Of a stretch of 64,000 nucleotides of DNA, positions 1-64,000 are shown in pieces. Position numbers and translations under genes: made by a program. How positions within the stretch are numbered: position 1 is the first letter of the stretch; each line of letters begins with the position of its first letter. The notes under the pieces were generated by a model, which was given only the letters and a program-made list of their open reading frames with translations, ran no database searches and was not told the DNA's origin. The DNA is from an uncultured Blautia sp. (GTDB taxonomy: Bacteria; Bacillota; Clostridia; Lachnospirales; Lachnospiraceae), in NCBI GenBank assembly GCA_945864225.1, contig CAMBAL010000001.1, forward strand, positions 40,468-104,467, written 5' to 3'.

Positions 1-2165
1 AAACCGAATATTCCCAGTCTGTCTATCTCAAAAATGTATCTTTGCTTCTGAAATCGGAAGGAGCAGAGAAGTCTGAAAAAATTTCCATCGAAAATGTAAG
101 AGTTTTTTTAAAAAACAATAAAGAAAATGCCATGGAGAAAATACCTGCAGGAACATTGCTGAAAGTGTCCGGCAGGCTGGTTCGCGTGCCTGAAACAAGG
201 AATCCGGGAGAATTTGACAGCCGGCAGTATTATGCGTGCAGGCATATTTATTATTTTCTGAAAGATGGTGTGATCGAAGAAAAATCGGAGTCTTTTTCTG
301 TATATCTGCAGGGACTGGAAGATGTGAGAGAATGTTTTGTGAATGTTTTCGAGAACACTGCAGGAGCGGATGCACCGGTGTTTGAGGCAATGCTTCTCGG
401 GGAAAAAGGCAATCTGGAAGAAGAAACAAAAATGCGGTATCAGATGGCTGGCATGATTCATATTCTGGCTATTTCGGGCATGCATATCAGCCTTCTGGGT
501 GAAGGGGTAAACAGGTTTCTGAAAAAGGCGGGACTTGGGCTGTTTGCATCGGGAATGCTTGCTCTGGGTCTGATGCTGCAGTACGGGATGATGACCGGCG
601 GAAGTGTGGCTGCCATGCGTGCAGTCTGTATGTTTCTGATGTCTGTGGGAGCACAGCTTCTGGGAAGATGTTATGACAGTCTCAGCGCACTGGGACTGTC
701 GGCGGTCATACTTCTTCTCAGTGCGCCTGCAAATCTGTACAGCAGCGGATTTCTGCTGTCTTTTGGAGCGGTTCTGGGAATCCGGGCAGGAGCGGCTCTG
801 GTAAAAATGACCGGAATAAAAAACAAAATCCTTACAGCATTACTTTCTTCTGCTGCGGTGCAGCTGGTGACGATGCCGGTGCTTCTGTATTTTTATGGAG
901 AAGTTTCCATGGCTGGAATTTTTCTGAATCTTCTGGTGCTGCCAACTGTGGGGCTGGTGCTGCTGACTGGAGCTGCGGGAGGGCTTATTGGGCTTTTCAG
1001 CCTGAAAGCTGCGGCTGTGACATTGATTCCGGGGCGTGCTCTGTTATGGTTGTATGATTTCTGCTGTAAACTGGCAGGAAAGCTTCCGGTGTGTACCTGG
1101 ATCGGAGGAAAACCGGAAATCTGGCAAATGATCATTTATTATGTGTTGCTGCTAATGGTATTTTTTGTGGGAAAAAAGGATGGATCTGCTGTCAGGATTT
1201 TTCGAAAAATCCAGGAAAAAGGGAAAGCTTCCGGAAGAGATAAAGTTCATGGCGAATGTTTCGGTCAGGAAAACGATAATCGGCGATACAAGTATATTCT
1301 GTGTGTCCTGCTGATGTGTACAGCAGTGCTCATACTCGGATGGCGTGACAGAAAAGGCCTGAAGATTACCTGCCTGGATGTTGGTCAGGGAGATGCCATT
1401 GTTCTGGAGACGGAGGAAGGATATCATTTTCTGGTTGATGGAGGCAGCAGCAATAAAACGAAGGTAGGACAAAAGCAGATTCTTCCCTTTTTAAAGAGCA
1501 GGGGGATTTCGAAGCTTGACGGGATTCTGATCTCACATACAGATCAGGACCACATCAGCGGAATTCAGGAATTGCTGGAGCTGATGGCGGAAGATCTTAC
1601 CGGAATCCGTGCGGATAAACTGATTCTGCCAAAATGGACACAAAAGAATGAAGCGTATGAGGAACTGGAGAAAACAGCTCTGCGTTCCGGCGTGAAACCT
1701 GTATATGCAGGACACGGTGATATCATACAGGCGGGAAGACTGGAATTGGCGTTTCTGGCTCCTGTGATAAATGAGGAGCAGAAAGAAGAGCCGGATGTCA
1801 ATGAGAATGGGATAGTCTGCGAGGTGAGATATGGTGATTTCCGAGGGCTTCTGACAGGGGATATCGGAATGGAAACCGAAAAGAAACTTCTGCCGTATCT
1901 GTCTGATATAGATTTTCTTAAAGTGGCTCATCATGGATCCCGGTATTCCACAGGAGCGGAATTTCTGCAAAAGGTTCGTCCGGAGATAGGTGTGATTTCC
2001 TGTTCTTCTTCGAATACCTACGGACATCCGTCGGATGAGACGATAGAAAGGCTGAAAATGGCCGGGTGCCGGGTGGAATATACGATGAAGAACGGGGCGA
2101 TACAATGCAGGACTGATGGAACGAAAATCTGTGTGACAGAATGGCTGCAAAATAAGGAAAAATAA
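1..2165 (+). CDS. comEC: ComEC/Rec2 DNA-uptake channel, 5'-truncated by window edge
   Basis: This is the membrane channel that carries single-stranded DNA into the cytoplasm during competence. The frame is open to base 3 with no good start, so the N-terminus lies outside the window; a TTG at 42 is unlikely to be the true start. The visible part (about 720 residues) begins inside the N-terminal soluble (OB/DUF4131) domain. A polytopic competence domain follows, with AISGMHISLLG and many hydrophobic helices between about residues 130 and 380 counted from the TTG. The C-terminal metallo-beta-lactamase-like domain has LDVGQGDA, the HxDxDH motif (HTDQDH) and VAHHGS. The family is normally about 750-800 aa, so little is missing. 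In Bacillus holA follows directly; here a glycan island separates them. Whether this lineage is naturally competent cannot be seen. Confidence 0.95.
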   Translation, partial: TEYSQSVYLKNVSLLLKSEGAEKSEKISIENVRVFLKNNKENAMEKIPAGTLLKVSGRLVRVPETRNPGEFDSRQYYACRHIYYFLKDGVIEEKSESFSVYLQGLEDVRECFVNVFENTAGADAPVFEAMLLGEKGNLEEETKMRYQMAGMIHILAISGMHISLLGEGVNRFLKKAGLGLFASGMLALGLMLQYGMMTGGSVAAMRAVCMFLMSVGAQLLGRCYDSLSALGLSAVILLLSAPANLYSSGFLLSFGAVLGIRAGAALVKMTGIKNKILTALLSSAAVQLVTMPVLLYFYGEVSMAGIFLNLLVLPTVGLVLLTGAAGGLIGLFSLKAAAVTLIPGRALLWLYDFCCKLAGKLPVCTWIGGKPEIWQMIIYYVLLLMVFFVGKKDGSAVRIFRKIQEKGKASGRDKVHGECFGQENDNRRYKYILCVLLMCTAVLILGWRDRKGLKITCLDVGQGDAIVLETEEGYHFLVDGGSSNKTKVGQKQILPFLKSRGISKLDGILISHTDQDHISGIQELLELMAEDLTGIRADKLILPKWTQKNEAYEELEKTALRSGVKPVYAGHGDIIQAGRLELAFLAPVINEEQKEEPDVNENGIVCEVRYGDFRGLLTGDIGMETEKKLLPYLSDIDFLKVAHHGSRYSTGAEFLQKVRPEIGVISCSSSNTYGHPSDETIERLKMAGCRVEYTMKNGAIQCRTDGTKICVTEWLQNKEK

Positions 2166-2264
2166 TTTCCGGAAAGAAAAATAAAGAAAACAGCAAAAGA
2201 AGAAAAGGTTCCGGCAAGGATACAGGTGCCTTTACGACAGGGATCTTCCATTTGTGTGAAGTAT

Positions 2265-2278
2265 AGAAAACGAAAACA
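2265..2278 (+). promoter_or_regulatory. Candidate catabolite-responsive element (cre)
   Basis: AGAAAACGAAAACA fits the CcpA box TGWAANCGNWNNCA at every constrained position except the first. It lies about 215 bases upstream of the solute-binding protein start, in the 328-base gap 2166-2493. That gap is A-rich and holds no gene. It also contains a TTGACA at 2390-2395, but I see no convincing -10 box at the right distance. Catabolite control of a sugar-import operon is expected, but occupancy of this site is inference. Confidence 0.4.
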
Positions 2279-2493
2279 AGAAATTGTGCAAAATATACAA
2301 AAAACTGAAATGAGAAGAAAAATGGAAAAGTAAATATAGTTCGAAAAAAATAATAATTAGGCCGATATTATGCAAAACATCAGACAATATTGACAGAGAT
2401 AAAAAAGGGTGATAAGGTTTGTTTATAGAAAAACAAGCATTTTGTATGGCAAAATGCACAAAAGCAAAACCAGACAAGGAGGAAGAAGAAAAC

Positions 2494-3885
2494 ATGAAAA
2501 AAAGAGTATTTGCAATGTTGATGGCAGCAGCTATGGTATCCACTGCAGTTGTGCCGGTATTTGCGGAAGAGGCAGCAGAAGAGACTACTGAGGCTGGTAC
2601 TGTCAATGATGTGAACGATCCGAATTATCAGTGGCCGGATTATTCAGGAGAAACACTGAACTTTATGTGGTGGGGATCTGATACACGTCATCAGAAAACC
2701 ATCGAAGTCATCGAAATGTATGAAGAGCTGACCGGAATCGATATCGAATACGAATATGCAGACGGTTCCAGCTACTGGACCGTATTCCAGGCAAAAATGG
2801 CAGGAAACGAACTTCCGGATGTATTCCAGATGGGAAATAACTGGGCAACCTATTATGACACGATCGAGCCTCTGAACAGTTATATTGACAGCGGAATCAT
2901 CGATACAAGCTCAATCAATGAAGCAATGCTTGCAACAACTGTAAACAATGCAAACGGTGATGTAACCGGTATTTCCAACGGAGCAAATGCAAGATGTTTT
3001 GCATATAATCCGGCAATTTTTGATGAATGCGGTGTGCCGTATCCGACTGAGAACTGGACATGGGATGATTTCGCAGCTGCATGCCGTGCCATTACCGAGC
3101 AGACCGGCAACCCTGCAATCACCACAGTAGAATACAACAGTCTTCTGTTCAGTGTGGTTACCCAGTGGAAAGAAGGTTATAACTTCTATGCGATGGATGG
3201 AAGCGATTTTGCATTTGAAGGCGATACGGAACCGATCGCATACTTTATGAACCTGTACAACGATCTGATGAAAGAAGGATGCATCGGTGACTGGGGTATC
3301 CAGAATGAAATCGGACAGAACGTGGAAGCTGACTGGATCGCATACGGTGACGCAGCGATGATCATGCTTTCTTCCAACCAGTTCCAGGCTCTGAGTAATG
3401 CAGCATCCGAGAACGGAATTGAACTGGAACTCTGCACACTGCCGAAAGTTTCCGCAGACGGACAGTCCGGTATGGTAGTTCGTTCCTCTCAGCAGCTGAG
3501 CATTTACTCCAAATCTGAGAAAAAAGAAATCGCAGCAAACTTCATTAACTTCTTTGCAAACAGTATTGAAGCAAACAAGATTCTCAACTGTGAGCGTGGT
3601 GTTTCCATTAACAGCGCAGTACTTGAGGCGCTCAAGGCCGACAGCACTCTGACAGATGCGACAACTGCAAAAGTATATGATATCATCGATCTGATTGGTT
3701 CCATGGAAGATACCAAGAATTCCAGCCCGGCAGAACCTACCGCAAATGAAGAAATCTCTGACGTTCTTAAGAAAGAATATGCACAGGGTCTCTACAATGG
3801 TTCTTACGAAAATGGTGAGGAAGCAGCTGAAGCATTCTGGGCAGAAGCACAGGAAATCTGGGCAAAATTCGAAACACAGGAATAA
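2494..3885 (+). CDS. Sugar ABC transporter, extracellular solute-binding protein
   Basis: This protein captures an oligosaccharide outside the cell and delivers it to the two permeases encoded next. The start is the ATG at 2494, with AAGGAGG at 2476-2482; an upstream in-frame TTG at 2419 has no such site. It encodes 463 residues. Residues 1-24 form a Sec signal peptide (MKKRVFAMLMAAAMVSTAVV then PVFA, cleavage before EEAAEE). An acidic linker and a family-1-type binding protein fold follow, with LNFMWWGSDTRHQKT, LPDVFQMGNNW and WTWDDFAAACRAI. Oddly there is no lipobox cysteine, which Gram-positive binding proteins normally use to stay at the membrane. It is first in the operon and is followed by a hairpin that probably makes it more abundant than the permeases. 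The ligand is inferred from neighbouring GH43 and GH4 enzymes to be a plant cell-wall oligosaccharide. Confidence 0.93.
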   Translation: MKKRVFAMLMAAAMVSTAVVPVFAEEAAEETTEAGTVNDVNDPNYQWPDYSGETLNFMWWGSDTRHQKTIEVIEMYEELTGIDIEYEYADGSSYWTVFQAKMAGNELPDVFQMGNNWATYYDTIEPLNSYIDSGIIDTSSINEAMLATTVNNANGDVTGISNGANARCFAYNPAIFDECGVPYPTENWTWDDFAAACRAITEQTGNPAITTVEYNSLLFSVVTQWKEGYNFYAMDGSDFAFEGDTEPIAYFMNLYNDLMKEGCIGDWGIQNEIGQNVEADWIAYGDAAMIMLSSNQFQALSNAASENGIELELCTLPKVSADGQSGMVVRSSQQLSIYSKSEKKEIAANFINFFANSIEANKILNCERGVSINSAVLEALKADSTLTDATTAKVYDIIDLIGSMEDTKNSSPAEPTANEEISDVLKKEYAQGLYNGSYENGEEAAEAFWAEAQEIWAKFETQE

Positions 3886-3902
3886 AGAATTTTGATGAAA
3901 CC

Positions 3903-3937
3903 GCGCTCTGAAGGATTTCCTTCAGGGCGCATTTTTT
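3903..3937 (+). terminator. Attenuating terminator between binding protein and permease genes
   Basis: GCGCTCTGAAGG (3903-3914) pairs with CCTTCAGGGCGC (3919-3930), with one G-U pair and a four-base loop. ATTTTTT follows. It lies between the binding-protein stop and the permease ribosome site, the usual place for a partial terminator that raises the binding protein over the permeases. Confidence 0.8.
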
Positions 3938-3950
3938 AAGGAGGATGACT

Positions 3951-4859
3951 ATGAAAGAAAGCAGAAAAGCTTCACTGAAAGCATTTCTGAATAATGATAA
4001 TACCGTGGGATATATTTTTGCGGCACCGTTTATTATCGGATTCTGTGGATTGACTCTGATTCCGATGGCGCTGTCTTTATATTATTCCTTCTGTGATTAT
4101 AAAATTGGCGGAAATGCATTATGGATTGGTCTGCAGAATTATCTGAATCTGTTTAAAGATGCCACATTTGGAAACTCAATTATGGTGACACTGCAGTATG
4201 TATTGATCGGAGTACCGCTGAAGCTGGTTTTTGCATTATTTATTGCAATGCTTCTGACAAGACCTACCAGACTTCAGGGAATCTACCGTGCGGTATATTA
4301 TATTCCGTCTCTGATCGGTGGTTCCGTGGCAGTTGCACTGGTATGGAAACAGCTTTTTGGAAGCCGCGGTCCGATTGTAAGCTTTATCAAGAGTATGGGT
4401 GTGACGGGATTTAACTTTTTTGGCAGTACGACATGGGCATTTATTCCGCTGGTGCTCTGTAATGCATGGCAGTTTGGTTCTTCCATGCTGATCTTTGCAT
4501 CCGGGCTTAAGCAGATTCCTATGGATTATTATGAAGCGGCAGAGATTGACGGAGCCGGTGCAGTGAAAAGATTCTTTAAGATTACCCTTCCGTGTCTGTC
4601 TCCGATTATTCTGTTTAACCTTCTGATGCAGCTGATTTCCGGATTTATGACTTTTACACAGGCGCAGATCATCACAAACGGCGGTCCGAATCATGCGACA
4701 GAATATGTTTCCCTGTTCATCTTTACAGAGGGATTTTCTTATGGACATATGGGATATGCCTGTGCGGCATCCTGGATTATCCTGATCATTATGGCGGTTA
4801 CCACCGGCATTATTTTCAAGACATCCAAGACCTGGGTATTTTATGAAGCAGATGAATAA
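3951..4859 (+). CDS. Sugar ABC transporter permease, MalF/UgpA type
   Basis: First of two inner-membrane permeases for the imported oligosaccharide. AAGGAGG at 3938-3944 fits the ATG at 3951 (6-base gap) but not the in-frame ATG at 3945. The 302-residue product has a cytoplasmic N-terminus, about six hydrophobic helices, and a loop EAAEIDGAGAVKRFFKITLP near residue 195 that matches the EAA motif contacting the ATPase. The length is normal for the family. It is 12 bases from the second permease. No ATP-binding subunit is encoded nearby, so the pair probably uses a shared MsmK/MsmX-type ATPase from elsewhere in the genome, as is common for this class. Confidence 0.93.
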   Translation: MKESRKASLKAFLNNDNTVGYIFAAPFIIGFCGLTLIPMALSLYYSFCDYKIGGNALWIGLQNYLNLFKDATFGNSIMVTLQYVLIGVPLKLVFALFIAMLLTRPTRLQGIYRAVYYIPSLIGGSVAVALVWKQLFGSRGPIVSFIKSMGVTGFNFFGSTTWAFIPLVLCNAWQFGSSMLIFASGLKQIPMDYYEAAEIDGAGAVKRFFKITLPCLSPIILFNLLMQLISGFMTFTQAQIITNGGPNHATEYVSLFIFTEGFSYGHMGYACAASWIILIIMAVTTGIIFKTSKTWVFYEADE

Positions 4860-4871
4860 GGAGGCCTTGAG

Positions 4872-5711
4872 ATGAAAGCAAAGAAGAATATTTACACCGT
4901 ATGTTATCATGTGTTTGTAGTGCTGTTTGGCTTGCTGATGATTTATCCGGTAATCTGGATGATCTTAAGTTCTTTCAAAATGAAAAGCGAAATTCTGGGA
5001 AATAATGCGCCGTTTTTCCCGACAGAATGGGTTTTTGAGAACTATCCCAACGGCTGGAAAGGTGCCGGAGAATACAGCTTTGCCACATATTTTAAGAACT
5101 CGATCGTCATTTCTGTACTGGCTACAGTGGGAACGGTCGTGAGTTCTGCAATGGTTGCCTATGCGCTGGCACGAGTAAAATTTAAAGGCAGGAAATTCTG
5201 GTTTACCTGCATGATTATGACCATGCTTCTTCCGGGACAGGTTCTGATGATTCCTCAGTACATTATCTGGAACAATCTTCATATGGTGGGTACGTTTGTT
5301 CCGATGATTCTGCCGAAATTTCTGGGAGTACCATTCTTTATTTACATGATGATGCAGTTTATCAAAGGACTTCCAAAAGAGCTGGATGAGGCGGCGATGA
5401 TTGACGGATGCAACCGTTATCAGATTTTTTCAAAAATAGTGCTTCCTCTTCTGGGACCATCGATTATTACGACTGTTGTAATTCAGTTCTACTGGGTATG
5501 GGATGATTATATGGGACCATTGCTTTATCTTACCAAGCCGGGACTTTATACAGTATCCTTCGCAATCAAAAACTTTGCGGATGTTCAGGGAACCAATTTC
5601 GGCCCGATGTTTGCCATGTCCACACTGTCACTGATTCCGGTATTCCTGTTGTTCCTGTTCTTTAACCGTTATCTGATGGACGGTGTAACAGCGGGAAGTG
5701 TCAAAGGCTGA
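4872..5711 (+). CDS. Sugar ABC transporter permease, MalG/UgpE type
   Basis: Second inner-membrane permease, forming the heterodimer with the preceding gene. The ATG at 4872 follows AAGGAGG at 4859-4865. The 279-residue product has a first helix at about residues 10-32 (VFVVLFGLLMIYPVIWMIL), five further helices, and an EAA loop DEAAMIDGCNRYQIFSKIVLP near residue 172. It ends with the usual LMDGVTAGSVKG. The six-hairpin glycosidase begins 14 bases downstream with no terminator between, so transporter and hydrolases should be co-transcribed. Confidence 0.93.
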   Translation: MKAKKNIYTVCYHVFVVLFGLLMIYPVIWMILSSFKMKSEILGNNAPFFPTEWVFENYPNGWKGAGEYSFATYFKNSIVISVLATVGTVVSSAMVAYALARVKFKGRKFWFTCMIMTMLLPGQVLMIPQYIIWNNLHMVGTFVPMILPKFLGVPFFIYMMMQFIKGLPKELDEAAMIDGCNRYQIFSKIVLPLLGPSIITTVVIQFYWVWDDYMGPLLYLTKPGLYTVSFAIKNFADVQGTNFGPMFAMSTLSLIPVFLLFLFFNRYLMDGVTAGSVKG

Positions 5712-5725
5712 TACAGGAGAAAACG

Positions 5726-7765
5726 ATGATAAACAGAAAAGAACTGCTGAAACGAAACAGTCCCGTACTTGACCGGTGGGAGGCGGAAAGTCCGCTGACT
5801 GTGGGGAATGGAGAACTGGCATTTACTGCAGATATCACAGGACTCCAGACATTTTATGAGGAGCAGAAAGTACAGTATGTACCACTCTGTACGATGAGTC
5901 AGTGGGGCTGGCACAGTGCACCGGCAGGGGAAAAGAGAACTGTCTGGTACAGGCCGGAGGACATCCGGAAAACGCCTTACGAAAGCCCGAAGGGAACGGT
6001 TTTTTACGCTTCAGAAGTGCAGCCGGGAAATGAAGAAATCTATCATTGGCTTCGCGAAAATCCGCACAGACTGAACCTGATCAGAGTCGGATTTTTGTGG
6101 GATGGAGAAGCAATTCATCCGGAACAGGCAGGAGATTGTTTTCAGGTTCTGGATCTGGAAAGCGGGATTTTGAAAAGCCGTTTCGTTCTGGAAGGATATC
6201 CGGTGGAGACGGAAACTGTCTGTGCAGGTACGAAAGATGTTCTGGGATTTTCTGTCCGGTCTGAAGCATTGGCGAAGGGAAGATTGTCTGTGCTGCTAGC
6301 ATTTCCATACGGAAGCAGTGATATTACGGCTTCGGACTGGGAGCATGAAGACTGGCATGAAACGGTATTGAAAGAAGATGTATTTGTCCGTGTGCTTGAC
6401 AGGGACAGCTACAAAGTCCGGCTGCGAACGGAGACTTCAGCGGAACTTGTTCCGAAGAAAAAGCACGAATGGATTTTGCGTGGAAATGAAAACTCTCTGG
6501 TATTTACGCTGGTATTTGGAAATGAGAAAGAACCGGAAATCAGTAATTTTGCAGATGTTATGTCAGACAGCCGCTCCCGATGGAGGGATTTCTGGAGTAC
6601 CTGCGGGATGATCGATCTGCATGAATCGACAGATGAGAGAGCATGCGAACTGGAGCGGAGAATTGTACTTTCCCAATATCTTCTGGCTATTCAGTCTATG
6701 GGGTCTGTTCCGCCTCAGGAGACGGGACTTACCTGCAACAGCTGGTATGGGAAGTTTCATCTGGAGATGTACCCCTGGCACTGCGCATGGGCGGCGCTCT
6801 GGAATAAGCCGGAGCTTTTGCATGGAAGTCTGGACTGGTACCGGATGCATCTGGATCAGGCAAGGGAGAATGCGGCATGCAATGGTTACCGGGGAGCCAG
6901 GTGGCCCAAAATGACGGACAGAGATGCAGCAGACAGTCCGTCTTCCATTGCGGTACTCCTGATCTGGCAGCAGCCGCATATTCTGTGGATGCTGTATCTG
7001 GTCTGGAATGCAGAAAAAGAGGATGCACTTCTGGAAAAATTCTGGGAGGTCATTGAGGAGACGGCACGTTTTATGTGCGATTTTGCTGTTTTTGATGCGG
7101 AAAAAGGATGCTATGATCTGCCGTCACCGATGATTCCTGCGCAGGAAGAACATGATCCGCGCACAACGAAGAATCCGGCCTATGAACTGGAGTACTGGCA
7201 GTTTGCCCTTGAGACAGCGGCTGACTGGGCGGACAGACTGGGCAGGGACAGTGAAAACTGGAGGGAAGTAGCGGAACATATGGCACCTCTGCCGGAAAAG
7301 GACGGACGATATCTTGCCTGTGAGACCTGTCCGGAAACGTTTGAGCGGTTTAACAGAGATCATCCGTCGATGACAGCTGCTTTTGGCCTGCTTCCGGGAC
7401 GGAGAATCCAGCCGAAGAAAATGAAAAATACACTGGAAAAAGTGATGGAATGCTGGGAATTTGATACTGCATGGGGCTGGGATTTTGCAATGCTGGCCAT
7501 GACAGCGGTACGGCTGGGAGATCCGGATACGGCAATCGATATTCTGCTGAAAGATACTCCTAAAAATTCTTATGTTGCCAGTGGAAATAATTATCAGAAA
7601 ACAAGAACAGATCTGCCTCTGTATCTGCCGGGAAACGGATCGCTTCTGCTTGCATCTGCCATGATGACAGCCGGATACAAAGGCTGTACAGAAGCTTTGC
7701 CGGGCTTTCCGAAGAATGGTAAATGGAAGGCAGAGTTTGAGAATATCATGCCGTTTCCGGACTGA
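5726..7765 (+). CDS. Putative six-hairpin (alpha/alpha)6 glycosidase, family unassigned
   Basis: A cytoplasmic enzyme (no signal peptide, 679 residues), probably cleaving the imported oligosaccharide. The N-terminal half (about 1-280) looks like a beta-sandwich and starts with SPLTVGNGELAFTADITGLQ. The C-terminal half (about 290-660) is rich in helix pairs and aromatic residues, with TCNSWYGKFHLEMYPWHCAW, GYRGARWPKMT and ELEYWQFALETAADW. That layout, and the GARWP-type segment, recall the GH65/GH95/GH15-like toroid enzymes, but I cannot assign a CAZy family or substrate. The conserved acids in FHLEMYPWH and AYELEYW are candidate catalytic residues by analogy only. It sits 14 bases after the permease and 27 bases before the GH43 gene. 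Confidence 0.6.
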   Translation: MINRKELLKRNSPVLDRWEAESPLTVGNGELAFTADITGLQTFYEEQKVQYVPLCTMSQWGWHSAPAGEKRTVWYRPEDIRKTPYESPKGTVFYASEVQPGNEEIYHWLRENPHRLNLIRVGFLWDGEAIHPEQAGDCFQVLDLESGILKSRFVLEGYPVETETVCAGTKDVLGFSVRSEALAKGRLSVLLAFPYGSSDITASDWEHEDWHETVLKEDVFVRVLDRDSYKVRLRTETSAELVPKKKHEWILRGNENSLVFTLVFGNEKEPEISNFADVMSDSRSRWRDFWSTCGMIDLHESTDERACELERRIVLSQYLLAIQSMGSVPPQETGLTCNSWYGKFHLEMYPWHCAWAALWNKPELLHGSLDWYRMHLDQARENAACNGYRGARWPKMTDRDAADSPSSIAVLLIWQQPHILWMLYLVWNAEKEDALLEKFWEVIEETARFMCDFAVFDAEKGCYDLPSPMIPAQEEHDPRTTKNPAYELEYWQFALETAADWADRLGRDSENWREVAEHMAPLPEKDGRYLACETCPETFERFNRDHPSMTAAFGLLPGRRIQPKKMKNTLEKVMECWEFDTAWGWDFAMLAMTAVRLGDPDTAIDILLKDTPKNSYVASGNNYQKTRTDLPLYLPGNGSLLLASAMMTAGYKGCTEALPGFPKNGKWKAEFENIMPFPD

Positions 7766-7792
7766 AGATTTCCGGAAGGTAAGGAGAAAAAG

Positions 7793-9361
7793 ATGATTCA
7801 GAATCCGATCTTGAAGGGATTTTGCCCGGATCCCAGTATCGTCCGGGTGGGGCAGGATTATTACATTGCAACCTCGACTTTTGAATGGTGGCCGGGAGTT
7901 CATCTGTGGCATTCCAGAGATCTTGCCCACTGGGAACAGCTTCCGTCGCCGCTGAACCGCATATCACAGCTGAATATGCTGGGAAATCCCACATCCGGAG
8001 GAATTTGGGCGCCGGATATCAGCTACGATGGAAAACGGTTTTATCTGGTTTTTACAGATGTAAAGACCAAAAAAGGACGGTATTATAATAATCATAATTA
8101 TCTGGTATGGGCAGAGGATATCTGCGGCCCCTGGTCAGATCCTGTTTATCTGAACAGTACCGGTTTTGATCCATCCCTGTTTCATGACAGTGACGGGCGC
8201 AAATATCTGGTCAATATGCGGAATGGATTTAAGGGAGTGCTTGTACAGGAATTTGATCCTGTGAGCGGGAAACTTACCGGTGAAGTGAGGAATGTTTTTC
8301 GCGGAACAGAAATCGGATTTACAGAAGGACCGCACATTTATCATGTCGGGGACTGGTATTACTGTTTGACTGCAGAGGGCGGTACCGGATATGATCACTG
8401 TGTGACAATGGCACGCGCGCGTTCTGTATGGGGTCCATACGAAGTGGATCCGGAAAATCCTGTGCTGACTTCCGATACGAATAACCCGGATATTCTGCAG
8501 AAAGCCGGGCATGGTGACCTGGTGGAAACACAGAATGGGGACTGGTATCTGGTGCATTTGTGTGCCAGACCGCCTCACGGGGAAAAAAGGTGTATACTGG
8601 GGAGAGAAACCGGAATCCAGAAAGTGTTCTGGAATGAAAAGGGCTGGCTGCGGCTGTGCTGCGGAGGAAGAATTGCACAGAATGAAACAGAAAGTCCGAA
8701 AGGAATCGAATCCTGGATTCCTGCGGCACAAAAGGAACAGGATGATTTTGAGGAAAATGCTCTGGATGTGAGGTATTCTGTACCGAGAGTTCCGCTGGGG
8801 GAATGCGTTTCCCTTACAGAACGTCCGGGATGGCTGCGGCTGTATGGACAGGAGTCTCTGAATTCCCTGCACCACGTCAGTCTTGTGGCTGTACGGCAGA
8901 GCGAATATCAGGCAGCGGCACAGACCTGTATGGAATTTTATCCGGACTGTCCGGAGCAGTTTGCCGGTTTGTCCTATATGTATGATGCAGCTAATTTTTA
9001 TCTGTTCGGTAAGACTGTGGATGAGGAAGGACAGCCAATCCTCTGTGTGATCAAAACAGACACGCTGATCACAACGGATGAAATCGTTCCGGTAAAACTT
9101 CCGGAGAAGGGGCCGTTGTGGCTTCGCATTGTTTCAGGAAGCAAAGAGGCATCCTGCCTGTACTCCTTTGATGGACAGAACTGGCTGGATACAGGAGCAA
9201 GGCTGGATACGGAGATTCTGACAGATGAGCACTGCCGGGGTTTTACGGGGGCTCATATGGGAATGTATTGTCATGATATGACCGGCAGAAGATGCTATGC
9301 GGATTTTGATGATTATTTCATGAACTGCCGGGAAGAGGATGGGAGCTTTTCTCCTATGTAG
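7793..9361 (+). CDS. GH43 beta-xylosidase / alpha-L-arabinofuranosidase
   Basis: An intracellular exo-glycosidase of 522 residues. The five-bladed GH43 propeller occupies about residues 1-310. The three catalytic acids are visible: Asp13 (FCPDPSI), Asp126 (TGFDPSLFHD) and Glu178 (GFTEGPHIY). A C-terminal beta-sandwich (about 320-515) is typical of the XynB-type xylosidase subgroup, whose members cut xylo- or arabino-oligosaccharides from the non-reducing end. There is no signal peptide, so it acts on material brought in by the transporter. AAGGAG lies 8-13 bases before the start. The last 49 bases overlap the 3' end of the convergent AraC gene. Substrate (xylose versus arabinose) is not decided by sequence alone. 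Confidence 0.9.
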   Translation: MIQNPILKGFCPDPSIVRVGQDYYIATSTFEWWPGVHLWHSRDLAHWEQLPSPLNRISQLNMLGNPTSGGIWAPDISYDGKRFYLVFTDVKTKKGRYYNNHNYLVWAEDICGPWSDPVYLNSTGFDPSLFHDSDGRKYLVNMRNGFKGVLVQEFDPVSGKLTGEVRNVFRGTEIGFTEGPHIYHVGDWYYCLTAEGGTGYDHCVTMARARSVWGPYEVDPENPVLTSDTNNPDILQKAGHGDLVETQNGDWYLVHLCARPPHGEKRCILGRETGIQKVFWNEKGWLRLCCGGRIAQNETESPKGIESWIPAAQKEQDDFEENALDVRYSVPRVPLGECVSLTERPGWLRLYGQESLNSLHHVSLVAVRQSEYQAAAQTCMEFYPDCPEQFAGLSYMYDAANFYLFGKTVDEEGQPILCVIKTDTLITTDEIVPVKLPEKGPLWLRIVSGSKEASCLYSFDGQNWLDTGARLDTEILTDEHCRGFTGAHMGMYCHDMTGRRCYADFDDYFMNCREEDGSFSPM

Positions 9362-10245
9362 GACTGAGGGCGTACAGAGGGAGTTTCCTTTTCCTTTTGT
9401 TTCTGGCACTGGCGGCGGTATTTCAAAGGAGTGGTTTCCGTATATTTGCGGAATGTTTTTTCGAAATAGGTAATGCTGCCGTATCCAAGGAATTCGGCGA
9501 TTTCCGTAATATTCATGTCACTGTCCGCCAGAAGCTTTCGGGCAAGCTGGATGCGGTTGACGTTGATGAATTCATTGACGGTATAGCCTGTGAATTCTTT
9601 GAAGACCCGGCTTAAATAGCTTTTGCTCATATAGAAGCGCCTGGCCACCTGATCCAGAGAATCTGCTTCTGTGCAGTTGGCGGAAATATAGGAAGCAACT
9701 TCTGAAACCTTCTGATGTGAGGCTGTGAGTGAAAGTGGGGCAACCGGTTCATTGCATTCCAGATAACGCAGGGAGAAAAAAAGCAAACGCGTGAGTTTGT
9801 TCAGCGCCATGAGTTTGTATCCGGGATCGCGTTTCTGGATTTCCTGTGCGATTCCATCCAGAAGATCTGTGACATATTTCTGATCTTCCGGGGTCAGTGC
9901 GATAATTCCCTGATGCTGGGAAAAAAACTGAGAAAGCTCCAGTTCCCCGGTGCAGGACAGAACAGAGGCAAGAGGCTCATTTTTCAATTCGATCACAATT
10001 CGTTCGTGATAGGAATCACCGGACTGACTGGTCATGTGAATGGTGTTTTTGTTTATAAAGACCAGATTTCCGGCACAGACATGATAAATCTGATTTTCGA
10101 TGAAATAAGATCGCTCCCCGCTGATGAGATAGTAGATTTCATATTCATCATGGGTATGTTTGGCCGGCATATTGAATTCAAAATTACGAATAATACGGCT
10201 GATGGTAACTCCTTCCATCGCTTCTTCGTAGATGACATTTCGCAT
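9313..10245 (-). CDS. AraC-family transcriptional regulator with N-terminal cupin
   Basis: A 310-residue regulator, likely sensing the sugar handled by the island. Residues about 10-110 form a cupin-type sensing domain (PAKHTHDEYEIYYLISGE). Residues about 185-285 carry two helix-turn-helix motifs (LDQVARRFYMSKSYLSRVFK and ITEIAEFLGYGSITYFEKTF). The basic tail of about 30 residues overlaps the end of the GH43 gene. The start ATG is preceded on the minus strand by GGAGGAACTT. It is divergent from the GH4 gene, and the 200-base gap contains an inverted repeat that could be its operator. Most regulators of this type in such islands are activators; that is inference here. Confidence 0.92.
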   Translation of the reverse strand: MRNVIYEEAMEGVTISRIIRNFEFNMPAKHTHDEYEIYYLISGERSYFIENQIYHVCAGNLVFINKNTIHMTSQSGDSYHERIVIELKNEPLASVLSCTGELELSQFFSQHQGIIALTPEDQKYVTDLLDGIAQEIQKRDPGYKLMALNKLTRLLFFSLRYLECNEPVAPLSLTASHQKVSEVASYISANCTEADSLDQVARRFYMSKSYLSRVFKEFTGYTVNEFINVNRIQLARKLLADSDMNITEIAEFLGYGSITYFEKTFRKYTETTPLKYRRQCQKQKEKETPSVRPQSYIGEKLPSSSRQFMK

Positions 10246-10342
10246 AAGTTCCTCCTTGTCATGACATGAGCGGCAGGGTTTCTGTGTGTGAAAAGGGGCA
10301 GACAGAATTCTGTTCCGGATGGTTTCGGGTAATAGGAGATAT

Positions 10343-10361
10343 AACGTACGGAAAATACGTT
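10343..10361. promoter_or_regulatory. Inverted repeat, candidate operator between AraC and GH4 genes
   Basis: AACGTA (10343-10348) and TACGTT (10356-10361) are perfect inverted arms separated by seven bases. The site sits mid-gap between the divergent AraC and GH4 starts. AraC-family proteins more often bind direct repeats, so assignment to that regulator is uncertain. Confidence 0.3.
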
Positions 10362-10370
10362 GATAAAAAA

Positions 10371-10400
10371 GGGGCAGAATGTTTTGCCCCCTGTTTCTTT
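10371..10400 (+). terminator. GC-rich hairpin with short T-run in the GH4 leader
   Basis: GGGGCA (10371-10376) pairs with TGCCCC (10385-10390), followed by CTGTTTCTTT. It is preceded by six A residues. It lies 46 bases before the GH4 start and could end read-through or attenuate GH4 expression. Confidence 0.4.
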
Positions 10401-10445
10401 ACAATTATTATACTATATTTTGAGAGGACAGAAAGGGAAAAAATT

Positions 10446-11849
10446 ATGAAATATGCAGAGGGAAAGGTATCGGAAGTACAGATTGCTTATATTGGTGGAG
10501 GATCACGGGGATGGGCCTGGACTTTTATGACCGACCTGGCTCTGGAGCCTTCTATGAGCGGCACGATCCGCTTATATGATCTGGACAGGGATGCGGCAGA
10601 AGCAAACGAGATTATTGGAAATCGGGTGAGCCGCCGTGAAGAAGCTGTCGGAAAGTGGGAATACAGAACCTGCAGCAGTCTGGAAGATGTGCTGACGGGT
10701 GCGGATTTTGTGGTGATTTCAATTCTTCCGGGAACGTTTGATGAAATGGCAGTGGATGTTCACATGCCGGAACGTCTGGGAATTTATCAGTCAGTCGGGG
10801 ATACGGCGGGACCGGGAGGGATTATCCGTGCTCTTCGCACGATTCCCATGTATGTGACGATTGCAGAAGCAATCAAGAACTACGCACCGAAAGCATGGGT
10901 GATCAATTATACCAATCCCATGAGCCTTTGTGTCAAAACACTGTATCGGGTATTTCCGGAAATTAAGGCTTTTGGCTGCTGTCATGAGGTGTTTGGAACC
11001 CAGAAGGTACTGAAGGGAATCGTGGAGGAAACTTTTGGGATTACCGGTATCGAACGAAAAGATATCCATGTGAATGTGCTGGGAATTAATCATTTTACCT
11101 GGTTTGACTATGCTTCTTATGAGGGAATCGATTTATTTCCGGTGTATCGGGAATATATTGAAAAGCATTTTGAAGAGGGATATAAAGAAAATGACGGAAA
11201 CTGGGCCAATGCCTCTTTTGAATGCAAACACAGAGTCAAATTTGATCTGTTTCGCCGTTACGGTATGATTGCGGCAGCCGGTGACCGTCATCTGGCAGAA
11301 TTCATGCCGGGGGATGAGTATCTGAAAGACCCGGAAACCGTGGCTGGATGGGATTATGGCCTGACAACGGTGGAATGGAGAAAAGAAGATTTGAAGAATC
11401 GTCTGGAAAAGAGCCGCAGGCTTCTGGAAGAGAACGAAGAAGTGGAACTGAAACCGACAGGAGAAGAGGGAATTCTGCTGATCAGAGCGCTCTGCGGTCT
11501 GGATCGTATGGTCAGCAATGTGAATATACCAAATACGAATCATCAGATCCCGAACCTTCCCGCAGATGCCATTGTGGAGACAAATGCAGTGTTTGAACGG
11601 GATGCGATCCGTCCGCTGATTGCAGGAAATCTTCCGGAAAATGTGAAAGCACTGATTATGCCTCATATTGAAAACCATGAATATACACTGGAAGCAGCGC
11701 TGGCATGTGATAAAGAACTGGTAGTCCGGGCATTTCTGAATGATCCGAATGTCAGATCTGCCAAATGTTCGGAGGAAAAAGTGCGAAAACTGGTGGATGA
11801 CATGATTCAGGGAACGATGGAATATCTTCCGGAAGGCTGGAGAAAATAA
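10446..11849 (+). CDS. GH4 NAD-dependent glycosidase, alpha-galacturonidase (LplD) type
   Basis: A cytoplasmic 467-residue enzyme of the family that needs NAD and a divalent metal and works by oxidation-elimination. The ATG at 10446 is chosen because the first 60 codons of the longer frame are not protein-like and GH4 proteins begin just before the Rossmann motif, seen here as YIGGGSRGWAW at about residue 14. Other marks are NYTNPMS near residue 155, the metal-site segment CCHEVFG near 178, and NVLGINHFTW near 215. The CHE form, rather than CN or CHS/CHG variants, is associated with uronic-acid-cleaving members such as Bacillus LplD; this points to galacturonides, though the sugar is inferred. 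It probably works with the importer and the other two hydrolases, under its own promoter region. Confidence 0.85.
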   Translation: MKYAEGKVSEVQIAYIGGGSRGWAWTFMTDLALEPSMSGTIRLYDLDRDAAEANEIIGNRVSRREEAVGKWEYRTCSSLEDVLTGADFVVISILPGTFDEMAVDVHMPERLGIYQSVGDTAGPGGIIRALRTIPMYVTIAEAIKNYAPKAWVINYTNPMSLCVKTLYRVFPEIKAFGCCHEVFGTQKVLKGIVEETFGITGIERKDIHVNVLGINHFTWFDYASYEGIDLFPVYREYIEKHFEEGYKENDGNWANASFECKHRVKFDLFRRYGMIAAAGDRHLAEFMPGDEYLKDPETVAGWDYGLTTVEWRKEDLKNRLEKSRRLLEENEEVELKPTGEEGILLIRALCGLDRMVSNVNIPNTNHQIPNLPADAIVETNAVFERDAIRPLIAGNLPENVKALIMPHIENHEYTLEAALACDKELVVRAFLNDPNVRSAKCSEEKVRKLVDDMIQGTMEYLPEGWRK

Positions 11850-11954
11850 GCGGAACGTAAGAAGCAAAAAGCTGGAAAAAATATACCCTTTCTGTGTGTG
11901 GCTGAGAGTGAAGAAAACAATCATCCGGCAGGTTCCTGTCAATGAAAATTCCCA

Positions 11955-11984
11955 TGTACAGATGACAATGGAATGTGCTAAAAT
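11955..11984 (+). promoter_or_regulatory. Candidate sigma-A promoter for holA
   Basis: TGTACA (11955-11960), an 18-base spacer and TAAAAT (11979-11984) with an upstream TGC extension. The predicted start of transcription is just before the holA ATG at 12006, giving a very short leader. Confidence 0.4.
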
Positions 11985-12005
11985 AGGTGTTGCCTAAAAG
12001 AAAAG

Positions 12006-13022
12006 ATGACGGGAGCCCAAAGAGTGAAAAACATACAGGAAGATATCAAAACAGGAAATTTCAAACAAGTGTATCTTCTGTTCGGAGAGGAAGCGTATCT
12101 GAAACAGCAGTACAAACAGAAACTGGTGGATGCGCTGAATCCGGACGGAGATACGATGAATTTCAGCCGCTATGAGGGAAAGGGAATTGAAGTAAAAGGA
12201 ATTATCGATCTTTGTGAGACGATGCCCTTTTTTGCAGACCGCAGAGTGATTTTACTGGAGGATACCGGATTTTTTAAGAATAAATGTGAGGAACTGGCAG
12301 ATTATATGAAAGAACTGCCGGATTATATGGTTCTGATCTTTGCGGAATCAGAAGTGGATAAACGCAGCAGAATGTACAAAACAGTAAAAAGTGCCGGACG
12401 TGCCGTGGAGTTTGCCAGACAGGATGAAAAGATGCTGATGCGCTGGGCGGCAGGTGTTCTGGCAAAAGAAGGCAAAAAAATCACCCAGAGAGACATGGAA
12501 CTTCTTCTGGCAAAGACCGGTACAGACATGGGAAATCTCCGCATGGAACTGGAAAAACTGATCACTTATACCTGGGGACGGGAGGTGGTCACTTCCGGGG
12601 ATATTGAGGAAGTTTGTACGACTCAGACCCAGAATAAGATTTTTGATATGGTGCGTGCAGTTACAGAAAAGAATCAGAAGAAGGCACTGGATCTGTATTA
12701 TGATCTGCTCACCCTGAAAGAGCCACCGATGAGGATTCTGTTTCTTCTTGCCAAACAGTATCGCCAGATGTTTCTGGCAAAACAGCTGTCAGTTGAGGGG
12801 GCTTCTCAGAATGAGATCATGTCGAGGCTGGGCGTTCCGGCTTTTGCAGTAAGAAATATTCTGTCCTGCGCCAGAGCGTATTCCCTGCAGGAACTGGAAG
12901 AGGCGGTCCGGGATTTTGCGGATGCGGAAGAAGCGGTAAAGACAGGACGTCTAGGAGATGTCCTGAGTGTGGAATTGCTGATTATTAAATACAGTACTGC
13001 GAAAAAAAAGACAGTCACATGA
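12006..13022 (+). CDS. holA: DNA polymerase III delta subunit
   Basis: The clamp-loader wrench subunit that opens the beta sliding clamp. The 338-residue length matches the family. Visible landmarks are the N-terminal IKTGNFKQVYLLFGEEAYLK, then PFFADRRVILLED near residue 75 (the segment that binds the clamp), then the lid and collar helices. No strong ribosome site precedes the ATG at 12006; a GTG at 12024 with GGGAG upstream is an alternative start. It normally follows comEC and precedes rpsT; the second neighbour is kept here, the first is displaced. Its last five codons form the left arm of a bidirectional terminator. Confidence 0.92.
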   Translation: MTGAQRVKNIQEDIKTGNFKQVYLLFGEEAYLKQQYKQKLVDALNPDGDTMNFSRYEGKGIEVKGIIDLCETMPFFADRRVILLEDTGFFKNKCEELADYMKELPDYMVLIFAESEVDKRSRMYKTVKSAGRAVEFARQDEKMLMRWAAGVLAKEGKKITQRDMELLLAKTGTDMGNLRMELEKLITYTWGREVVTSGDIEEVCTTQTQNKIFDMVRAVTEKNQKKALDLYYDLLTLKEPPMRILFLLAKQYRQMFLAKQLSVEGASQNEIMSRLGVPAFAVRNILSCARAYSLQELEEAVRDFADAEEAVKTGRLGDVLSVELLIIKYSTAKKKTVT

Positions 13023-13042
13023 CGGTTGTGACTGTCTCTTTT
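13009..13042. terminator. Bidirectional terminator between holA and rpsT
   Basis: AGACAGTCACA (13009-13019) pairs perfectly with TGTGACTGTCT (13027-13037). Eight A residues lie on the left and CTTTT on the right, so it can terminate both converging transcripts. The left arm is inside holA: the stop codon TGA occupies 13020-13022 in the loop. Confidence 0.85.
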
Positions 13043-13064
13043 AATTATAAGCTTATAATTAAAA
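13039..13064. repeat. 26-base perfect AT-rich palindrome
   Basis: A perfect palindrome centred on the AAGCTT at 13049-13054, with half-site TTTTAATTATAAG. It directly follows the holA terminator. It could act as a second terminator stem for rpsT reading leftward, or be a protein-binding site. Confidence 0.6.
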
Positions 13065-13081
13065 AATAGAAAATTCGTCTA

Positions 13082-13345
13082 TTAGCCGATGCTGTTAACG
13101 GCTTTTGTTAAACGGGAAACTTTTCTAGCGCAGTTGTTTTTGTGATAAACACCTTTGGAAGTTGCTTTGCTGATAGTGGAGATTGCATTTGTTAATGCAG
13201 CCTGTGCAGCTTCCTTATCCTTGTTCTCTACTGCAACTTCAACTTTCTTAATGGAAGTCTTAACAGCGGAACGGATAGCTTTGTTTCTCGCAGCTTTGGT
13301 TCTGTTAACTAAGATTCTTTTTTTAGCAGATTTAATGTTAGCCAA
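13082..13345 (-). CDS. rpsT: 30S ribosomal protein S20
   Basis: A small basic protein that binds 16S rRNA early in 30S assembly. The mature sequence ANIKSAKKRILVNRTKAA identifies it. The start is a TTG at 13345-13343, with GGAGG at 13358-13354 eight bases upstream; no ATG is available at the right place. This gives 87 residues, the normal length. The Escherichia coli gene also starts at UUG, where the weak start matters for feedback control. It is transcribed against its neighbours from a strong-looking promoter with a roughly 75-base leader, and ends at the shared terminator with holA. Confidence 0.97.
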   Translation of the reverse strand: MANIKSAKKRILVNRTKAARNKAIRSAVKTSIKKVEVAVENKDKEAAQAALTNAISTISKATSKGVYHKNNCARKVSRLTKAVNSIG

Positions 13346-13386
13346 TTTGTACACCTCCAATTCAGGGTAATAGTAAAAGTATTTGA

Positions 13387-13414
13387 CGCAGGAACAGACA
13401 CGGGCGCCCCTGCG
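13387..13414 (-). promoter_or_regulatory. GC-rich hairpin in the rpsT leader
   Basis: In the transcript, CGCAGG (13414-13409) pairs with CCTGCG (13392-13387), enclosing a 16-base loop that contains the self-complementary GGCGCC. It lies about 40 bases before the TTG start. It could be a binding site for S20 autoregulation; nothing in the sequence proves that. Confidence 0.35.
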
Positions 13415-13427
13415 AACATGCTTATAT

Positions 13428-13456
13428 ATTTTATGATAAATTGTAAAGAATGTCAA
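13428..13456 (-). promoter_or_regulatory. rpsT: Sigma-A promoter for rpsT
   Basis: On the minus strand: a perfect TTGACA (13456-13451), 17 bases, and TAAAAT (13433-13428). The 403-base gap between rpsT and gpr (13346-13748) holds this promoter, the leader hairpin and otherwise only AT-rich sequence; I saw no further gene in it. Confidence 0.8.
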
Positions 13457-13748
13457 TATATATTTCTGATAAAATATGATTTGTTATTTTGATATTTTTG
13501 GAAAAAACAACCGGAAATTTTATCAAAAAAATAATACAAACTGTAAGATCACAGTTCCGCCATGATCGCAGAACCTGTTTTTGTAAAAACCGGAAAACAT
13601 ACATATTTTCAAAAAAAACGTAAAGACTTACTACTAAATAAAAAAGATTTTCGTGCAGAATCGAACTGCAGCGAAGAATCCGGCAAAGAAAGAGTTTTTC
13701 TTAAAAAGTGTACATGGTAAATTCTTATACATCTTGGAGGACGAGAGC

Positions 13749-14657
13749 ATGAGGGACAATTACAGAGTCAGAACAGACCTGGCGCTGGAGACGACAGAGC
13801 GCTTTGCACAGGGGCATGTGGAAATACGCGGTGTGGAAATTCAGGAAGATTACAATGAAGAAAAAGACATCCGTACAACAGTCGTATGGATCCGCACGGA
13901 AAATGGAGCAAAAGCCATGGGAAAACCTCAGGGACATTACATTACCATTGAAGCTCCGAATCTGTCCATTCCGGATGAGGATTATCACAGAGAAGTTTCG
14001 GAGGAAGTGGCAAAACACCTGAGACATCTGATCGATCTGGAAACAGAGAAATCCATTCTGGTGGTAGGGCTGGGAAATCAGGCAATCACAGCGGATTCCC
14101 TGGGGCCTCATGTGGTGGAAAATCTTCATATCACCCGTCATGTTATCCGGGAATACGGGCTGAAAGGAATGGGTGAGGAAAAGATGCATCAGACCAGCGG
14201 AATTGTTCCGGGAGTGATGGCGCAGACGGGAATGGAAACTTCGGAAATCGTGGAGGGTGTGGTAAGTGAGACAAAACCGGATGTGGTGATTGCCATTGAT
14301 GCACTGGCTGCCCGCAGTGTGAAAAGGCTGAACAGGACGATTCAGATCACTGATACAGGAATCCACCCTGGTTCCGGTGTGGGAAACCATCGGATCGGAT
14401 TGACGGAAGAAAACCTTCGGGTAAAAGTGATCGGAATAGGAGTTCCTACCGTAGTGGATGCTGCAACAATTGTACATGATTCCATGGCGCATCTTCTGGA
14501 TGCTCTGGATGAAGCGGAGCAGAAAGAATTTCTGGAGGAGATGATCTCTCCTCATCTTCACAGTATGTTTGTGACTCCGAAAGACGTGGATGAGACCGTG
14601 AAATATCTGAGTTTCACCATTTCTGAAGGTTTGAATCTGGCTTTTTTACAGAGATAA
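13749..14657 (+). CDS. gpr: Germination protease GPR
   Basis: The peptidase (family A25) that degrades the small acid-soluble proteins coating spore DNA at germination. The ATG at 13749 has GGAGG at 13736-13740. Upstream in-frame codons are not conserved-looking, so the protein is 302 residues, somewhat shorter than in Bacillus. It begins with MRDNYRVRTDLALETTE, matching the propeptide region cleaved on activation (RTDLALE). Later landmarks are VVGLGNQAITADSLGP near residue 110 and the region HQTSGIVPGVMAQTG. With spoIIP directly downstream, as in Bacillus, it shows that the organism is an endospore former. Confidence 0.95.
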   Translation: MRDNYRVRTDLALETTERFAQGHVEIRGVEIQEDYNEEKDIRTTVVWIRTENGAKAMGKPQGHYITIEAPNLSIPDEDYHREVSEEVAKHLRHLIDLETEKSILVVGLGNQAITADSLGPHVVENLHITRHVIREYGLKGMGEEKMHQTSGIVPGVMAQTGMETSEIVEGVVSETKPDVVIAIDALAARSVKRLNRTIQITDTGIHPGSGVGNHRIGLTEENLRVKVIGIGVPTVVDAATIVHDSMAHLLDALDEAEQKEFLEEMISPHLHSMFVTPKDVDETVKYLSFTISEGLNLAFLQR

Positions 14658-14747
14658 AAGCCGGGAAGCAATATACCGGCACGGTTGTCCGTAATTTAGT
14701 ATAATCTGCAGGAAGCTGTCATAGGATAACTTGAAAGAGGTGATCGT

Positions 14748-15998
14748 GTGACAAATTTCCAGAAGGCATGCTGTGTGATATTAAGTCTGTGTTTTTTTGC
14801 TGTGATGGCACTGGCGCCGGAGCCTTTTTATCTGAAAGAGAATCTGTACAGACAGTTTCCCCTGTATTGCTTTCTGGAAAGAAACGCGGTGCAGGCGCGA
14901 AAGAGAGAAGATCCGGAAACCGGTGAAAAAATCATTGCGGCAAATTCGGAATATATAGCTGGACAGGTCCTGAATGAAAATAACAAAAACGAGCAGAGAA
15001 TTCTGGAAGAAGACAGTCAACAGGAAGGAACGGATTTGGAAAGTGAAAGAAAAGTAACAGAAAAAACAGATGCAGAAATTGAACCAGATATTTCGGAAGA
15101 AGCAGAACAGGAACCGGAAACAGGTATTTCAGAAGAAACAGATCTGGAAAGCGGAACGGTAGTTCCGGGAAATACAGATTCGGTATCCGAAGAATCCAGT
15201 CCTCATCCGGAGGTGGATCTTTCTCCGGAGTCTTTGGCAGATTATGATTACCTTTTGGGGCAGTTTTTTATCCTGGACTCCAATACTGCCACCAGTCCGG
15301 AGCAGCTGAACGCCGCGCGGTTTCTCGAGGAAGATCTGACGATCGATAAAAATGCGTTACAGCCTCAGATCCTGATCTACCACAGTCACAGTCAGGAAAC
15401 CTTTGCGGATTCCAGAGAGGGTGTTCCGGAGGATACCATTGTAGGTGTGGGAACCTGCCTTTCCAATATTCTTACAGAAAAATACGGCTACAATGTGATT
15501 CATGTTACGGAAACTTTTGATATCATAGACGGGGAAGTCGACAGGAGCCGTGCTTATGATTTTGCCCGGGAGTATGTGGAACAGGTGCTGGCGGAAAATC
15601 CATCGATAGAGGTAGTGATCGATCTGCACAGGGACGGTGTTCCGGATGACCGGCATCTGGTTACAGAAATCAATGGAAAAGATACAGCCCAGATTATGTT
15701 TTATAATGGATTGAGTTATACAGTGAACAATGGCCCTGTAGAATACCTGCCCAATCCATATATACAGGATAATCTGGCTTTTTCTTTTCAGCTGGAATAT
15801 CAGTCTGCCATGTATTATCCGGATTTTTACAGAGGAATTTATCTGGCCGGACTTCGGTATAATCTCCATCTTCTTCCAAAAACTCTTCTTCTGGAAGCAG
15901 GTGCACAGAACAATACCATTCAGGAAGTAAAAAACGCAATGGAGCCTTTTGCTGATATTCTCAATAAAGTTCTTTGCGGAACCGGTGAAATTTGGTAA
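14748..15998 (+). CDS. spoIIP: Stage II sporulation protein P, engulfment amidase/endopeptidase
   Basis: Part of the SpoIIDMP machine that thins septal peptidoglycan and drives engulfment. It starts at a GTG (14748) after AAAGAGGTG. The 416-residue protein has one N-terminal membrane helix ([15 protein letters not shown]), then a very acidic, low-complexity linker (about residues 60-160), then the SpoIIP domain from about residue 195. The catalytic-site segments [10 protein letters not shown] and [11 protein letters not shown] are present, with conserved His and Glu residues for zinc. Expression should be compartment-specific (mother cell), but I could not identify a convincing sigma-E promoter in the 90-base gap after gpr. 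Confidence 0.93.
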
Positions 15999-16045
15999 AA
16001 TATCACAAAAATATCACAAACATGAGTTCGGTTAGCATAAAGCCG

Positions 16046-16075
16046 ATGACAAATCCAGCGGGTTTATGCTATAAT
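16046..16075 (+). promoter_or_regulatory. Extended -10 promoter for lepA, overlapped by inverted repeat
   Basis: ATGACA (16046-16051), an 18-base spacer and TATAAT (16070-16075) with a TGC extension at 16067-16069. A perfect nine-base inverted repeat, TAGCATAAA (16033-16041) and TTTATGCTA (16063-16071), brackets the promoter and overlaps the -10. It is a candidate operator. Confidence 0.6.
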
Positions 16076-16082
16076 AGCGTTC

Positions 16083-16146
16083 TAGTATACCGAATAACAG
16101 ACAAGTCAGATGTATCAGCTATTTCACTTACGATGTGCTGGTACAT
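16083..16146 (+). repeat. 64-base structured repeat, copy A (lepA leader)
   Basis: About 81% identical by hand alignment (52 of 64 positions, one gap) to 42471-42533. The ends TAGTATACCG and CGATGTGCTG can pair with wobble pairs, and copy B keeps the pairing by different bases. It starts within about 10 bases of the predicted transcription start, so it would be the 5' leader of the lepA mRNA. Confidence 0.6.
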
Positions 16147-16177
16147 GGATGGAAAAAATAAGAGGAGGAAGGTCTTA

Positions 16178-17986
16178 ATGACAGACCAGAGTAAGATTCG
16201 TAATTTTTGTATTATTGCACATATTGATCATGGGAAATCTACCCTTGCAGACAGAATTATTGAAATGACAGGACTTCTGACAGAGCGCGAGATGCAGGCA
16301 CAGGTTCTGGATAATATGGATCTGGAGCGTGAGCGCGGCATTACGATCAAATCCCAGGCTGTGCGCATTGTTTATAAAGCAAAAGACGGGGAGGAATATA
16401 TTTTTAATCTCATCGACACACCGGGGCATGTGGATTTTAACTATGAGGTTTCCAGAAGCCTTGCAGCCTGTGATGGTGCAGTTCTGGTAGTAGATGCTGC
16501 ACAGGGAATTGAGGCCCAGACCCTTGCCAATGTTTATATGGCTTTGGATCATGATCTGGATGTGATTCCGGTAATCAATAAGATCGATCTGCCGAGTGCA
16601 GATCCGGAGAGGGTCATTAATGAAATTGAGGATGTCATTGGACTGGAAGCACAGGATGCTCCCCGTATTTCTGCCAAGACAGGACTGAACGTGGAAGATG
16701 TTCTGGAAGAAATCGTGGCCAAAATTCCTGCGCCCTCAGGAGATGCGGATGCGCCTCTGAAGGCTCTGATTTTTGACTCTGTATATGATCCTTATAAGGG
16801 AGTTATTGTGTTCTGCCGTCTGATGGATGGCCGTGTAAAAAAAGGAACACCGATTCGTATGATGGCTACCGGATTTAAGGCAGAGGTTGTGGAAGTCGGA
16901 TATTTTGGTGCAGGTCAGTTTATTCCCTGTGAAGAACTGACAGCGGGCATGGTTGGGTATATTACGGCAAGTATCAAGAATGTGAGAGATACCCGCGTGG
17001 GTGATACAGTTACAGATGATTCCAATCCCTGTGCAGAGGCACTTCCCGGTTACAAAAAAGTGAATCCCATGGTTTACTGCGGACTGTATCCGGCTGATGG
17101 GGCGAAATACGGCGATCTACGCGACGCATTGGAGAAGCTGCAGCTGAATGATGCCTCTCTGTTTTATGAGCCGGAGACTTCCGTTGCGCTGGGATTTGGT
17201 TTCCGCTGCGGTTTCCTTGGACTTCTTCATCTGGAGATTATCCAGGAACGTCTGGAGCGGGAGTACAACCTTGATCTGGTAACTACCGCACCGAGTGTTA
17301 TTTATAAAGTGCATAAGACGAACGGAGAAGTGATCGATCTGACAAATCCGACGAACCTTCCGGATCCGTCGGAAATTGAATATATGGAAGAGCCGATGGT
17401 CAATGCGGAGATTATGGTTACGACAGAGTTTATCGGCGCGATCATGGATCTCTGCCAGGAGCGCAGAGGTCAGTACGGCGGTATGGATTATATGGAAGAG
17501 ACGAGAGCTCTCCTGAAATACAAGCTGCCTTTGAATGAGATTATTTATGACTTTTTTGATGCACTGAAATCCCGTTCCAGAGGATATGCATCTCTGGATT
17601 ATGAATTATGCGGATATGAACGCAGTGAACTGGTGAAACTGGATATTCTGGTGAACAGAGAAGAAGTGGATGCTCTGTCCTTTATCGTACATGCGGATAC
17701 TGCCTATGAGAGAGGCCGCAAAATGTGTGAAAAACTGAAAGAGGAAATTCCGCGCCAGCTGTTTGAGATTCCGATTCAGGCAGCGATCGGCAGCAAGATT
17801 ATCGCCAGAGAAACGGTTAAGGCCATGCGTAAAGATGTTCTTGCCAAATGTTATGGCGGTGATATTACCCGTAAGAAGAAACTTCTGGAGAAACAGAAGG
17901 AAGGTAAGAAACGAATGCGTCAGGTAGGAAATGTGGAAATTCCGCAGAAAGCCTTTATGAGTGTGCTGAAGCTGGATGACAAATAA
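16178..17986 (+). CDS. lepA: Elongation factor 4 (ribosomal back-translocase LepA)
   Basis: A ribosome-bound GTPase affecting translocation and initiation. The ATG at 16178 follows AGAGGAGGA at 16161-16169; the open frame upstream is leader. The 602-residue length is normal. GTPase motifs are clear: AHIDHGKST (G1) near residue 13, DTPGH (G3) near 79, NKID (G4) near 133. The LepA-specific C-terminal domain holds RAKCYGGD-like sequence ([20 protein letters not shown]), and the protein ends [10 protein letters not shown] as in other LepA proteins. It precedes a small lipoprotein gene and hemW with tight spacing. Confidence 0.98.
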
Positions 17987-17996
17987 GGAGCTGATC

Positions 17997-18227
17997 ATGA
18001 ACAGGAGATATGTCAGAAAATGTCTGCTGGCTGCGGTTCTTTTGTCATGCAGTCTGTTTTCCGGCTGTGGGTGCGCAAAAGAAAAGGATCCGGAAAGCCA
18101 GCAGGTGATGGAGATTACGATCACGCCGGAGCCCACCCCTACCCCGGATCCAATGGAAATCAATCCCGATGCAGTGGTGACAAATGGAAATATGACCATG
18201 GTAAATGAATATCTGGCGGGAGAGTAA
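17997..18227 (+). CDS. Small lipoprotein of unknown function
   Basis: A 76-residue protein between lepA and hemW. The ATG at 17997 has AAGGAG at 17985-17990. The N-terminus MNRRYVRKCLLAAVLLSCSL plus FSGC is a lipoprotein signal with the lipobox cysteine in FSGCGC. The mature part is short, with a proline-threonine spacer (TPEPTPTPDP) and a C-terminus NPDAVVTNGNMTMVNEYLAG. I recognise no domain. The spacer suggests a tethered short peptide at the outer membrane face of the cytoplasmic membrane. Co-transcription with lepA and hemW is implied by the 10-base and 4-base gaps. Confidence 0.75.
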   Translation: MNRRYVRKCLLAAVLLSCSLFSGCGCAKEKDPESQQVMEITITPEPTPTPDPMEINPDAVVTNGNMTMVNEYLAGE

Positions 18228-18231
18228 ACAA

Positions 18232-19386
18232 ATGCCGAAATCAGCTTGTGCAGAGCGGGAGAAGTGCGTACCTCTGGAACTTTACGTGCATATCCCGTTC
18301 TGTGTGAAAAAATGTGATTATTGTGATTTTTTATCAGGTCCTGCAGGAACAGAACGCCGCAGAGAATATGTGCAGGCTCTTCTGAAAGAAATTCAGGGGG
18401 TGCCTCCGGCAGAAGGGTACGAAGTGATATCTGTATTTTTCGGCGGAGGTACGCCATCTTTGCTCGAGGCAGAACAGATCAGAGAACTTCTTTTTTGCCT
18501 GAAAAAGAAATTTTTATTTTCCCCGGATGCCGAGATTACCATAGAGGCAAATCCGGGGACTTTAACGAAAGAAAAACTGGAAATCTACCGAAACGCAGGA
18601 ATCAACCGGCTGAGTCTGGGACTGCAGTCGGCGGATAACCGGGAACTTCGGGAGCTTGGCAGGATCCACACCTATGAGGAATTCCTGGAAAGCTTTTTTC
18701 TTGCAAGGAAAGCAGGTTTTGACAATATTAATGTGGATCTGATGTTTGCTGTTCCGAAGCAGACCTGTGAGGGATGGGAACACACGCTCAGGACTGTGGC
18801 AGAACTGAAACCGGAACATATATCGGCTTACAGTCTGATTATTGAAGAAGGGACTCCTTTTTCTGAGAGAGACCTGAATCTGCCGGATGAAGAGACGGAG
18901 TACCGGATGTATGAAGATACGGCGAAAATTTTGGGCCAATATGGATATCATCAGTACGAAATCTCCAATTACGCAGAACCCGGGCGGGAATGCCGTCATA
19001 ATACCGGTTACTGGAGACGGACGGAATATCTCGGACTGGGACTTGGTGCATCGTCTCTTTACCAGGATGTGCGTTTTTCCAATACTTCAGATATGGAGGA
19101 ATACCTGCGTGAAGACAGTTGTCCGGACAAAATCCGAAGAGAACTCCATCGTCTGACAGAGAAAGAAAAAATGGAGGAATTCATGTTCCTGGGACTTCGG
19201 ATGACAGAAGGAATCCGGGCAGAGGATTTTGCCGGGTGTTTCGGCATATCTCTGGATGAGGTGTATGGAGAGATTCTGAGAAAATATGAGTCCGGAGGAT
19301 TTCTGGAACAACAAGACGGATTCTGGCGTTTTACCCGCAGTGGAATCCATGTGAGCAATACGATACTGGCAGAATTTTTGTTTTGA
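18232..19386 (+). CDS. hemW: Radical SAM heme chaperone HemW
   Basis: A member of the HemN-like radical SAM group, often mis-named oxygen-independent coproporphyrinogen oxidase. The 384-residue protein has [17 protein letters not shown] near residue 15, giving the CxxxCxxC cluster motif (Cys-VKK-Cys-DY-Cys) for the 4Fe-4S site. The glycine-rich SAM segment [10 protein letters not shown] is near residue 67, and [18 protein letters not shown] near residue 125. It lacks the fourth cysteine extension typical of true HemN. The ATG at 18232 has GGGAG nine bases upstream; an in-frame ATG at 18205 overlaps the lipoprotein gene and is less likely. It follows lepA in most Firmicutes. Confidence 0.93.
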
Positions 19387-19404
19387 ATAAATATGGAGGC
19401 ACAA

Positions 19405-22251
19405 ATGGCTGCAAATACAACAGGTAAAAATTTTATCAAAATACGCGGTGCGAATGTGAATAATCTGAAAAATTTAAGTGTGGATATTCCAAGAAACCAG
19501 TTTGTTGTACTGACAGGTGTGAGTGGTTCAGGAAAATCTTCGCTTGCTTTTGATACCATTTATGCAGAAGGACAGAGACGCTATATGGAGTCACTGTCTT
19601 CCTATGCGAGACAGTTTCTGGGACAGATGGAAAAACCGGATGTGGATCTTATCGAGGGTCTGCCGCCTGCAATTTCCATCGATCAGAAGTCTACCAACCG
19701 AAACCCTCGTTCTACTGTGGGAACGGTGACCGAAATTTATGATTATTTCCGTCTTCTTTATGCCAGAGTGGGAATTCCCCATTGCCCCAAATGCGGAAGA
19801 GAGATTCGCAAGCAGACGGTGGATCAGATGGTGGATTCCATTATGGCATTTCCGGAACGCACCAGAATCCAGCTTCTGGCTCCGGTTGTCCGGGGGCGCA
19901 AGGGAACTCATGCGAAGCTTCTGGAACAGGCCAAGAAAAGCGGCTATGTCCGTGTACAGATTGACGGAAGCCTGTATGAGCTGTCGGAAGAAATTTCTCT
20001 GGACAAAAATCTGAAGCATAATATTGAGATCGTGGTAGATCGTCTTGTAGTAAAACCGGGGATTGAAAAACGTCTGTCAGATTCCATTGAGACGGTCATG
20101 AATCTGGCCGATGGACTTCTGATGGTGGATACCATGGATGGAAATATTCATAATTACAGCCAGAGCTTTGCGTGTCCGGACTGTGAGATCAGTATTCCTG
20201 AGATTGAACCGAGAAGCTTTTCCTTTAATAATCCGTTTGGTGCCTGTCCGGCCTGTCTGGGTCTGGGATACAAAATGGAATTTGATCCGGATCTGATGAT
20301 CCCGGACAAGTCTCTGAGTATTTCAGAAGGAGCAATCCGGGTGACAGGATGGCAGTCCTGTACAGATAAGGGAAGTTTTACAAGAGCGATTCTGGACGCT
20401 CTTTCCCGGGAATACCAGTTCAGTCTGGATACTCCGTTTCAGGAGTATCCGCAGGAAATTCAGGATATGCTGATTTACGGCACCAACGGACACTCAGTCA
20501 AGGTGCATTATAAAGGACAGCGCGGTGAAGGCATTTACGATGTGGCGTTTCCGGGACTGATCAAAAATGTGGAGCAGCGATACCGTGAAACCGGTTCAGA
20601 TACGATGAAACAAGAATATGAGACTTTTATGCGGATTACTCCCTGCAAGGAATGCAAGGGGCAGCGTCTGAAAAAAGAAGCTCTTGCAGTAACGGTAGGA
20701 GAGAAGAATATTTATGAAGTCACCAATCTTTCCATCGAAAATCTGAAAAAGTTTATGGAAGAACTGAAGCTGACTCCTCAGCAGGAACTGATCGGGAAAC
20801 AGATCCTCAAAGAAATCAGGCAGAGAGTAGGTTTCCTTTCGGAAGTGGGACTGGATTATCTTTCTCTTGGACGTGCAACGGCCACTCTGTCCGGAGGTGA
20901 GGCACAGCGTATCCGTCTGGCAACGCAGATTGGTTCCGGACTGGTGGGAGTTGCCTATATCCTGGACGAGCCGAGTATTGGTCTGCATCAGAGAGATAAT
21001 GACAAACTGCTTGGGGCTCTGATGCGTCTGCGTGACCTGGGCAACAGTCTGATCGTGGTGGAACATGACGAAGATACCATAAGGGCAGCAGACTGTGTGG
21101 TGGATATCGGACCGAGGGCCGGCATGCATGGCGGGGAACTGGTGGAAATCGGAACAGCAGAGGATCTGATGAAAAATCCGGATTCCCTTACCGGAGCTTA
21201 TCTCAGCGGCAAAATAAAAATTCCTGTGCCTGCAGAACGAAAGAAGCCGACGGGCTTTCTGCGGATCAGAGGTGCTGCGGAAAATAACCTGAAAAATATC
21301 AATGTGGACATTCCTCTTGGAGTGCTGACCTGTGTAACTGGTGTTTCAGGTTCCGGCAAAAGTTCTCTGGTGAATGAGATTCTCTATAAACGGCTTGCAA
21401 GGGATCTGAACCGTGCGCGGACGATTCCGGGCAAACATAAGGATATTCTGGGAGAAGAACAGCTGGATAAGGTGATCAATATTGACCAGTCCCCGATCGG
21501 GCGGACTCCAAGATCCAATCCGGCAACGTACACCGGCGTATTTGACCAGATCCGTGATCTGTTTGCCGCAACCGCGGATGCCAAGGCAAAAGGCTACAAA
21601 AAAGGACGTTTCAGCTTTAATGTAAAAGGCGGCCGGTGTGAAGCCTGTTCCGGAGACGGAATTATTAAAATCGAAATGCATTTTCTGTCGGATGTGTATG
21701 TTCCCTGTGAAGTATGTAAAGGAAAACGATACAACAGGGAAACCCTGGCTGTCAAATATAAGGATAAGAGTATTTATGATGTTCTGAATATGACGGTGGA
21801 AGAAGCAATGACATTTTTTGAAAATGTCCCTTCTATTCGGAGAAAGATTGAGACTCTGTATGATGTGGGGCTTTCCTATATCAAACTGGGCCAGCCGTCT
21901 ACGGAACTTTCCGGAGGTGAGGCACAGCGTATCAAACTAGCCACAGAACTGAGCAAGAGAAGCACAGGCCGTACGATCTATATTCTGGATGAGCCGACAA
22001 CGGGACTTCATTTTGCAGATGTGCATAAGCTGGTAGATATTCTGAAACGCCTGACAGAAGGCGGAAATACGGTCGTAGTGATTGAACATAATCTGGATGT
22101 GATCAAAACGGCAGATTATATCATTGATATCGGACCCGAAGGCGGAGACAGAGGCGGTACCGTTATTGCCAGCGGAACTCCGGAAGAAGTGGCAGCCAAT
22201 CCAGTTTCCTATACAGGAAAATACGTGGCGAAATATCTGGACAATAAATAA
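19405..22251 (+). CDS. uvrA: Excinuclease ABC subunit A
   Basis: The damage-recognition ATPase of nucleotide excision repair. The ATG at 19405 has GGAGG at 19395-19399; the in-frame ATG at 19393 overlaps that site and is rejected. The 948-residue protein has two ABC modules with Walker A motifs GVSGSGKSS (near residues 34 and 637), two signature regions [12 protein letters not shown] and [12 protein letters not shown], and Walker B segments [11 protein letters not shown] and [11 protein letters not shown]. Zinc-binding CPKCG, CPDC and CEAC/CEVC pairs are present, including the C-terminal zinc finger that handles DNA. uvrB is not in the window. Confidence 0.98.
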
Positions 22252-22339
22252 GAAGATTACATGCTGTTGTGAATGGCTGAACAGCAGTGACAGTAACGAC
22301 GACACGAAAAGTTCACGATAAAAAACTTTTCATTTGAAA

Positions 22340-22362
22340 CACAGTTGTTTATAATAACTGTG
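22340..22362. promoter_or_regulatory. Inverted repeat over the putative mreB -10 box
   Basis: CACAGTT (22340-22346) and AACTGTG (22356-22362) flank a TATAAT at 22350-22355. A weak -35 (TTTTCA, 22327-22332) lies 17 bases upstream. This is probably the mreB promoter with an operator-like palindrome on it. A second inverted repeat, GAAAAGTT (22306-22313) and AACTTTTC (22324-22331), lies just upstream and may end uvrA transcription, though it has no T-run. Confidence 0.4.
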
Positions 22363-22381
22363 ATAGGAAAGGGGGATTCCT

Positions 22382-23371
22382 GTGCCTGCAAGTGATATTG
22401 GAATTGATCTTGGAACCAGAAACAGTCTGGTATATTCTACAGGGAAGGGACTGATACTGAATGAGCCTTCCATTGTTGTTTATGATAAAGATACCGAAAA
22501 AATTCGAGCCATAGGAGAGGAAGCCCGCCAAATGGCCGGACATCTGACGTCAAATATGGAACTGATCCGTCCGATCCGTCAGGGCGTGATCACAGATTAT
22601 ACTGTTCTGGAAAAGATGCTGAAGTATTTTGTTTCCAAAGCCCTGGGAAGGAGAGCTTTCCGAAAACCCAGGATTAGTATCTGTGTACCCAGCGGAATTA
22701 CGGAAATTGAGCGCAAAGCAGTAGAAGAGGCCACTTATCAGTCCGGGGCCAGAGAAGTGTATCTGGTGGAAGAGCCGATCGCCGCTGCCATCGGTGCAGG
22801 GGTGGATGTGACCAGACCTTACGGCAATCTGGTGGTGGATATCGGAGCCGGAACAACGGATGTTGCGGTGATCTCCATTGCGGGAGTGGTGGTGTCCGGA
22901 ACAATCAAGGTGGCCGGAGATGCATTTGATCAGGCAATTTTGAGTTATGTCCGTCAGAATCACAGTCTGTTTATCGGTGAAGAAGCTGCGGAAAAAATCA
23001 AGATTGCCATCGGAACGGCAAGTGAAGAGGCAAATCCCAGAACCATGGAAGTGAAGGGAAGAAATATTATGACAGGTCTTCCGAAAGTGGCTGTCATTAC
23101 TTCTGAAGAAATCCGTGTGGCTCTGAAAGATGCAACGAATCAGGTGGTGGAGCTGGTTCACAGTGTTCTGGAAAAAACACCGCCGGAACTGGCTGCAGAT
23201 ATTGTAGAGCGTGGCATTGTACTTACCGGAGGCGGGGCAATGCTTCATGGAATGGATACACTGATCGAACAGCGTACCGGTGTCAATACGCTGACGGTCC
23301 AGGATGCCATGAATGTTGTGGCTGTGGGAACCGGCAAATATGCGGAAGTCATGGCAAAGATGGAAAGCTGA
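22382..23371 (+). CDS. mreB: MreB/Mbl-type actin homologue
   Basis: A cytoskeletal ATPase that directs cell-wall synthesis along the long axis. It starts at GTG 22382 after GAAAGGGGG. The 329-residue protein has DIGIDLGTRNSLVY (phosphate 1), VVDIGAGTTDVAVI (phosphate 2, near residue 152) and IVLTGGGAMLHGMD (adenosine region, near 280). The C-terminus is short. mreC and mreD do not follow, so this is a stand-alone copy, as with Bacillus mbl or mreBH; which paralogue it is cannot be decided here. Confidence 0.95.
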   Translation: MPASDIGIDLGTRNSLVYSTGKGLILNEPSIVVYDKDTEKIRAIGEEARQMAGHLTSNMELIRPIRQGVITDYTVLEKMLKYFVSKALGRRAFRKPRISICVPSGITEIERKAVEEATYQSGAREVYLVEEPIAAAIGAGVDVTRPYGNLVVDIGAGTTDVAVISIAGVVVSGTIKVAGDAFDQAILSYVRQNHSLFIGEEAAEKIKIAIGTASEEANPRTMEVKGRNIMTGLPKVAVITSEEIRVALKDATNQVVELVHSVLEKTPPELAADIVERGIVLTGGGAMLHGMDTLIEQRTGVNTLTVQDAMNVVAVGTGKYAEVMAKMES

Positions 23372-23373
23372 GA

Positions 23374-23399
23374 AGAATCCTGCAGAGCAGGATTCTTTT
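23374..23399 (+). terminator. Terminator between mreB and recD2
   Basis: AGAATCCTGC (23374-23383) and GCAGGATTCT (23387-23396), a perfect 10-base stem with loop AGA, then TTTT. The same stem, with loop AAA, recurs at 26678-26700. The recD2 ribosome site follows within 10 bases, so some read-through is likely. Confidence 0.75.
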
Positions 23400-23416
23400 A
23401 TATACAGGAGGAAAGT

Positions 23417-25657
23417 ATGAGTGAAACAGTAACAGGATATATCGACCATATTATTTTCCGAAATGATGACAATGGATATACAGTGTTTGTACTGAAAGAC
23501 AATCAGGAGAAAGAATTGACCTGTGTGGGCTCTTTTCCATCTGTATCCCAGGGTGTGACCATAGAAGCTTCCGGTTCCTATACCCGCCATCCGGTTTATG
23601 GAAAACAGTTTCAGATCGAGTCTTTTGCGGAAAAAATGCCGGAAGATTCTCTTGCTATGGAACGTTATCTGGGGTCCGGGGCAATCAAGGGTGTGGGAGC
23701 GGCGCTTGCCGGAAGAATTGTCCGTCATTTTGGAGAAGATACTCTCAGAATCGTGGAAGAAGAACCGGAACGTCTGGCGGAAGTAAAAGGCATCAGTGAA
23801 AAAAAAGCAAGAGAAATCGCTGCTCAGGTAACAGAAAAAGCTGATATGAGAAAAGCTATGATGTTTTTGCAAAAATACGGCATTTCTCTGAATCTGGGTG
23901 CAAAGATTTATCAGAAATATAAAGAATCTGTTTACAGTGTCCTACAGGAAAATCCGTATCGTCTGGCCGATGACATCAGCGGCGTTGGTTTTAAGATTGC
24001 GGATGAAATTGCGGCACGAATTGGAATACATACGGATTCCGATTACAGGATCCGGAGCGGAATGATGTATACTCTTCAGCAGGCTGCCGGGGAAGGACAT
24101 ACCTATCTCCCGAAAGAGATTCTGTTTGCAAAAGCATCGGAACTTCTGGATGTGGCCCCCTCTTATATGGAAAAACATCTGATGGATCTTTCCCTGGACA
24201 GAAAAGTGATACTGAAACAGCAGGAAGAGGGAGTAATCGTCTACCCGACGCAGTTTTATTATCTGGAGCTGAATACAGCCAGAATGCTGTCGGAATTGAA
24301 TATCATATGTCCGGAAGACGAGAAACTGGTGGACAGACGAATTGCACAGATTGAAAAGGACACAGGAACCATTCTGGATGAAATGCAGAAAAAAGCTGTG
24401 AAGGAAGCTTCGGGACACGGTCTGTTTGTACTGACGGGAGGTCCGGGTACCGGTAAGACGACGACGATCAATGCGATTATCCGTTATTTTGAGGGAGAAG
24501 GCGCAGAACTGCGGCTTGCTGCTCCAACCGGCCGTGCTGCCAAGCGTATGACAGAGGCAACCGGATATGAGGCACAGACCATTCACCGTCTGCTGGAACT
24601 GACCGGGCTTCCGGATGAAGAGAGAGAGGGCCAGGCGGTACATTTTGAGAGGAATGCAGAGAATCCGCTGGATGCAGATGTGGTGATTATTGATGAAATG
24701 TCTATGGTGGATATTCATCTGATGCATTCGCTTCTTCTGGCTGTTACGGCAGGCACACGACTGATCCTGGTGGGAGATGAGAATCAGCTTCCCAGTGTGG
24801 GACCGGGAAATGTTCTTCGTGACATTATCCGGTCCGGACAGTTTCCGGTGGTGGAACTGAAAAAGATTTTCCGTCAGGCATCCGAAAGTGACATTGTAGT
24901 AAATGCACATAAGATCAATAGAGGAGAACAGGTCATTCTGGATAATAAGAGCCGTGATTTCTTTTTTCTGAAGCGTTATGATGCCAATATGATCATCCGT
25001 GTCGTGATCGCACTCATACAGGAAAAACTGCCCCGTTATGTGGAGGAAAAGCCGTTTGATATTCAGGTTCTGACTCCTATGCGAAAGGGCCTTCTGGGAG
25101 TGGAACGTCTGAATCAGATTCTGCAGAGATATCTGAATCCTCCGGATGAAACCAAAAAAGAAAAAGAATTCGGTCAGGGGCTTTTCCGCGAAGGGGATAA
25201 AGTCATGCAGATCCGCAACAATTATCAGTTGGAGTGGGAAATAAGAGGGAATTATGGAATTCCCGTGGAAAAAGGTGTGGGTGTATTTAACGGGGATACC
25301 GGTATTCTCAGATCTATCAACGATTTTGCGGAAACAGCGGAAGTGGAATTTGAGGATGGAAGACATGCGGAATATTCTTTCAAACAGCTGGAAGAGCTGG
25401 AGCTGGCCTATGCCATTACGATCCACAAATCGCAGGGATCAGAGTATCCGGCTGTTGTGATACCTCTGCTTTCAGGACCAAAAATGCTTTTGAACAGAAA
25501 TCTTCTTTATACAGCAGTGACAAGGGCGAGGAAATGTGTGACTGTTGTAGGAAGTGAAGAAACCTTTGCGGAAATGATCCGCAATGAAAAACAGCAGAAG
25601 CGTTTCAGTTCTCTGGATATCCGAATACGGGAACTGGAAGAGCAGAATCGGATATGA
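23417..25657 (+). CDS. recD2: ATP-dependent 5'-3' DNA helicase RecD2
   Basis: A RecBC-independent RecD-like superfamily 1B helicase (Bacillus YrrC type) involved in replication-fork and recombination metabolism. The 746-residue protein has an N-terminal OB-like domain (VTGYIDHIIFRNDDNGYTVF), then helix-hairpin-helix segments (LGSGAIKGVGAALAGRIV; NPYRLADDISGVGFKIAD), which are absent from the RecD of RecBCD. The helicase core follows: Walker A TGGPGTGKTTT near residue 347, DEMSMVD near 430, and the C-terminal AYAITIHKSQGSEYPAVV. The length matches the family. It is followed by comF in the same direction. Confidence 0.95.
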   Translation: MSETVTGYIDHIIFRNDDNGYTVFVLKDNQEKELTCVGSFPSVSQGVTIEASGSYTRHPVYGKQFQIESFAEKMPEDSLAMERYLGSGAIKGVGAALAGRIVRHFGEDTLRIVEEEPERLAEVKGISEKKAREIAAQVTEKADMRKAMMFLQKYGISLNLGAKIYQKYKESVYSVLQENPYRLADDISGVGFKIADEIAARIGIHTDSDYRIRSGMMYTLQQAAGEGHTYLPKEILFAKASELLDVAPSYMEKHLMDLSLDRKVILKQQEEGVIVYPTQFYYLELNTARMLSELNIICPEDEKLVDRRIAQIEKDTGTILDEMQKKAVKEASGHGLFVLTGGPGTGKTTTINAIIRYFEGEGAELRLAAPTGRAAKRMTEATGYEAQTIHRLLELTGLPDEEREGQAVHFERNAENPLDADVVIIDEMSMVDIHLMHSLLLAVTAGTRLILVGDENQLPSVGPGNVLRDIIRSGQFPVVELKKIFRQASESDIVVNAHKINRGEQVILDNKSRDFFFLKRYDANMIIRVVIALIQEKLPRYVEEKPFDIQVLTPMRKGLLGVERLNQILQRYLNPPDETKKEKEFGQGLFREGDKVMQIRNNYQLEWEIRGNYGIPVEKGVGVFNGDTGILRSINDFAETAEVEFEDGRHAEYSFKQLEELELAYAITIHKSQGSEYPAVVIPLLSGPKMLLNRNLLYTAVTRARKCVTVVGSEETFAEMIRNEKQQKRFSSLDIRIRELEEQNRI

Positions 25658-25782
25658 GGAAGACATGTAAGCCGGAAGAAATAGGAACAGGCATACAGCT
25701 TGGCTGTGTTGAGTAGTCTTGAGCTGTGTTGTCAAAAAAGAAAAGAAGAAAAGAGAGCGTCATCGGGGAGAAAGGACATCTC

Positions 25783-26508
25783 TTGAAACAATGGATCAGA
25801 AAAGCCGGGACAGGAATCCTGAACAGCCTTTATCCGAGGTGCTGTCCCGTATGTCACCGGATACTGGCGGATCAGGGTCTTCTGATCTGCCCGGAGTGTT
25901 CGGCAGAATTAAAACCATATACAGGACCGGGATGTATGAAATGCGGGAAACCGGTAAGAGCAGAGGAAGAATACTGTCCGGAATGCAGTGTTCGTCATCG
26001 TTCTTTCAGTGAAGGGCGGGGGATTTATCTGTACGATGACAGAATGAGAACTTCCCTGGTGAAATATAAATATTACGGACGCAGGGAATACGGAGATTTT
26101 TATGCGGCGGCAATGTGCAGATACGCAGACAAAGAAATACACCGGTGGAATCCGGATCTGATCATTCCCATACCGCTGCATCCGTCCAAGAGGAGAATAA
26201 GAGGATTTAACCAGGCAGAATATCTTGCAGACAGAATCGGGGATTTTTATGGAATTCCGACAGCTTCCGGAGTGCTTAGAAAAATAAAAAAGACAAAATC
26301 CCAGAAAAAGCTAGATGCCGGAGAACGGCGCAGGAATCTGAGTGATGCATTTGAGGTGGCAGAGCGTCTGGATGGATGGAAGATTCTTTTGGTTGACGAT
26401 GTTTATACTACCGGAAGTACGATGGATGCGGCTGCAGCATGCCTTAGAGAAGCCGGTGCGGATCAGGTTTATTTTCTGACGGTCTGTATGGGAATCGATG
26501 TTGACTGA
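25783..26508 (+). CDS. comF: ComF family phosphoribosyltransferase-like protein
   Basis: A late-competence-type protein with a zinc ribbon and a PRTase fold. The start is uncertain: a TTG at 25783 has AAAGGA six bases upstream and gives the usual short lead into the zinc region (241 residues); a GTG at 25726 would add 19 basic residues. Two CxxC pairs near residues 20-70 (CCPVCH, CPEC, CMKCG, CPEC) form the zinc ribbon. The PRTase part has PIPLHPSKRRIRGFNQAE and the PRPP loop ILLVDDVYTTGSTMDAAA near residue 205. In Bacillus it helps internalised ssDNA processing. Together with comEC it suggests that competence machinery is kept. Confidence 0.9.
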   Translation: MKQWIRKAGTGILNSLYPRCCPVCHRILADQGLLICPECSAELKPYTGPGCMKCGKPVRAEEEYCPECSVRHRSFSEGRGIYLYDDRMRTSLVKYKYYGRREYGDFYAAAMCRYADKEIHRWNPDLIIPIPLHPSKRRIRGFNQAEYLADRIGDFYGIPTASGVLRKIKKTKSQKKLDAGERRRNLSDAFEVAERLDGWKILLVDDVYTTGSTMDAAAACLREAGADQVYFLTVCMGIDVD

Positions 26509-26555
26509 AATGCGTTTTTTGGTGTGTTTTACTGAATTTACAGCAGAAAAGGGGC

Positions 26556-26584
26556 TTTTCATGGATTGGGATATATGTTACAAT
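26556..26584 (+). promoter_or_regulatory. Candidate extended -10 promoter upstream of membrane-protein pair
   Basis: TTTTCA (26556-26561), 17 bases, and TACAAT (26579-26584) with a TGT extension at 26576-26578. Its transcript would begin with the multi-hairpin element that follows. Confidence 0.45.
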
Positions 26585-26610
26585 TCATCTGTATGAGTAT
26601 TTCATTTAAA

Positions 26611-26737
26611 AGCCCTCTGGGCAGAATCGCACTGCGCGGAGAGGAAATATATTGCTAAAGCAATCCGCCGCAGGCGGAGAATCCTGCAAAGCAGGATTCT
26701 TTCTTGAAAGCTGATGTCTGCGCTGGAAGATATTTCC
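26611..26737 (+). repeat. Multi-hairpin structured intergenic element
   Basis: Successive perfect stems with tiny loops: GCCC-tct-GGGC (26612-26622), ATTGC-taaa-GCAAT (26651-26664), TCCGCC-gca-GGCGGA (26664-26678) and AGAATCCTGC-aaa-GCAGGATTCT (26678-26700, followed by TTCTT). An outer pair GGAAATAT (26643-26650) and ATATTTCC (26730-26737) can close over the last three. The final stem duplicates the mreB terminator. It may be a mosaic of REP-like palindromes, an RNA leader, or both. Confidence 0.65.
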
Positions 26738-26775
26738 GTATAGCTTGACTGCAGTAAAATGACAAGGAGCATGTT

Positions 26776-27210
26776 ATGATAAACGAAGAAAAGGTAAAAA
26801 TCATGAATAAGCTCGCCATGTATGAAAAAGGCGAGGGAAAAAAATACCTTCCGGTCAGTAAGTATTACAGAAGCGACTATATAGGGCTTGCACTGATCAA
26901 GAACTTTTTTCTTGTAACGATCGGATATGTACTGATTTTGGCGGGAGTTGCCGCATATTATGGAGAATATCTTCTGGAAAATATTCATAAGATGGATCTG
27001 ATTTCCCTTGGAATCGGGATTATTGCCGGATATGTGGCGGTTCTTGTAGTATTTTCCTGTCTGACGTATATCCAGTATTCCGTCAGATATCACTGCGCGA
27101 AGAAAAGTGTCAAGAAGTATTATGGAGATCTTACCAGACTGGAAAAGATATACAGCCGTGAAGAAAAGAAATCTGCAGGCCGCAGAACGTCAGGAGGACA
27201 TAGAAAATGA
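26776..27210 (+). CDS. Two-helix membrane protein of unknown function
   Basis: A 144-residue protein with a charged N-terminus (MINEEKVKIMNKLAMYEKGE), two hydrophobic helices (about 40-62, FFLVTIGYVLILAGVAAYYG; about 75-98, LGIGIIAGYVAVLVVFSCL) and a basic cytoplasmic tail. I do not recognise a family. The start has AAGGAG nine bases upstream. It overlaps the next gene by four bases (ATGA), so the two are translationally coupled and their products probably work together. The pair stands directly before cdaA-cdaR. Confidence 0.8.
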   Translation: MINEEKVKIMNKLAMYEKGEGKKYLPVSKYYRSDYIGLALIKNFFLVTIGYVLILAGVAAYYGEYLLENIHKMDLISLGIGIIAGYVAVLVVFSCLTYIQYSVRYHCAKKSVKKYYGDLTRLEKIYSREEKKSAGRRTSGGHRK

Positions 27211-28313
27211 CAGCATTACTGGAAATGAAACAGAAAATCAAGAATTTTTACGGGCAGTATGAAATGTATTTTATGCCTCTTCTGAAATTTATACTCGGAT
27301 TCTCCTATTTTTCCTGGATCAACCAGAGTATGGGTTATATGAATGAACTGAATAATATTTTTATCGTGCTGATTCTTGCACTGATCTGTTCGATTCTTCC
27401 ATCGTCCGTGATGGTGTTTGCAGGATGCGTTCTGATGGTTGGACACAGCTATGCGCTGGGAATCGAAGCTGCTGGATTTATGCTGGTGCTCCTTCTGTTT
27501 ATGATGATCCTTTTTCTGAGATTCAGTGCAGGTAAGAATCTCGTGATGGTTTTTACACCTCTTTCTTTTGCACTGAATGTACCGGTATTGCTTCCGATCG
27601 GCAGCGGACTTCTGGGAAGTGCTGTTTCTGTCCTTCCGGCCGGATGCGGAGTGATTATTTATTATTTTATTAAGTTTCTGAATGCAAATGCACAGAGTTT
27701 CCAGAATCCTGATGTAGAAGTCATGGACCGTCTCACAATGATGGCTGACGGGATGGTGACCAACTGGGAAATGTGGATTACAGTGATTGCATTTATTGTG
27801 GTTATACTGCTGGTGAATCTGATCCGTACCCGTTCTTTTGACTATGCATGGAGAATTGCAATTGTTACAGGCGGTGTTGCATATGTACTGATTATGCTGG
27901 GCGGAAGCTTTTATTTTGGTGTATCTGTGGATATTGTTCCGCTGATCGTTTATTCCGTTGCAGCTGTTCTGATCGGTATTGTGCTGGAATTCTTTGTTTT
28001 CGGCGGGGATTATACGAGAACAGAACGTCTGGAGTATGAAGATGATGAGTATTACTACTATGTAAAGGCAGTTCCTAAGGCTGCGGTAACGACATCTGAG
28101 CGAAGCATCAAGAAAATCAATGGAGGAAATTCCAGAGAAGACCGGAGAAGTGAGGAGAGTGTTGTTTCTTTTTCCGAGCCGATGTTTCAGGGAGAAGAGA
28201 AACCTAGAAAAACCAAAAAAAGACGTACAGATGAGATGCCGGTAGAACGGAAAGATGATCTGGATGATATTGATTTTGAAAAGAAACTGGAAGAATCCTT
28301 AAAAGATCTTTAA
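27207..28313 (+). CDS. Polytopic membrane protein of unknown function
   Basis: A 368-residue protein with about eight or nine hydrophobic segments between residues 20 and 270. It then has a long charged cytoplasmic tail (about 275-368) containing EYEDDEYYYYVKAVPK and ending DLDDIDFEKKLEESLKDL. The membrane part resembles transporter or permease folds in general but shows no motif I can name. It is coupled to the preceding two-helix protein by a four-base overlap. The strongly acidic/basic tail suggests partner binding inside the cell. Position before the c-di-AMP genes may mean a cell-envelope role; that is inference only. Confidence 0.8.
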   Translation: MTALLEMKQKIKNFYGQYEMYFMPLLKFILGFSYFSWINQSMGYMNELNNIFIVLILALICSILPSSVMVFAGCVLMVGHSYALGIEAAGFMLVLLLFMMILFLRFSAGKNLVMVFTPLSFALNVPVLLPIGSGLLGSAVSVLPAGCGVIIYYFIKFLNANAQSFQNPDVEVMDRLTMMADGMVTNWEMWITVIAFIVVILLVNLIRTRSFDYAWRIAIVTGGVAYVLIMLGGSFYFGVSVDIVPLIVYSVAAVLIGIVLEFFVFGGDYTRTERLEYEDDEYYYYVKAVPKAAVTTSERSIKKINGGNSREDRRSEESVVSFSEPMFQGEEKPRKTKKRRTDEMPVERKDDLDDIDFEKKLEESLKDL

Positions 28314-28318
28314 TCCTG

Positions 28319-28354
28319 CAGCAGGTGGAAATATCTGCTGTGCGGAAGTTTTTT
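28319..28354 (+). terminator. Weak terminator upstream of cdaA
   Basis: CAGCAG (28319-28324) pairs with CTGCTG (28335-28340), then TGCGGAAG and TTTTTT at 28349-28354. The stem is short and the T-run is displaced, so termination is probably partial. Confidence 0.4.
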
Positions 28355-28432
28355 ATGTATTTCTGAAGTATTACAGGAAAGTGTTTTGGATTTTTTGCAA
28401 TACTAAAAACAGATAGCGGAGGGGAGGATTTT

Positions 28433-29308
28433 ATGCAGAACTTGCAGGGAATACTGGAGAGATATTTATTCAAGATTTCTCTGCCCAGCATTGGTATTAT
28501 TGACATCATAGAAATTGCCCTGATTGCGTTTTTTATATACCAGTTCATGGTCTGGATAAAATATACAAGAGCATATACGCTTTTGAAGGGAATTCTGGTA
28601 GTGCTGATTTTCCTCCTGGTTGCTTATATTTTTAAGATGAATACGATTTTGTGGATCGTGTCGAATCTTGCCAATATTATGATCATAGCGGTTGTGGTAA
28701 TTTTTCAGCCGGAACTGCGTAAGGTTCTTGAACAGCTGGGACAGAAGAATATTATGGCTGCGATTATTCCGTTTGATACCAGCAAAGAAGTAACGGAGCG
28801 ATTTACAGATAAAACAGTCAATGAGCTGATCAAAGCCTGCTTTGATATGGGAGAAGTAAAGACTGGTGCGCTGATCGTGATCGAGCAGGATATTCTTCTG
28901 ACAGAATATGAGCGTACAGGTATTACGCTGGATGCTGTGCTGACAAGCCAGCTTTTGATTAATATTTTTGAACATAATACGCCTCTTCATGACGGAGCAG
29001 TAATCGTGAGAGGAAACCGCATCGTTTCAGCAACCTGTTATCTGCCGTTGTCTGATAATATGGAACTGAGCAAACAGCTGGGAACCAGACATCGTGCAGG
29101 AGTGGGAATCAGTGAGGTGACGGATTCCGTTACGATTATTGTGTCAGAAGAAACAGGGCAGGTTTCCGTTGCAAAAGACGGGAAACTCATGCGAAATGTA
29201 AACAGTACACGTCTCAGAGAAATTCTGGTAGAGACACAGAATAAACAGGTTGTTGACAGCAGAAGGCTGCGGCAGCTTCTGAAAGGGAGAGTGAAGCATG
29301 AAGAATAA
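28433..29308 (+). CDS. cdaA: Diadenylate cyclase CdaA (c-di-AMP synthase)
   Basis: This membrane enzyme joins two ATP into cyclic di-AMP, which controls potassium, osmolytes and wall homeostasis. The 291-residue protein has three N-terminal helices (about residues 22-90), then the DAC domain. The catalytic DGA motif is at 187-189 (PLHDGAVIV) and the RHR motif at 219-221 (GTRHRAGVG). The length and layout are those of CdaA rather than DisA or CdaS. GGAGGGGAGG lies upstream of the ATG. It overlaps cdaR by 11 bases. Confidence 0.97.
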   Translation: MQNLQGILERYLFKISLPSIGIIDIIEIALIAFFIYQFMVWIKYTRAYTLLKGILVVLIFLLVAYIFKMNTILWIVSNLANIMIIAVVVIFQPELRKVLEQLGQKNIMAAIIPFDTSKEVTERFTDKTVNELIKACFDMGEVKTGALIVIEQDILLTEYERTGITLDAVLTSQLLINIFEHNTPLHDGAVIVRGNRIVSATCYLPLSDNMELSKQLGTRHRAGVGISEVTDSVTIIVSEETGQVSVAKDGKLMRNVNSTRLREILVETQNKQVVDSRRLRQLLKGRVKHEE

Positions 29309-30578
29309 ACTGACCCGGAACATCTCTCTGAAAATCATGTCGGTGGCAACTGCCGTTCTGGTATGGATGATCGTTGTAAATGTCGACAATCCAATCAGAA
29401 CGGTTTCTTACACGATTCAGAATGTGGAACTTTTGAATCAGACTTACATTGATCAGAAAGTTCCATTGCCTGATACAGATCATGGGACGTTCCGTGTTTA
29501 TATTACAGCAGAGCGTAAGACTCTGAGCAGGATATCTGCATCAGACATTCGTGCGGTTGCGGATCTGCAGCAGGCACTGAGTTTTGATGAGGACCCGGTT
29601 ATGGTTCCGATCACGGTTTCCTGTGATGGCGTTTCTCCGGGCAATATAGAAGTGGTTCCTAATAATCTTGCAGTTCATCTTGAGGATAAGAAAACCCAGG
29701 AGTTTGTAATCAGTGTGAACAGTGGAGAATCCAAGCCGGGGAAAGGTTACGAGATTGGTTCTCTGACGGCAAATCCGGAAAAAATCAAGATTACGGGTCC
29801 GACCAGCCTGATCAATATAATAGGGAATGTAACAGCGAATATCAGTGTGGATAATAAAACAGAGAACGTGACGAAGGAAACAGAGCTTGTTATTTATGAC
29901 AAAAACGGAACGCAGCTGACCGATGCACAGATGAGTTATCTGAATGTGCCGAAGGTGACGGTTACTGCGAAACTCTGGAGGGTTCGTTCCAATATACAGA
30001 TCATCGGCGATTATACCGGTGAACCGGCAGAAGGCTATCAGGTGGAGAGTGTTGTCACAGTACCGAATGTGCTCAGTCTTGCAGGAAGTGAAGAAGCACT
30101 TGGTATTCTTGAGGAAGAAGGCAACGTGATCAGAATTCCTGCCGAGTATATAGATATTTCCGGTGAAAGTTCGGATGTTGAGACGAAAGTGAATATTACC
30201 CAGCTGCTTTCCGATGGCCTGAAGCTCCCAAGCGGCGCCAGCGAAGATGTGTGGGTGCGGGTGAATATACTTCCGGAGGGCAGTCATTCCTATGAACTGG
30301 ATACCAATAATATTGCAGTGGAGAATCAGCCGGAAGACACGCAGGTGATTTTTGCAATGGATAAGATTGAACTCAGGATCAAAGAAACAGATGGAGCAGA
30401 AGAAACTCTTGATCCGGCAGAGATAGAAGCTTCTGTAGATCTGGAGGGAAAGACAACAGGTAACTATGATCTTTCAGTCAAAATAAAACTTCCGGATGGG
30501 TATGAACTGGTAGACCCGGTAACTGCAGAAGTTGAGATATCAGAAATTTCTATTGCCGAAAACAGCAGTGATGAATAA
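29298..30578 (+). CDS. cdaR: YbbR-domain regulator CdaR
   Basis: The extracytoplasmic partner that modulates CdaA. The 426-residue protein has an N-terminal membrane anchor (LKIMSVATAVLVWMIVVNV, about residues 11-29) and four YbbR-like repeats outside the membrane. Recurrent YbbR-type segments are GYEIGSLTANPEKIKITGP, GYQVESVVTVPNVLSLAGS and the final GNYDLSVKIKLPDGYELVDP. The acidic end (ISIAENSSDE) is short. In most Firmicutes glmM comes next; here an HPr gene takes that place, 12 bases downstream. Confidence 0.95.
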   Translation: MKNKLTRNISLKIMSVATAVLVWMIVVNVDNPIRTVSYTIQNVELLNQTYIDQKVPLPDTDHGTFRVYITAERKTLSRISASDIRAVADLQQALSFDEDPVMVPITVSCDGVSPGNIEVVPNNLAVHLEDKKTQEFVISVNSGESKPGKGYEIGSLTANPEKIKITGPTSLINIIGNVTANISVDNKTENVTKETELVIYDKNGTQLTDAQMSYLNVPKVTVTAKLWRVRSNIQIIGDYTGEPAEGYQVESVVTVPNVLSLAGSEEALGILEEEGNVIRIPAEYIDISGESSDVETKVNITQLLSDGLKLPSGASEDVWVRVNILPEGSHSYELDTNNIAVENQPEDTQVIFAMDKIELRIKETDGAEETLDPAEIEASVDLEGKTTGNYDLSVKIKLPDGYELVDPVTAEVEISEISIAENSSDE

Positions 30579-30590
30579 GGAGGCGACATC

Positions 30591-30854
30591 ATGATCAGTC
30601 AGAAAATAACAATTAAAAATCCAACAGGACTTCATTTGAGACCGGCAGGGCTGCTTTGTAAGGAAGCAATGAAGTACAAATCTCTGATCACATTCACATT
30701 TGAAGACTGTACGGCTAATGCCAAGAGCGTATTAAGTGTTCTTGGCGCGTGTGTGAAATGCGGAGATGAAATTGAGTTGACCTGTGAGGGTAAAGATGAA
30801 CAGGAAGCAATGGATGCGCTGATCACCGCAATCAGCAGTGGTCTGGGAGAGTAA
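30591..30854 (+). CDS. ptsH: HPr-family phosphocarrier protein
   Basis: An 87-residue phosphocarrier of the sugar phosphotransferase system. Both regulatory sites are present: His15 (PTGLHLRPAG), phosphorylated by enzyme I, and Ser46 (NAKSVLSVLGA), phosphorylated by HPr kinase to make the CcpA corepressor. His15 separates it from Crh, which has Gln there. AAGGAGG precedes the ATG. No enzyme I gene follows. Its place at the end of the cdaA-cdaR operon is unusual and would couple HPr dosage to c-di-AMP genes. A second HPr elsewhere in the genome is possible and would change the interpretation. Confidence 0.9.
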   Translation: MISQKITIKNPTGLHLRPAGLLCKEAMKYKSLITFTFEDCTANAKSVLSVLGACVKCGDEIELTCEGKDEQEAMDALITAISSGLGE

Positions 30855-30942
30855 ATCATGAGGAACAGGCAACTGTTCACGAAGTACTGTTTTAAGAGTA
30901 TGGAATGAAAAGTATTTATCAGGAGAATAAGGAGGAATTATT

Positions 30943-33720
30943 GTGAAAAAGAAATTAGCAGCAGCTGCATTGAGTATTACACTTTGTATGTCTATGATCT
31001 GCCAGACTGGTGCCGCTGCTTTTTCAGACCAGACAGATGGGGTAACATGGTCGGAGTTTGATGATTCTTCAGCAGGAATCACAGAATCTGAACCTGTAAC
31101 CGGGACTGAGTCTTCTGAAACGGCAGAAGCACCGGAAACAGAAACAACAGAGACAACTGTTCCGGAAGCAGTGACACCTTCGGGAGAGCAGACAACTCCG
31201 ACAGCGGAAGTGATAACACCGACTCCGGAAACAACAGATGTATCTGCAGAAGAAAATGATATTTCTTCGAATGATATTGAACTGTTTTCAGCAGGGGAAA
31301 CTTCAGCAGATTCTCAGAATACGGAGACCAATGAGATTCAGACAGAAATTCAGACAGCATCAGACGGAAATATTCATGAAACGGACTGGATCAGAACCAC
31401 ATATGGCAAATGGAGACTGAAAAAACCGGTTGTCACAGTGACCGCTTCTGTTCCGGAAGAACAGGCTGCCGGAGAAAATACAGAAACGGACACTACTGGT
31501 ACTTCGGATAGTATGACGACATACGATGGTGCTGCAGAGGCGGATAAGGATCCTGCTGCAGAATTGGAAGAGGTTCAGGCAGAAGATGCAGATATTATGA
31601 CGGCTTCTGAAGTGCCTGCTGCACAGGAAGAGACAGTTTCTGCGGAGGCACTGAATTCTGCTTCTGAAGAAGCTGATGCAGCAGAGAATACAGATCCGGA
31701 CGTACTGCTGCAGACGGATGTTTCCCCAGAACAGTTTTATACACAGGCAGACGGGATTGTTCATATTGCAACATACAGCAATGATCCTACTGTGAAAGAT
31801 CCGGTTGCAGAAGGAGATTATTATTTTGACGCAGAAGGTTATCTGATCACAGGACGTTATATGGTTCCGTCAAACGAGGAAGGCTCCGGATCCAATTATG
31901 ATAAAGAAGTGGAGCATTTCTTCATGGATGAGGCAAATGCAACGCTGAAAGATCCGAATTCAACTGCAGTATGTACCCCGATGAATTCTGATCTTGGCCA
32001 AATGCAGAAATCTTACTGGCTGTGGACAGGAACTACCTTCCGTTATTATTCTTCGAAAGGTGGTTTCGTATCGGTATCCGGTCTGAAAACGATCAATACA
32101 AAAGCAGATAAATATTATGGATATTATAAGATCAATGGAGCGTATTACATTTTAAAAAATGATGGTACGCCATGTACTGGTATTATTACCATCAGCGATG
32201 GGAAAAAACCGGGAGAGTATTATTGCCAGCCGGCTGAGAAGGAAGGTGATATTCCGGGTAAGATGCTTCGGTCCGGATGGCTGCGCATAGCAGACAGCAA
32301 GGGCGTGTATCGCTGGTGGAAGTATAATTCTGACGGACGCCGCTCCTCAAAAGTCGCGAAAGTTACAAGGCTTGATAAGAATATAGACAGCAGTGTCGGT
32401 GATTATACATACATGCTGGATAAAAACGGCTATATCCTGAAAAGCAAAATGGCAAAAGTCGGAAGTTATTATTATGGTACAGACAAATACGGGCGTATCT
32501 ATAAAAATAAAGTAGTAAAATTTAATGGCGCCAGATATTATTTCACTTCCAACGGGCGTCGCTCCACCTATAAAAATGGATGGTACAGACTCGCATACGG
32601 AAGTAAACGTTATTTCTATTATGGTTCAACACCAGGTAAAATTGTAGAAAAGAAAGGCTGGCAGAGGGTTATCACTCCGGAAGGAAAGAGTGCCGGATGG
32701 TTTTATTTCCCGAGCAGCGGGAATCATTATGTGAATTACCTTACTAAATCCGGTCGTTATTTTCGTACGGATGGACGTCTTGCAAGCGGAATTACTACGG
32801 TAAACGGAAAGACTTATTTCTTCCAGTCTTCTACCAGTTCAACACCGAAGGGTGTGATGTATAAAAACAAAATGATCCATTATAATAATAAATGGTATTA
32901 TGCCGGAAGCGACGGAGTTCTTTACAAATCCGGGTGGAAGAAAATCGGCGGATATTATTATTATTTTAACAGTGATTATACGATCAAGACAAATGCAGCA
33001 GTTACCAGAAATGGCGTTAAGGGATATGTGGACAGCACCGGTAAGTTTTATTCTGCAGGCTGGGTGATCATCAACAATGCGAAAAATCAGGTGAAATATA
33101 TTGATCCAGAGACCGGATTGTTTGTAAAGAATACATCGAAGAAGATTGATGGTCTGACATACTATTTTGATAAAAACGGTTACCGGATCAATGATCTCAC
33201 AAATTTATACAGCGGACCGTATTATCTGGTATGTGACCGTGTGAACGGTGTAATGACGGTATATAATTCATCAGGAACAGTTCCGCTTAAGAGTATCCGT
33301 GTTTCTGTCGGTCTTCCGGGAACACCGACCTGGCCGACTAACAGGAATATGCGGCTTACCAGTTATAATAGATGGCAGGCATTGATGGGACCCTCATGGG
33401 GGCAGTATGGAACTCATGTAGACGGGGCGGGCAATGGAGGTATCTTCATTCATTCTGTTGCAGGAAGCTCCAGAAGTTATTATAATCTTCCGGCAGGTGA
33501 ATATAACAAGCTTGGAAATCCGGCTTCTCATGGATGCATTCGTTGCTGCGTAGCAGATGCAAGATGGGTATTCTATAACTGCAATGGTTCTACCATCCGC
33601 ATCATTGACGGAAAATACAATGCAAATGAATCCATGAAGGGACCTCTTGGCCGCAGGGCTCTGACACCTTTGTACGGTTCCAAGAATTTTGATCCGACAG
33701 ACAATAAAGCATGGCATTGA
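30943..33720 (+). CDS. Secreted L,D-transpeptidase (YkuD) with cell-wall-binding repeats
   Basis: A wall-acting enzyme that forms or edits 3-3 peptidoglycan crosslinks. It starts at GTG 30943 with AAGGAGG at 30929-30935. The 925 residues divide into: a signal peptide (about 1-26, ending GAAA); a Ser/Thr/Glu-rich spacer to about residue 260; a long array of aromatic cell-wall-binding repeats (YYYFNSD, KYYGYYKINGAYYI and similar) to about 755; and a YkuD domain from about 760. The catalytic motif is IHSVAGSS...NPASHGCIRCC, with nucleophile Cys865. A second Cys follows two residues later, in CIRCC. It is followed by a strong terminator. The repeats are of the choline-binding/CW_binding type, so the ligand may be a wall polymer rather than peptidoglycan. 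Confidence 0.93.
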   Translation: MKKKLAAAALSITLCMSMICQTGAAAFSDQTDGVTWSEFDDSSAGITESEPVTGTESSETAEAPETETTETTVPEAVTPSGEQTTPTAEVITPTPETTDVSAEENDISSNDIELFSAGETSADSQNTETNEIQTEIQTASDGNIHETDWIRTTYGKWRLKKPVVTVTASVPEEQAAGENTETDTTGTSDSMTTYDGAAEADKDPAAELEEVQAEDADIMTASEVPAAQEETVSAEALNSASEEADAAENTDPDVLLQTDVSPEQFYTQADGIVHIATYSNDPTVKDPVAEGDYYFDAEGYLITGRYMVPSNEEGSGSNYDKEVEHFFMDEANATLKDPNSTAVCTPMNSDLGQMQKSYWLWTGTTFRYYSSKGGFVSVSGLKTINTKADKYYGYYKINGAYYILKNDGTPCTGIITISDGKKPGEYYCQPAEKEGDIPGKMLRSGWLRIADSKGVYRWWKYNSDGRRSSKVAKVTRLDKNIDSSVGDYTYMLDKNGYILKSKMAKVGSYYYGTDKYGRIYKNKVVKFNGARYYFTSNGRRSTYKNGWYRLAYGSKRYFYYGSTPGKIVEKKGWQRVITPEGKSAGWFYFPSSGNHYVNYLTKSGRYFRTDGRLASGITTVNGKTYFFQSSTSSTPKGVMYKNKMIHYNNKWYYAGSDGVLYKSGWKKIGGYYYYFNSDYTIKTNAAVTRNGVKGYVDSTGKFYSAGWVIINNAKNQVKYIDPETGLFVKNTSKKIDGLTYYFDKNGYRINDLTNLYSGPYYLVCDRVNGVMTVYNSSGTVPLKSIRVSVGLPGTPTWPTNRNMRLTSYNRWQALMGPSWGQYGTHVDGAGNGGIFIHSVAGSSRSYYNLPAGEYNKLGNPASHGCIRCCVADARWVFYNCNGSTIRIIDGKYNANESMKGPLGRRALTPLYGSKNFDPTDNKAWH

Positions 33721-33738
33721 TCGTGATGTGAGTTATGG

Positions 33739-33769
33739 CGCTCTCCGAAATAATCGGGGAGCGTCTTTT
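33739..33769 (+). terminator. Terminator after the L,D-transpeptidase gene
   Basis: CGCTCTCCGA (33739-33748) pairs with TCGGGGAGCG (33754-33763), one G-U pair, loop AATAA, followed by TCTTTTA. Confidence 0.85.
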
Positions 33770-33776
33770 ATGTTAA

Positions 33777-33861
33777 AGGAAAGTGCCTCACATTTTCCTA
33801 TGATATAAAAAAGCCCTCCGGGCAGGATTCCCTTTTGGCTCACAGGAATTTCCTTGCATTT
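33777..33861. repeat. Dispersed intergenic repeat, copy 1
   Basis: AGGAAAGTGC, an ATTTTCCT arm, TATAAAAAAGCC, then CACAGGAA and CCTTGCATTT in that order. The same string of motifs recurs at 59319-59395. Inside copy 1 are GCCCTCCGGGC, similar to the first hairpin of the element at 26611, and GGATTCCC. It looks like a degenerate REP-type element. Confidence 0.55.
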
Positions 33862-33882
33862 CCACATACATCTATGTATAAT
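33854..33882 (+). promoter_or_regulatory. Candidate promoter for the GH25 lysozyme gene
   Basis: TTGCAT (33854-33859), 17 bases, and a perfect TATAAT (33877-33882). The -35 is the tail of the dispersed repeat, so the repeat may supply part of the promoter. Confidence 0.5.
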
Positions 33883-33947
33883 AAAAAATGTAACAAAACC
33901 TTAATATTTTTTCAATATGATAGAGGAGTATGATTCAGGGGGATAAA

Positions 33948-35678
33948 ATGAAGGGAAAGAAAAGAAAAGGTATATACCTGCTGATTCTCTGTGTAATGTT
34001 GACAATCGGGCTGATTGGGACTGCCAGAATATCGGCTTCACCTTATGAGCGCTGGGATACGGTTGCACAGGAAGAGCGTGAAGCATATGAAAGTTCAGAA
34101 GGATTGCTGCGCGCATCAACGGGCAGTGAAAATGCCTGGAAAAAAATCAACGGAGTATGTTATAACGGCAGCGGAGAAATAATTCCGGGAGCGATTACCC
34201 GCGGAATCGATGTTTCAGAATGGCAGGGAGTCATCGACTGGAAAAAGGTTAAGAATTCTTCTGTGGATTTTGCGTTTGTCCGTGTTGCTTATGGAACCAG
34301 TTATCTTGATAAACAATATGCGGCAAATATGAAAAATGCAGCTGCAGCCGGGGTTCCGGTTGGGGTTTATATTTACAGTACCGCCACTACAACATCAGCA
34401 GCTCTGAAAGAAGCGCAGCTGGTCATCAGTAAAATGAAAGGATACAAGGTTTCTTATCCGGTTGTGTTTGATATGGAATATTCCCGTATGGGAGAATTGT
34501 CAAAAACACAGGTATCAAAACTTGCACTGACCTTTTGCAATGAGATAAAAAAAGCCGGTTATTATCCGATGGTGTATTGTAATACTTACTGGTATGACGA
34601 TAAAATAGACTGGTCATTGCTGAAGGGGATTGATGTATGGGTTGCGAGATACGGAGACAAGATTCAGGCACCGCCAAGTTCTGATTATCAGTATACAATC
34701 TGGCAATCCACAGATGGAGACGGAGGAGGAATATTGAACTCCACCAAGGGATTGATTGACGGCATTCCGGTTTACAATAACGTTGATGTGAATTTTGGCT
34801 ATAAGGATTATACAAAAGTGATTACTCCCCGTACACAGCCGCTTTCTTCTTATACAGGTTCATCAACAGTAACGGCGACTCCGACACCAAAACCGACGGC
34901 TACGCCAAAACCAACAGCGACGCCAAAGCCAACAGCGACGCCAAAGCCAACAGCGACACCAACACCGAAACCGACGGCTACCCCAAAGCCAACGGCGACA
35001 CCGACACCGAAGCCAACGGCCACACCAAAGCCAACAACTGCTACGGCGGTGAAAAACGGATGGAAAACAGAGAGTGGAAAAACCTATTATTACAAGAATA
35101 ATGTGAAACTGACCGGCTGGCAGAAAATTGGTGGAAAATATTATTATTTCAACAGTAAAAAAGGATATCTCTACAAGAGTACACTGCTTGTTTCGACCAA
35201 AAAAAATATCTGTTATGTAAATGCAAGCGGAGCGAGAGTCTCCAAAACGTGGGTTACCTGGAAAGAAAAAAAGTATTATATGGCATCAAACGGTTATGCT
35301 GTGAAAGGTTTCTATACCATTAATGGAAAAACCTATTATTTTAACAAAACGAATGCCTATATGTATAAGAAATGCAAACTGATTTCCACAGCCGGGAATA
35401 TTTATTATCTTGGCAGCACCGGAGCGCGTTATGAAAACGGATTCTATACGGTGAAAGAAAATGGTGTGAAGAATACCTACTATTTTGATAAAAATGGACG
35501 TGCATACAAAGGCTGGCATAAGATTAATGGAAAGAAGTATTATTTCTATAAGGGTACTTCCAAAAAATCAGGAGTCCGTGCGGAAAACATAACCCTTACC
35601 AGTTCCACAGGAGTGGTATCTGTGTTTAATAAATCGGGTGTATGTACGAAACAATATAAAAAACAGGATGTACATTAG
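33948..35678 (+). CDS. GH25 lysozyme (muramidase) with cell-wall-binding repeats
   Basis: A secreted N-acetylmuramidase of 576 residues. The ATG at 33948 has AGGGGG five bases upstream; an ATG at 33930 is too close to its own GAGGAG. The N-terminus has a signal or anchor helix (GIYLLILCVMLTIGLIGTA). The GH25 domain covers about residues 82-290, with Asp88 (RGIDVSEWQG) and Asp175/Glu177 (VVFDMEYS) as the known active-site acids. A proline-threonine linker of TPKPTA repeats follows (about 311-363), then cell-wall-binding repeats to the end (WQKIGGKYYYFNSKKGYLY and so on). It lies two bases from the amidase gene, so both are co-expressed, probably for wall remodelling or daughter-cell separation. 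Confidence 0.95.
   Translation: MKGKKRKGIYLLILCVMLTIGLIGTARISASPYERWDTVAQEEREAYESSEGLLRASTGSENAWKKINGVCYNGSGEIIPGAITRGIDVSEWQGVIDWKKVKNSSVDFAFVRVAYGTSYLDKQYAANMKNAAAAGVPVGVYIYSTATTTSAALKEAQLVISKMKGYKVSYPVVFDMEYSRMGELSKTQVSKLALTFCNEIKKAGYYPMVYCNTYWYDDKIDWSLLKGIDVWVARYGDKIQAPPSSDYQYTIWQSTDGDGGGILNSTKGLIDGIPVYNNVDVNFGYKDYTKVITPRTQPLSSYTGSSTVTATPTPKPTATPKPTATPKPTATPKPTATPTPKPTATPKPTATPTPKPTATPKPTTATAVKNGWKTESGKTYYYKNNVKLTGWQKIGGKYYYFNSKKGYLYKSTLLVSTKKNICYVNASGARVSKTWVTWKEKKYYMASNGYAVKGFYTINGKTYYFNKTNAYMYKKCKLISTAGNIYYLGSTGARYENGFYTVKENGVKNTYYFDKNGRAYKGWHKINGKKYYFYKGTSKKSGVRAENITLTSSTGVVSVFNKSGVCTKQYKKQDVH
34878..35037 (+). repeat. In-frame tandem repeat coding the TPKPTA linker
   Basis: About nine copies of an 18-base unit (and shorter TP insertions), for example ACGCCAAAGCCAACAGCG. 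It encodes a flexible linker between the lysozyme and binding domains. Near-identical adjacent copies make copy-number change by slippage or recombination likely, without breaking the frame. Confidence 0.85.
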
Positions 35679-35680
35679 TT

Positions 35681-37159
35681 ATGAAAGAAAAGAAAGTTTT
35701 TTTAAAAGGGTTATTGATCATTTGGAGTGTTTTATCAATTTTGATGTTCAGACCGGAAGCGGCGGAGGCTGCAACAGTGAATACCGGTGAATTTGTTGTA
35801 GTACTGGATCCGGGGCATGGAGGAATTGACTCGGGTTCCGATGCCAGACATAATGGCAGGTTGTATCTGGAAGCAGATATGAACTGGAAAATTGCCAATT
35901 ATACAAAGCAGGAACTGAAAAAGTATACAAACATTAAAGTGATTTTAACCAGAACAAAAAATACATGTCCCTCTCTGAAGAACAGAGTAGCTACGGCAAA
36001 AAAGGCAAAAGCGGACATTCTGGTGAGCATGCATATCAACTCGGAAGACAGCGGTTACGCAAAAGGAGCCTGTGTTCTGATTTCCAGGGGAAACTATCGG
36101 CCCAGCCTGGCGGCAAAAGAGAAAAAATTGGGAACTTATGTGATGAATGAACTTGGGAAACTGGGAATTGCAAAGCGCAATCAGGATACAGGAGGTATGC
36201 TGTATCGCCTTTCTTCTGATGGAAGCAGATATCCTAACGGCAAAATAAGAGATTATTATCAGATTGTATACAGCAGCGTAGAGAATAATCTCCCCGGAGT
36301 TATTATTGAACATGCATTTATCAGCAGTTATTCTGACGTAAGTAAATTTTTGAGCAGTGATGCCAAGCTGAAGAAAATCGGTCAGGCAGATGCCAGAGCA
36401 ATCGTCAGCTATATCAGGCAGCTTCCTGCAAAAGAGGAACCAATTGATCCCGGAAAGAAAAACGGCTGGATAGAAGAGGATGGGAAATTCTATTATTATA
36501 AAAATAATGTAAAAGCTGTGAATAAACTTCTGACTCTTGATGGCAAAATTTATTATGTGAATGCTGACGGCGTGAGGCAGTATGGATGGCAGGAGGTTCA
36601 GGGAAAAACCTATTATTTCCGAGAAGATGGATCTGCTGTGCAGGGATGGATGGAAACGAATGGCGACTGGTATTATTTCAACAGTAAATACGCATATCTC
36701 TACAAAAATGTAAAGCTTGTTTCCGGTTCCGGAAATGTGTATCTTTTCGGAAAAGACGGGAAGCGTCTGAAAGGCTGGACAACTTTTGAGAAAAAGAAAT
36801 ACTATGTAGGCAGTAAAGGCTATGCGCTGCGGGGATTTCAGAAAATCAGTTCGAAATATTATTATTTTGATGCCAAAGACGCATATCTGGTCAGGGATAA
36901 AATTATAAAAATTTCCTCTTCTGCCATTTATTATATAGATGCCAATGGCATACGATTTGACAAAGGATTTAAAACAGTTAAAAATAACAGATATTATTTC
37001 AATTCCAATGGAAAAGCCCGGATCGGGTGGCTGAAGTCGGGCGGTAAATACTATTATTTTAATAAAAATGGAATTATGCTGAAGAATACTACGATGAAGG
37101 ATTCCAAAGGAAAAGTGTACCGGTTTAATTCCCAGGGAATTTGTACCAACCGTAAATGA
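35681..37159 (+). CDS. N-acetylmuramoyl-L-alanine amidase (Amidase_3) with cell-wall-binding repeats
   Basis: A secreted zinc amidase that removes stem peptides from glycan strands. The 492 residues start with a signal peptide (about 1-31, ending EAAEAA). The Amidase_3 domain (about 37-245) shows the zinc ligands His46 (LDPGHGG), Glu64 (LYLEADMN) and His118 (VSMHINS), and the catalytic Glu210 (GVIIEHAF). From about residue 258 there are cell-wall-binding repeats like those of the lysozyme, with a direct boundary and no TP linker. It is the last gene of the wall-hydrolase pair; rmlB starts 44 bases later with only a small hairpin between. Confidence 0.95.
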   Translation: MKEKKVFLKGLLIIWSVLSILMFRPEAAEAATVNTGEFVVVLDPGHGGIDSGSDARHNGRLYLEADMNWKIANYTKQELKKYTNIKVILTRTKNTCPSLKNRVATAKKAKADILVSMHINSEDSGYAKGACVLISRGNYRPSLAAKEKKLGTYVMNELGKLGIAKRNQDTGGMLYRLSSDGSRYPNGKIRDYYQIVYSSVENNLPGVIIEHAFISSYSDVSKFLSSDAKLKKIGQADARAIVSYIRQLPAKEEPIDPGKKNGWIEEDGKFYYYKNNVKAVNKLLTLDGKIYYVNADGVRQYGWQEVQGKTYYFREDGSAVQGWMETNGDWYYFNSKYAYLYKNVKLVSGSGNVYLFGKDGKRLKGWTTFEKKKYYVGSKGYALRGFQKISSKYYYFDAKDAYLVRDKIIKISSSAIYYIDANGIRFDKGFKTVKNNRYYFNSNGKARIGWLKSGGKYYYFNKNGIMLKNTTMKDSKGKVYRFNSQGICTNRK

Positions 37160-37203
37160 CAGAATCAGCAGAATGCTGAAAAGATAAAAGGAGAAACAGG
37201 AAA

Positions 37204-38286
37204 ATGAGAACTTATTTAGTAACCGGAGGTGCCGGATTTATTGGTTCCAACTATATTCACTATATGTTTGAAAAATACGGAGACACGATCCGCATCATCA
37301 ATGTGGATAAGCTCACCTATGCAGGAAACCTGGAGAATCTGAAGGATATCGAAGACAAAGAAAACTATACTTTTGTTAAGGCAGATATCTGTGACAGCGA
37401 TGCGATCATGAAGATCTTTGAAGAAAACGATATTGACCGTGTCGTACATTTTGCTGCGGAGAGCCATGTGGACCGGAGTATTAAGAATCCGGATGTTTTT
37501 GTAAAAACCAATGTTCTCGGAACACTTGTGATGCTGAATGCCGCTAAGGCTGCGTGGGAACTTCCGGATGGTACATTTAAGACGGATAAAAAATTCCTTC
37601 ATGTTTCTACAGATGAAGTTTATGGTTCTCTGGAAGAGGACGGAGGATATTTTTATGAGACTACACCATATGCACCTCACAGCCCGTATTCTGCAAGTAA
37701 GGCATCATCAGATATGCTGGTAAAGGCGTATATGGATACTTATAAATTTCCGGCAAACATTACGAACTGCAGCAATAACTACGGTCCGTACCAGTTCCCG
37801 GAAAAACTGATTCCGCTGATTATTAACAATGCGCTTCAGGGCAAGAAACTTCCGGTATACGGTGACGGTAAAAATGTCCGTGACTGGCTGTATGTAATGG
37901 ATCATGCCAAAGGCATTGATATGGTTCAGGAAAAAGGCCGACTTTTTGAAACATATAATATCGGCGGACATAATGAGAAACAGAATATTCAGATCATTCA
38001 TATTATCCTGGATACCCTTCAGGAGATGCTCCCGGATGAGGATCCGCGCAAAAAGCTGGTAAGTGAAGATCTGATCACTTACGTGGAAGACCGTAAGGGA
38101 CATGACCGCCGTTATGCGATTGCTCCGGACAAGATTAAAGAAGAAGTTGGCTGGTATCCGGAAACCTGTTTTGAGGATGGCATCCGACTGACGATTCAAT
38201 GGTTCTTTGAGCATGAAGACTGGATGAAAAACGTCACCAGCGGTGATTACCAGAAGTACTACGAGGAAATGTACAAAACCAAATAA
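37204..38286 (+). CDS. rmlB: dTDP-glucose 4,6-dehydratase
   Basis: This enzyme makes dTDP-4-keto-6-deoxyglucose, the branch point for rhamnose and for 4-amino sugars. The 360-residue SDR protein has TGGAGFIGSNY (NAD site) at the start, AAESHVDRSI near residue 83, the STDEVYG segment with catalytic Asp/Glu near 137, and YSASKAS with the Tyr/Lys pair near 162. Here its product can feed both RmlC/RmlD (rhamnose) and the WecE-type aminotransferase (Fuc4N). It sits immediately upstream of the ATP-grasp/PLP module rather than with rmlA and rmlC, which fits that second use. Confidence 0.97.
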   Translation: MRTYLVTGGAGFIGSNYIHYMFEKYGDTIRIINVDKLTYAGNLENLKDIEDKENYTFVKADICDSDAIMKIFEENDIDRVVHFAAESHVDRSIKNPDVFVKTNVLGTLVMLNAAKAAWELPDGTFKTDKKFLHVSTDEVYGSLEEDGGYFYETTPYAPHSPYSASKASSDMLVKAYMDTYKFPANITNCSNNYGPYQFPEKLIPLIINNALQGKKLPVYGDGKNVRDWLYVMDHAKGIDMVQEKGRLFETYNIGGHNEKQNIQIIHIILDTLQEMLPDEDPRKKLVSEDLITYVEDRKGHDRRYAIAPDKIKEEVGWYPETCFEDGIRLTIQWFFEHEDWMKNVTSGDYQKYYEEMYKTK

Positions 38287-38304
38287 AAACAGAGACTCCG
38301 TCAG

Positions 38305-38394
38305 CCGGGAAAAATCCCGGAGATAGCTGTATAGAAAAAATTACAGGAAATATAAATGAAATGCTGCAGGACCTCAGGAAATGCAGCATTTCCT
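38305..38394 (+). promoter_or_regulatory. Leader with alternative hairpins before the ATP-grasp/PLP gene
   Basis: CCGGGA-aaaa-TCCCGG (38305-38320) is followed by two mutually exclusive stems. The long one pairs GAAATGCTGCA (38358-38368) with TGCAGCATTTC (38382-38392). The short one pairs AGGAAAT (38376-38382) with ATTTCCT (38388-38394) and is followed by ATTTT. The layout is that of an antiterminator/terminator switch, but the terminator stem is AT-rich and I see no known riboswitch or T-box motif. Confidence 0.45.
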
Positions 38395-38411
38395 ATTTTG
38401 GAGAGAGCATA

Positions 38412-40526
38412 ATGGAAAAAATAGTGATTATCGGTGCAAATGACTTTCAGCGCCCTCTGATTCAGAAGGCAAAGGAGATGGGGTATGAAACCCATGTATT
38501 TGCCTGGCGGGAAGGTGCAACAGGAGCAGAAGACGCGGATGTTTTTTACGAGATCAGCATCACGGAAAAGGAAAAAATACTGGAAATCTGCCGCAGAATC
38601 CAGCCGAAAGCGGTGGCTACCATTGGTTCGGATCTGGCTAATGTTACCGTTCAGTATCTTGCTGAAAAACTGGGGCTTCCGTGCAACAGCAGGGAGTGTA
38701 TCCATAATTCTACAAACAAATATGCCATGCGCAAAGCATTTCAGAAAGCGGGCATTCCCGTACCTTTCTTTCAGGTTGCAGAAGAAGGACAGGAGATGAT
38801 TCCCCCATCTTATCCTGTTATCGTAAAGCCGACAGACCGTTCCGGAAGCCGTGCAATTACAAAAGTTGAAACTCCGGATAAACTGCAGGAAGCGATAAAA
38901 AATGCAGTTTCTCAGTCTTTTGAGAAAAAAGCCATTGTCGAAGAATACATCTGCGGCGCAGAGTACAGTGTGGAGACCATCAGTTTTGAAGGAAATCATA
39001 CCTGTCTGGCGATTACCAAAAAATATACCACAGGAGAGCCCCACTATATTGAAGTAGGACATCTGCAGCCGGCACCTTTGAAAGAGCAGATGAAGGAAAA
39101 AGTGAAACAGACGGTATTTGAGGCACTGGATGCATTGGGAATACGGTATGGAGCAGGACACAGCGAACTGCGTATTGATTCGGAGGGAAATGTGCGCATC
39201 ATTGAAATCGGATCGCGTATGGGCGGTGACTGCATCGGTTCGGATCTTGTTCCCTTATCTACAGGACAGGATTTTGTAAAGATGGTGGTGGATACAGCGG
39301 CGGGAAGAAAACCGGAAATAAAAGAAGCGGAAGAATATGTGGCGGCTATCCGTTTTTTGATGAATGAAAAAGATCTGAAGCATATGGAACGTATACAAAA
39401 GGAAAATCCGGATAAAGTGAAAAAAACTGTTCTGGACAGTCCGGTGAAAGATGCAGTGATTACGGACAGCGGGAGCAGACCGGGATTTTATATTCTTCAG
39501 GCGGATTCCATGGAAGAGATGGAAGCTCTTCTTTATGAAGGTCCTGCAGAAAACCCGGTGGAGATTTTTGAAACTCCGATCCAGAAACTTCGTTTTTCAG
39601 ATGAAAAAAATGCATTTTATATGAAGAGGGATGATCTGCTTCCCTTCTCCTTTGGCGGAAACAAAGTCCGCTTTGCCCGGAAATTTGTGGAGGATATGCA
39701 GACAAAGCATTGCGACAGTATGATTATTTATGGTAATTACCATTCCAATCTCTGCCGGATTCTGTCAACACTTTGTCGGGAACTGGATATTCCCTGTTAC
39801 ATGATTCACAATACGGAGGATATGAAAGAAGAGAAAGAAACCCACAACAGCCGTATCATCCACGAGATGGGGGTAAAGGAGATCCGGTGTACGAAACAGG
39901 GGATTGCAGATGCAGTGCAGCAGGCAATGAATGAACTGACAGAAAGAGGATATCATCCCTATTATATTTACGGAACTATTTACGGAACCGGAAATGAGTG
40001 GGTACCCATGCAGGCTTACGTGGAAACTTATGTGGAAATCTGTGATTTCGAAAAGAGAAGCGGTGGAAAATTCGATTATATTTTCCTGGCTTCCAGTACC
40101 AATGCCACACAGTCCGGACTATTGATGGGAAGCCTGTTGAAAAAAGACAAACGGAAGATCATTGGAATTTCTGTCTCCAGAAATGAAAAGAGAGGAAAAG
40201 AAGTGATTGCCGGAAATCTTCAGGAATACGCAGACAGGTTTTCCATTTCTCTTCCGAAACATCCGGAGGAGGCCATTTCCTTTACAGATGCCTATATGGA
40301 AGGCGGTTATGGTGTATATTCGCAGAATGTGGCAGATTTGATCAGTCAGGTCTATCGGACGGATGGAATTCCGTTAGATATGACATATACAGGAAAAGCA
40401 TTTTATGGTATGATGAAATATCTGGAGGAACACGGGATAGAAAATAAAAATATTCTTTTCCTTCATACAGGAGGAACGCCGTTATTTTTTGATTATCTGA
40501 TGGAGAAATCGGAGAGCTTGAAATGA
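38412..40526 (+). CDS. Fusion: ATP-grasp ligase + ACC-deaminase/D-cysteine-desulfhydrase-like PLP enzyme
   Basis: A 704-residue two-enzyme protein. Residues 1-100 are the pre-ATP-grasp domain (MEKIVIIGANDFQRPLIQKA). Residues about 105-300 are an ATP-grasp core with VIVKPTDRSGSRAI (ATP lysine, 136-149), VEEYICGAEYSVE and IIEIGSRMGGD (263-273), of the amino-acid ligase (BacD-like) kind. Residues about 388-700 are a fold-type II PLP enzyme: PLP lysine Lys418 in FGGNKVRF, GNYHSN with Ser445-Asn446 in the place of the ACC deaminase nucleophile, MTYTGKAFYG (657-666) and FLHTGGTP (683-690). The second half may supply or epimerise an amino acid that the first half ligates. The substrate is unknown. 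The ATG has GGAG eight bases upstream; the stop overlaps the next start (ATGA). I know of no characterised protein with this order. Confidence 0.85.
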   Translation: MEKIVIIGANDFQRPLIQKAKEMGYETHVFAWREGATGAEDADVFYEISITEKEKILEICRRIQPKAVATIGSDLANVTVQYLAEKLGLPCNSRECIHNSTNKYAMRKAFQKAGIPVPFFQVAEEGQEMIPPSYPVIVKPTDRSGSRAITKVETPDKLQEAIKNAVSQSFEKKAIVEEYICGAEYSVETISFEGNHTCLAITKKYTTGEPHYIEVGHLQPAPLKEQMKEKVKQTVFEALDALGIRYGAGHSELRIDSEGNVRIIEIGSRMGGDCIGSDLVPLSTGQDFVKMVVDTAAGRKPEIKEAEEYVAAIRFLMNEKDLKHMERIQKENPDKVKKTVLDSPVKDAVITDSGSRPGFYILQADSMEEMEALLYEGPAENPVEIFETPIQKLRFSDEKNAFYMKRDDLLPFSFGGNKVRFARKFVEDMQTKHCDSMIIYGNYHSNLCRILSTLCRELDIPCYMIHNTEDMKEEKETHNSRIIHEMGVKEIRCTKQGIADAVQQAMNELTERGYHPYYIYGTIYGTGNEWVPMQAYVETYVEICDFEKRSGGKFDYIFLASSTNATQSGLLMGSLLKKDKRKIIGISVSRNEKRGKEVIAGNLQEYADRFSISLPKHPEEAISFTDAYMEGGYGVYSQNVADLISQVYRTDGIPLDMTYTGKAFYGMMKYLEEHGIENKNILFLHTGGTPLFFDYLMEKSESLK

Positions 40527-41710
40527 AAAAATTAATGATTCTGGGTGCCAGTTATTCTCAGCTTCCGCTTTATGAGGCGGCGAGAAAGCTGGGAGTCCAT
40601 ACGATTGCTGTCAGTACACCGGGGGACTGGCCGGGATTTTCTGCAGCGGATGAGAGTTCTTTTACAGATATTTCGGATCCTGAAGCAGTACTTCGGGCTG
40701 CAGAGGAATACCAGATTGATGGAATTACAACCTGCTGTCTTGACACAGGAGTAAAAGCAATTGGCTATGTCTGTGAAAAACTTGGCATTAAGGGACTCTC
40801 AGCCAGAGCAGGTGAAATCAGCAGCGATAAGTACAAAATGAAAGAAGCTTTTTTGCAGGGCGGTGTGAACTGTGCCCGCCATATCTGTATCCGAAGCAGA
40901 GAAGAGCTGGAGGCGGCTCTTGATGAGTTACGCTTCCCGGTAATCGTAAAAGCGGTGGATCTGATGGGAAGCAGGGGGATTTTTCGCTGCATCACAAAAG
41001 AAGAAGCACGGACATATTATGGGGAAACGATGGCAGCAACCAAAAAAGACTACTGTCTTCTGGAGGAATTTATTGAAGGAAAGATTCTGGGATGCGAGGC
41101 GATGATTTCTGACGGGAAACTGCTTTACTGTCTGCCGAATAATATTGAAGCTTACCAGAGTTACGTTCCCACTCCCATAGGTCATTCAGTTCCGTACAGA
41201 AAACAGAAAAAACTCGGTGCTGAAGTAGAACGTCAGGTCGGTCTTGCCATCAAAGCGGTCGGGCTGGACAACTGTCCGGTCAACTGTGATCTGATCGAAA
41301 AAGAGGACAGAATCTATGTGATTGAAATTACTGGACGTGCCGGTGCTACCTGTCTGCCGGAAATGGTGGGATTGTATTATGGAATCAATTATTATGAAGC
41401 CATTGTGCGGCTGGCGCTTGATATGGAACCGGAAAAAATGTTTCGGGAAGATGCCCCGCATCAGGCGAATTTATCCAGAATCCTGACATCAGAAACAACC
41501 GGGATTGTAAAAGAGATACATAATGAAAATGTACGTTCAGACGATATTTATGATCTTTCTTTTAACATTGAGCCGGGAGATGTGGTTCGCAGATATGAAA
41601 ACGGCAGAGATCGGCTGGGCCAGGTGATTCTGACGGGATCAGATCTGGATGCCTGTGAAAAGAGACTCACACAGGTTTTGTCGAAAATTAACATTGAATT
41701 TACTCTATGA
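40523..41710 (+). CDS. ATP-grasp carboxylate-amine ligase
   Basis: A second, stand-alone ligase of 395 residues, expected to activate a carboxylate as acyl-phosphate and join it to an amine. The pre-ATP-grasp domain is at the N-terminus (MKKLMILGASYSQLPLYEAA). Core motifs are FPVIVKAVDLMGSRGIFR near residue 140, LLEEFIEGKILGCEAM near 186, and VNCDLIEKEDRIYVIEITGR near 253, with Asp and Glu for magnesium. It is only distantly similar to the ATP-grasp half of the preceding fusion, so two different bonds are probably made. It overlaps that gene by four bases and is 15 bases from the small membrane proteins, in one operon with sugar-nucleotide and lipid-carrier enzymes. Confidence 0.88.
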   Translation: MKKLMILGASYSQLPLYEAARKLGVHTIAVSTPGDWPGFSAADESSFTDISDPEAVLRAAEEYQIDGITTCCLDTGVKAIGYVCEKLGIKGLSARAGEISSDKYKMKEAFLQGGVNCARHICIRSREELEAALDELRFPVIVKAVDLMGSRGIFRCITKEEARTYYGETMAATKKDYCLLEEFIEGKILGCEAMISDGKLLYCLPNNIEAYQSYVPTPIGHSVPYRKQKKLGAEVERQVGLAIKAVGLDNCPVNCDLIEKEDRIYVIEITGRAGATCLPEMVGLYYGINYYEAIVRLALDMEPEKMFREDAPHQANLSRILTSETTGIVKEIHNENVRSDDIYDLSFNIEPGDVVRRYENGRDRLGQVILTGSDLDACEKRLTQVLSKINIEFTL

Positions 41711-41725
41711 TTGTGAGAAAATAGC

Positions 41726-42112
41726 ATGAGAAATTATTTGTCTGCAAAAAAAGGTACATTTTTATTGCTGCATATCAGCCTGTTATTCAGTTCCCTCAGC
41801 GGAGTCTGTTCCAAAATGGCATCCAGATATACGGATCATATTTTGTCCATTTCGTTTCTGTTCTGGTTTGGTCTGGTTTTTGTAATTATGTTTGGGTATG
41901 CCATTATCTGGCAGCAGATTCTGAAAAGAATGCCTCTGACAGTTGCCTATGCCAACAAACCTGTGACATTGATCTGGGGAATTATCTGGGGAAGTCTGAT
42001 TTTTGGAGAGAAGATTACATGGAATATGATTGTTGGGGCAGCAGTGATTTTTGCAGGAATTTATCTGGTAACGAGTGAAAACACAGAGAGAGGCGGTGGC
42101 AGCAGTGAGTGA
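41726..42112 (+). CDS. Small multidrug-resistance-type membrane protein, ArnE/ArnF-like subunit 1
   Basis: A 128-residue protein with four hydrophobic helices in the EmrE/SMR fold (KGTFLLLHISLLFSSLSGVC; SISFLFWFGLVFVIMFGYAI; PVTLIWGIIWGSLIFGEKI; VGAAVIFAGIYLVTS). The segment LTVAYANKPVTLIWGIIWG resembles the third helix of EamA/ArnE-type proteins. It is followed by an overlapping second SMR gene, so the active unit is probably a heterodimer, as for ArnE-ArnF, which flips undecaprenyl-phosphate-aminoarabinose. The neighbouring ArnC-like transferase supports a flippase role over drug export. Confidence 0.8.
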   Translation: MRNYLSAKKGTFLLLHISLLFSSLSGVCSKMASRYTDHILSISFLFWFGLVFVIMFGYAIIWQQILKRMPLTVAYANKPVTLIWGIIWGSLIFGEKITWNMIVGAAVIFAGIYLVTSENTERGGGSSE

Positions 42113-42449
42113 ATTGCAAGTGGGAGTGTGTGTGCTGCTGATTTCTGTTATGATTTCCTCGGTATCCCAGATTCTGTTAAAAAAGGCTGCAAACAGAAGT
42201 TACAGAAATCCTCTTATGGAATACCTGAATCCGCTGGTCATTGGTGCGTACGCCATGTTTTTCGGTTCCGTGATACTGACCATGATCGCGCTCAAATATG
42301 TGCCGCTGTCCATGTCACCGATTCTGGAATCCACAGGCTATATTTTTGTGTCTGTTCTGGGCTACCTGTTTTTGAAAGAACGTTTCAGCAGGAGAAAACT
42401 GCTGGGATTTGCATTGATTCTGTGTGGAATCGTGATTTTTAATCTATAA
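42105..42449 (+). CDS. Small multidrug-resistance-type membrane protein, ArnE/ArnF-like subunit 2
   Basis: A 114-residue four-helix protein. The GTG at 42105 overlaps the stop of subunit 1 by eight bases (GTGAGTGA), which implies coupled translation; an upstream in-frame GTG at 42075 is possible. Helices are QVGVCVLLISVMISSVSQIL, LVIGAYAMFFGSVILTMIAL, MSPILESTGYIFVSVLGYLF and LLGFALILCGIVIFNL. The SQILLKKA and ALKYVPLSMSPILESTGYIF segments are typical of EamA/ArnE-like flippases. It differs clearly from subunit 1, so it is not a recent tandem copy. Confidence 0.8.
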   Translation: MSELQVGVCVLLISVMISSVSQILLKKAANRSYRNPLMEYLNPLVIGAYAMFFGSVILTMIALKYVPLSMSPILESTGYIFVSVLGYLFLKERFSRRKLLGFALILCGIVIFNL

Positions 42450-42470
42450 AGGCGGATTGTTGCTGTTTAT

Positions 42471-42533
42471 TAGTACGTCAGATAACAGGCAAGACAGATA
42501 TATCAGTTATTCATTTACGATGTACTGGTACAT
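42471..42533 (+). repeat. 64-base structured repeat, copy B (before the ArnC-like gene)
   Basis: The partner of 16083-16146. AGTACGTC (42472-42479) pairs with GATGTACT (42519-42526). Several stem positions differ from copy A yet remain paired. It lies inside the operon, in the 120-base gap between the second SMR gene and the glycosyltransferase. Confidence 0.6.
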
Positions 42534-42569
42534 CCCGTGAAATGCGAGAGAAAAGAAGGAGTCAGAAAG

Positions 42570-43559
42570 ATGCTGGTATCCATTGTAATACCGTGTTATA
42601 ATTCAGAACACACCATCGGCAGGGTGGTGGAACTGGCAATTGAAGAATTTCAGAAACTGGATGATTATGAATGCGAATTTGTTCTGGTCAATGATTATTC
42701 CAGAGATCATACCTGGCAGGCAATCCATTCACTGACGGAGAAATATCCCAATGTGAAGGGAATCAATCTTGCCAAAAATTTCGGGCAGCACAATGCAATC
42801 ATGGCTGCGCTCCATTATACAGAAGGAGAACTGATTGTGGGAATGGACGATGATATGCAGAACCATCCGTCACAGATTCCGCAGTTCCTGGATAAAATGC
42901 AGGAAGGCTATGATATTGTTTTTGGAGTGTTTAAAGAACGGAAGTTTTCTGTTTTTAAAAATATGACAGGTGCAGTCAGCCGTTTCCTTCTCTGGCACCT
43001 CCTGGATCGTCCGAAGGACATTCAGATGAGCAGCTTCTGGTGCTGCCGCCGTTATGTGAGGGATGAAGTGGTGAAATATGACGGATACAATACGTTTATT
43101 CAGGTACTGTTTTTCCGTACGACCCATAACATTGCCAATATTGAGATCGAACATTATGCAAGAGAAGTGGGAACTTCCAATTATAATTTCCGGAGAGGGC
43201 TGAAACTGTTTCTGTCCTGTCTGAATTTTACAGTGATTCCCCTGCGTGTTGCGACCTTTCTGGGTACACTTTTTTCGGCAGCAGGATTTATCGGTGCAAT
43301 AGCAGTTCTGATACGGAAAATTCTGAATCCGGCAACAGTCATTGGCTGGTCCTCTCTGATGTGTGCCATGCTGGTACTGTTTGGATTCTGTTTCCTGATG
43401 CTGGGAATTATTGGCGAATATCTGGGCAAAGTCATTTTGAATATAAATAAGACACCTCAGTATGTAATAAGAGATAAGGAAAATATTGTCCAGGATACAC
43501 ATCCGGAGACAGAGACGGATTCCGCTGAGAGGAATCCCGGACACAGACCGGAAGTGTAG
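42570..43559 (+). CDS. ArnC/DPM1-like GT2 polyprenyl-phosphate glycosyltransferase
   Basis: It probably moves a sugar from a nucleotide to undecaprenyl phosphate on the inner membrane face. The ATG at 42570 has AAGGAG eight bases upstream. The 329-residue protein has a GT2 domain (VSIVIPCYNSEHTIGRVV; LVNDYSRDHTWQ; LIVGMDDDMQNHPSQIP with DDDMQ near residue 93). A membrane region follows with two helices (about 224-300: FLGTLFSAAGFIGAIAVLI and SLMCAMLVLFGFCFLMLGIIGEYLG split between them). It ends in a charged tail. The fold and the GEYLGK motif match the ArnC/GtrB/CsbB group. With a WecE-type aminotransferase next to it, the likely donor is dTDP-Fuc4N or its aminoacyl form. Confidence 0.9.
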   Translation: MLVSIVIPCYNSEHTIGRVVELAIEEFQKLDDYECEFVLVNDYSRDHTWQAIHSLTEKYPNVKGINLAKNFGQHNAIMAALHYTEGELIVGMDDDMQNHPSQIPQFLDKMQEGYDIVFGVFKERKFSVFKNMTGAVSRFLLWHLLDRPKDIQMSSFWCCRRYVRDEVVKYDGYNTFIQVLFFRTTHNIANIEIEHYAREVGTSNYNFRRGLKLFLSCLNFTVIPLRVATFLGTLFSAAGFIGAIAVLIRKILNPATVIGWSSLMCAMLVLFGFCFLMLGIIGEYLGKVILNINKTPQYVIRDKENIVQDTHPETETDSAERNPGHRPEV

Positions 43560-43594
43560 ATACTGAAGAAGAAAAGATGACGAAGAGGAGATCC

Positions 43595-44737
43595 ATGATT
43601 GATTTTAACAGACCTGCCTTTACCGGCAGAGAGATGGAGTACATTAAAGATGCAGTGAACCGGGGAATGCTGTGCGGGGATGGAATTTATACCAGACGCT
43701 GTTCTCAGTGGATGGAGGAGAAGTTTCAGGTCAGGAAGGTACTTCTGACAACTTCCTGTACGCATGCTCTGGAAATGGCGGCTTATCTTTCCGATATCCA
43801 GCCGGGGGATGAGGTGATCATGCCTTCTTATACGTTTGTATCCACTGCTGATGCTTTTGTATTGCGGGGAGCAAAGGTGGTATTTGTGGATATCCGTCCG
43901 GATACCCTGAATATGGATGAAAAACTGATCGAGGATGCAGTAACGCCGAGAACCCGGGCGATTGTCCCGGTCCATTATGCAGGAGTAGCCTGCGAGATGG
44001 ATACGATTATGGCAATTGCTGCGAAATATGGATTGAAAGTGATCGAGGATGCAGCACAGGGCGTGGATGCTTTTTATAAGGGAAAAGCCCTGGGAAGCAT
44101 CGGGGATTTCGGCTGCTACAGCTTTCATGAGACAAAGAATTATACCATGGGAGAAGGCGGAGCCCTTCTCTTTCAGGATGAGAAATACCTGGATCGTGCG
44201 GAAATCCTTCGGGAAAAGGGCACGGACCGGAGTAAATTTTTCCGGGGACAGGTAGATAAATACCGCTGGGTGGATTATGGGTCTTCCTATCTGCCAAGCG
44301 AACTGAACGCGGCGTATCTTTATGCGCAGCTGGAGGAACATGAGAAAATCAGCCATAAACGTATGGAGATTTACAATTATTACCATGAGAATCTGAAATG
44401 CCTGGCGGATGAAGGAAAGATTGAGCAGCCGTCTGTACCGGAAGGATGTGTCCATAATGCACATATGTATTATATAAAAGTACGGGACATGGAGGTACGT
44501 ACACGGCTTCTCTCCTATCTGAGAGAGAGGGGAATCTGCAGTGTGTTCCATTATGTTCCGCTCCATTCGTCACCGGCAGGAAAGAAATTCGGCAGATTCC
44601 ATGGAGAAGATGTCTACACCACAAAAGAGAGCGAGAGACTTCTGCGCCTTCCCATGTTCTATAATCTGGACATGGAAGACGTAAAGAAAGTTGTGGATGC
44701 GATTGTTTCTTTTGATGGATTTGAGGGAAAACTATGA
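43595..44737 (+). CDS. wecE: dTDP-4-amino-4,6-dideoxygalactose transaminase
   Basis: A PLP aminotransferase (DegT/DnrJ/EryC1 family) that turns dTDP-4-keto-6-deoxyglucose into dTDP-Fuc4N using glutamate. The 380-residue protein is strikingly close along its whole length to E. coli WecE (RffA) as I remember it: GKLCGDG-like GMLCGDG, PGDEVIMPSYTFVSTADAFV, VPVHYAGVACEMDTIMA, the PLP lysine Lys181 in SFHETKNYT, FFRGQVDKY and RFHGEDVYTTKESERLLRLP. The ATG at 43595 is chosen by homology (MIDFNRP) and GAGGAG upstream; an ATG at 43577 adds six residues. It needs the RmlB product, which this locus makes. Its stop overlaps the next start by four bases. Confidence 0.93.
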   Translation: MIDFNRPAFTGREMEYIKDAVNRGMLCGDGIYTRRCSQWMEEKFQVRKVLLTTSCTHALEMAAYLSDIQPGDEVIMPSYTFVSTADAFVLRGAKVVFVDIRPDTLNMDEKLIEDAVTPRTRAIVPVHYAGVACEMDTIMAIAAKYGLKVIEDAAQGVDAFYKGKALGSIGDFGCYSFHETKNYTMGEGGALLFQDEKYLDRAEILREKGTDRSKFFRGQVDKYRWVDYGSSYLPSELNAAYLYAQLEEHEKISHKRMEIYNYYHENLKCLADEGKIEQPSVPEGCVHNAHMYYIKVRDMEVRTRLLSYLRERGICSVFHYVPLHSSPAGKKFGRFHGEDVYTTKESERLLRLPMFYNLDMEDVKKVVDAIVSFDGFEGKL

Positions 44738-46050
44738 AAAAATGGAAAAAAGTTTTGTGCGCGGCAATTGTTGCTTCTGCAGCAGTCTGCACGGTAAGCA
44801 CGGTTATGGCGGCATCTGTTGATCTGAATGCAGTATATGGTATTTCCAGCAATGAGCGGGAAGGCTGGCCGCAGGGACCGGAAATCTCCTGCAACACCGG
44901 AATTCTCATGGAGGCGGAAACAGGTGCGGTTCTTTATGAGAAGGGGGCGGATGAACTCCGCTATCCGGCCAGTATCACCAAGCTGATGACGCTTCTGGTT
45001 GCTGTAGAAAACAGCAGTCTGGATGAAGAGGTGACTTTTACAGAGACGGGTGTCCGGGATGTGACACCGGATTCCGGCAATATTGGTATGCAGCTTGGGG
45101 AAGTCATGACCATGGAGGATTGTCTTTATGCCATGATCATTTATTCGGCAAATGAAGTTTCGGCTCAGATCGCAGAGCATGTAGGCGGTACAGAGCAGAA
45201 TTTTATTGATATGATGAATGCGAGAGCTGCAGAAATCGGCTGTACCAATACACATTTTGCCAATGCAAGCGGACTTCCGGATGACAGTCAGTATACAACA
45301 GCCAGAGATATGGCATTGATTTTTCGCGAGGGATTGGAAAATGAAACCTACCGGAAAATTCTTAATACACCAACTTATGTAATTCCCGCAACGAACAAAA
45401 ACAGTGAAGAACGAAAACTCCATACACATCATCCATTGTTTGCGGAGGAATCTGCATTATATTATCCGGGATGCATCGGCGGTAAATCAGGAATGACGAA
45501 TGATGCAGGATATACACTTGTAACCGGTGTAGAACAGAATGGTGTGACTTATATTGCGGTTGTTCTGAGAGCAGTGGATCTGAGTCAGGCCTGTGTGGAC
45601 AGCCGGCAGTTGTTTGATTACGGCTTTCAGAACTTTCAGAAGACAGAATATAAAAATGGAAGTGTGATGCTTCCAAATACCATGACAACCGATCAGATTG
45701 AAGAAAAGGAAGTGGATTCGCAGGACGGAAAGATGTATCAGTTCTATGTATCCGGACAGCTGATGGGCACGGCAAAAGTGCCGGAACCGACGGCAGCGCC
45801 TGTTCCGACAGTGTCGGAAGAAGAACCGGTGGAAGAAGTGGATCCTGCGGATGAGGAACCGCTTTATCAGGAAGAGTCTGCGGCGGAGGCCGGTACAGAA
45901 ACGCAAAAAAAAACAGCTGAACTGACGGATCGAATCGTGATTCTTCTGATCATTATGGGAGTTATGATTCTGCTGCTGGTGGTTCTTCTGGCAGCACTTC
46001 ATCATAAAAAGAAAAAGCGGAGCAACAAAAAACATAGAAACAAGAAATAA
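44734..46050 (+). CDS. D-alanyl-D-alanine carboxypeptidase (S11, DacF-like), membrane-anchored
   Basis: Trims the terminal D-Ala from peptidoglycan stem peptides. The 438 residues have a signal peptide (about 1-27), the S11 catalytic domain with Ser80-x-x-Lys83 (YPASITKLMT), Ser138-Ala-Asn (YSAN) and a KSG triad (GGKSGMT) in place of the usual KTG. A proline/glutamate-rich spacer follows (about 345-405), then a C-terminal transmembrane helix (IVILLIIMGVMILLLVVLLAAL) and a lysine-rich tail. It is translationally coupled to wecE and comes before rmlA, so it is expressed with the polysaccharide genes. A close paralogue lies at 59514-60782 on the other strand; both carry GWPQGP just after the signal. 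Confidence 0.92.
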   Translation: MKKWKKVLCAAIVASAAVCTVSTVMAASVDLNAVYGISSNEREGWPQGPEISCNTGILMEAETGAVLYEKGADELRYPASITKLMTLLVAVENSSLDEEVTFTETGVRDVTPDSGNIGMQLGEVMTMEDCLYAMIIYSANEVSAQIAEHVGGTEQNFIDMMNARAAEIGCTNTHFANASGLPDDSQYTTARDMALIFREGLENETYRKILNTPTYVIPATNKNSEERKLHTHHPLFAEESALYYPGCIGGKSGMTNDAGYTLVTGVEQNGVTYIAVVLRAVDLSQACVDSRQLFDYGFQNFQKTEYKNGSVMLPNTMTTDQIEEKEVDSQDGKMYQFYVSGQLMGTAKVPEPTAAPVPTVSEEEPVEEVDPADEEPLYQEESAAEAGTETQKKTAELTDRIVILLIIMGVMILLLVVLLAALHHKKKKRSNKKHRNKK

Positions 46051-46137
46051 AGAAATAAAAAGTAAGTACAGAAATCAGACAGACATGCCTGCATTTGCAG
46101 ACATGATCATCAATATCATGACATAAGGAGGAGTTCC

Positions 46138-47016
46138 ATGAAAGGAATTATTCTTGCAGGAGGTTCAGGAACAAGATTATATCCGCTGACAAAGGCGATT
46201 TCCAAACAGATTATGCCGGTTTATGATAAGCCGATGATTTATTACCCGCTTTCCACGCTGATGCTGGCAGGCATCCGGGAGATTCTGATTATCTCCACAC
46301 CAAGGGATCTGCCCGTATTTAAAGATCTGCTGGGAGACGGAAGCCAGCTTGGAATGAAATTTGAATATGCTGTTCAGGAAGAGCCGAGAGGACTTGCCGA
46401 TGCATTTATCATCGGTGCGGACTTTATCGGAAATGATGCTGTGGCACTGGTTCTGGGAGATAATATTTTCTATGGACAGAGCTTTTCCAGAGTACTGCAG
46501 AATGCATATAACCGTACGGAGACAGAGAAGGGGGCCACGATTTTCGGCTATTATGTAAGAGACCCGAGAGAATATGGTGTTGTGGAATTTGACGAGGAAG
46601 GGCATGCGCTTTCCATTGAAGAAAAGCCGGAGCATCCGAAATCTAATTATGCAGTTCCCGGACTGTATTTCTATGACAATGATGTGGTGGAAATTGCCAG
46701 AAATGTAAAGCCGTCTGCAAGAGGTGAGATTGAAATCACAAGCGTGAATAATGAATACCTCAGAAGAGGAACATTAAGAGTGGAGACTCTGGGAAGAGGA
46801 TTTGCGTGGCTGGATACCGGCAATCACGACTCTCTTCTGGATGCGGCAGACTTTGTATCCGCATTCCAGAAACGCCAGGGACTGTATATTTCCTGTATTG
46901 AGGAAATTGCGTATAAACGCGGATTTATTACAAAGGAACAGCTGGTTGAACTGGCGCAGCCTCTTCTGAAGACTGCATACGGACAATACCTGATCGAAGT
47001 AGCGGAGGGATTATAA
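46138..47016 (+). CDS. rmlA: Glucose-1-phosphate thymidylyltransferase
   Basis: Makes dTDP-glucose, the first step for both rhamnose and Fuc4N. The 292-residue length is normal. It has [16 protein letters not shown] (nucleotide loop) at the start, [15 protein letters not shown] near residue 25, [10 protein letters not shown] near 107, [20 protein letters not shown] near 161 and [18 protein letters not shown] near 220. A strong AAGGAGGAG precedes the ATG. It is two bases from rmlC. Confidence 0.98.
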
Positions 47017-47017
47017 A

Positions 47018-47569
47018 ATGGGTAAGATAACAGTAGAGACATGTGAAATCGAAGGGCTGAAGGTAATTACCCCGACTGTATTCGGCGATGCCCGCGGATA
47101 CTTCATGGAAACTTATAATTACAATGATTTTAAGGAAGCAGGCATTGATGTGGAGTTTGTGCAGGACAATCAGTCCAGCTCCCGTTACGGAGTACTGCGC
47201 GGTCTGCATTTTCAGATCAATTATCCGCAGGACAAGCTGGTCCGTGTGGTGAATGGTGAGGTTTTTGATGTGGCTGTAGATCTCAGGGAAGGTTCCGCGA
47301 CTTATGGAAAATGGTTTGGTGTGATTCTTTCCGCAGAAAACAAGAAACAGTTCTTTATCCCGAAGGGTTTTGCACATGGGTTTCTGGTGCTTTCCGAAAA
47401 TGCGGAGTTTACTTACAAGTGTTCTGATTTTTATCATCCCAATGATGAGGGCGGTCTGATCTGGAATGATCCGGATATCGGAGTGGAGTGGCCTGTTCCT
47501 GAAGGAATGGAACTGATCTTCTCAGAAAAAGATCAGAAATGGGGCAGCTTTAAGGATTTCCGGAGATAG
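47018..47569 (+). CDS. rmlC: dTDP-4-dehydrorhamnose 3,5-epimerase
   Basis: Epimerises the 4-keto sugar at C3 and C5 on the way to dTDP-L-rhamnose. The 183-residue cupin protein shows DARGYFMETYNYNDF, FVQDNQSSSRYGVLRGLHFQ with the catalytic histidine in RGLHFQ, and FAHGFLVLSENAEF. One base separates it from rmlA and nine from the exporter permease, so it belongs to one transcript. Confidence 0.97.
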   Translation: MGKITVETCEIEGLKVITPTVFGDARGYFMETYNYNDFKEAGIDVEFVQDNQSSSRYGVLRGLHFQINYPQDKLVRVVNGEVFDVAVDLREGSATYGKWFGVILSAENKKQFFIPKGFAHGFLVLSENAEFTYKCSDFYHPNDEGGLIWNDPDIGVEWPVPEGMELIFSEKDQKWGSFKDFRR

Positions 47570-47578
47570 GAGAGAGGA

Positions 47579-48394
47579 ATGCTGAAAACTATTTTTTCCC
47601 TGCCGGCGGATGTGTACAAAAACCGCCGGCTGGTTTTCAAACTTGCCAAAAATGATTTTAAGACAAAATATGCCGGTTCCTATCTGGGAATCATCTGGGC
47701 ATTTATCCAGCCAATTGTTACGATTCTGGTATACTGGTTTGTTTTTTCAGTAGGATTTAAGCCGACTATGGATAATGTGGGAGTTCCCTTTGTCCTGTAT
47801 CTGGTAGCAGGTATTGTGCCGTGGTTTTTCTTCCAGGATGCCCTGGTGGGAGGAACCAATGCCCTTCTTGAATATAATTATCTTGTAAAAAAAGTCGTTT
47901 TCAATATCAGTGTGCTTCCTGTTGTGAAGGTGATTTCCGCGCTGTTCGTACACGGCTTTTTCGTGATGTTTACCATAATTTTGTATATGTTTTACGGGAA
48001 ATGGCCGGACCTGTATTATCTGCAGATTCTTTATTACAGTCTGTGTGTATTTTTGCTGGTTCTGGGCTTATGTTATGCGACCTGTGCAGTGGTTATCTTT
48101 TTCCGTGATCTGACACAGATGATCAATATCGGGCTTCAGGTGGGAGTCTGGCTGACCCCGATCATGTGGGTGGCAGAAAATGCACTGCAGGGCCATCCGG
48201 TTCTTCAGAAGGTACTGCAGATCAATCCCATGTACTATGTCGTTTCCGGTTACCGTGATTCTTTTATCATGAAGCGCTGGTTCTGGGAACGTCCGTTGTG
48301 GACACTTTATTTCTGGATGTTTACCATTCTGTGTTTCCTCGGAGGCAACTGGGTATTCAAGCGTCTGCGTGTTCATTTTGCAGATGTATTATAA
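47579..48394 (+). CDS. wzm: Polysaccharide ABC exporter permease (Wzm/TagG type)
   Basis: The membrane half of an ABC-2 exporter that moves a finished, lipid-linked polymer out of the cell. The 271-residue protein starts with an amphipathic segment (YKNRRLVFKLAKNDFKTKYA), followed by about six helices, including YLGIIWAFIQPIVTILVYWF and LGLCYATCAVVIFFRDLTQM. The pattern LGIIWAFIQP is typical of the Wzm/TagG/RfbA family. Its ATPase is the next gene. With rhamnose genes around it, the cargo is probably a rhamnose-rich wall polysaccharide; a teichoic acid is less likely because no tag/tar synthesis genes are visible. Confidence 0.93.
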   Translation: MLKTIFSLPADVYKNRRLVFKLAKNDFKTKYAGSYLGIIWAFIQPIVTILVYWFVFSVGFKPTMDNVGVPFVLYLVAGIVPWFFFQDALVGGTNALLEYNYLVKKVVFNISVLPVVKVISALFVHGFFVMFTIILYMFYGKWPDLYYLQILYYSLCVFLLVLGLCYATCAVVIFFRDLTQMINIGLQVGVWLTPIMWVAENALQGHPVLQKVLQINPMYYVVSGYRDSFIMKRWFWERPLWTLYFWMFTILCFLGGNWVFKRLRVHFADVL

Positions 48395-48456
48395 CGAGAA
48401 AGACTGTTCAGAGGCGGGAACAACAGCTCTGGACAGGCAAAAAGAGAGGTTTTGAA

Positions 48457-49752
48457 GTGGAGAAGAAAAAAGTCATTCAGGTTCAGCATTTATCCAAAAT
48501 GTATAAGCTTTATGATAAACCATCGGACCGTCTGAAAGAGTCCCTGGGACTTTCCAGAAAAAAACGTTATCGGGAGCATTATGCACTGCATGACGTGAAT
48601 TTTGATGTACATGAGGGGGAATGCGTGGGGATTATCGGTACCAACGGTTCCGGCAAATCCACCATTCTGAAGATTATTACCGGTGTGCTGACACCTACAG
48701 AGGGTCAGGTACTTGTGGATGGAAGAATATCTGCTCTTCTGGAACTGGGGGCAGGATTCAATATGGAATATTCCGGTCTGGAAAATGTATATCTGAACGG
48801 TACCATGATCGGTTTTTCCAAAGAAGAAATTGATGCCAGACTGGATGATATTCTGTCTTTTGCGGATATCGGGGATTTTATCCATCAGCCGGTGAAAATG
48901 TATTCCAGCGGTATGTTCGTGCGGCTGGCTTTTGCAGTGGCAATCAATATTGATCCGGAAATCCTCATTGTAGATGAGGCGCTTTCTGTAGGAGATGTAT
49001 TTTTTCAGGCAAAATGTTATCATAAATTTGAAGAATTCAAGGAGCAGGGCAAGACCATCCTGTTTGTCAGCCACGACCTGAGCAGCATTTCCAAATATTG
49101 TGACAGAGTCATCCTGCTGAATAAAGGACGGATGCTGGACGAAGGTGCGCCAAAAGCGATGGTGGATATGTACAAGCAGCTTCTGGTACATCAGGATCCT
49201 GTGAAACAGACGGAAGGGGCAGAAGATGCACCGGGAACACAGGAAAACTGGCGGGAAGGCTTCCGTGTGAATCCGGATACGCTGGAATACGGTGAAAAAC
49301 AGGCGGAAATTGTGGATTTTGTGGTGCTGGATTCCAAAGGACGCCAGAGCAATACCATTGATAAGGGAAGCACATTCCAGATCAAGATGAAAGTGCATTT
49401 CCATGAAACGATTCAGCAGCCGATTATGGCTTATACCTTTAAGAACATTCAGGGTACAGAAATCACGGGAACCAATACCATGTATGAGGAGGTTTTTGTG
49501 GAGCATCCGGATGCAGGAAGAGAATGCGTGGTGACATTTCAGCAGAAAATGGACCTTCAGGGCGGAGAATATCTGCTTTCCTTCGGTTGTACCGGATACC
49601 GGAACGGGGAATTCACTGTGTTCCACCGGCTGTACGATGCCTGCAATATTACGGTTGTTTCCACGAAGAACACCGTGGGATTTTTTGATATGAATTCAGA
49701 GGTTTCCGTAGAAGAGCCGGAACCGGACAGAAAAGTCACTGCAAAAGAGTAG
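48457..49752 (+). CDS. wzt: Polysaccharide ABC exporter ATPase with C-terminal substrate-binding domain (Wzt type)
   Basis: The ATPase partner of the exporter. The GTG at 48457 has AGAGAGG seven bases upstream; the open frame before it overlaps the permease gene and is not protein-like. In 431 residues there are an ABC domain (about 1-245) with Walker A GTNGSGKST near residue 61, a signature YSSGMFVRLAF near 150 and Walker B ILIVDEAL near 171. A linker and a C-terminal domain of about 150 residues follow (from YGEKQAEIVDFVVLDSKG). That domain has the position and look of the Wzt carbohydrate-binding beta-sandwich that reads the chain end before export. Its presence argues for a capped polymer, in line with the next two genes. 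Confidence 0.92.
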   Translation: MEKKKVIQVQHLSKMYKLYDKPSDRLKESLGLSRKKRYREHYALHDVNFDVHEGECVGIIGTNGSGKSTILKIITGVLTPTEGQVLVDGRISALLELGAGFNMEYSGLENVYLNGTMIGFSKEEIDARLDDILSFADIGDFIHQPVKMYSSGMFVRLAFAVAINIDPEILIVDEALSVGDVFFQAKCYHKFEEFKEQGKTILFVSHDLSSISKYCDRVILLNKGRMLDEGAPKAMVDMYKQLLVHQDPVKQTEGAEDAPGTQENWREGFRVNPDTLEYGEKQAEIVDFVVLDSKGRQSNTIDKGSTFQIKMKVHFHETIQQPIMAYTFKNIQGTEITGTNTMYEEVFVEHPDAGRECVVTFQQKMDLQGGEYLLSFGCTGYRNGEFTVFHRLYDACNITVVSTKNTVGFFDMNSEVSVEEPEPDRKVTAKE

Positions 49753-49761
49753 GAGTGGGAT

Positions 49762-50685
49762 ATGTTGGAAAAAATCGGAAATGTAGAACTGGATTACACG
49801 TACTATCCCGGAGAGGATCTGTACAGCGACGGCCCGATTGAAGAAGTGCTTCTGGAAATTGCAAAAAACTATCGGGAAGAAGAATTGAATCAGGTGATCG
49901 CAGAGAGAAAAGACTGGTCTGTACTGTATCATTTTTCCCATGTGAGACAGAATATCCTGGAATGGCTTCCAATAGGAAAAGAGGATCATGTGCTGGAAAT
50001 CGGTTCCGGATGCGGTGCCATCACAGGTGCACTGGCAAGAAAAGCCAAAGATGTGACCTGTATTGAGCTTTCCAGAATGCGCAGTACCATCAATGCTTAT
50101 CGGAACCGGGACTACGACAATATCCGGATCATGGTCGGCAATTTTCAGGATATCGAGAAAAACCTGAATCAGACATTTGACTATATCACGCTGATCGGCG
50201 TGTTTGAATATTCCGAAGGATATATCGGAACCGGAGAACCCTATACAGAAATGATCCGCAGGATTTCCACGCATCTGAAGCCGGGCGGAAGACTGGTGAT
50301 CGCTATCGAAAACCGGCTTGGACTGAAGTACTGGGCAGGCTGTACGGAGGATCATGTGGGAACGTACTTTGAGGGTCTTGAGGGTTATCCCAATACAAGT
50401 GGAGTGAAAACATTTTCCCGCAAAGAACTGAAGGATCTGATAGAAAGTGTCGGGGATTTTGAAACGAAATTTTATTATCCTTATCCGGATTATAAATTCC
50501 CCATGACGATTTATTCGGATGAATATCTGCCGAAGAAGGGAGAACTTCGGGATAATTTCTGCAATTTTGACAGGGAGAGGATGCAGCTTTTTGACGAACC
50601 GAGAGTGTATGATACTCTGGTTGACAGCGGGCTGTTTCCGGAGTTTTCCAATTCGTTTCTGGTGCTGGCAGAAAGGAAGGAGTAA
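49762..50685 (+). CDS. SAM-dependent methyltransferase of the polysaccharide locus
   Basis: A 307-residue class I methyltransferase. The SAM motif is VLEIGSGCGAITGALA near residue 76, followed by CIELSRMR (acidic end of strand 2) and FDYITLIGVFEYSEGY (motif II). The N-terminal 70 residues (LDYTYYPGEDLYSDGPIEEV) are probably a substrate-recognition part. It lies between the exporter ATPase and a kinase-like coiled-coil protein, with gaps of nine and two bases. The combination recalls WbdD, where a methyltransferase and a kinase cap the non-reducing end of an ABC-exported O antigen. The methyl acceptor here is inferred, not seen. Confidence 0.88.
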   Translation: MLEKIGNVELDYTYYPGEDLYSDGPIEEVLLEIAKNYREEELNQVIAERKDWSVLYHFSHVRQNILEWLPIGKEDHVLEIGSGCGAITGALARKAKDVTCIELSRMRSTINAYRNRDYDNIRIMVGNFQDIEKNLNQTFDYITLIGVFEYSEGYIGTGEPYTEMIRRISTHLKPGGRLVIAIENRLGLKYWAGCTEDHVGTYFEGLEGYPNTSGVKTFSRKELKDLIESVGDFETKFYYPYPDYKFPMTIYSDEYLPKKGELRDNFCNFDRERMQLFDEPRVYDTLVDSGLFPEFSNSFLVLAERKE

Positions 50686-50687
50686 GG

Positions 50688-51998
50688 ATGGCTGAGATTA
50701 TTTTTTCGAAATATTCCAATGAGAGAAGTCGGAGCTTTGCCATCCGTACAGATATTCTGCAGGATGGCAGGGAACGTTTTGTGAGGAAAACGGCGCTTTA
50801 CCCGGAAGGCAGAGAACATGTGAACAGGCTGCCGCTCTGGTATGAGAAACTGGAGGAAATGTATCGGATGGTTTCTCTCTGCTGCAACAGATGTGAAGCG
50901 AAGGAAGACGGCGTGCACCTGGAATATCTGGAAGGAAGAACTCTGGAGGAAATTCTGGATGAACTTCTGGAAAAGGGCATGGTGGAGGAAGCAAAAGAAA
51001 AGCTTTGTCAGTATCTTTCCCGTGTGAAAACGATTTATGACAGAGAGCCTTTCCGCAAAACGGAAGAGTTTGTCAGGGTGTTTGGAGATGAGATGCTTCC
51101 GAAGGGACTGACTTGTGCATCTGTGACGAATATCGATATGGTATGTGCGAATCTGGTACTGACAGAAATTCCTGCCGGGTCAGAGGCAGGAAATACAGAA
51201 ATTTCCGGCAGTGATTCCCGAGTGATTTCTACAGTGCTGGATTATGAATGGACATTTGATTTCCCTGTTCCGTGTCAGTATGTGTTATACCGGATCATTC
51301 ATTATTATGTGGATACTCATAAAGTGAGAAGTGTTCTTGGCTCTGAGAAATTGTGCAGAGAATTTGGTATTACCATGGAGCAGGTTAGCGCCTTTGAGCA
51401 GATGGAACTTCATTTTCAGGAGTATATTACCGGAAGCCATGTTCCCATGAGGGAAATGTTCCGTTATATCACACCTGGCGTAAATACGGTACAGACAGTT
51501 AACAGAGGACAGCTGCAGGTGTTCTTTTCCTATGGAAACAGTTACAGAGAAGAGCATTCGCTGACCCTTCCCATGGAAAACGGAGAGGCAGAGCATACGA
51601 TTGAAATTCCGGAAGGATGTACAAAACTTCGCATTGATCCGGGAGAGCAGGCATGTGCCGTTCATATTCGGGAACTGACGATGGACGGGAAGAAACCTTC
51701 CATGGACGGATGTGTGATTCCGGAAGGCGTACAGGCGGGAGAGTGGATCTATATTGCCAAAGATGATCCGAATGTGGCGGAAATCCCTGTAACAGCCGGA
51801 ACCAGAGCAATGAAAATTTCTCTGAAAACGTATGGCGCTTCCAGGGATCTGATGAAGCAGGTCGTAAAACTTGCGGAAGAAAACCGGGAGCTGGAGAGAA
51901 AAGTGGAGCAGCAGAGTCGGCTGATCCGTGATATGAAAAATACAAAAGTCTGGAAAATGTACCAGAAATATCGAAATATGGCAGAGAGGAAAAAATAG
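50688..51998 (+). CDS. Kinase-fold-like protein with C-terminal coiled coil, possible chain-capping partner
   Basis: I recognise no named family, but the 436 residues show a kinase-like pattern: a possible ATP lysine Lys34 (ERFVRKTAL), a hinge-like YLEGRTLEEILD (80-91), Asp150-xxxx-Asn155 (NIDMVCANLVL) as in a catalytic loop, and Asp185 (VLDYEWTF) as in the metal-binding segment. Residues about 265-370 look like a beta-sandwich (RGQLQVFFSYGNSYREEHS). Residues about 385-436 are a heptad-like, charged coiled coil (VVKLAEENRELERKVEQQ). Kinase, coiled coil and adjacent methyltransferase together recall the parts of the WbdD chain terminator. If so, it would phosphorylate the polymer end. Activity is inference; the kinase signature is degenerate and could be inactive. 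Confidence 0.55.
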   Translation: MAEIIFSKYSNERSRSFAIRTDILQDGRERFVRKTALYPEGREHVNRLPLWYEKLEEMYRMVSLCCNRCEAKEDGVHLEYLEGRTLEEILDELLEKGMVEEAKEKLCQYLSRVKTIYDREPFRKTEEFVRVFGDEMLPKGLTCASVTNIDMVCANLVLTEIPAGSEAGNTEISGSDSRVISTVLDYEWTFDFPVPCQYVLYRIIHYYVDTHKVRSVLGSEKLCREFGITMEQVSAFEQMELHFQEYITGSHVPMREMFRYITPGVNTVQTVNRGQLQVFFSYGNSYREEHSLTLPMENGEAEHTIEIPEGCTKLRIDPGEQACAVHIRELTMDGKKPSMDGCVIPEGVQAGEWIYIAKDDPNVAEIPVTAGTRAMKISLKTYGASRDLMKQVVKLAEENRELERKVEQQSRLIRDMKNTKVWKMYQKYRNMAERKK

Positions 51999-51999
51999 C

Positions 52000-54510
52000 A
52001 TGGATGACCACATTGTAGTATTGGATACCTGTGATTATGAGCTGAATAAGAATGGTACCTGTGTCCTGCGGGGATGGATGTATGTGGGATATGAGGAGGA
52101 ACCTGCAGTACAGGTGCGGGCTGACCATATTCCGCTGGAATGCAGCATGACCCGCCAGGTAAGACGTGATGTGGTCGCAGCAAGGACAGATATCCCTTTT
52201 GAAGATGATAATGCGGGATTTGAGATCCGCATACCAAATCTGGAACAGGTATTTTCTCTGGCTGATTCCCTGCGTGTGCGGATCTGCTGCGGACGTGAGA
52301 CGCTGCCGGTTGTTCAGAAAGAGATGAAGGAAGTACGGGAGGAATATTATCAGTCCACGATCCGTTACAATCTGGAGATTCTGGAGCGCAGTCTGGATCA
52401 GGTTCATATCCAGGGCTGGTGCATCAATCTGTGCGGAGAACTGGAAACGGAATTTCTGGATGAAAACGGAAATCCCATACCGGAGGTGAAGTGGAATGAT
52501 GTGCGTCGGGCAGACCTGCAGGAGCATTTTCATGTACCGCTGGAAAAATGTCATGGTTTTTCCATTGATATTCCAAGAAACAGAATCCGGGGAAGAAAGC
52601 TGCGCTTTTGTTTCCGAAATCCTGTAACTTCCAGAGAAGAAGTCATTGATATGTATAAATTTGACAGGGACAATACCCGGATTGTCCGTGTGATGAAGAC
52701 ACTTGGCAGAGCCAATAAAGAAAAAAATCTGGAGATTCTGAAAGAAGAAGGACTCCGGGGATTTCTGGACTTTGTGATGGAGGAGTCCAACAGTTATACA
52801 GAATCCTATGCCTATTATGAGAAAAAGCATCGCCCAACCAGAAGAGAACTGGCAAAACAGGCGGGAACCGTATTTGAAAATCCACCATTGTTCAGCATTG
52901 TGGTGCCGCTGTATCATACACCGCTTCCTTATCTGAAGATTCTGGTGGATTCTGTGGTCGCTCAGAGTTACGGGAGATGGGAACTCTGTCTTGCGGACGG
53001 CAGCAGTGACGAAGCGATTGGGGAATACCTGAAAGAAAATTATGGAAACGAGTCCCGCATTCGTTATCAGCATCTGGAGGAGAATACGGGAATCGCCGGC
53101 AATACCAATGCAGCAATCGCCATGGCGCAGGGGGATTTTGTTATTTTTGCGGATCACGATGATGTGATCGCGCCGGATGCCCTGTATCTTGCCGCATGTA
53201 CCATCCGGGACTATCCTGACACAGAGATGATCTATACAGATGAAGATCTGATCGACGAAAACGGAAGATGTATTTATCCGCATTTCAAACCGGATTTCAA
53301 CATCGATTATCTGCGCTGTATCAATTATATCTGTCATCTGGTGGTGATACGGAAAGATCTGATGGAGCGTGTGGGAGGGCTTCGGGCTGAATTTGACGGT
53401 GCACAGGATTATGATTTCCTTCTGAGGTGCGTGGAGCAGACCGACCAGATCCGTCATATTCCAAGAGTTCTTTATCACTGGCGCAGTCATGAAGGTTCGA
53501 CGGCTGGCAATCAGGACAGCAAACAGTATGCGGTCGATGCCGGTGCCAGAGCATTGATGGAGCATTACCGTCGCCTGGGAATCGAAGCAGAGGTGGAATT
53601 TACAGGAATTTTTATTGTATACCGTACAAGATTTATCGTGCAGGGCAATCCGAAAGTTTCCATTTTGATACCGAATAAAGATCACAGAGAGGATCTGGAA
53701 AAATGTATTTCCTCTATCCAGGAAAAGAGTACCTGGAAAAATGTGGAGATCATTATTATAGAAAATAACAGTGAGCAGACAGAAACCTTTGCATATTATG
53801 AGAAACTGAAGAAGCGATACAGCAATATCAGAGTTGTGACGTATGAGGGAGAATTTAATTATTCAGCAATCAATAATTTTGGTGCTTCTTTTGCAGAGGG
53901 AACATATCTGCTGCTTTTGAATAATGATACGGAAGTGATCACACCTGACTGGCTGGAGCGGATGCTGGGATATTGCCAGAGAGAAGATGTGGCGATTACC
54001 GGAGCGAAGCTTTTTTATCCGGATGATACTGTGCAGCATGCAGGTGTGGTGATCGGCATCGGAGGGTTTGCCGGCCATATTCTTTCCGGCATTGGCAGAA
54101 ATGCGACCGGATATATGGGAAGACTCAAAACGGCACAGGATATCAGTGCTGTGACAGGGGCCTGTCTGATGGTGAAACGTTCGGTTTTTGAGAAACTTCA
54201 GGGACTGGACGAGGGATTTGGCGTGGCACTGAATGATGTGGATTTTTGTCTGAGAGCCCGGGAACTGGGGAAACTTGTGGTGTTCCAACCGGATGCCCAG
54301 CTTTATCATTATGAATCCAAATCCAGAGGGCTGGAAACAACGCCGGATAAACAGGAGCGTTTCCAGAAAGAAATCAACAGGTTTCTGGAGCGGTATGAGG
54401 GACTTCTGAAAAAAGGGGATCCTTATTACAATCCCAATCTGAGTCTGATGACGGCGGACTGTTCTCTTCGGAAGGCCCATGAGCATGTGAAAGGAAAAAG
54501 CAAAGCATGA
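52000..54510 (+). CDS. Large tandem-domain GT2 glycosyltransferase (836 aa)
   Basis: A cytoplasmic, probably membrane-associated polymer-building enzyme. Residues about 1-290 are a non-catalytic N-terminal part with two beta-rich units (CVLRGWMYVGYEEEPAVQV and VHIQGWCINLCGELETEFLD). The first GT2 domain covers about 295-530, with FSIVVPLYHTPLPYLKILV, FADHDDVIAPDAL (DHDD motif) and YTDEDLID. The second covers about 555-800, with VSILIPNKDHREDLEKCI, LLLLNNDTEVITPDWLE and ALNDVDFCLRARELG. Both look catalytically intact, so it may add two different linkages. It overlaps the next, similar gene by four bases. Rhamnosyltransferase activity fits the locus but is not shown. Confidence 0.88.
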   Translation: MDDHIVVLDTCDYELNKNGTCVLRGWMYVGYEEEPAVQVRADHIPLECSMTRQVRRDVVAARTDIPFEDDNAGFEIRIPNLEQVFSLADSLRVRICCGRETLPVVQKEMKEVREEYYQSTIRYNLEILERSLDQVHIQGWCINLCGELETEFLDENGNPIPEVKWNDVRRADLQEHFHVPLEKCHGFSIDIPRNRIRGRKLRFCFRNPVTSREEVIDMYKFDRDNTRIVRVMKTLGRANKEKNLEILKEEGLRGFLDFVMEESNSYTESYAYYEKKHRPTRRELAKQAGTVFENPPLFSIVVPLYHTPLPYLKILVDSVVAQSYGRWELCLADGSSDEAIGEYLKENYGNESRIRYQHLEENTGIAGNTNAAIAMAQGDFVIFADHDDVIAPDALYLAACTIRDYPDTEMIYTDEDLIDENGRCIYPHFKPDFNIDYLRCINYICHLVVIRKDLMERVGGLRAEFDGAQDYDFLLRCVEQTDQIRHIPRVLYHWRSHEGSTAGNQDSKQYAVDAGARALMEHYRRLGIEAEVEFTGIFIVYRTRFIVQGNPKVSILIPNKDHREDLEKCISSIQEKSTWKNVEIIIIENNSEQTETFAYYEKLKKRYSNIRVVTYEGEFNYSAINNFGASFAEGTYLLLLNNDTEVITPDWLERMLGYCQREDVAITGAKLFYPDDTVQHAGVVIGIGGFAGHILSGIGRNATGYMGRLKTAQDISAVTGACLMVKRSVFEKLQGLDEGFGVALNDVDFCLRARELGKLVVFQPDAQLYHYESKSRGLETTPDKQERFQKEINRFLERYEGLLKKGDPYYNPNLSLMTADCSLRKAHEHVKGKSKA

Positions 54511-56954
54511 GACAGCAATTATATGAGGTAGAAAAAGAACGATTTTATCTGAATGACCCCTGCAGGTATTCCATCTGCGGAGTTCTTCCGCAGGAGGATA
54601 CCATTGAGGCGTGGCTGGACGGAGTGCGGCTGGAGGCATCTCTGGAAGAAAAAATAGCGAGAAGTGCCATGGAGCGTTTTCAGGACGGGGAACTGATCGG
54701 AGGGCATCGGGTTGAGGTTCTGGTGACGCTCCCGGAAAATCTGGACGGATACAAAAAGCTGGAAGTATTTGCCGTTTTTGAAGGAAAAAAAGAATCCTGG
54801 TTCCGGATCAATGTAAAGGAGCTGCAAAAGAGAAGAGGCAGACCGCAGTATTATATTGAGGAAGAAAAAGTAGACCGCAGGGCGGGAATTGCAAGTATTT
54901 ACGGATGGGCAGCGGCATCTTCTCCTGTAACTGTGAAAATATTTGATGATAAGAAACAGCCTGTTGACTGCCGAATTCAGAAAATGAGTAGAAAAGATGT
55001 TGTAGACATGTTTTATGAATGCCCGGTGGAAGAAGAGTGCGGTTTTTTTGCGGAGCTTTCGAACATTCACGGCCGATATCTCTACGCAGTCATGCGTGCT
55101 GCGGACGGGACCAAATCTGTTCACAAAATGGGACTTGGTGTGGGAGAAATTCTGGCAGGAAAAGCACGTAAATATCAGAAACGCGGTATGGATTATTTAC
55201 GTGCACACGGGATGAAGGCACTTGCAGTGAAAAGTATACGCAAAGTAGCCCAGATGCGGAACCGCCCCGTGGAATACAGCAAATGGCTTCCGAAACATCT
55301 TCCAAGCACTTCAGAACTGGAGAAACAGAGAAAAACAGTCTTTCATTTTTCGCCAAAGATCAGTATCGTAGTCCCGCTCTATAAAACAAAGCCGGAATAC
55401 CTGGAACAACTGATCACATCTGTGAAAGATCAGACCTATTCCAACTGGGAACTGTGTCTGTCTGACGGAAGCGGGGCGGATTCTCCGCTGAAAGACCTGC
55501 TTGAGAAATATCGGCAGGAGGATGCACGTATTAAAGTCATCTCTCATGATTCCCCGCTTCGTATCGCGGAAAATACCAATGCGGCAATCGGGATTGCCAC
55601 CGGTGATTACATTGCATTCGGAGACCATGATGACGTATTGACTGCGGACGCTTTTTTTGAGTGCGTGAAAGCCATTAATGCAGATCCTCAGATTGAGGTG
55701 CTGTATTCGGACGAAGACAAAATGTCTTTCCAGGGAGATAAATTCTTCCTTCCGCATTTCAAACCGGATTTTAATCTGGATCTTCTCTGTACGGTAAATT
55801 ATATCTGTCATTTGTTTGTAGCCAAAAAAGAACTGGTGGATCGGGTAGGGCTGTTAAGGCCGGAATTTGACGGCGCACAGGATTATGATTTTATTTTCCG
55901 TTGTGTGGAGGCAACCAGCCACATTTGCCATATTCCGAGAATTCTCTATCACTGGAGGAGCCATCAGGATTCTACTGCCGAAAATCCGGAGAGCAAGCTG
56001 TATGCCTTTGATGCAGGACAGCACGCAGTACAGGCACATTTTGACCGGATTGGTGTGAAGGCGGAAGTTTATCCGGGGGAATTTCTGGGATTGTACCGTA
56101 CCAGATATATCCGGGATTATGATCCTCTGATTTCCATCCTGATTCCGAATAAAGATCATATTGATGATCTGGAACGATGCATTTCTTCGATTGAGGAGAA
56201 ATCCAGCTACAGAAATTATGAATACATCATTATCGAAAATAACAGCACAGAGGAAAGTACCTTTGCTTATTACAAAGAACTGGAAGCCAGAAATCCAAAA
56301 GCGCATGTTGTGTACTGGGAGGGCCCGTTCAATTATTCGGATATCAATAATTTTGGAGCCTCTTATGCAAAAGGGGATTACCTGCTTCTTCTGAATAATG
56401 ATACAGAAGTGATCAATGCAGACTGGCTGGAAGAGCTTCTGGGCTACTGTATGCGTCCGGATGTGGGAATTGTGGGTGCAAGACTTTACTATGAGGATGA
56501 TACGATCCAACATGCAGGTGTGGTGCTTGGTTTCGGCGGAATTGCGGGACACTGCTTTGTCCAGCAGCCGAGGGGCAATACAGGCTATTGTCACAGAATT
56601 ATCTGTGCGCAGGATTACAGTGCGGTAACGGCTGCGTGTATGATGGTAAAGAAAGCGGTATTTGACCAGGTAGGAGGTTTAAGCTCCGATCTGGCAGTGG
56701 CATTTAATGATATTGATTTCTGTCTGAAAGTCAGAGATGCGGGATACCTGGTGGTCTACAATCCGTATGCGGAACTTTATCATTACGAGTCAAAATCCAG
56801 AGGACTGGAAGATACACCGGAGAAGAAGGAACGTTTCGGCAGGGAAATTGCGACACTGGAATCTCACTGGCCGGATATTTTTACAAAGCCGGATCCGTAT
56901 TATAATCCGAATTTGACACTGAGCAGTCAGGACTTTTCGTTGAAAAGACTGTAA
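54507..56954 (+). CDS. Large tandem-domain GT2 glycosyltransferase (815 aa)
   Basis: A paralogue of the preceding enzyme with the same plan: N-terminal beta-rich part (about 1-280, with ASIYGWAAASSPVTVKIFDD), first GT2 domain (about 288-525: ISIVVPLYKTKPEYLEQLI, GDHDDVLTADAF, YSDEDKMSF) and second GT2 domain (about 545-790: ISILIPNKDHIDDLERCI, LLLLNNDTEVINADWLEEL, AFNDIDFCLKVRDAGYL). Identity to its neighbour is high in the GT parts and low at the N-terminus, so acceptor recognition probably differs. It is coupled to the upstream gene by ATGA. The shared plan with the 619-aa protein at 61070 indicates a family expanded within this locus. Confidence 0.88.
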   Translation: MRQQLYEVEKERFYLNDPCRYSICGVLPQEDTIEAWLDGVRLEASLEEKIARSAMERFQDGELIGGHRVEVLVTLPENLDGYKKLEVFAVFEGKKESWFRINVKELQKRRGRPQYYIEEEKVDRRAGIASIYGWAAASSPVTVKIFDDKKQPVDCRIQKMSRKDVVDMFYECPVEEECGFFAELSNIHGRYLYAVMRAADGTKSVHKMGLGVGEILAGKARKYQKRGMDYLRAHGMKALAVKSIRKVAQMRNRPVEYSKWLPKHLPSTSELEKQRKTVFHFSPKISIVVPLYKTKPEYLEQLITSVKDQTYSNWELCLSDGSGADSPLKDLLEKYRQEDARIKVISHDSPLRIAENTNAAIGIATGDYIAFGDHDDVLTADAFFECVKAINADPQIEVLYSDEDKMSFQGDKFFLPHFKPDFNLDLLCTVNYICHLFVAKKELVDRVGLLRPEFDGAQDYDFIFRCVEATSHICHIPRILYHWRSHQDSTAENPESKLYAFDAGQHAVQAHFDRIGVKAEVYPGEFLGLYRTRYIRDYDPLISILIPNKDHIDDLERCISSIEEKSSYRNYEYIIIENNSTEESTFAYYKELEARNPKAHVVYWEGPFNYSDINNFGASYAKGDYLLLLNNDTEVINADWLEELLGYCMRPDVGIVGARLYYEDDTIQHAGVVLGFGGIAGHCFVQQPRGNTGYCHRIICAQDYSAVTAACMMVKKAVFDQVGGLSSDLAVAFNDIDFCLKVRDAGYLVVYNPYAELYHYESKSRGLEDTPEKKERFGREIATLESHWPDIFTKPDPYYNPNLTLSSQDFSLKRL

Positions 56955-57011
56955 TAAATTTTGAAATAATCGCACAGCGTATACTGTGAAACCAGAAAGT
57001 GAGGAAAAGAT

Positions 57012-57854
57012 ATGCGAGTACTGGTAACCGGAGTGAAGGGACAGCTTGGCCATGATGTGATGAATGAACTTGCGAAGCGTGGCTATGAAGGCATTGGTGT
57101 GGACGTAGAAGAGATGGATATTACAGATGCATCAGCTGTGGAGCATGTTATGCGGGAGGCTCATGCGGACAAAGTAGTACACTGTGCTGCGTGGACCGCT
57201 GTGGATGCAGCGGAAGATCAGGCGGAACTCTGCCGCAGGGTCAATGCCCAGGGTACAGAAAATATTGCCAGAATGTGCAGAGAACTGGATCTGCCCATGA
57301 TCTATCTTAGTACGGATTATGTGTTTGACGGCGAAGGAACCAGACCATGGGAACCGGATGATGAGCGTCATCCGCTCAATGTATACGGTCAGACGAAATA
57401 TGAGGGCGAACTTGCCGTAGAAAAATATCTGGAAAAATACTATATTGTCCGTATTGCCTGGGTATTTGGCGTGAACGGTAAAAACTTTATCAAGACGATG
57501 CTGAAGCTCAGTGAAAATCATGATACTCTGACGGTCGTGGATGATCAGGTGGGATCTCCTACATACACATATGATCTTGCTCGGCTCCTGGTGGATATGC
57601 TGGAGACAGAAAAATATGGCCGTTATCATGCGACCAATGAAGGACTCTGCTCCTGGTATGAATTTGCAAAGGAAATTTTCCGTCAGGCAGGAAAACAGGT
57701 AACCGTGCTGCCGGTATCCAGCGAGGAATATCCGGCTAAGGCAAAACGTCCGCACAACAGCCGGATGAATAAAGACAAACTGGAGGAAATGGGATTTGAA
57801 CGCCTGCCTTCCTGGCAGGATGCGCTTTCCCGTTATTTGAAGGAGATTATGTAA
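57012..57854 (+). CDS. rmlD: dTDP-4-dehydrorhamnose reductase
   Basis: Final step to dTDP-L-rhamnose. The 280-residue SDR protein has MRVLVTGVKGQLGHDV (NADPH loop), HCAAWTAVDAAED near residue 58, YLSTDYVFDGEG near 100, and YGQTKYEGE with the catalytic Tyr/Lys near 130. All four rml genes are now present, but spread over 20 kb in the order B, A, C, D with other modules between. The stop abuts the next gene. Confidence 0.97.
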   Translation: MRVLVTGVKGQLGHDVMNELAKRGYEGIGVDVEEMDITDASAVEHVMREAHADKVVHCAAWTAVDAAEDQAELCRRVNAQGTENIARMCRELDLPMIYLSTDYVFDGEGTRPWEPDDERHPLNVYGQTKYEGELAVEKYLEKYYIVRIAWVFGVNGKNFIKTMLKLSENHDTLTVVDDQVGSPTYTYDLARLLVDMLETEKYGRYHATNEGLCSWYEFAKEIFRQAGKQVTVLPVSSEEYPAKAKRPHNSRMNKDKLEEMGFERLPSWQDALSRYLKEIM

Positions 57855-59294
57855 TTGCCTATGAAAAAAATATGGAATAAGGAGAGGGCTCCGGAATGGG
57901 GGATGCTTGCCCTGGTATTTCTTCTGGTACTGGCATGGTCTCTGACTGCTCCGAAAGGAGGAGGACCGGACGAACCCATGCGTTATGATGTGGCGAAGTA
58001 TCTCTATGAGCATCCGGGAAAGCTTCCTCATGGCGAGGAAGAATCCATCCGCAATGCAACCTGGGGAATTTCGTATGCATTTTATCCGATTCTGTCCTAT
58101 ATGATATCTGCCGTATTTATGTGGATTGCGGGAATTTTCAGCACTTCCGAAATGGTATTGCTTCATGCGGCTCGTCTGGCGGATGTGATGTTTATTACCA
58201 TAGCAGCGTGGTTTGTGATTCAGGCAGGAAAAAAACTGTTTGGCAGAGAAAAGGGACTGTTTTTCAGCAGCCTGGTGATTTTTATGCCTGGATTCCTGTA
58301 CATGGGAACGTATGTAAATACAGATTCCCTTGCATTGATGGCGGCAGCAGTCATTCTTTATGCGTGGGTATGTTATCTGGAGGAAGGATGGAGCTGGAAA
58401 AACTGTGTTTTGCTTGCTGTTGGAATGGGAATCTGTTTTTTGTCCTACTATAATGCGTATGGATGGATTTTGTGGAGCTTTTTCTTCTTCTGTCTGACGG
58501 TTCTGCTGTGCATGGAGAAACCGGTGGGAGAACGCTGGAAATTTCTGTTTTCCAGAGGTCTGGTCATTGCAGGCATCACGATTCTTCTGGCAGGATGGTG
58601 GTTTGTCCGGAACTATGTGATTTATGACGGGGATATTCTGGGGCGAAACGCCAGTACCCTGTGCGCGGAGCTGTATGCCAAAGATGCCTATAAGCCGTCC
58701 GTTCATGTGACTCCTGCCAAACTGGGATGGAGTCTGAAAGATTTTTTCTTGTATCAGGATCCAGGCTGGCCGCACAACTGGCTGGTTATGGTGGTGGTAA
58801 GCTTTATCGGTCTGTTTGGAAAATTTGATATTTACATGCCGGAGACAGCAAGTAAGATTTATATTCTGTTTGTGGCTGTTGGTATTTTGAGTGTGCTTTT
58901 GATGATCCGGGAATTTTACTGGCACAGAAGAAGCGTAACGGTTCAGAAAACATCTGTAAACGGAGAAAAAGTAAAAATCAAGACGGTCCGCTGTTCACGG
59001 GAATGGAGCAAAAAAGGATTTTTTAATCTGATGATGCTGGCTTCGCTGGTCACACCGGTGATTCTGTTTATTGTTTATGCGTATTTTAACGATAATCAGG
59101 CACAGGGAAGATATATCATGTCTGCTGTTTATCCGGTCATGTATTTTGTTGCGTGCGGATATGGAAAACTGCTGGAACGATTTGTGAAGAATGAGAAGAT
59201 ACGGATCTGGTTTTATCGTATTTCGTCCGGTCTGTGGATTCTGGGAGCTGTCCTTGTTTATCTGCGGGTGATTATTCCGGCGTATGCAGCGTGA
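57855..59294 (+). CDS. GT-C-type polytopic glycosyltransferase (DUF2142/PMT-like)
   Basis: A membrane protein of 479 residues with about ten or eleven helices. The first extracytoplasmic loop carries GGGPDEPMRYDVAKYLYEHPG near residue 35, where GT-C enzymes place their catalytic acids (Asp/Glu in PDEP). A second large loop lies around 255-300. A TTG at 57855, nine bases after AGGAG, is the likely start; an ATG at 57861 gives a protein two residues shorter with poorer spacing. GT-C enzymes take sugars from polyprenyl phosphate on the outer face. In this locus the natural donor would be the lipid-linked amino sugar made by the ArnC-like protein, making this the ArnT-equivalent; that pairing is inference. 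Confidence 0.8.
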   Translation: MPMKKIWNKERAPEWGMLALVFLLVLAWSLTAPKGGGPDEPMRYDVAKYLYEHPGKLPHGEEESIRNATWGISYAFYPILSYMISAVFMWIAGIFSTSEMVLLHAARLADVMFITIAAWFVIQAGKKLFGREKGLFFSSLVIFMPGFLYMGTYVNTDSLALMAAAVILYAWVCYLEEGWSWKNCVLLAVGMGICFLSYYNAYGWILWSFFFFCLTVLLCMEKPVGERWKFLFSRGLVIAGITILLAGWWFVRNYVIYDGDILGRNASTLCAELYAKDAYKPSVHVTPAKLGWSLKDFFLYQDPGWPHNWLVMVVVSFIGLFGKFDIYMPETASKIYILFVAVGILSVLLMIREFYWHRRSVTVQKTSVNGEKVKIKTVRCSREWSKKGFFNLMMLASLVTPVILFIVYAYFNDNQAQGRYIMSAVYPVMYFVACGYGKLLERFVKNEKIRIWFYRISSGLWILGAVLVYLRVIIPAYAA

Positions 59295-59318
59295 CAGAAG
59301 CTGTATTTTTCGTAACAC

Positions 59319-59395
59319 AGGAAAGTGCTTCTCGTTTTCCTGCAATATAAAAAAGCCTATATCACAGGAAAATGCCTTGCATTTTTTCTGGATAT
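59319..59395. repeat. Dispersed intergenic repeat, copy 2
   Basis: Shares with 33777-33861 the order AGGAAAGTGC, GTTTTCCT, TATAAAAAAGCC, CACAGGAA, CCTTGCATTTT. Copy 2 lacks the internal GCCC/GGGC hairpin. It lies in the 219-base gap 59295-59513, just before the terminator. Confidence 0.55.
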
Positions 59396-59430
59396 AAAAA
59401 ATATCAGGACCATATTCTTTCTTACTACAT

Positions 59431-59480
59431 AAAAAACGCAGGGAAATCCTCCTTACAGGAGAGGTTTCTCTGCGTTTTTT
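59431..59480. terminator. Bidirectional terminator between convergent genes
   Basis: A long imperfect stem: AAAAAACGCAG and following bases (59431-59450) against GGAGAGGTTTCTCTGCG then TTTTTT (59458-59480), loop around TTACA. T-runs on both strands suit it to end both the GT-C gene and the minus-strand carboxypeptidase gene. Confidence 0.88.
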
Positions 59481-59513
59481 GTGTTTATTATGAATGTCCC
59501 GTTTATGGTAAAA

Positions 59514-60782
59514 TCAGGATTTGATAATCTTTACGATCCAGAGGATCAGAAGCAGGAGCAGAAATGCGCCGACTCCGCCGATTACGTAATAGGGAACAGG
59601 CGTCTTGTTTGCAGATAAATCCTGTGCGGCAGCCATATTTTCCTGTCCCTGGGTGAGAAGGCTGAGATCCTGCTCTTCGGAAGGCATTACTCTTCCGGTT
59701 CCGATGGCAGTACCTCCGTAATAATAGGTGCGGTTCAGGTTTCCGTCATCAGCAGCCGTGTCTTCGGTGGTAATGTCATTTTCGGAAATTCCCATGGGAG
59801 CAACGACAATGCCGCCGGAAATAAGGTTAAAGTCCGTATCTCCCACATCAAGGAGCTGGAAATTATTATACCCATAATCCAGAATGGAAACCGCCTCTGC
59901 AGCAGTGGTACCCTGTGCGCCCTGGAAAACGACCGCGATCAGAGTCATACCGCCGCGGGATGCAGCGCAGGCAATGGTGCTGCCGGATGCTTCCGTATAA
60001 CCTTCCTTGCCCCCAAGGCAGCCTTCATAATAAGAGGCATTGCCATTGGTGATCATGGAAAAATTGTTGGTCAGTACGCGGGAACCGCCGGAAACATTTG
60101 TGGCCGCAATGGTATAGGATGCCGTAGAGGCAATCGTACGGAACGTTTCGTTGCTGATGGCGGCTTCCATGATCAGAGCCATGTCATGAGCGGTGGTATG
60201 CTGATTTTCATCCGGAAGTCCGGTAGGATTTGTAAATACGGTATTTGTACAGCCAAGCTCCTGGGCACGTGTATTCATCATCTGGACAAAGGTATCAACA
60301 GAACCTCCGATATGTTCCGCCACCTGAAGGGCGATATCATTGGCAGATGCAAGCATGATTGAATAGAGGCACTGTTCCATGCTAAAAACTTCATCAAGCT
60401 GTGAAGAAATGCTGGCACCGCCGTCTGTCACACCGGAAACACCCGTCTGTGTCATGGTGACATTGTCAGCGAGCTGACTGTTCTCCAGAGCCAGCAGCGT
60501 GGTCATGATTTTTACCGTACTTCCGGGATAAAGAGTCTGATCCATGTTTTTTGCATAAAGAATCGTGTCAGTGGAAGCTTCCATGACGACTGCTGCCGTT
60601 GAGGTAATATCGGGCCCTTGCGGCCATCCGGGAATGGAATTGGTGGAAACTGCGGAACCCGTGTCCTGTACTGCGGCATCCTGCGTGGTTTCTTCAGCGG
60701 CAAAAACCGGCGTCTGAAAAAATAAGGAAGCGGAAAGTCCCAAAGCCAAAAGGCCTGATGTCAGTTTTTTGATTTTTATCAT
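59514..60782 (-). CDS. D-alanyl-D-alanine carboxypeptidase (S11, DacF-like), membrane-anchored
   Basis: Second S11 carboxypeptidase of the locus, 422 residues. A signal peptide (about 1-29) is followed by the catalytic domain with Ser88-x-x-Lys91 (YPGSTVKIMT), Ser-Ala-Asn near residue 147 (LASAND) and a KEG triad (GGKEGYT) instead of KTG. A C-terminal helix (YVIGGVGAFLLLLLILWIV) anchors it. It shares the GWPQGP motif and overall plan with 44734-46050, but has a clearly different sequence and no lysine-rich tail. It is the only minus-strand gene in the polysaccharide region and has its own promoter. AGGAGAA precedes the ATG. Confidence 0.92.
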   Translation of the reverse strand: MIKIKKLTSGLLALGLSASLFFQTPVFAAEETTQDAAVQDTGSAVSTNSIPGWPQGPDITSTAAVVMEASTDTILYAKNMDQTLYPGSTVKIMTTLLALENSQLADNVTMTQTGVSGVTDGGASISSQLDEVFSMEQCLYSIMLASANDIALQVAEHIGGSVDTFVQMMNTRAQELGCTNTVFTNPTGLPDENQHTTAHDMALIMEAAISNETFRTIASTASYTIAATNVSGGSRVLTNNFSMITNGNASYYEGCLGGKEGYTEASGSTIACAASRGGMTLIAVVFQGAQGTTAAEAVSILDYGYNNFQLLDVGDTDFNLISGGIVVAPMGISENDITTEDTAADDGNLNRTYYYGGTAIGTGRVMPSEEQDLSLLTQGQENMAAAQDLSANKTPVPYYVIGGVGAFLLLLLILWIVKIIKS

Positions 60783-60917
60783 AAATAGATTCTCCTGTTT
60801 CTGTTCAAACTTATTGATAATATAACATGTAAATTCGAAGGGGTTGTATTTATAAAATTATCTGTCATATCTGCTGTGTACGACTTATTTATTCGATGTA
60901 CCAGCTTACAACATACG

Positions 60918-60947
60918 ATTATAACACATTTATTCCATTTCTTGCAA
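60918..60947 (-). promoter_or_regulatory. Extended -10 promoter for the minus-strand carboxypeptidase
   Basis: On the minus strand: TTGCAA (60947-60942), 18 bases, TATAAT (60923-60918) with a TGT extension. The leader of about 130 bases includes GCTGGTACAT, a ten-base match to the 3' end of the structured repeat at 16083. Confidence 0.55.
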
Positions 60948-60970
60948 AAAATATAGTAAAATGTTAAAAT
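60942..60970 (+). promoter_or_regulatory. Extended -10 promoter for the downstream GT2 genes
   Basis: TTGCAA (60942-60947), 17 bases, TAAAAT (60965-60970) with a TGT extension. The palindromic TTGCAA is the same six bases used as the -35 by the divergent minus-strand promoter, so the two cannot be bound at once. Confidence 0.55.
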
Positions 60971-61069
60971 AAATCCATATCTATGCAGTTTGGCTGTATT
61001 TTCGAAAGAATGATGCTGCAGAAGAAAGATTTAAAGATTATTTTATACCAAAATATCGAGGATAGGTAA

Positions 61070-62929
61070 ATGAGCAAAAATCGAAGCCTGATCGGAAAGA
61101 TAGAATGGGGACGGATGTTGAAAAAGCTTTCCCCTTATACAATAAAAAAAGGGCTGCTTTATTTGAAGCATTATGGCCCGAAAGAGTTCTGGATACGCCT
61201 TCATGAGAGATTTGAGCCGGAGGAGGTTCCCTATGGTCCCTGGTACGAAGCGTATGTGCCGGATGAAAAAACACTGGAGGAGCAGCGGAAGCATTCTTTT
61301 TCCCATGCACCTTTGATCAGTGTGGCAGTTCCTGCCTACAGGACTCCTCCGCAGTTCCTGAGAGAGATGATAGAATCTCTTGTGGCTCAGACATACGGGA
61401 ACTGGGAACTGTGCATTGCCAATGGAAGCCCCGATGATTCGGCGATGGCAGAGATTCTGGAAGAATATGAAAAAAAAGACCGCCGCGTGCGCTTTAAAAA
61501 TCTGACGAAAAATCTTGGGATCGCGGAAAATACCAATGCAGCGCTTGCCATGGCAGAGGGAGAATTTGTGGGACTTCTGGATCATGATGACCTTCTGGCA
61601 CCGAATGCACTTTATGAGGTGGTTTGTGCTCTTGAGAAAAATCCGGAAGCAGATGCTGTGTATACAGACGAAGACAAAGTTACCATGAATCTGGAAGAAC
61701 ATTTTCAGCCGCATCTGAAACCGGATTTTAATCTGGATCTTCTCAGATCCAATAATTATATCTGTCATTTTTTTCTGGCGAGAAAATCGGTGATAGAAAC
61801 AGCAGGCGGTTTTCGGCGGGAATTTGACGGTGCCCAGGATCATGATTTTATTTTCCGCTGTGTGGAAAATTCCAGAAAAGTGGTTCATGTACCGGAAATT
61901 CTTTATCACTGGAGGACGCATAAGGCATCTACTGCCGACAATCCGGCAAGTAAAATGTATGCCTATGATGCGGGCAAGCGTGCGATTGAAGCACATCTGA
62001 AGCGGACAGGGACGGATGGAATCGTCAGTCACACACCGGATCTTGGATTTTTCCGTGTGAAATATCCGGTACAGGGAGAACCGATGGTTTCCATTATCAT
62101 TCCAAATAAAGATCAGAAGGAATCGCTGGAAGCCTGCCTGAATTCTGTTCGTGAGAAGACGAAATACACAAATTACGAGATTATCATTATTGAGAATAAC
62201 AGTACATCTGAGGAGATTTTCCGTTATTACAGAGAACTGTCGGCAGATCCCCGAATCCGTCTTTTGCGCTGGAAAAAGGAATTTAATTATTCCGCCATTA
62301 ATAATTACGGTGTCCGCCATGCCAAAGGGGAATATCTTCTTTTTCTGAATAATGATGTGACTGTGATTACAGAGGACTGGATGGAGGAAATGCTTGGCGT
62401 ATGTCAGCGTCCGGAGGTCGGAGCTGTGGGCGTGAAACTGATTTATCCGGACAACACGATTCAGCATGCGGGGTGTGTTGTGGGAATGGGTGGTATTGCC
62501 GGACACATGTTTACGGATATGCCTGCCAACAGAACCGGTTATCTGCATAAGGCATCCATCCTGCAGGATATGAGTGCTGTAACTGCAGCATGCATGATGA
62601 TGAAGAAATCTGTTTTTGACAAAGTGGGCGGTTTTACAGAAGAACTGGCGGTGGCTTTTAATGACGTAGACCTCTGTCTGAAAACAGGAAGGGCCGGTTA
62701 TCTGGTTGTTTATGATCCTTATGCGCAGCTGTGGCATATGGAATCCAAATCCCGCGGAGCGGAAGACAGCAAAGAAAAGGTGCGCCGTTTCCAGACGGAA
62801 ATTGAATATATGCGCAGCCACTGGATTGATATTCTGAAGAATGGGGATCCATATTACAATAAAAATCTTTCCCTGACTAAGTGGAATTATTCGCTTCGTC
62901 CATTGCCCGGTACATCGGCCCCGAAATGA
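61070..62929 (+). CDS. Tandem-domain GT2 glycosyltransferase (619 aa)
   Basis: Same tandem GT2 plan as the two large enzymes upstream but without their beta-rich N-terminal part: a short basic lead (about 1-80), the first GT2 domain (about 82-320: ISVAVPAYRTPPQFLREMI, LDHDDLLAPNAL, YTDEDKVTM) and the second (about 340-590: VSIIIPNKDQKESLEACL, YLLFLNNDVTVITEDWMEE, AFNDVDLCLKTGRAGYL). The ribosome site is weak (AGGATAGG before ATG). It is driven by its own promoter at 60942, after the inserted minus-strand gene, so it may be regulated apart from the main operon. Donor sugar unknown; rhamnose is the locus default. Confidence 0.87.
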   Translation: MSKNRSLIGKIEWGRMLKKLSPYTIKKGLLYLKHYGPKEFWIRLHERFEPEEVPYGPWYEAYVPDEKTLEEQRKHSFSHAPLISVAVPAYRTPPQFLREMIESLVAQTYGNWELCIANGSPDDSAMAEILEEYEKKDRRVRFKNLTKNLGIAENTNAALAMAEGEFVGLLDHDDLLAPNALYEVVCALEKNPEADAVYTDEDKVTMNLEEHFQPHLKPDFNLDLLRSNNYICHFFLARKSVIETAGGFRREFDGAQDHDFIFRCVENSRKVVHVPEILYHWRTHKASTADNPASKMYAYDAGKRAIEAHLKRTGTDGIVSHTPDLGFFRVKYPVQGEPMVSIIIPNKDQKESLEACLNSVREKTKYTNYEIIIIENNSTSEEIFRYYRELSADPRIRLLRWKKEFNYSAINNYGVRHAKGEYLLFLNNDVTVITEDWMEEMLGVCQRPEVGAVGVKLIYPDNTIQHAGCVVGMGGIAGHMFTDMPANRTGYLHKASILQDMSAVTAACMMMKKSVFDKVGGFTEELAVAFNDVDLCLKTGRAGYLVVYDPYAQLWHMESKSRGAEDSKEKVRRFQTEIEYMRSHWIDILKNGDPYYNKNLSLTKWNYSLRPLPGTSAPK

Positions 62930-62987
62930 TTTACGGGTCGGTATGCTGGAAGGGGAAAAACAATATGATTACGGATAAGGAGAAACA

Positions 62988-63947
62988 ATGGAGGAAGTAT
63001 CGGTCGTAATTCCAAATTATAACGGAATTGCCTATCTGGATGGAGTATTAAGTTCCCTGGAAAGGCAGACGATGAAAAATTATGAAGTGATTCTGGTAGA
63101 CAATGGTTCTTCAGATGGCAGCAGTGCTTTTGTGATGGCAAATTATCCATGGGTTCATCTGATAGAACTGCCGGATAATTTCGGTTTCTGTAAGGCGGTA
63201 AATGAAGGAATAAAGGCATCCAGAGCACCGTATGTATTGCTTTTGAATAATGATACGGAAGCAGCTCCGGATTTTCTGGAGGAAATGACAGCTGCGATCC
63301 GCAGACATAAAAAAGCTTTTTCCTGTGCGGCAAAAATGGTACAGTTCCATGACCGGGACAAGCTGGATGATGCTGGGAATTATTACTGTGCGCTTGGCTG
63401 GTCTTATGCCAGAGGCAAGGGAAAAGATATTCATACTTACGAAACGGAAGAGCAGATTTTTTCAGCCTGCGGTGGAGCAGCTATATACAGAAGGAAAATC
63501 CTGGATAAGATCGGGCTTTTTGATGAAGAACATTTTGCCTATCTGGAGGATACAGATATCGGTTATCGCGCAAGAATTTACGGGTATGAAAACTGGTATG
63601 CCCCACGGGCGATGGTTTACCATGTGGGAAGCGGTACCACGGGATCCCGTTATAATCATTTTAAGACCAGATATTCTTCCAGAAATAATATCTATCTGAT
63701 TTACAAAAATATGCCGTTTCTTCAGATTCTGCTGAACATGCCGTTTCTTCTTGCCGGATTTGGGACCAAATTCTTATTCTTTGCGGTCAAAGGAATGGGA
63801 AGAGAGTATCTGGCAGGTATCAAAAATGGTTTTCAGATCAGCAGAAAAGGAAGGAAAGTTCCGTTTTTATTCAAAAATCTGCCGAATTATGTAAGAATTC
63901 AGCTGGAATTGTGGCTGAATATGGTCAGACGTTTTGCGATGTTCTGA
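62988..63947 (+). CDS. GT2 glycosyltransferase, rhamnosyltransferase-like
   Basis: A single-domain GT2 enzyme of 319 residues. It begins VSVVIPNYNGIAYLDGVL, has LVDNGSSDGS near residue 36, LLLNNDTEAAPDFLEEM near 85, CGGAAIYRRKIL near 165 and the acceptor-site region FAYLEDTDIGYRARIYG near 185. This is the WbbL/RfbN-like pattern common in rhamnan and O-antigen loci. The C-terminal third has hydrophobic segments (FLQILLNMPFLLAGFGTKFLF) suggesting membrane association. The reading frame ends at a normal TGA (63945-63947) five bases before the adapter, so the protein is probably complete. Confidence 0.88.
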   Translation: MEEVSVVIPNYNGIAYLDGVLSSLERQTMKNYEVILVDNGSSDGSSAFVMANYPWVHLIELPDNFGFCKAVNEGIKASRAPYVLLLNNDTEAAPDFLEEMTAAIRRHKKAFSCAAKMVQFHDRDKLDDAGNYYCALGWSYARGKGKDIHTYETEEQIFSACGGAAIYRRKILDKIGLFDEEHFAYLEDTDIGYRARIYGYENWYAPRAMVYHVGSGTTGSRYNHFKTRYSSRNNIYLIYKNMPFLQILLNMPFLLAGFGTKFLFFAVKGMGREYLAGIKNGFQISRKGRKVPFLFKNLPNYVRIQLELWLNMVRRFAMF

Positions 63948-63952
63948 TGCTT

Positions 63953-64000
63953 CTGTCTCTTATACACATCTCCGAGCCCACGAGACCGTACTAGATCTCG
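63953..64000. other. Illumina Nextera (Tn5) adapter with index read-through, not genomic
   Basis: 63953-63971 is the 19-base Tn5 mosaic end (CTGTCTCTTATACACATCT). 63972-63986 is CCGAGCCCACGAGAC, the rest of the Nextera read-2 adapter. 63987-63994 (CGTACTAG) fits an eight-base i7 index (the N702 sequence as I recall it), and ATCTCG is the start of the P7 sequence. It should be trimmed; genome sequence ends at 63952. Confidence 0.98.

Follow-up and report, generated by a model that had tools for sequence, protein, structure and literature searches.

What does a gut Blautia build with a tight, plus-strand row of genes encoding RmlB, an ATP-grasp/PLP fusion, a second ATP-grasp ligase (LigB), two SMR proteins, a GT2 glycosyltransferase and WecE? 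We analyzed the 64,000-nucleotide stretch of DNA that contains this row (hereafter the window). An earlier note on this DNA had described the row as a Gram-positive Arn-like pathway that places Fuc4N, probably aminoacylated, on a lipid carrier. Profile searches confirmed its gene inventory at 37204-44737, with every gene in the place that it had given and on the plus strand (Table 1). We favor the following reading, to which we assign a probability of roughly 0.6: the row encodes a multi-component wall-glycosylation system carrying N-aminoacyl-Fuc4N, in which LigA, the ATP-grasp domain of the fusion, aminoacylates Fuc4N in the place of WecD.

Table 1. Features of the gene row and its neighbourhood, in window coordinates.
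Feature	Position	Strand	Basis
RmlB, dTDP-glucose 4,6-dehydratase	37204..38286	+	TIGR01181
LigA, ATP-grasp domain of fusion, proposed Fuc4N N-aminoacyl ligase	38412..39536	+	PF13535
PLP domain of fusion, fold-type II	39543..40526	+	PF00291
LigB, second ATP-grasp ligase with LAL_C2 domain	40523..41710	+	PF18603
SMR1, half of proposed flippase	41726..42112	+	EamA
SMR2, other half of proposed flippase	42105..42449	+	EamA and SMR models
GT2, ArnC/GtrB/PgfS type, proposed undecaprenyl-phosphate loader	42570..43559	+	homology
WecE, dTDP-4-keto-6-deoxyglucose transaminase, giving dTDP-Fuc4N	43577..44737	+	NF008687, TIGR02379
Nucleotidyltransferase, RmlA by inference	46138..47016	+	PF00483; adjoins RmlC
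Context: RmlC, Wzm, Wzt, methyltransferase, g50688, two double-GT2 proteins, RmlD	47018..57854	+	
GT-C membrane glycosyltransferase, proposed final transferase	57855..59294	+	GT-C fold (Foldseek)

Three genes most likely start downstream of the positions given by the ORF caller, because relatives start there and suitable codons are present: the fusion at ATG 38412 rather than 38361, SMR2 at GTG 42105 rather than 42075, and GT2 at ATG 42570 rather than 42537. SMR1 and SMR2 overlap by 8 nt if SMR2 starts at 42105, the fusion overlaps LigB by 4 nt, and WecE overlaps a D,D-carboxypeptidase gene, also by 4 nt; the gaps measure 125 nt (RmlB-fusion), 15 nt (LigB-SMR1), 120 nt (SMR2-GT2) and 17 nt (GT2-WecE). 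The order RmlB-LigA/PLP-LigB-SMR1-SMR2-GT2-WecE-RmlA-RmlC is repeated in 10 other loci (L156, L157, L159, L160, L162, L164, L165, L166, L168 and L172), which is far beyond chance. Cultured strains with the module include Blautia caecimuris DSM 29492 (L159) and B. schinkii DSM 10518 (L158). A promoter/terminator scan returned 37 promoter-like sites (23.2 in shuffles) and 27 terminator-like sites (8.8 in shuffles), mostly intragenic, and no plus-strand terminator-like site in the four gaps above or in 46051-46137. With this distribution, the scan neither marks operon ends nor proves a single transcript.

Synthesis of dTDP-Fuc4N, as the note had proposed, was supported by curated profiles: both enzymes score above the cut-offs. 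RmlB reached 485.3 bits against TIGR01181 (cut-off 365.1), and WecE reached 639 bits against NF008687 (cut-off 375) and 635.6 bits against TIGR02379 (cut-off 434.85); its solved relatives include 4piw and 6blg.

The ORF at 38361 joins an ATP-grasp domain (PF13535) and a PALP domain (PF00291) in frame. We rejected an assembly artefact as the origin of this fusion: 19 of 20 named two-domain loci form one complete ORF and the twentieth is interrupted by a contig end. Eighteen of these loci aligned with the fusion protein of the window across both domains. The solved structure nearest to LigA by sequence is the L-amino acid ligase 3vot, which was also the first-ranked Foldseek match of the LigA model (TMt 0.79). 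Kinship to L-amino acid ligases thus shows in both sequence and fold, and two such enzymes, BacD and BL00235, are among the nearest solved relatives. By this kinship, LigA is an ATP-grasp enzyme of predicted L-amino acid ligase type.

LigA is a widespread companion of WecE. Among the best 80 of 557 LigA relatives found in our scan, WecE lay in the fetched stretch of 64 loci, within 5 kb in 63; for 15 of the remaining 16, WecE is encoded at another site of the genome (these counts carry no correction for kinship). WecE is thus present in 79 of 80 LigA genomes, the sole genome where we did not find it being a 1.3-Mb assembly; the background for WecE is 91 of 392 genomes of the host's order. Wherever 400 bp or less separate the two genes (27 pairs), WecE lies upstream of LigA and in the same orientation. 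Of the 80 loci, 62 have both SMR genes and 65 have a GT2 matching ArnC/GtrB-type queries at 24% identity or more.

We scored 80 WecE loci from the host's order for ATP-grasp and GNAT acetyltransferase genes within 4 kb: 20 had an ATP-grasp gene, 24 a GNAT gene, one had both and 37 had neither (Fisher p 0.004; 80 loci, kinship ignored). Hence, where an N-acyl partner is seen, a ligase may fill the slot of WecD; loci of the GNAT type would be expected to give N-acetyl. Together with the presence of WecE in nearly all LigA genomes, this supports the claim that an ATP-grasp enzyme acts on the Fuc4N amine. Of the 20 loci with an ATP-grasp gene, 12 have SMR genes alongside, against 3 of the other 60. 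Within 64 Blautia genomes, an ATP-grasp gene lies within 8 kb of WecE in 37 of 52 loci and is absent from that range in 15. The 37 loci of the order with neither gene include one in which LigA lies just past the 4-kb cut (L036) and several short contigs; they indicate either that some WecE loci do without an N-acyl partner or that its gene can lie elsewhere, and they would also fit a different reading, in which soluble amino-acid compounds (a dipeptide, or a bacilysin-like product) are what the ligases and the PLP domain make or degrade, and Fuc4N stays unmodified. The kinship to BacD and BL00235 points the same way, as does L146, the one annotated case among the more distant WecE/ATP-grasp pairs (L144-L154), which has LysR and ABC-transporter genes as neighbours and is not a polysaccharide locus. 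However, the near-constant presence of WecE in LigA genomes, usually adjoining LigA with the SMR pair, and the single co-occurrence of ATP-grasp and GNAT make a soluble product improbable.

The PLP domain is of fold-type II and D-cysteine desulfhydrase/ACC deaminase-like, with the fold of DcyD (TMt 0.78-0.82 in the DcyD rows listed), and falls below all NCBIfam cut-offs shown (TIGR01275, 142.3 against 289.4; CuyA NF052482, 146 against 450). Residues K418, S445, Y633 and Y659 are invariant in all 19 aligned rows. We propose that this domain makes or epimerises the ligated amino acid. Nineteen complete ORFs join it to LigA, and in L035 it is joined to LigB; in 8 of 9 other loci, a PylC-like ATP-grasp gene is found no more than 2 kb from a relative of the domain. 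Because only 20 of the 80 best LigA loci contain it, we rejected the view that the PLP domain belongs inherently with LigA. In Blautia it accompanies LigB in 26 of the 28 genomes with the domain (at least 40% identity). LigB itself, which matches 4dim (360 bits), has relatives at 36% identity or more in 33 of 64 Blautia genomes, all 33 with WecE. LigB and the PLP domain are a linked pair, mainly of Blautia and near relatives. Recent duplication of one ligase into two was also rejected, because LigA and LigB fall into separate, fully supported clades of a quick-method tree whose long rows are unsure. The proposal that two ligases act on the sugar amine stands in part: LigA is tied to WecE, but the ligases are unequal.

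Which carboxylate is coupled bears on the chemistry of the product. ATP-grasp enzymes accept many carboxylates, and those encoded here could acylate Fuc4N with a non-amino acid such as a hydroxy acid or a dicarboxylate; the product would then hold no peptide-like amide, and the group could add negative charge or none. At least three distant ATP-grasp lineages adjoin WecE (alternative types occur at L079 and L080), so the acyl group may vary, and a MaoC-like gene adjoins the LigA-type ligase in L036. We nevertheless consider a non-amino acid donor unlikely, given that LigA is closest to an L-amino acid ligase in sequence and fold, that LigB carries a LAL_C2 domain, and that both ligases occur as fusions to a PLP enzyme of the amino-acid kind.

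Loading of the sugar onto a lipid carrier, another element of the note, is supported by homology: the solved structures nearest to the GT2 are ArnC (9hwj, 142.7 bits) and GtrB (5ekp, 125.4 bits), with homology spanning residues 3-301 of 329. The GT2 misses the curated cut-offs for PgfS (NF047588, 165.1 against 500) and ArnC (NF007986, 156.9 against 529). By sequence, it matches what is expected of the membrane GT-A undecaprenyl-phosphate (Und-P) loader of multi-component glycosylation systems. SMR1 scored 37.2 bits against the ArnE model (cut-off 92), and SMR2 scored 30.5 bits against the same model, 25.2 against ArnF (cut-off 99) and 32.5 against EbrA (cut-off 160), with a weak match to EmrE (E 0.008). 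These weak EbrA and EmrE matches would suit a pair that exports drugs or metabolites while another protein flips the sugar-lipid, which we judge very improbable in view of how regularly the pair occurs at LigA loci and beside WecE where an ATP-grasp gene is present. ArnE and ArnF, themselves SMR proteins, are thought to transport C55-P-sugar, according to a passage of PMC7389260. The SMR pair is a likely flippase, in agreement with the note.

For the final transfer, the note had singled out the protein at 57855. It had no Pfam match; its model (pLDDT 80) gave 28 Foldseek matches at E <= 0.001, all GT-C enzymes or oligosaccharyltransferase chains by title, with ArnT (5f15) at E 3e-5 and Pmt4 closer at 1.3e-6. 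The predicted fold supports a GT-C assignment. Of 392 genomes, 15 have a relative, and each of these also has WecE, which links the protein to the Fuc4N genes. Relatives are absent at E 1e-15 from four module-bearing genomes of the same genus (G173, G331, G372 and G369, the last without the PLP domain). The protein was therefore rejected as an obligate part of the module, and another transferase must serve in those four. From the neighbourhood, we propose that the genes at 47018..57854 are a rhamnose-type wall polysaccharide set that provides the acceptor. To our knowledge, acceptors of GT-C enzymes cannot be predicted from sequence, and the modified sugar could go to a teichoic acid, a lipid or a protein rather than to the rhamnan; six loci (L185, L192, L193, L195, L209 and L224) have relatives of the 57855 protein and WecE, with no RmlC, Wzm or Wzt relative in the fetched flanks. 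Against this, RmlA, RmlC and Wzm follow directly on the module, both in the window and in several more Blautia, and we consider another acceptor to be somewhat unlikely.

The proposed pathway would comprise five steps: (i) RmlA and RmlB would yield dTDP-4-keto-6-deoxyglucose and WecE would convert it to dTDP-Fuc4N, as the families of RmlB and WecE predict; (ii) LigA would acylate the 4-amine with a carboxylate that is most likely an amino acid, replacing acetylation by WecD, with LigB as second-residue adder or alternative ligase and the PLP domain supplying or epimerising the amino acid, probably for LigB; (iii) the ArnC/GtrB-type GT2 would put the sugar on Und-P; (iv) the SMR pair would flip the sugar-lipid; and (v) the GT-C protein at 57855 would move the sugar onto the polymer exported by Wzm/Wzt. 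That acylation would precede loading is conjecture, by analogy with WecD. As to the positive charge that the note expected on the wall polymer, a neutral or acidic group might be carried instead, and a net gain is unproven.

The Arn pathway (ArnA-B-C-D-E-F-T) acts on Gram-negative lipid A. It resembles the proposed pathway in a 4-amino sugar put on Und-P by ArnC (here a relative), an SMR pair and a GT-C transferase; in contrast, the Blautia row would use dTDP-Fuc4N rather than UDP-L-Ara4N, includes ATP-grasp ligases and would act on a wall polymer rather than lipid A. Pfam scans (one at E 1e-3, two at E 1e-6) found no formyltransferase or deformylase family of ArnA/ArnD type in the 27 window genes scanned (27207-63947). 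With the ArnC and ArnE cut-offs also missed (157 against 529 and 37 against 92), we rejected membership in the Arn pathway, and 'Arn-like' in that sense was not upheld. Extracts of PMC8035078 and PMC7389260 describe Gram-positive multi-component (three-component) transmembrane glycosylation systems, CsbB-GtcA-YfhO and GacI-GacK-GacL. The likeness, by homology and fold, lies in a GT-A Und-P loader, a proposed flippase and a GT-C enzyme that would act on a wall polymer. As far as those extracts go, the Blautia system differs in using an amino sugar whose synthesis genes lie within the row, together with those of ATP-grasp ligases, and in its proposed SMR pair, where those systems have GtrA-type or Wzx-type flippases. 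The RffH-RffG-WecE-WecD route of enterobacterial common antigen, described in PMC12212991, likewise leads through RmlA/RmlB/WecE-type steps to dTDP-Fuc4N and then N-acylation; here a ligase is proposed for WecD, and a single-sugar Und-P carrier for lipid III. Some Gram-negative O-antigens contain aminoacylated amino-deoxy sugars, which share the amide-linked amino acid and a second acyl group. In the open-licence literature searched, we found no account of dTDP-Fuc4N as the substrate of an ATP-grasp ligase, of ligases for amide-linked amino acids on amino-deoxy sugars or of the enzymes making the aminoacylated O-antigen sugars, and no paper joining Qui4N or WecE with ATP-grasp.

A broader picture can be offered tentatively: in gut Clostridia an ATP-grasp family may aminoacylate Fuc4N in the stead of WecD, two ligases and a fused PLP domain may yield a dipeptide-like or D-amino-acid group in Blautia, and ligases swapped beside a constant WecE may vary wall chemistry between species. 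If our reading is true, LigA would be a named enzyme for amide-linked amino acids on amino-deoxy sugars, and the row would define a kind of Gram-positive wall glycosylation that relies on paired SMR proteins as its flippase. An amino-acid-bearing sugar would then decorate the wall of a common human gut genus, with the attached group differing between species, and the row would offer genes to target in studies of how commensals adsorb phages, tolerate cationic peptides and bind host lectins. Such a decoration could affect the encounters of gut Blautia with phages, antimicrobial peptides and the immune system.

The gene row was found as claimed, with every gene on the same strand: RmlB, a fusion of an ATP-grasp ligase (LigA) with a PLP domain, a second ATP-grasp ligase (LigB), two SMR proteins, an ArnC/GtrB-type glycosyltransferase (GT2) and WecE. 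RmlB (TIGR01181, 485 bits against a cut-off of 365) and WecE (NF008687, 639 against 375) pass curated models, and the closest solved structures to GT2 are ArnC and GtrB. By homology, the window is predicted to encode both dTDP-Fuc4N synthesis and a loader of sugar onto Und-P. The ORF called at 38361 carries the ATP-grasp and a fold-type II PLP domain in frame, and the N-termini of relatives match the ATG at 38412. Both domains lie in one complete ORF in 19 of 20 named loci, the remaining one being truncated by a contig end. SMR2 probably starts at GTG 42105, overlapping SMR1 by 8 nt; the likely start of GT2 is ATG 42570. wecE shares 4 nt with a D,D-carboxypeptidase gene, after which come genes for RmlA-like, RmlC, Wzm, Wzt, methyltransferase, two double-GT2 and RmlD proteins. 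A relative of this carboxypeptidase adjoins wecE in loci L031, L032 and L033 but not in L034. A 436-aa protein encoded between the methyltransferase and GT2 genes has a relative (33% identity) at the corresponding position in L034.

Features of the window and of two comparison loci
Feature	Coordinates	Setting
RmlB to WecE gene row	37204-44737	+ strand
LigA domain of fusion	38412-39536	
LigB	40523-41710	
GT2	42570-43559	
Putative GT-C membrane protein	57855-59294	
GH25 and Amidase_3 wall hydrolases (n=2) carrying choline-binding-type repeats	33930-37159	immediately upstream of the row
S11-type D,D-carboxypeptidase genes (n=2)	44734-46050; 59514-60782	either side of the polysaccharide region
436-aa protein, no Pfam match at E 1e-6	50688-51998	between methyltransferase and GT2 genes
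322-323 aa protein	L079 11844-12812; L080 7089-8054	between GtrB-type GT2 and alternative ATP-grasp, both Blautia

The earlier note had proposed searching genomes for co-occurrence of these gene types. We scanned a LigA alignment against one genome per species (84,980 species) and analysed the best 80 of 557 relatives, with flanks of up to 8 kb (full in 42 loci, shorter on at least one side in 38); the effective sample is below 80 because near-copies are included (L188 and L190, for instance, have the same LigA row). Among these best 80 of 557, the locus holds WecE in 64 (63 within 5 kb), a complete SMR pair in 62, a GT2 matching ArnC/GtrB-type queries (at least 24% identity) in 65, LigB in 25 and the PLP domain in 20. 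Of the 42 full-flank loci, 35 have WecE, 35 the SMR pair and 37 GT2. WecE lies upstream on the same strand in all 27 pairs at most 400 bp apart. Since 15 of the 16 loci without WecE belong to genomes that have it elsewhere (the one genome without it is a 1.3-Mb assembly), LigA is accompanied by WecE in 79 of 80 genomes, compared with 91 of 392 drawn from the order.

The nearest solved relative of LigA is the L-amino acid ligase BL00235 (3vot), and a fold search with the fusion model (pLDDT 86.8) likewise ranks it first (TMt 0.79). We infer that the acyl group is an amino acid. Such chemistry on amino sugars has precedent: titles cited in PMC8074265 report O-antigens with 3- and 4-amino-deoxy sugars bearing amide-linked amino acids. 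In enterobacteria, according to PMC12212991, WecE and WecD yield dTDP-Fuc4NAc. Among 80 WecE loci (WecE at least 58% identity, from the 392 genomes; partners within 4 kb), 20 have an ATP-grasp, 24 a GNAT of one family (one member matches PF13302), one both and 37 neither, the last count including L036, where LigA stands just past the limit, and several short contigs. ATP-grasp and GNAT are thus seldom found at one WecE locus (Fisher p 0.004, kinship ignored), and many loci have no N-acyl partner in view. By analogy, ligase or GNAT may substitute for WecD here. SMR genes stand beside WecE in 12 of 20 loci with an ATP-grasp versus 3 of 60 without.

LigB has a LAL_C2 domain, matches 4dim (titled phosphoribosylglycinamide synthetase, Anaerococcus) at 360 bits, and forms a clade separate from LigA (32 and 82 rows; full support, quick tree method). 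The PLP domain has a D-cysteine desulfhydrase fold (TMt about 0.80) and falls below the cut-offs of all curated families listed. It is probably active, because the positions aligned with the PLP lysine and the Ser and Tyr residues of that family show no variation across all 19 rows. Most module-bearing Blautia fuse it to LigA; in L035 and, going by the reading frames, also in G408 and G438 it is fused to LigB, and it is a separate protein roughly 1 kb away from LigB in L047, G400, G402, G416, G426, G429 and G442. Of nine further loci from the same family (L052, L053, L055-L061), eight have a PylC-like ATP-grasp no more than 2 kb from a PLP relative, and in seven the two adjoin directly; no such ORF was called near the PLP relative in L055, and in L052 and L058 that relative is fused to a GNAT. 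Recurrent fusion to enzymes that join acyl groups is an argument that the PLP domain produces or modifies the group being joined, with racemase, lyase and beta-replacement as unranked candidate activities. LigB and the PLP domain would lengthen or vary the acyl group. In eight of the nine loci, an initiating sugar transferase (Bac_transf) clusters with the PLP enzyme and the PylC-like ATP-grasp.

The layout matches multi-component transmembrane glycosylation, outlined in PMC8035078 as GT-A loader, flippase and GT-C transferase, and SMR proteins are a class thought to move C55-P-sugars (PMC7389260). The Arn likeness drawn earlier stands in outline, but Arn membership tests failed. The SMR pair would flip the lipid-linked sugar, and the GT-C protein at 57855 would transfer it to the rhamnose polymer. 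For the proposed transferase, Pfam gave no match at E 1e-6; its model (pLDDT 80) has 28 Foldseek matches at E <= 0.001, titled GT-C enzymes or oligosaccharyltransferase chains and including Pmt4 and ArnT, which indicates a GT-C fold. At E 1e-15, 15 of 392 genomes have a relative; every one of them carries WecE, and they span seven genera (one supplies 7 of 15). A relative is also present in 10 of the best 80 of 557 LigA loci. One such ORF overlaps wecE by 4 nt (L080, genome G329), and some 400 bp separate the two matches in G360. The module-bearing genomes G173, G331, G369 (without PLP) and G372 have no relative at E 1e-15, so the transferase chosen in the earlier note has support in this genome but not system-wide.

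PMC12342839 predicts Fuc4N for a Clostridium butyricum capsule cluster; its main text lacks the term ATP-grasp. Ruminococcus gnavus (Lachnospiraceae) has glucorhamnans with glucose side chains (PMC12413058), and the two passages there naming Blautia describe no Blautia polysaccharide. The literature searched yielded no description of the role assigned to the ligase, of how widely it occurs in Clostridia or of the fused PLP enzyme. Loci L144-L155 (11 genomes of family f22, one of f14) possibly put the WecE/ligase pair to a second use. There, in 11 of 12 loci, a more distant WecE (39-46% identity; in L146, NF008687 476 bits, above 375, and TIGR02379 417.6, below 434.85) precedes a short GT2-like gene (custom profile only) and an ATP-grasp, L155 being a short contig; LysR and ABC-transporter genes surround the pair in L146.

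Among 64 Blautia genomes, 51 carry 52 WecE loci, with an ATP-grasp within 8 kb at 37 and none at 15. The PLP domain (at least 40% identity) occurs in 28 of the 64, 26 of them with a LigB relative; LigB relatives (at least 36%) occur in 33, all with WecE. At the 37 loci the ligase is a LigB relative in 27, LigA in 18 and another type only in 10. In L079 and L080 an ATP-grasp of a distant lineage adjoins WecE; the 322-323 aa protein there has no Pfam match (E 1e-3) in its L079 copy and no NCBIfam match (E 1e-15) in its L080 copy. Across Blautia, the transaminase stays the same and the ligase varies.
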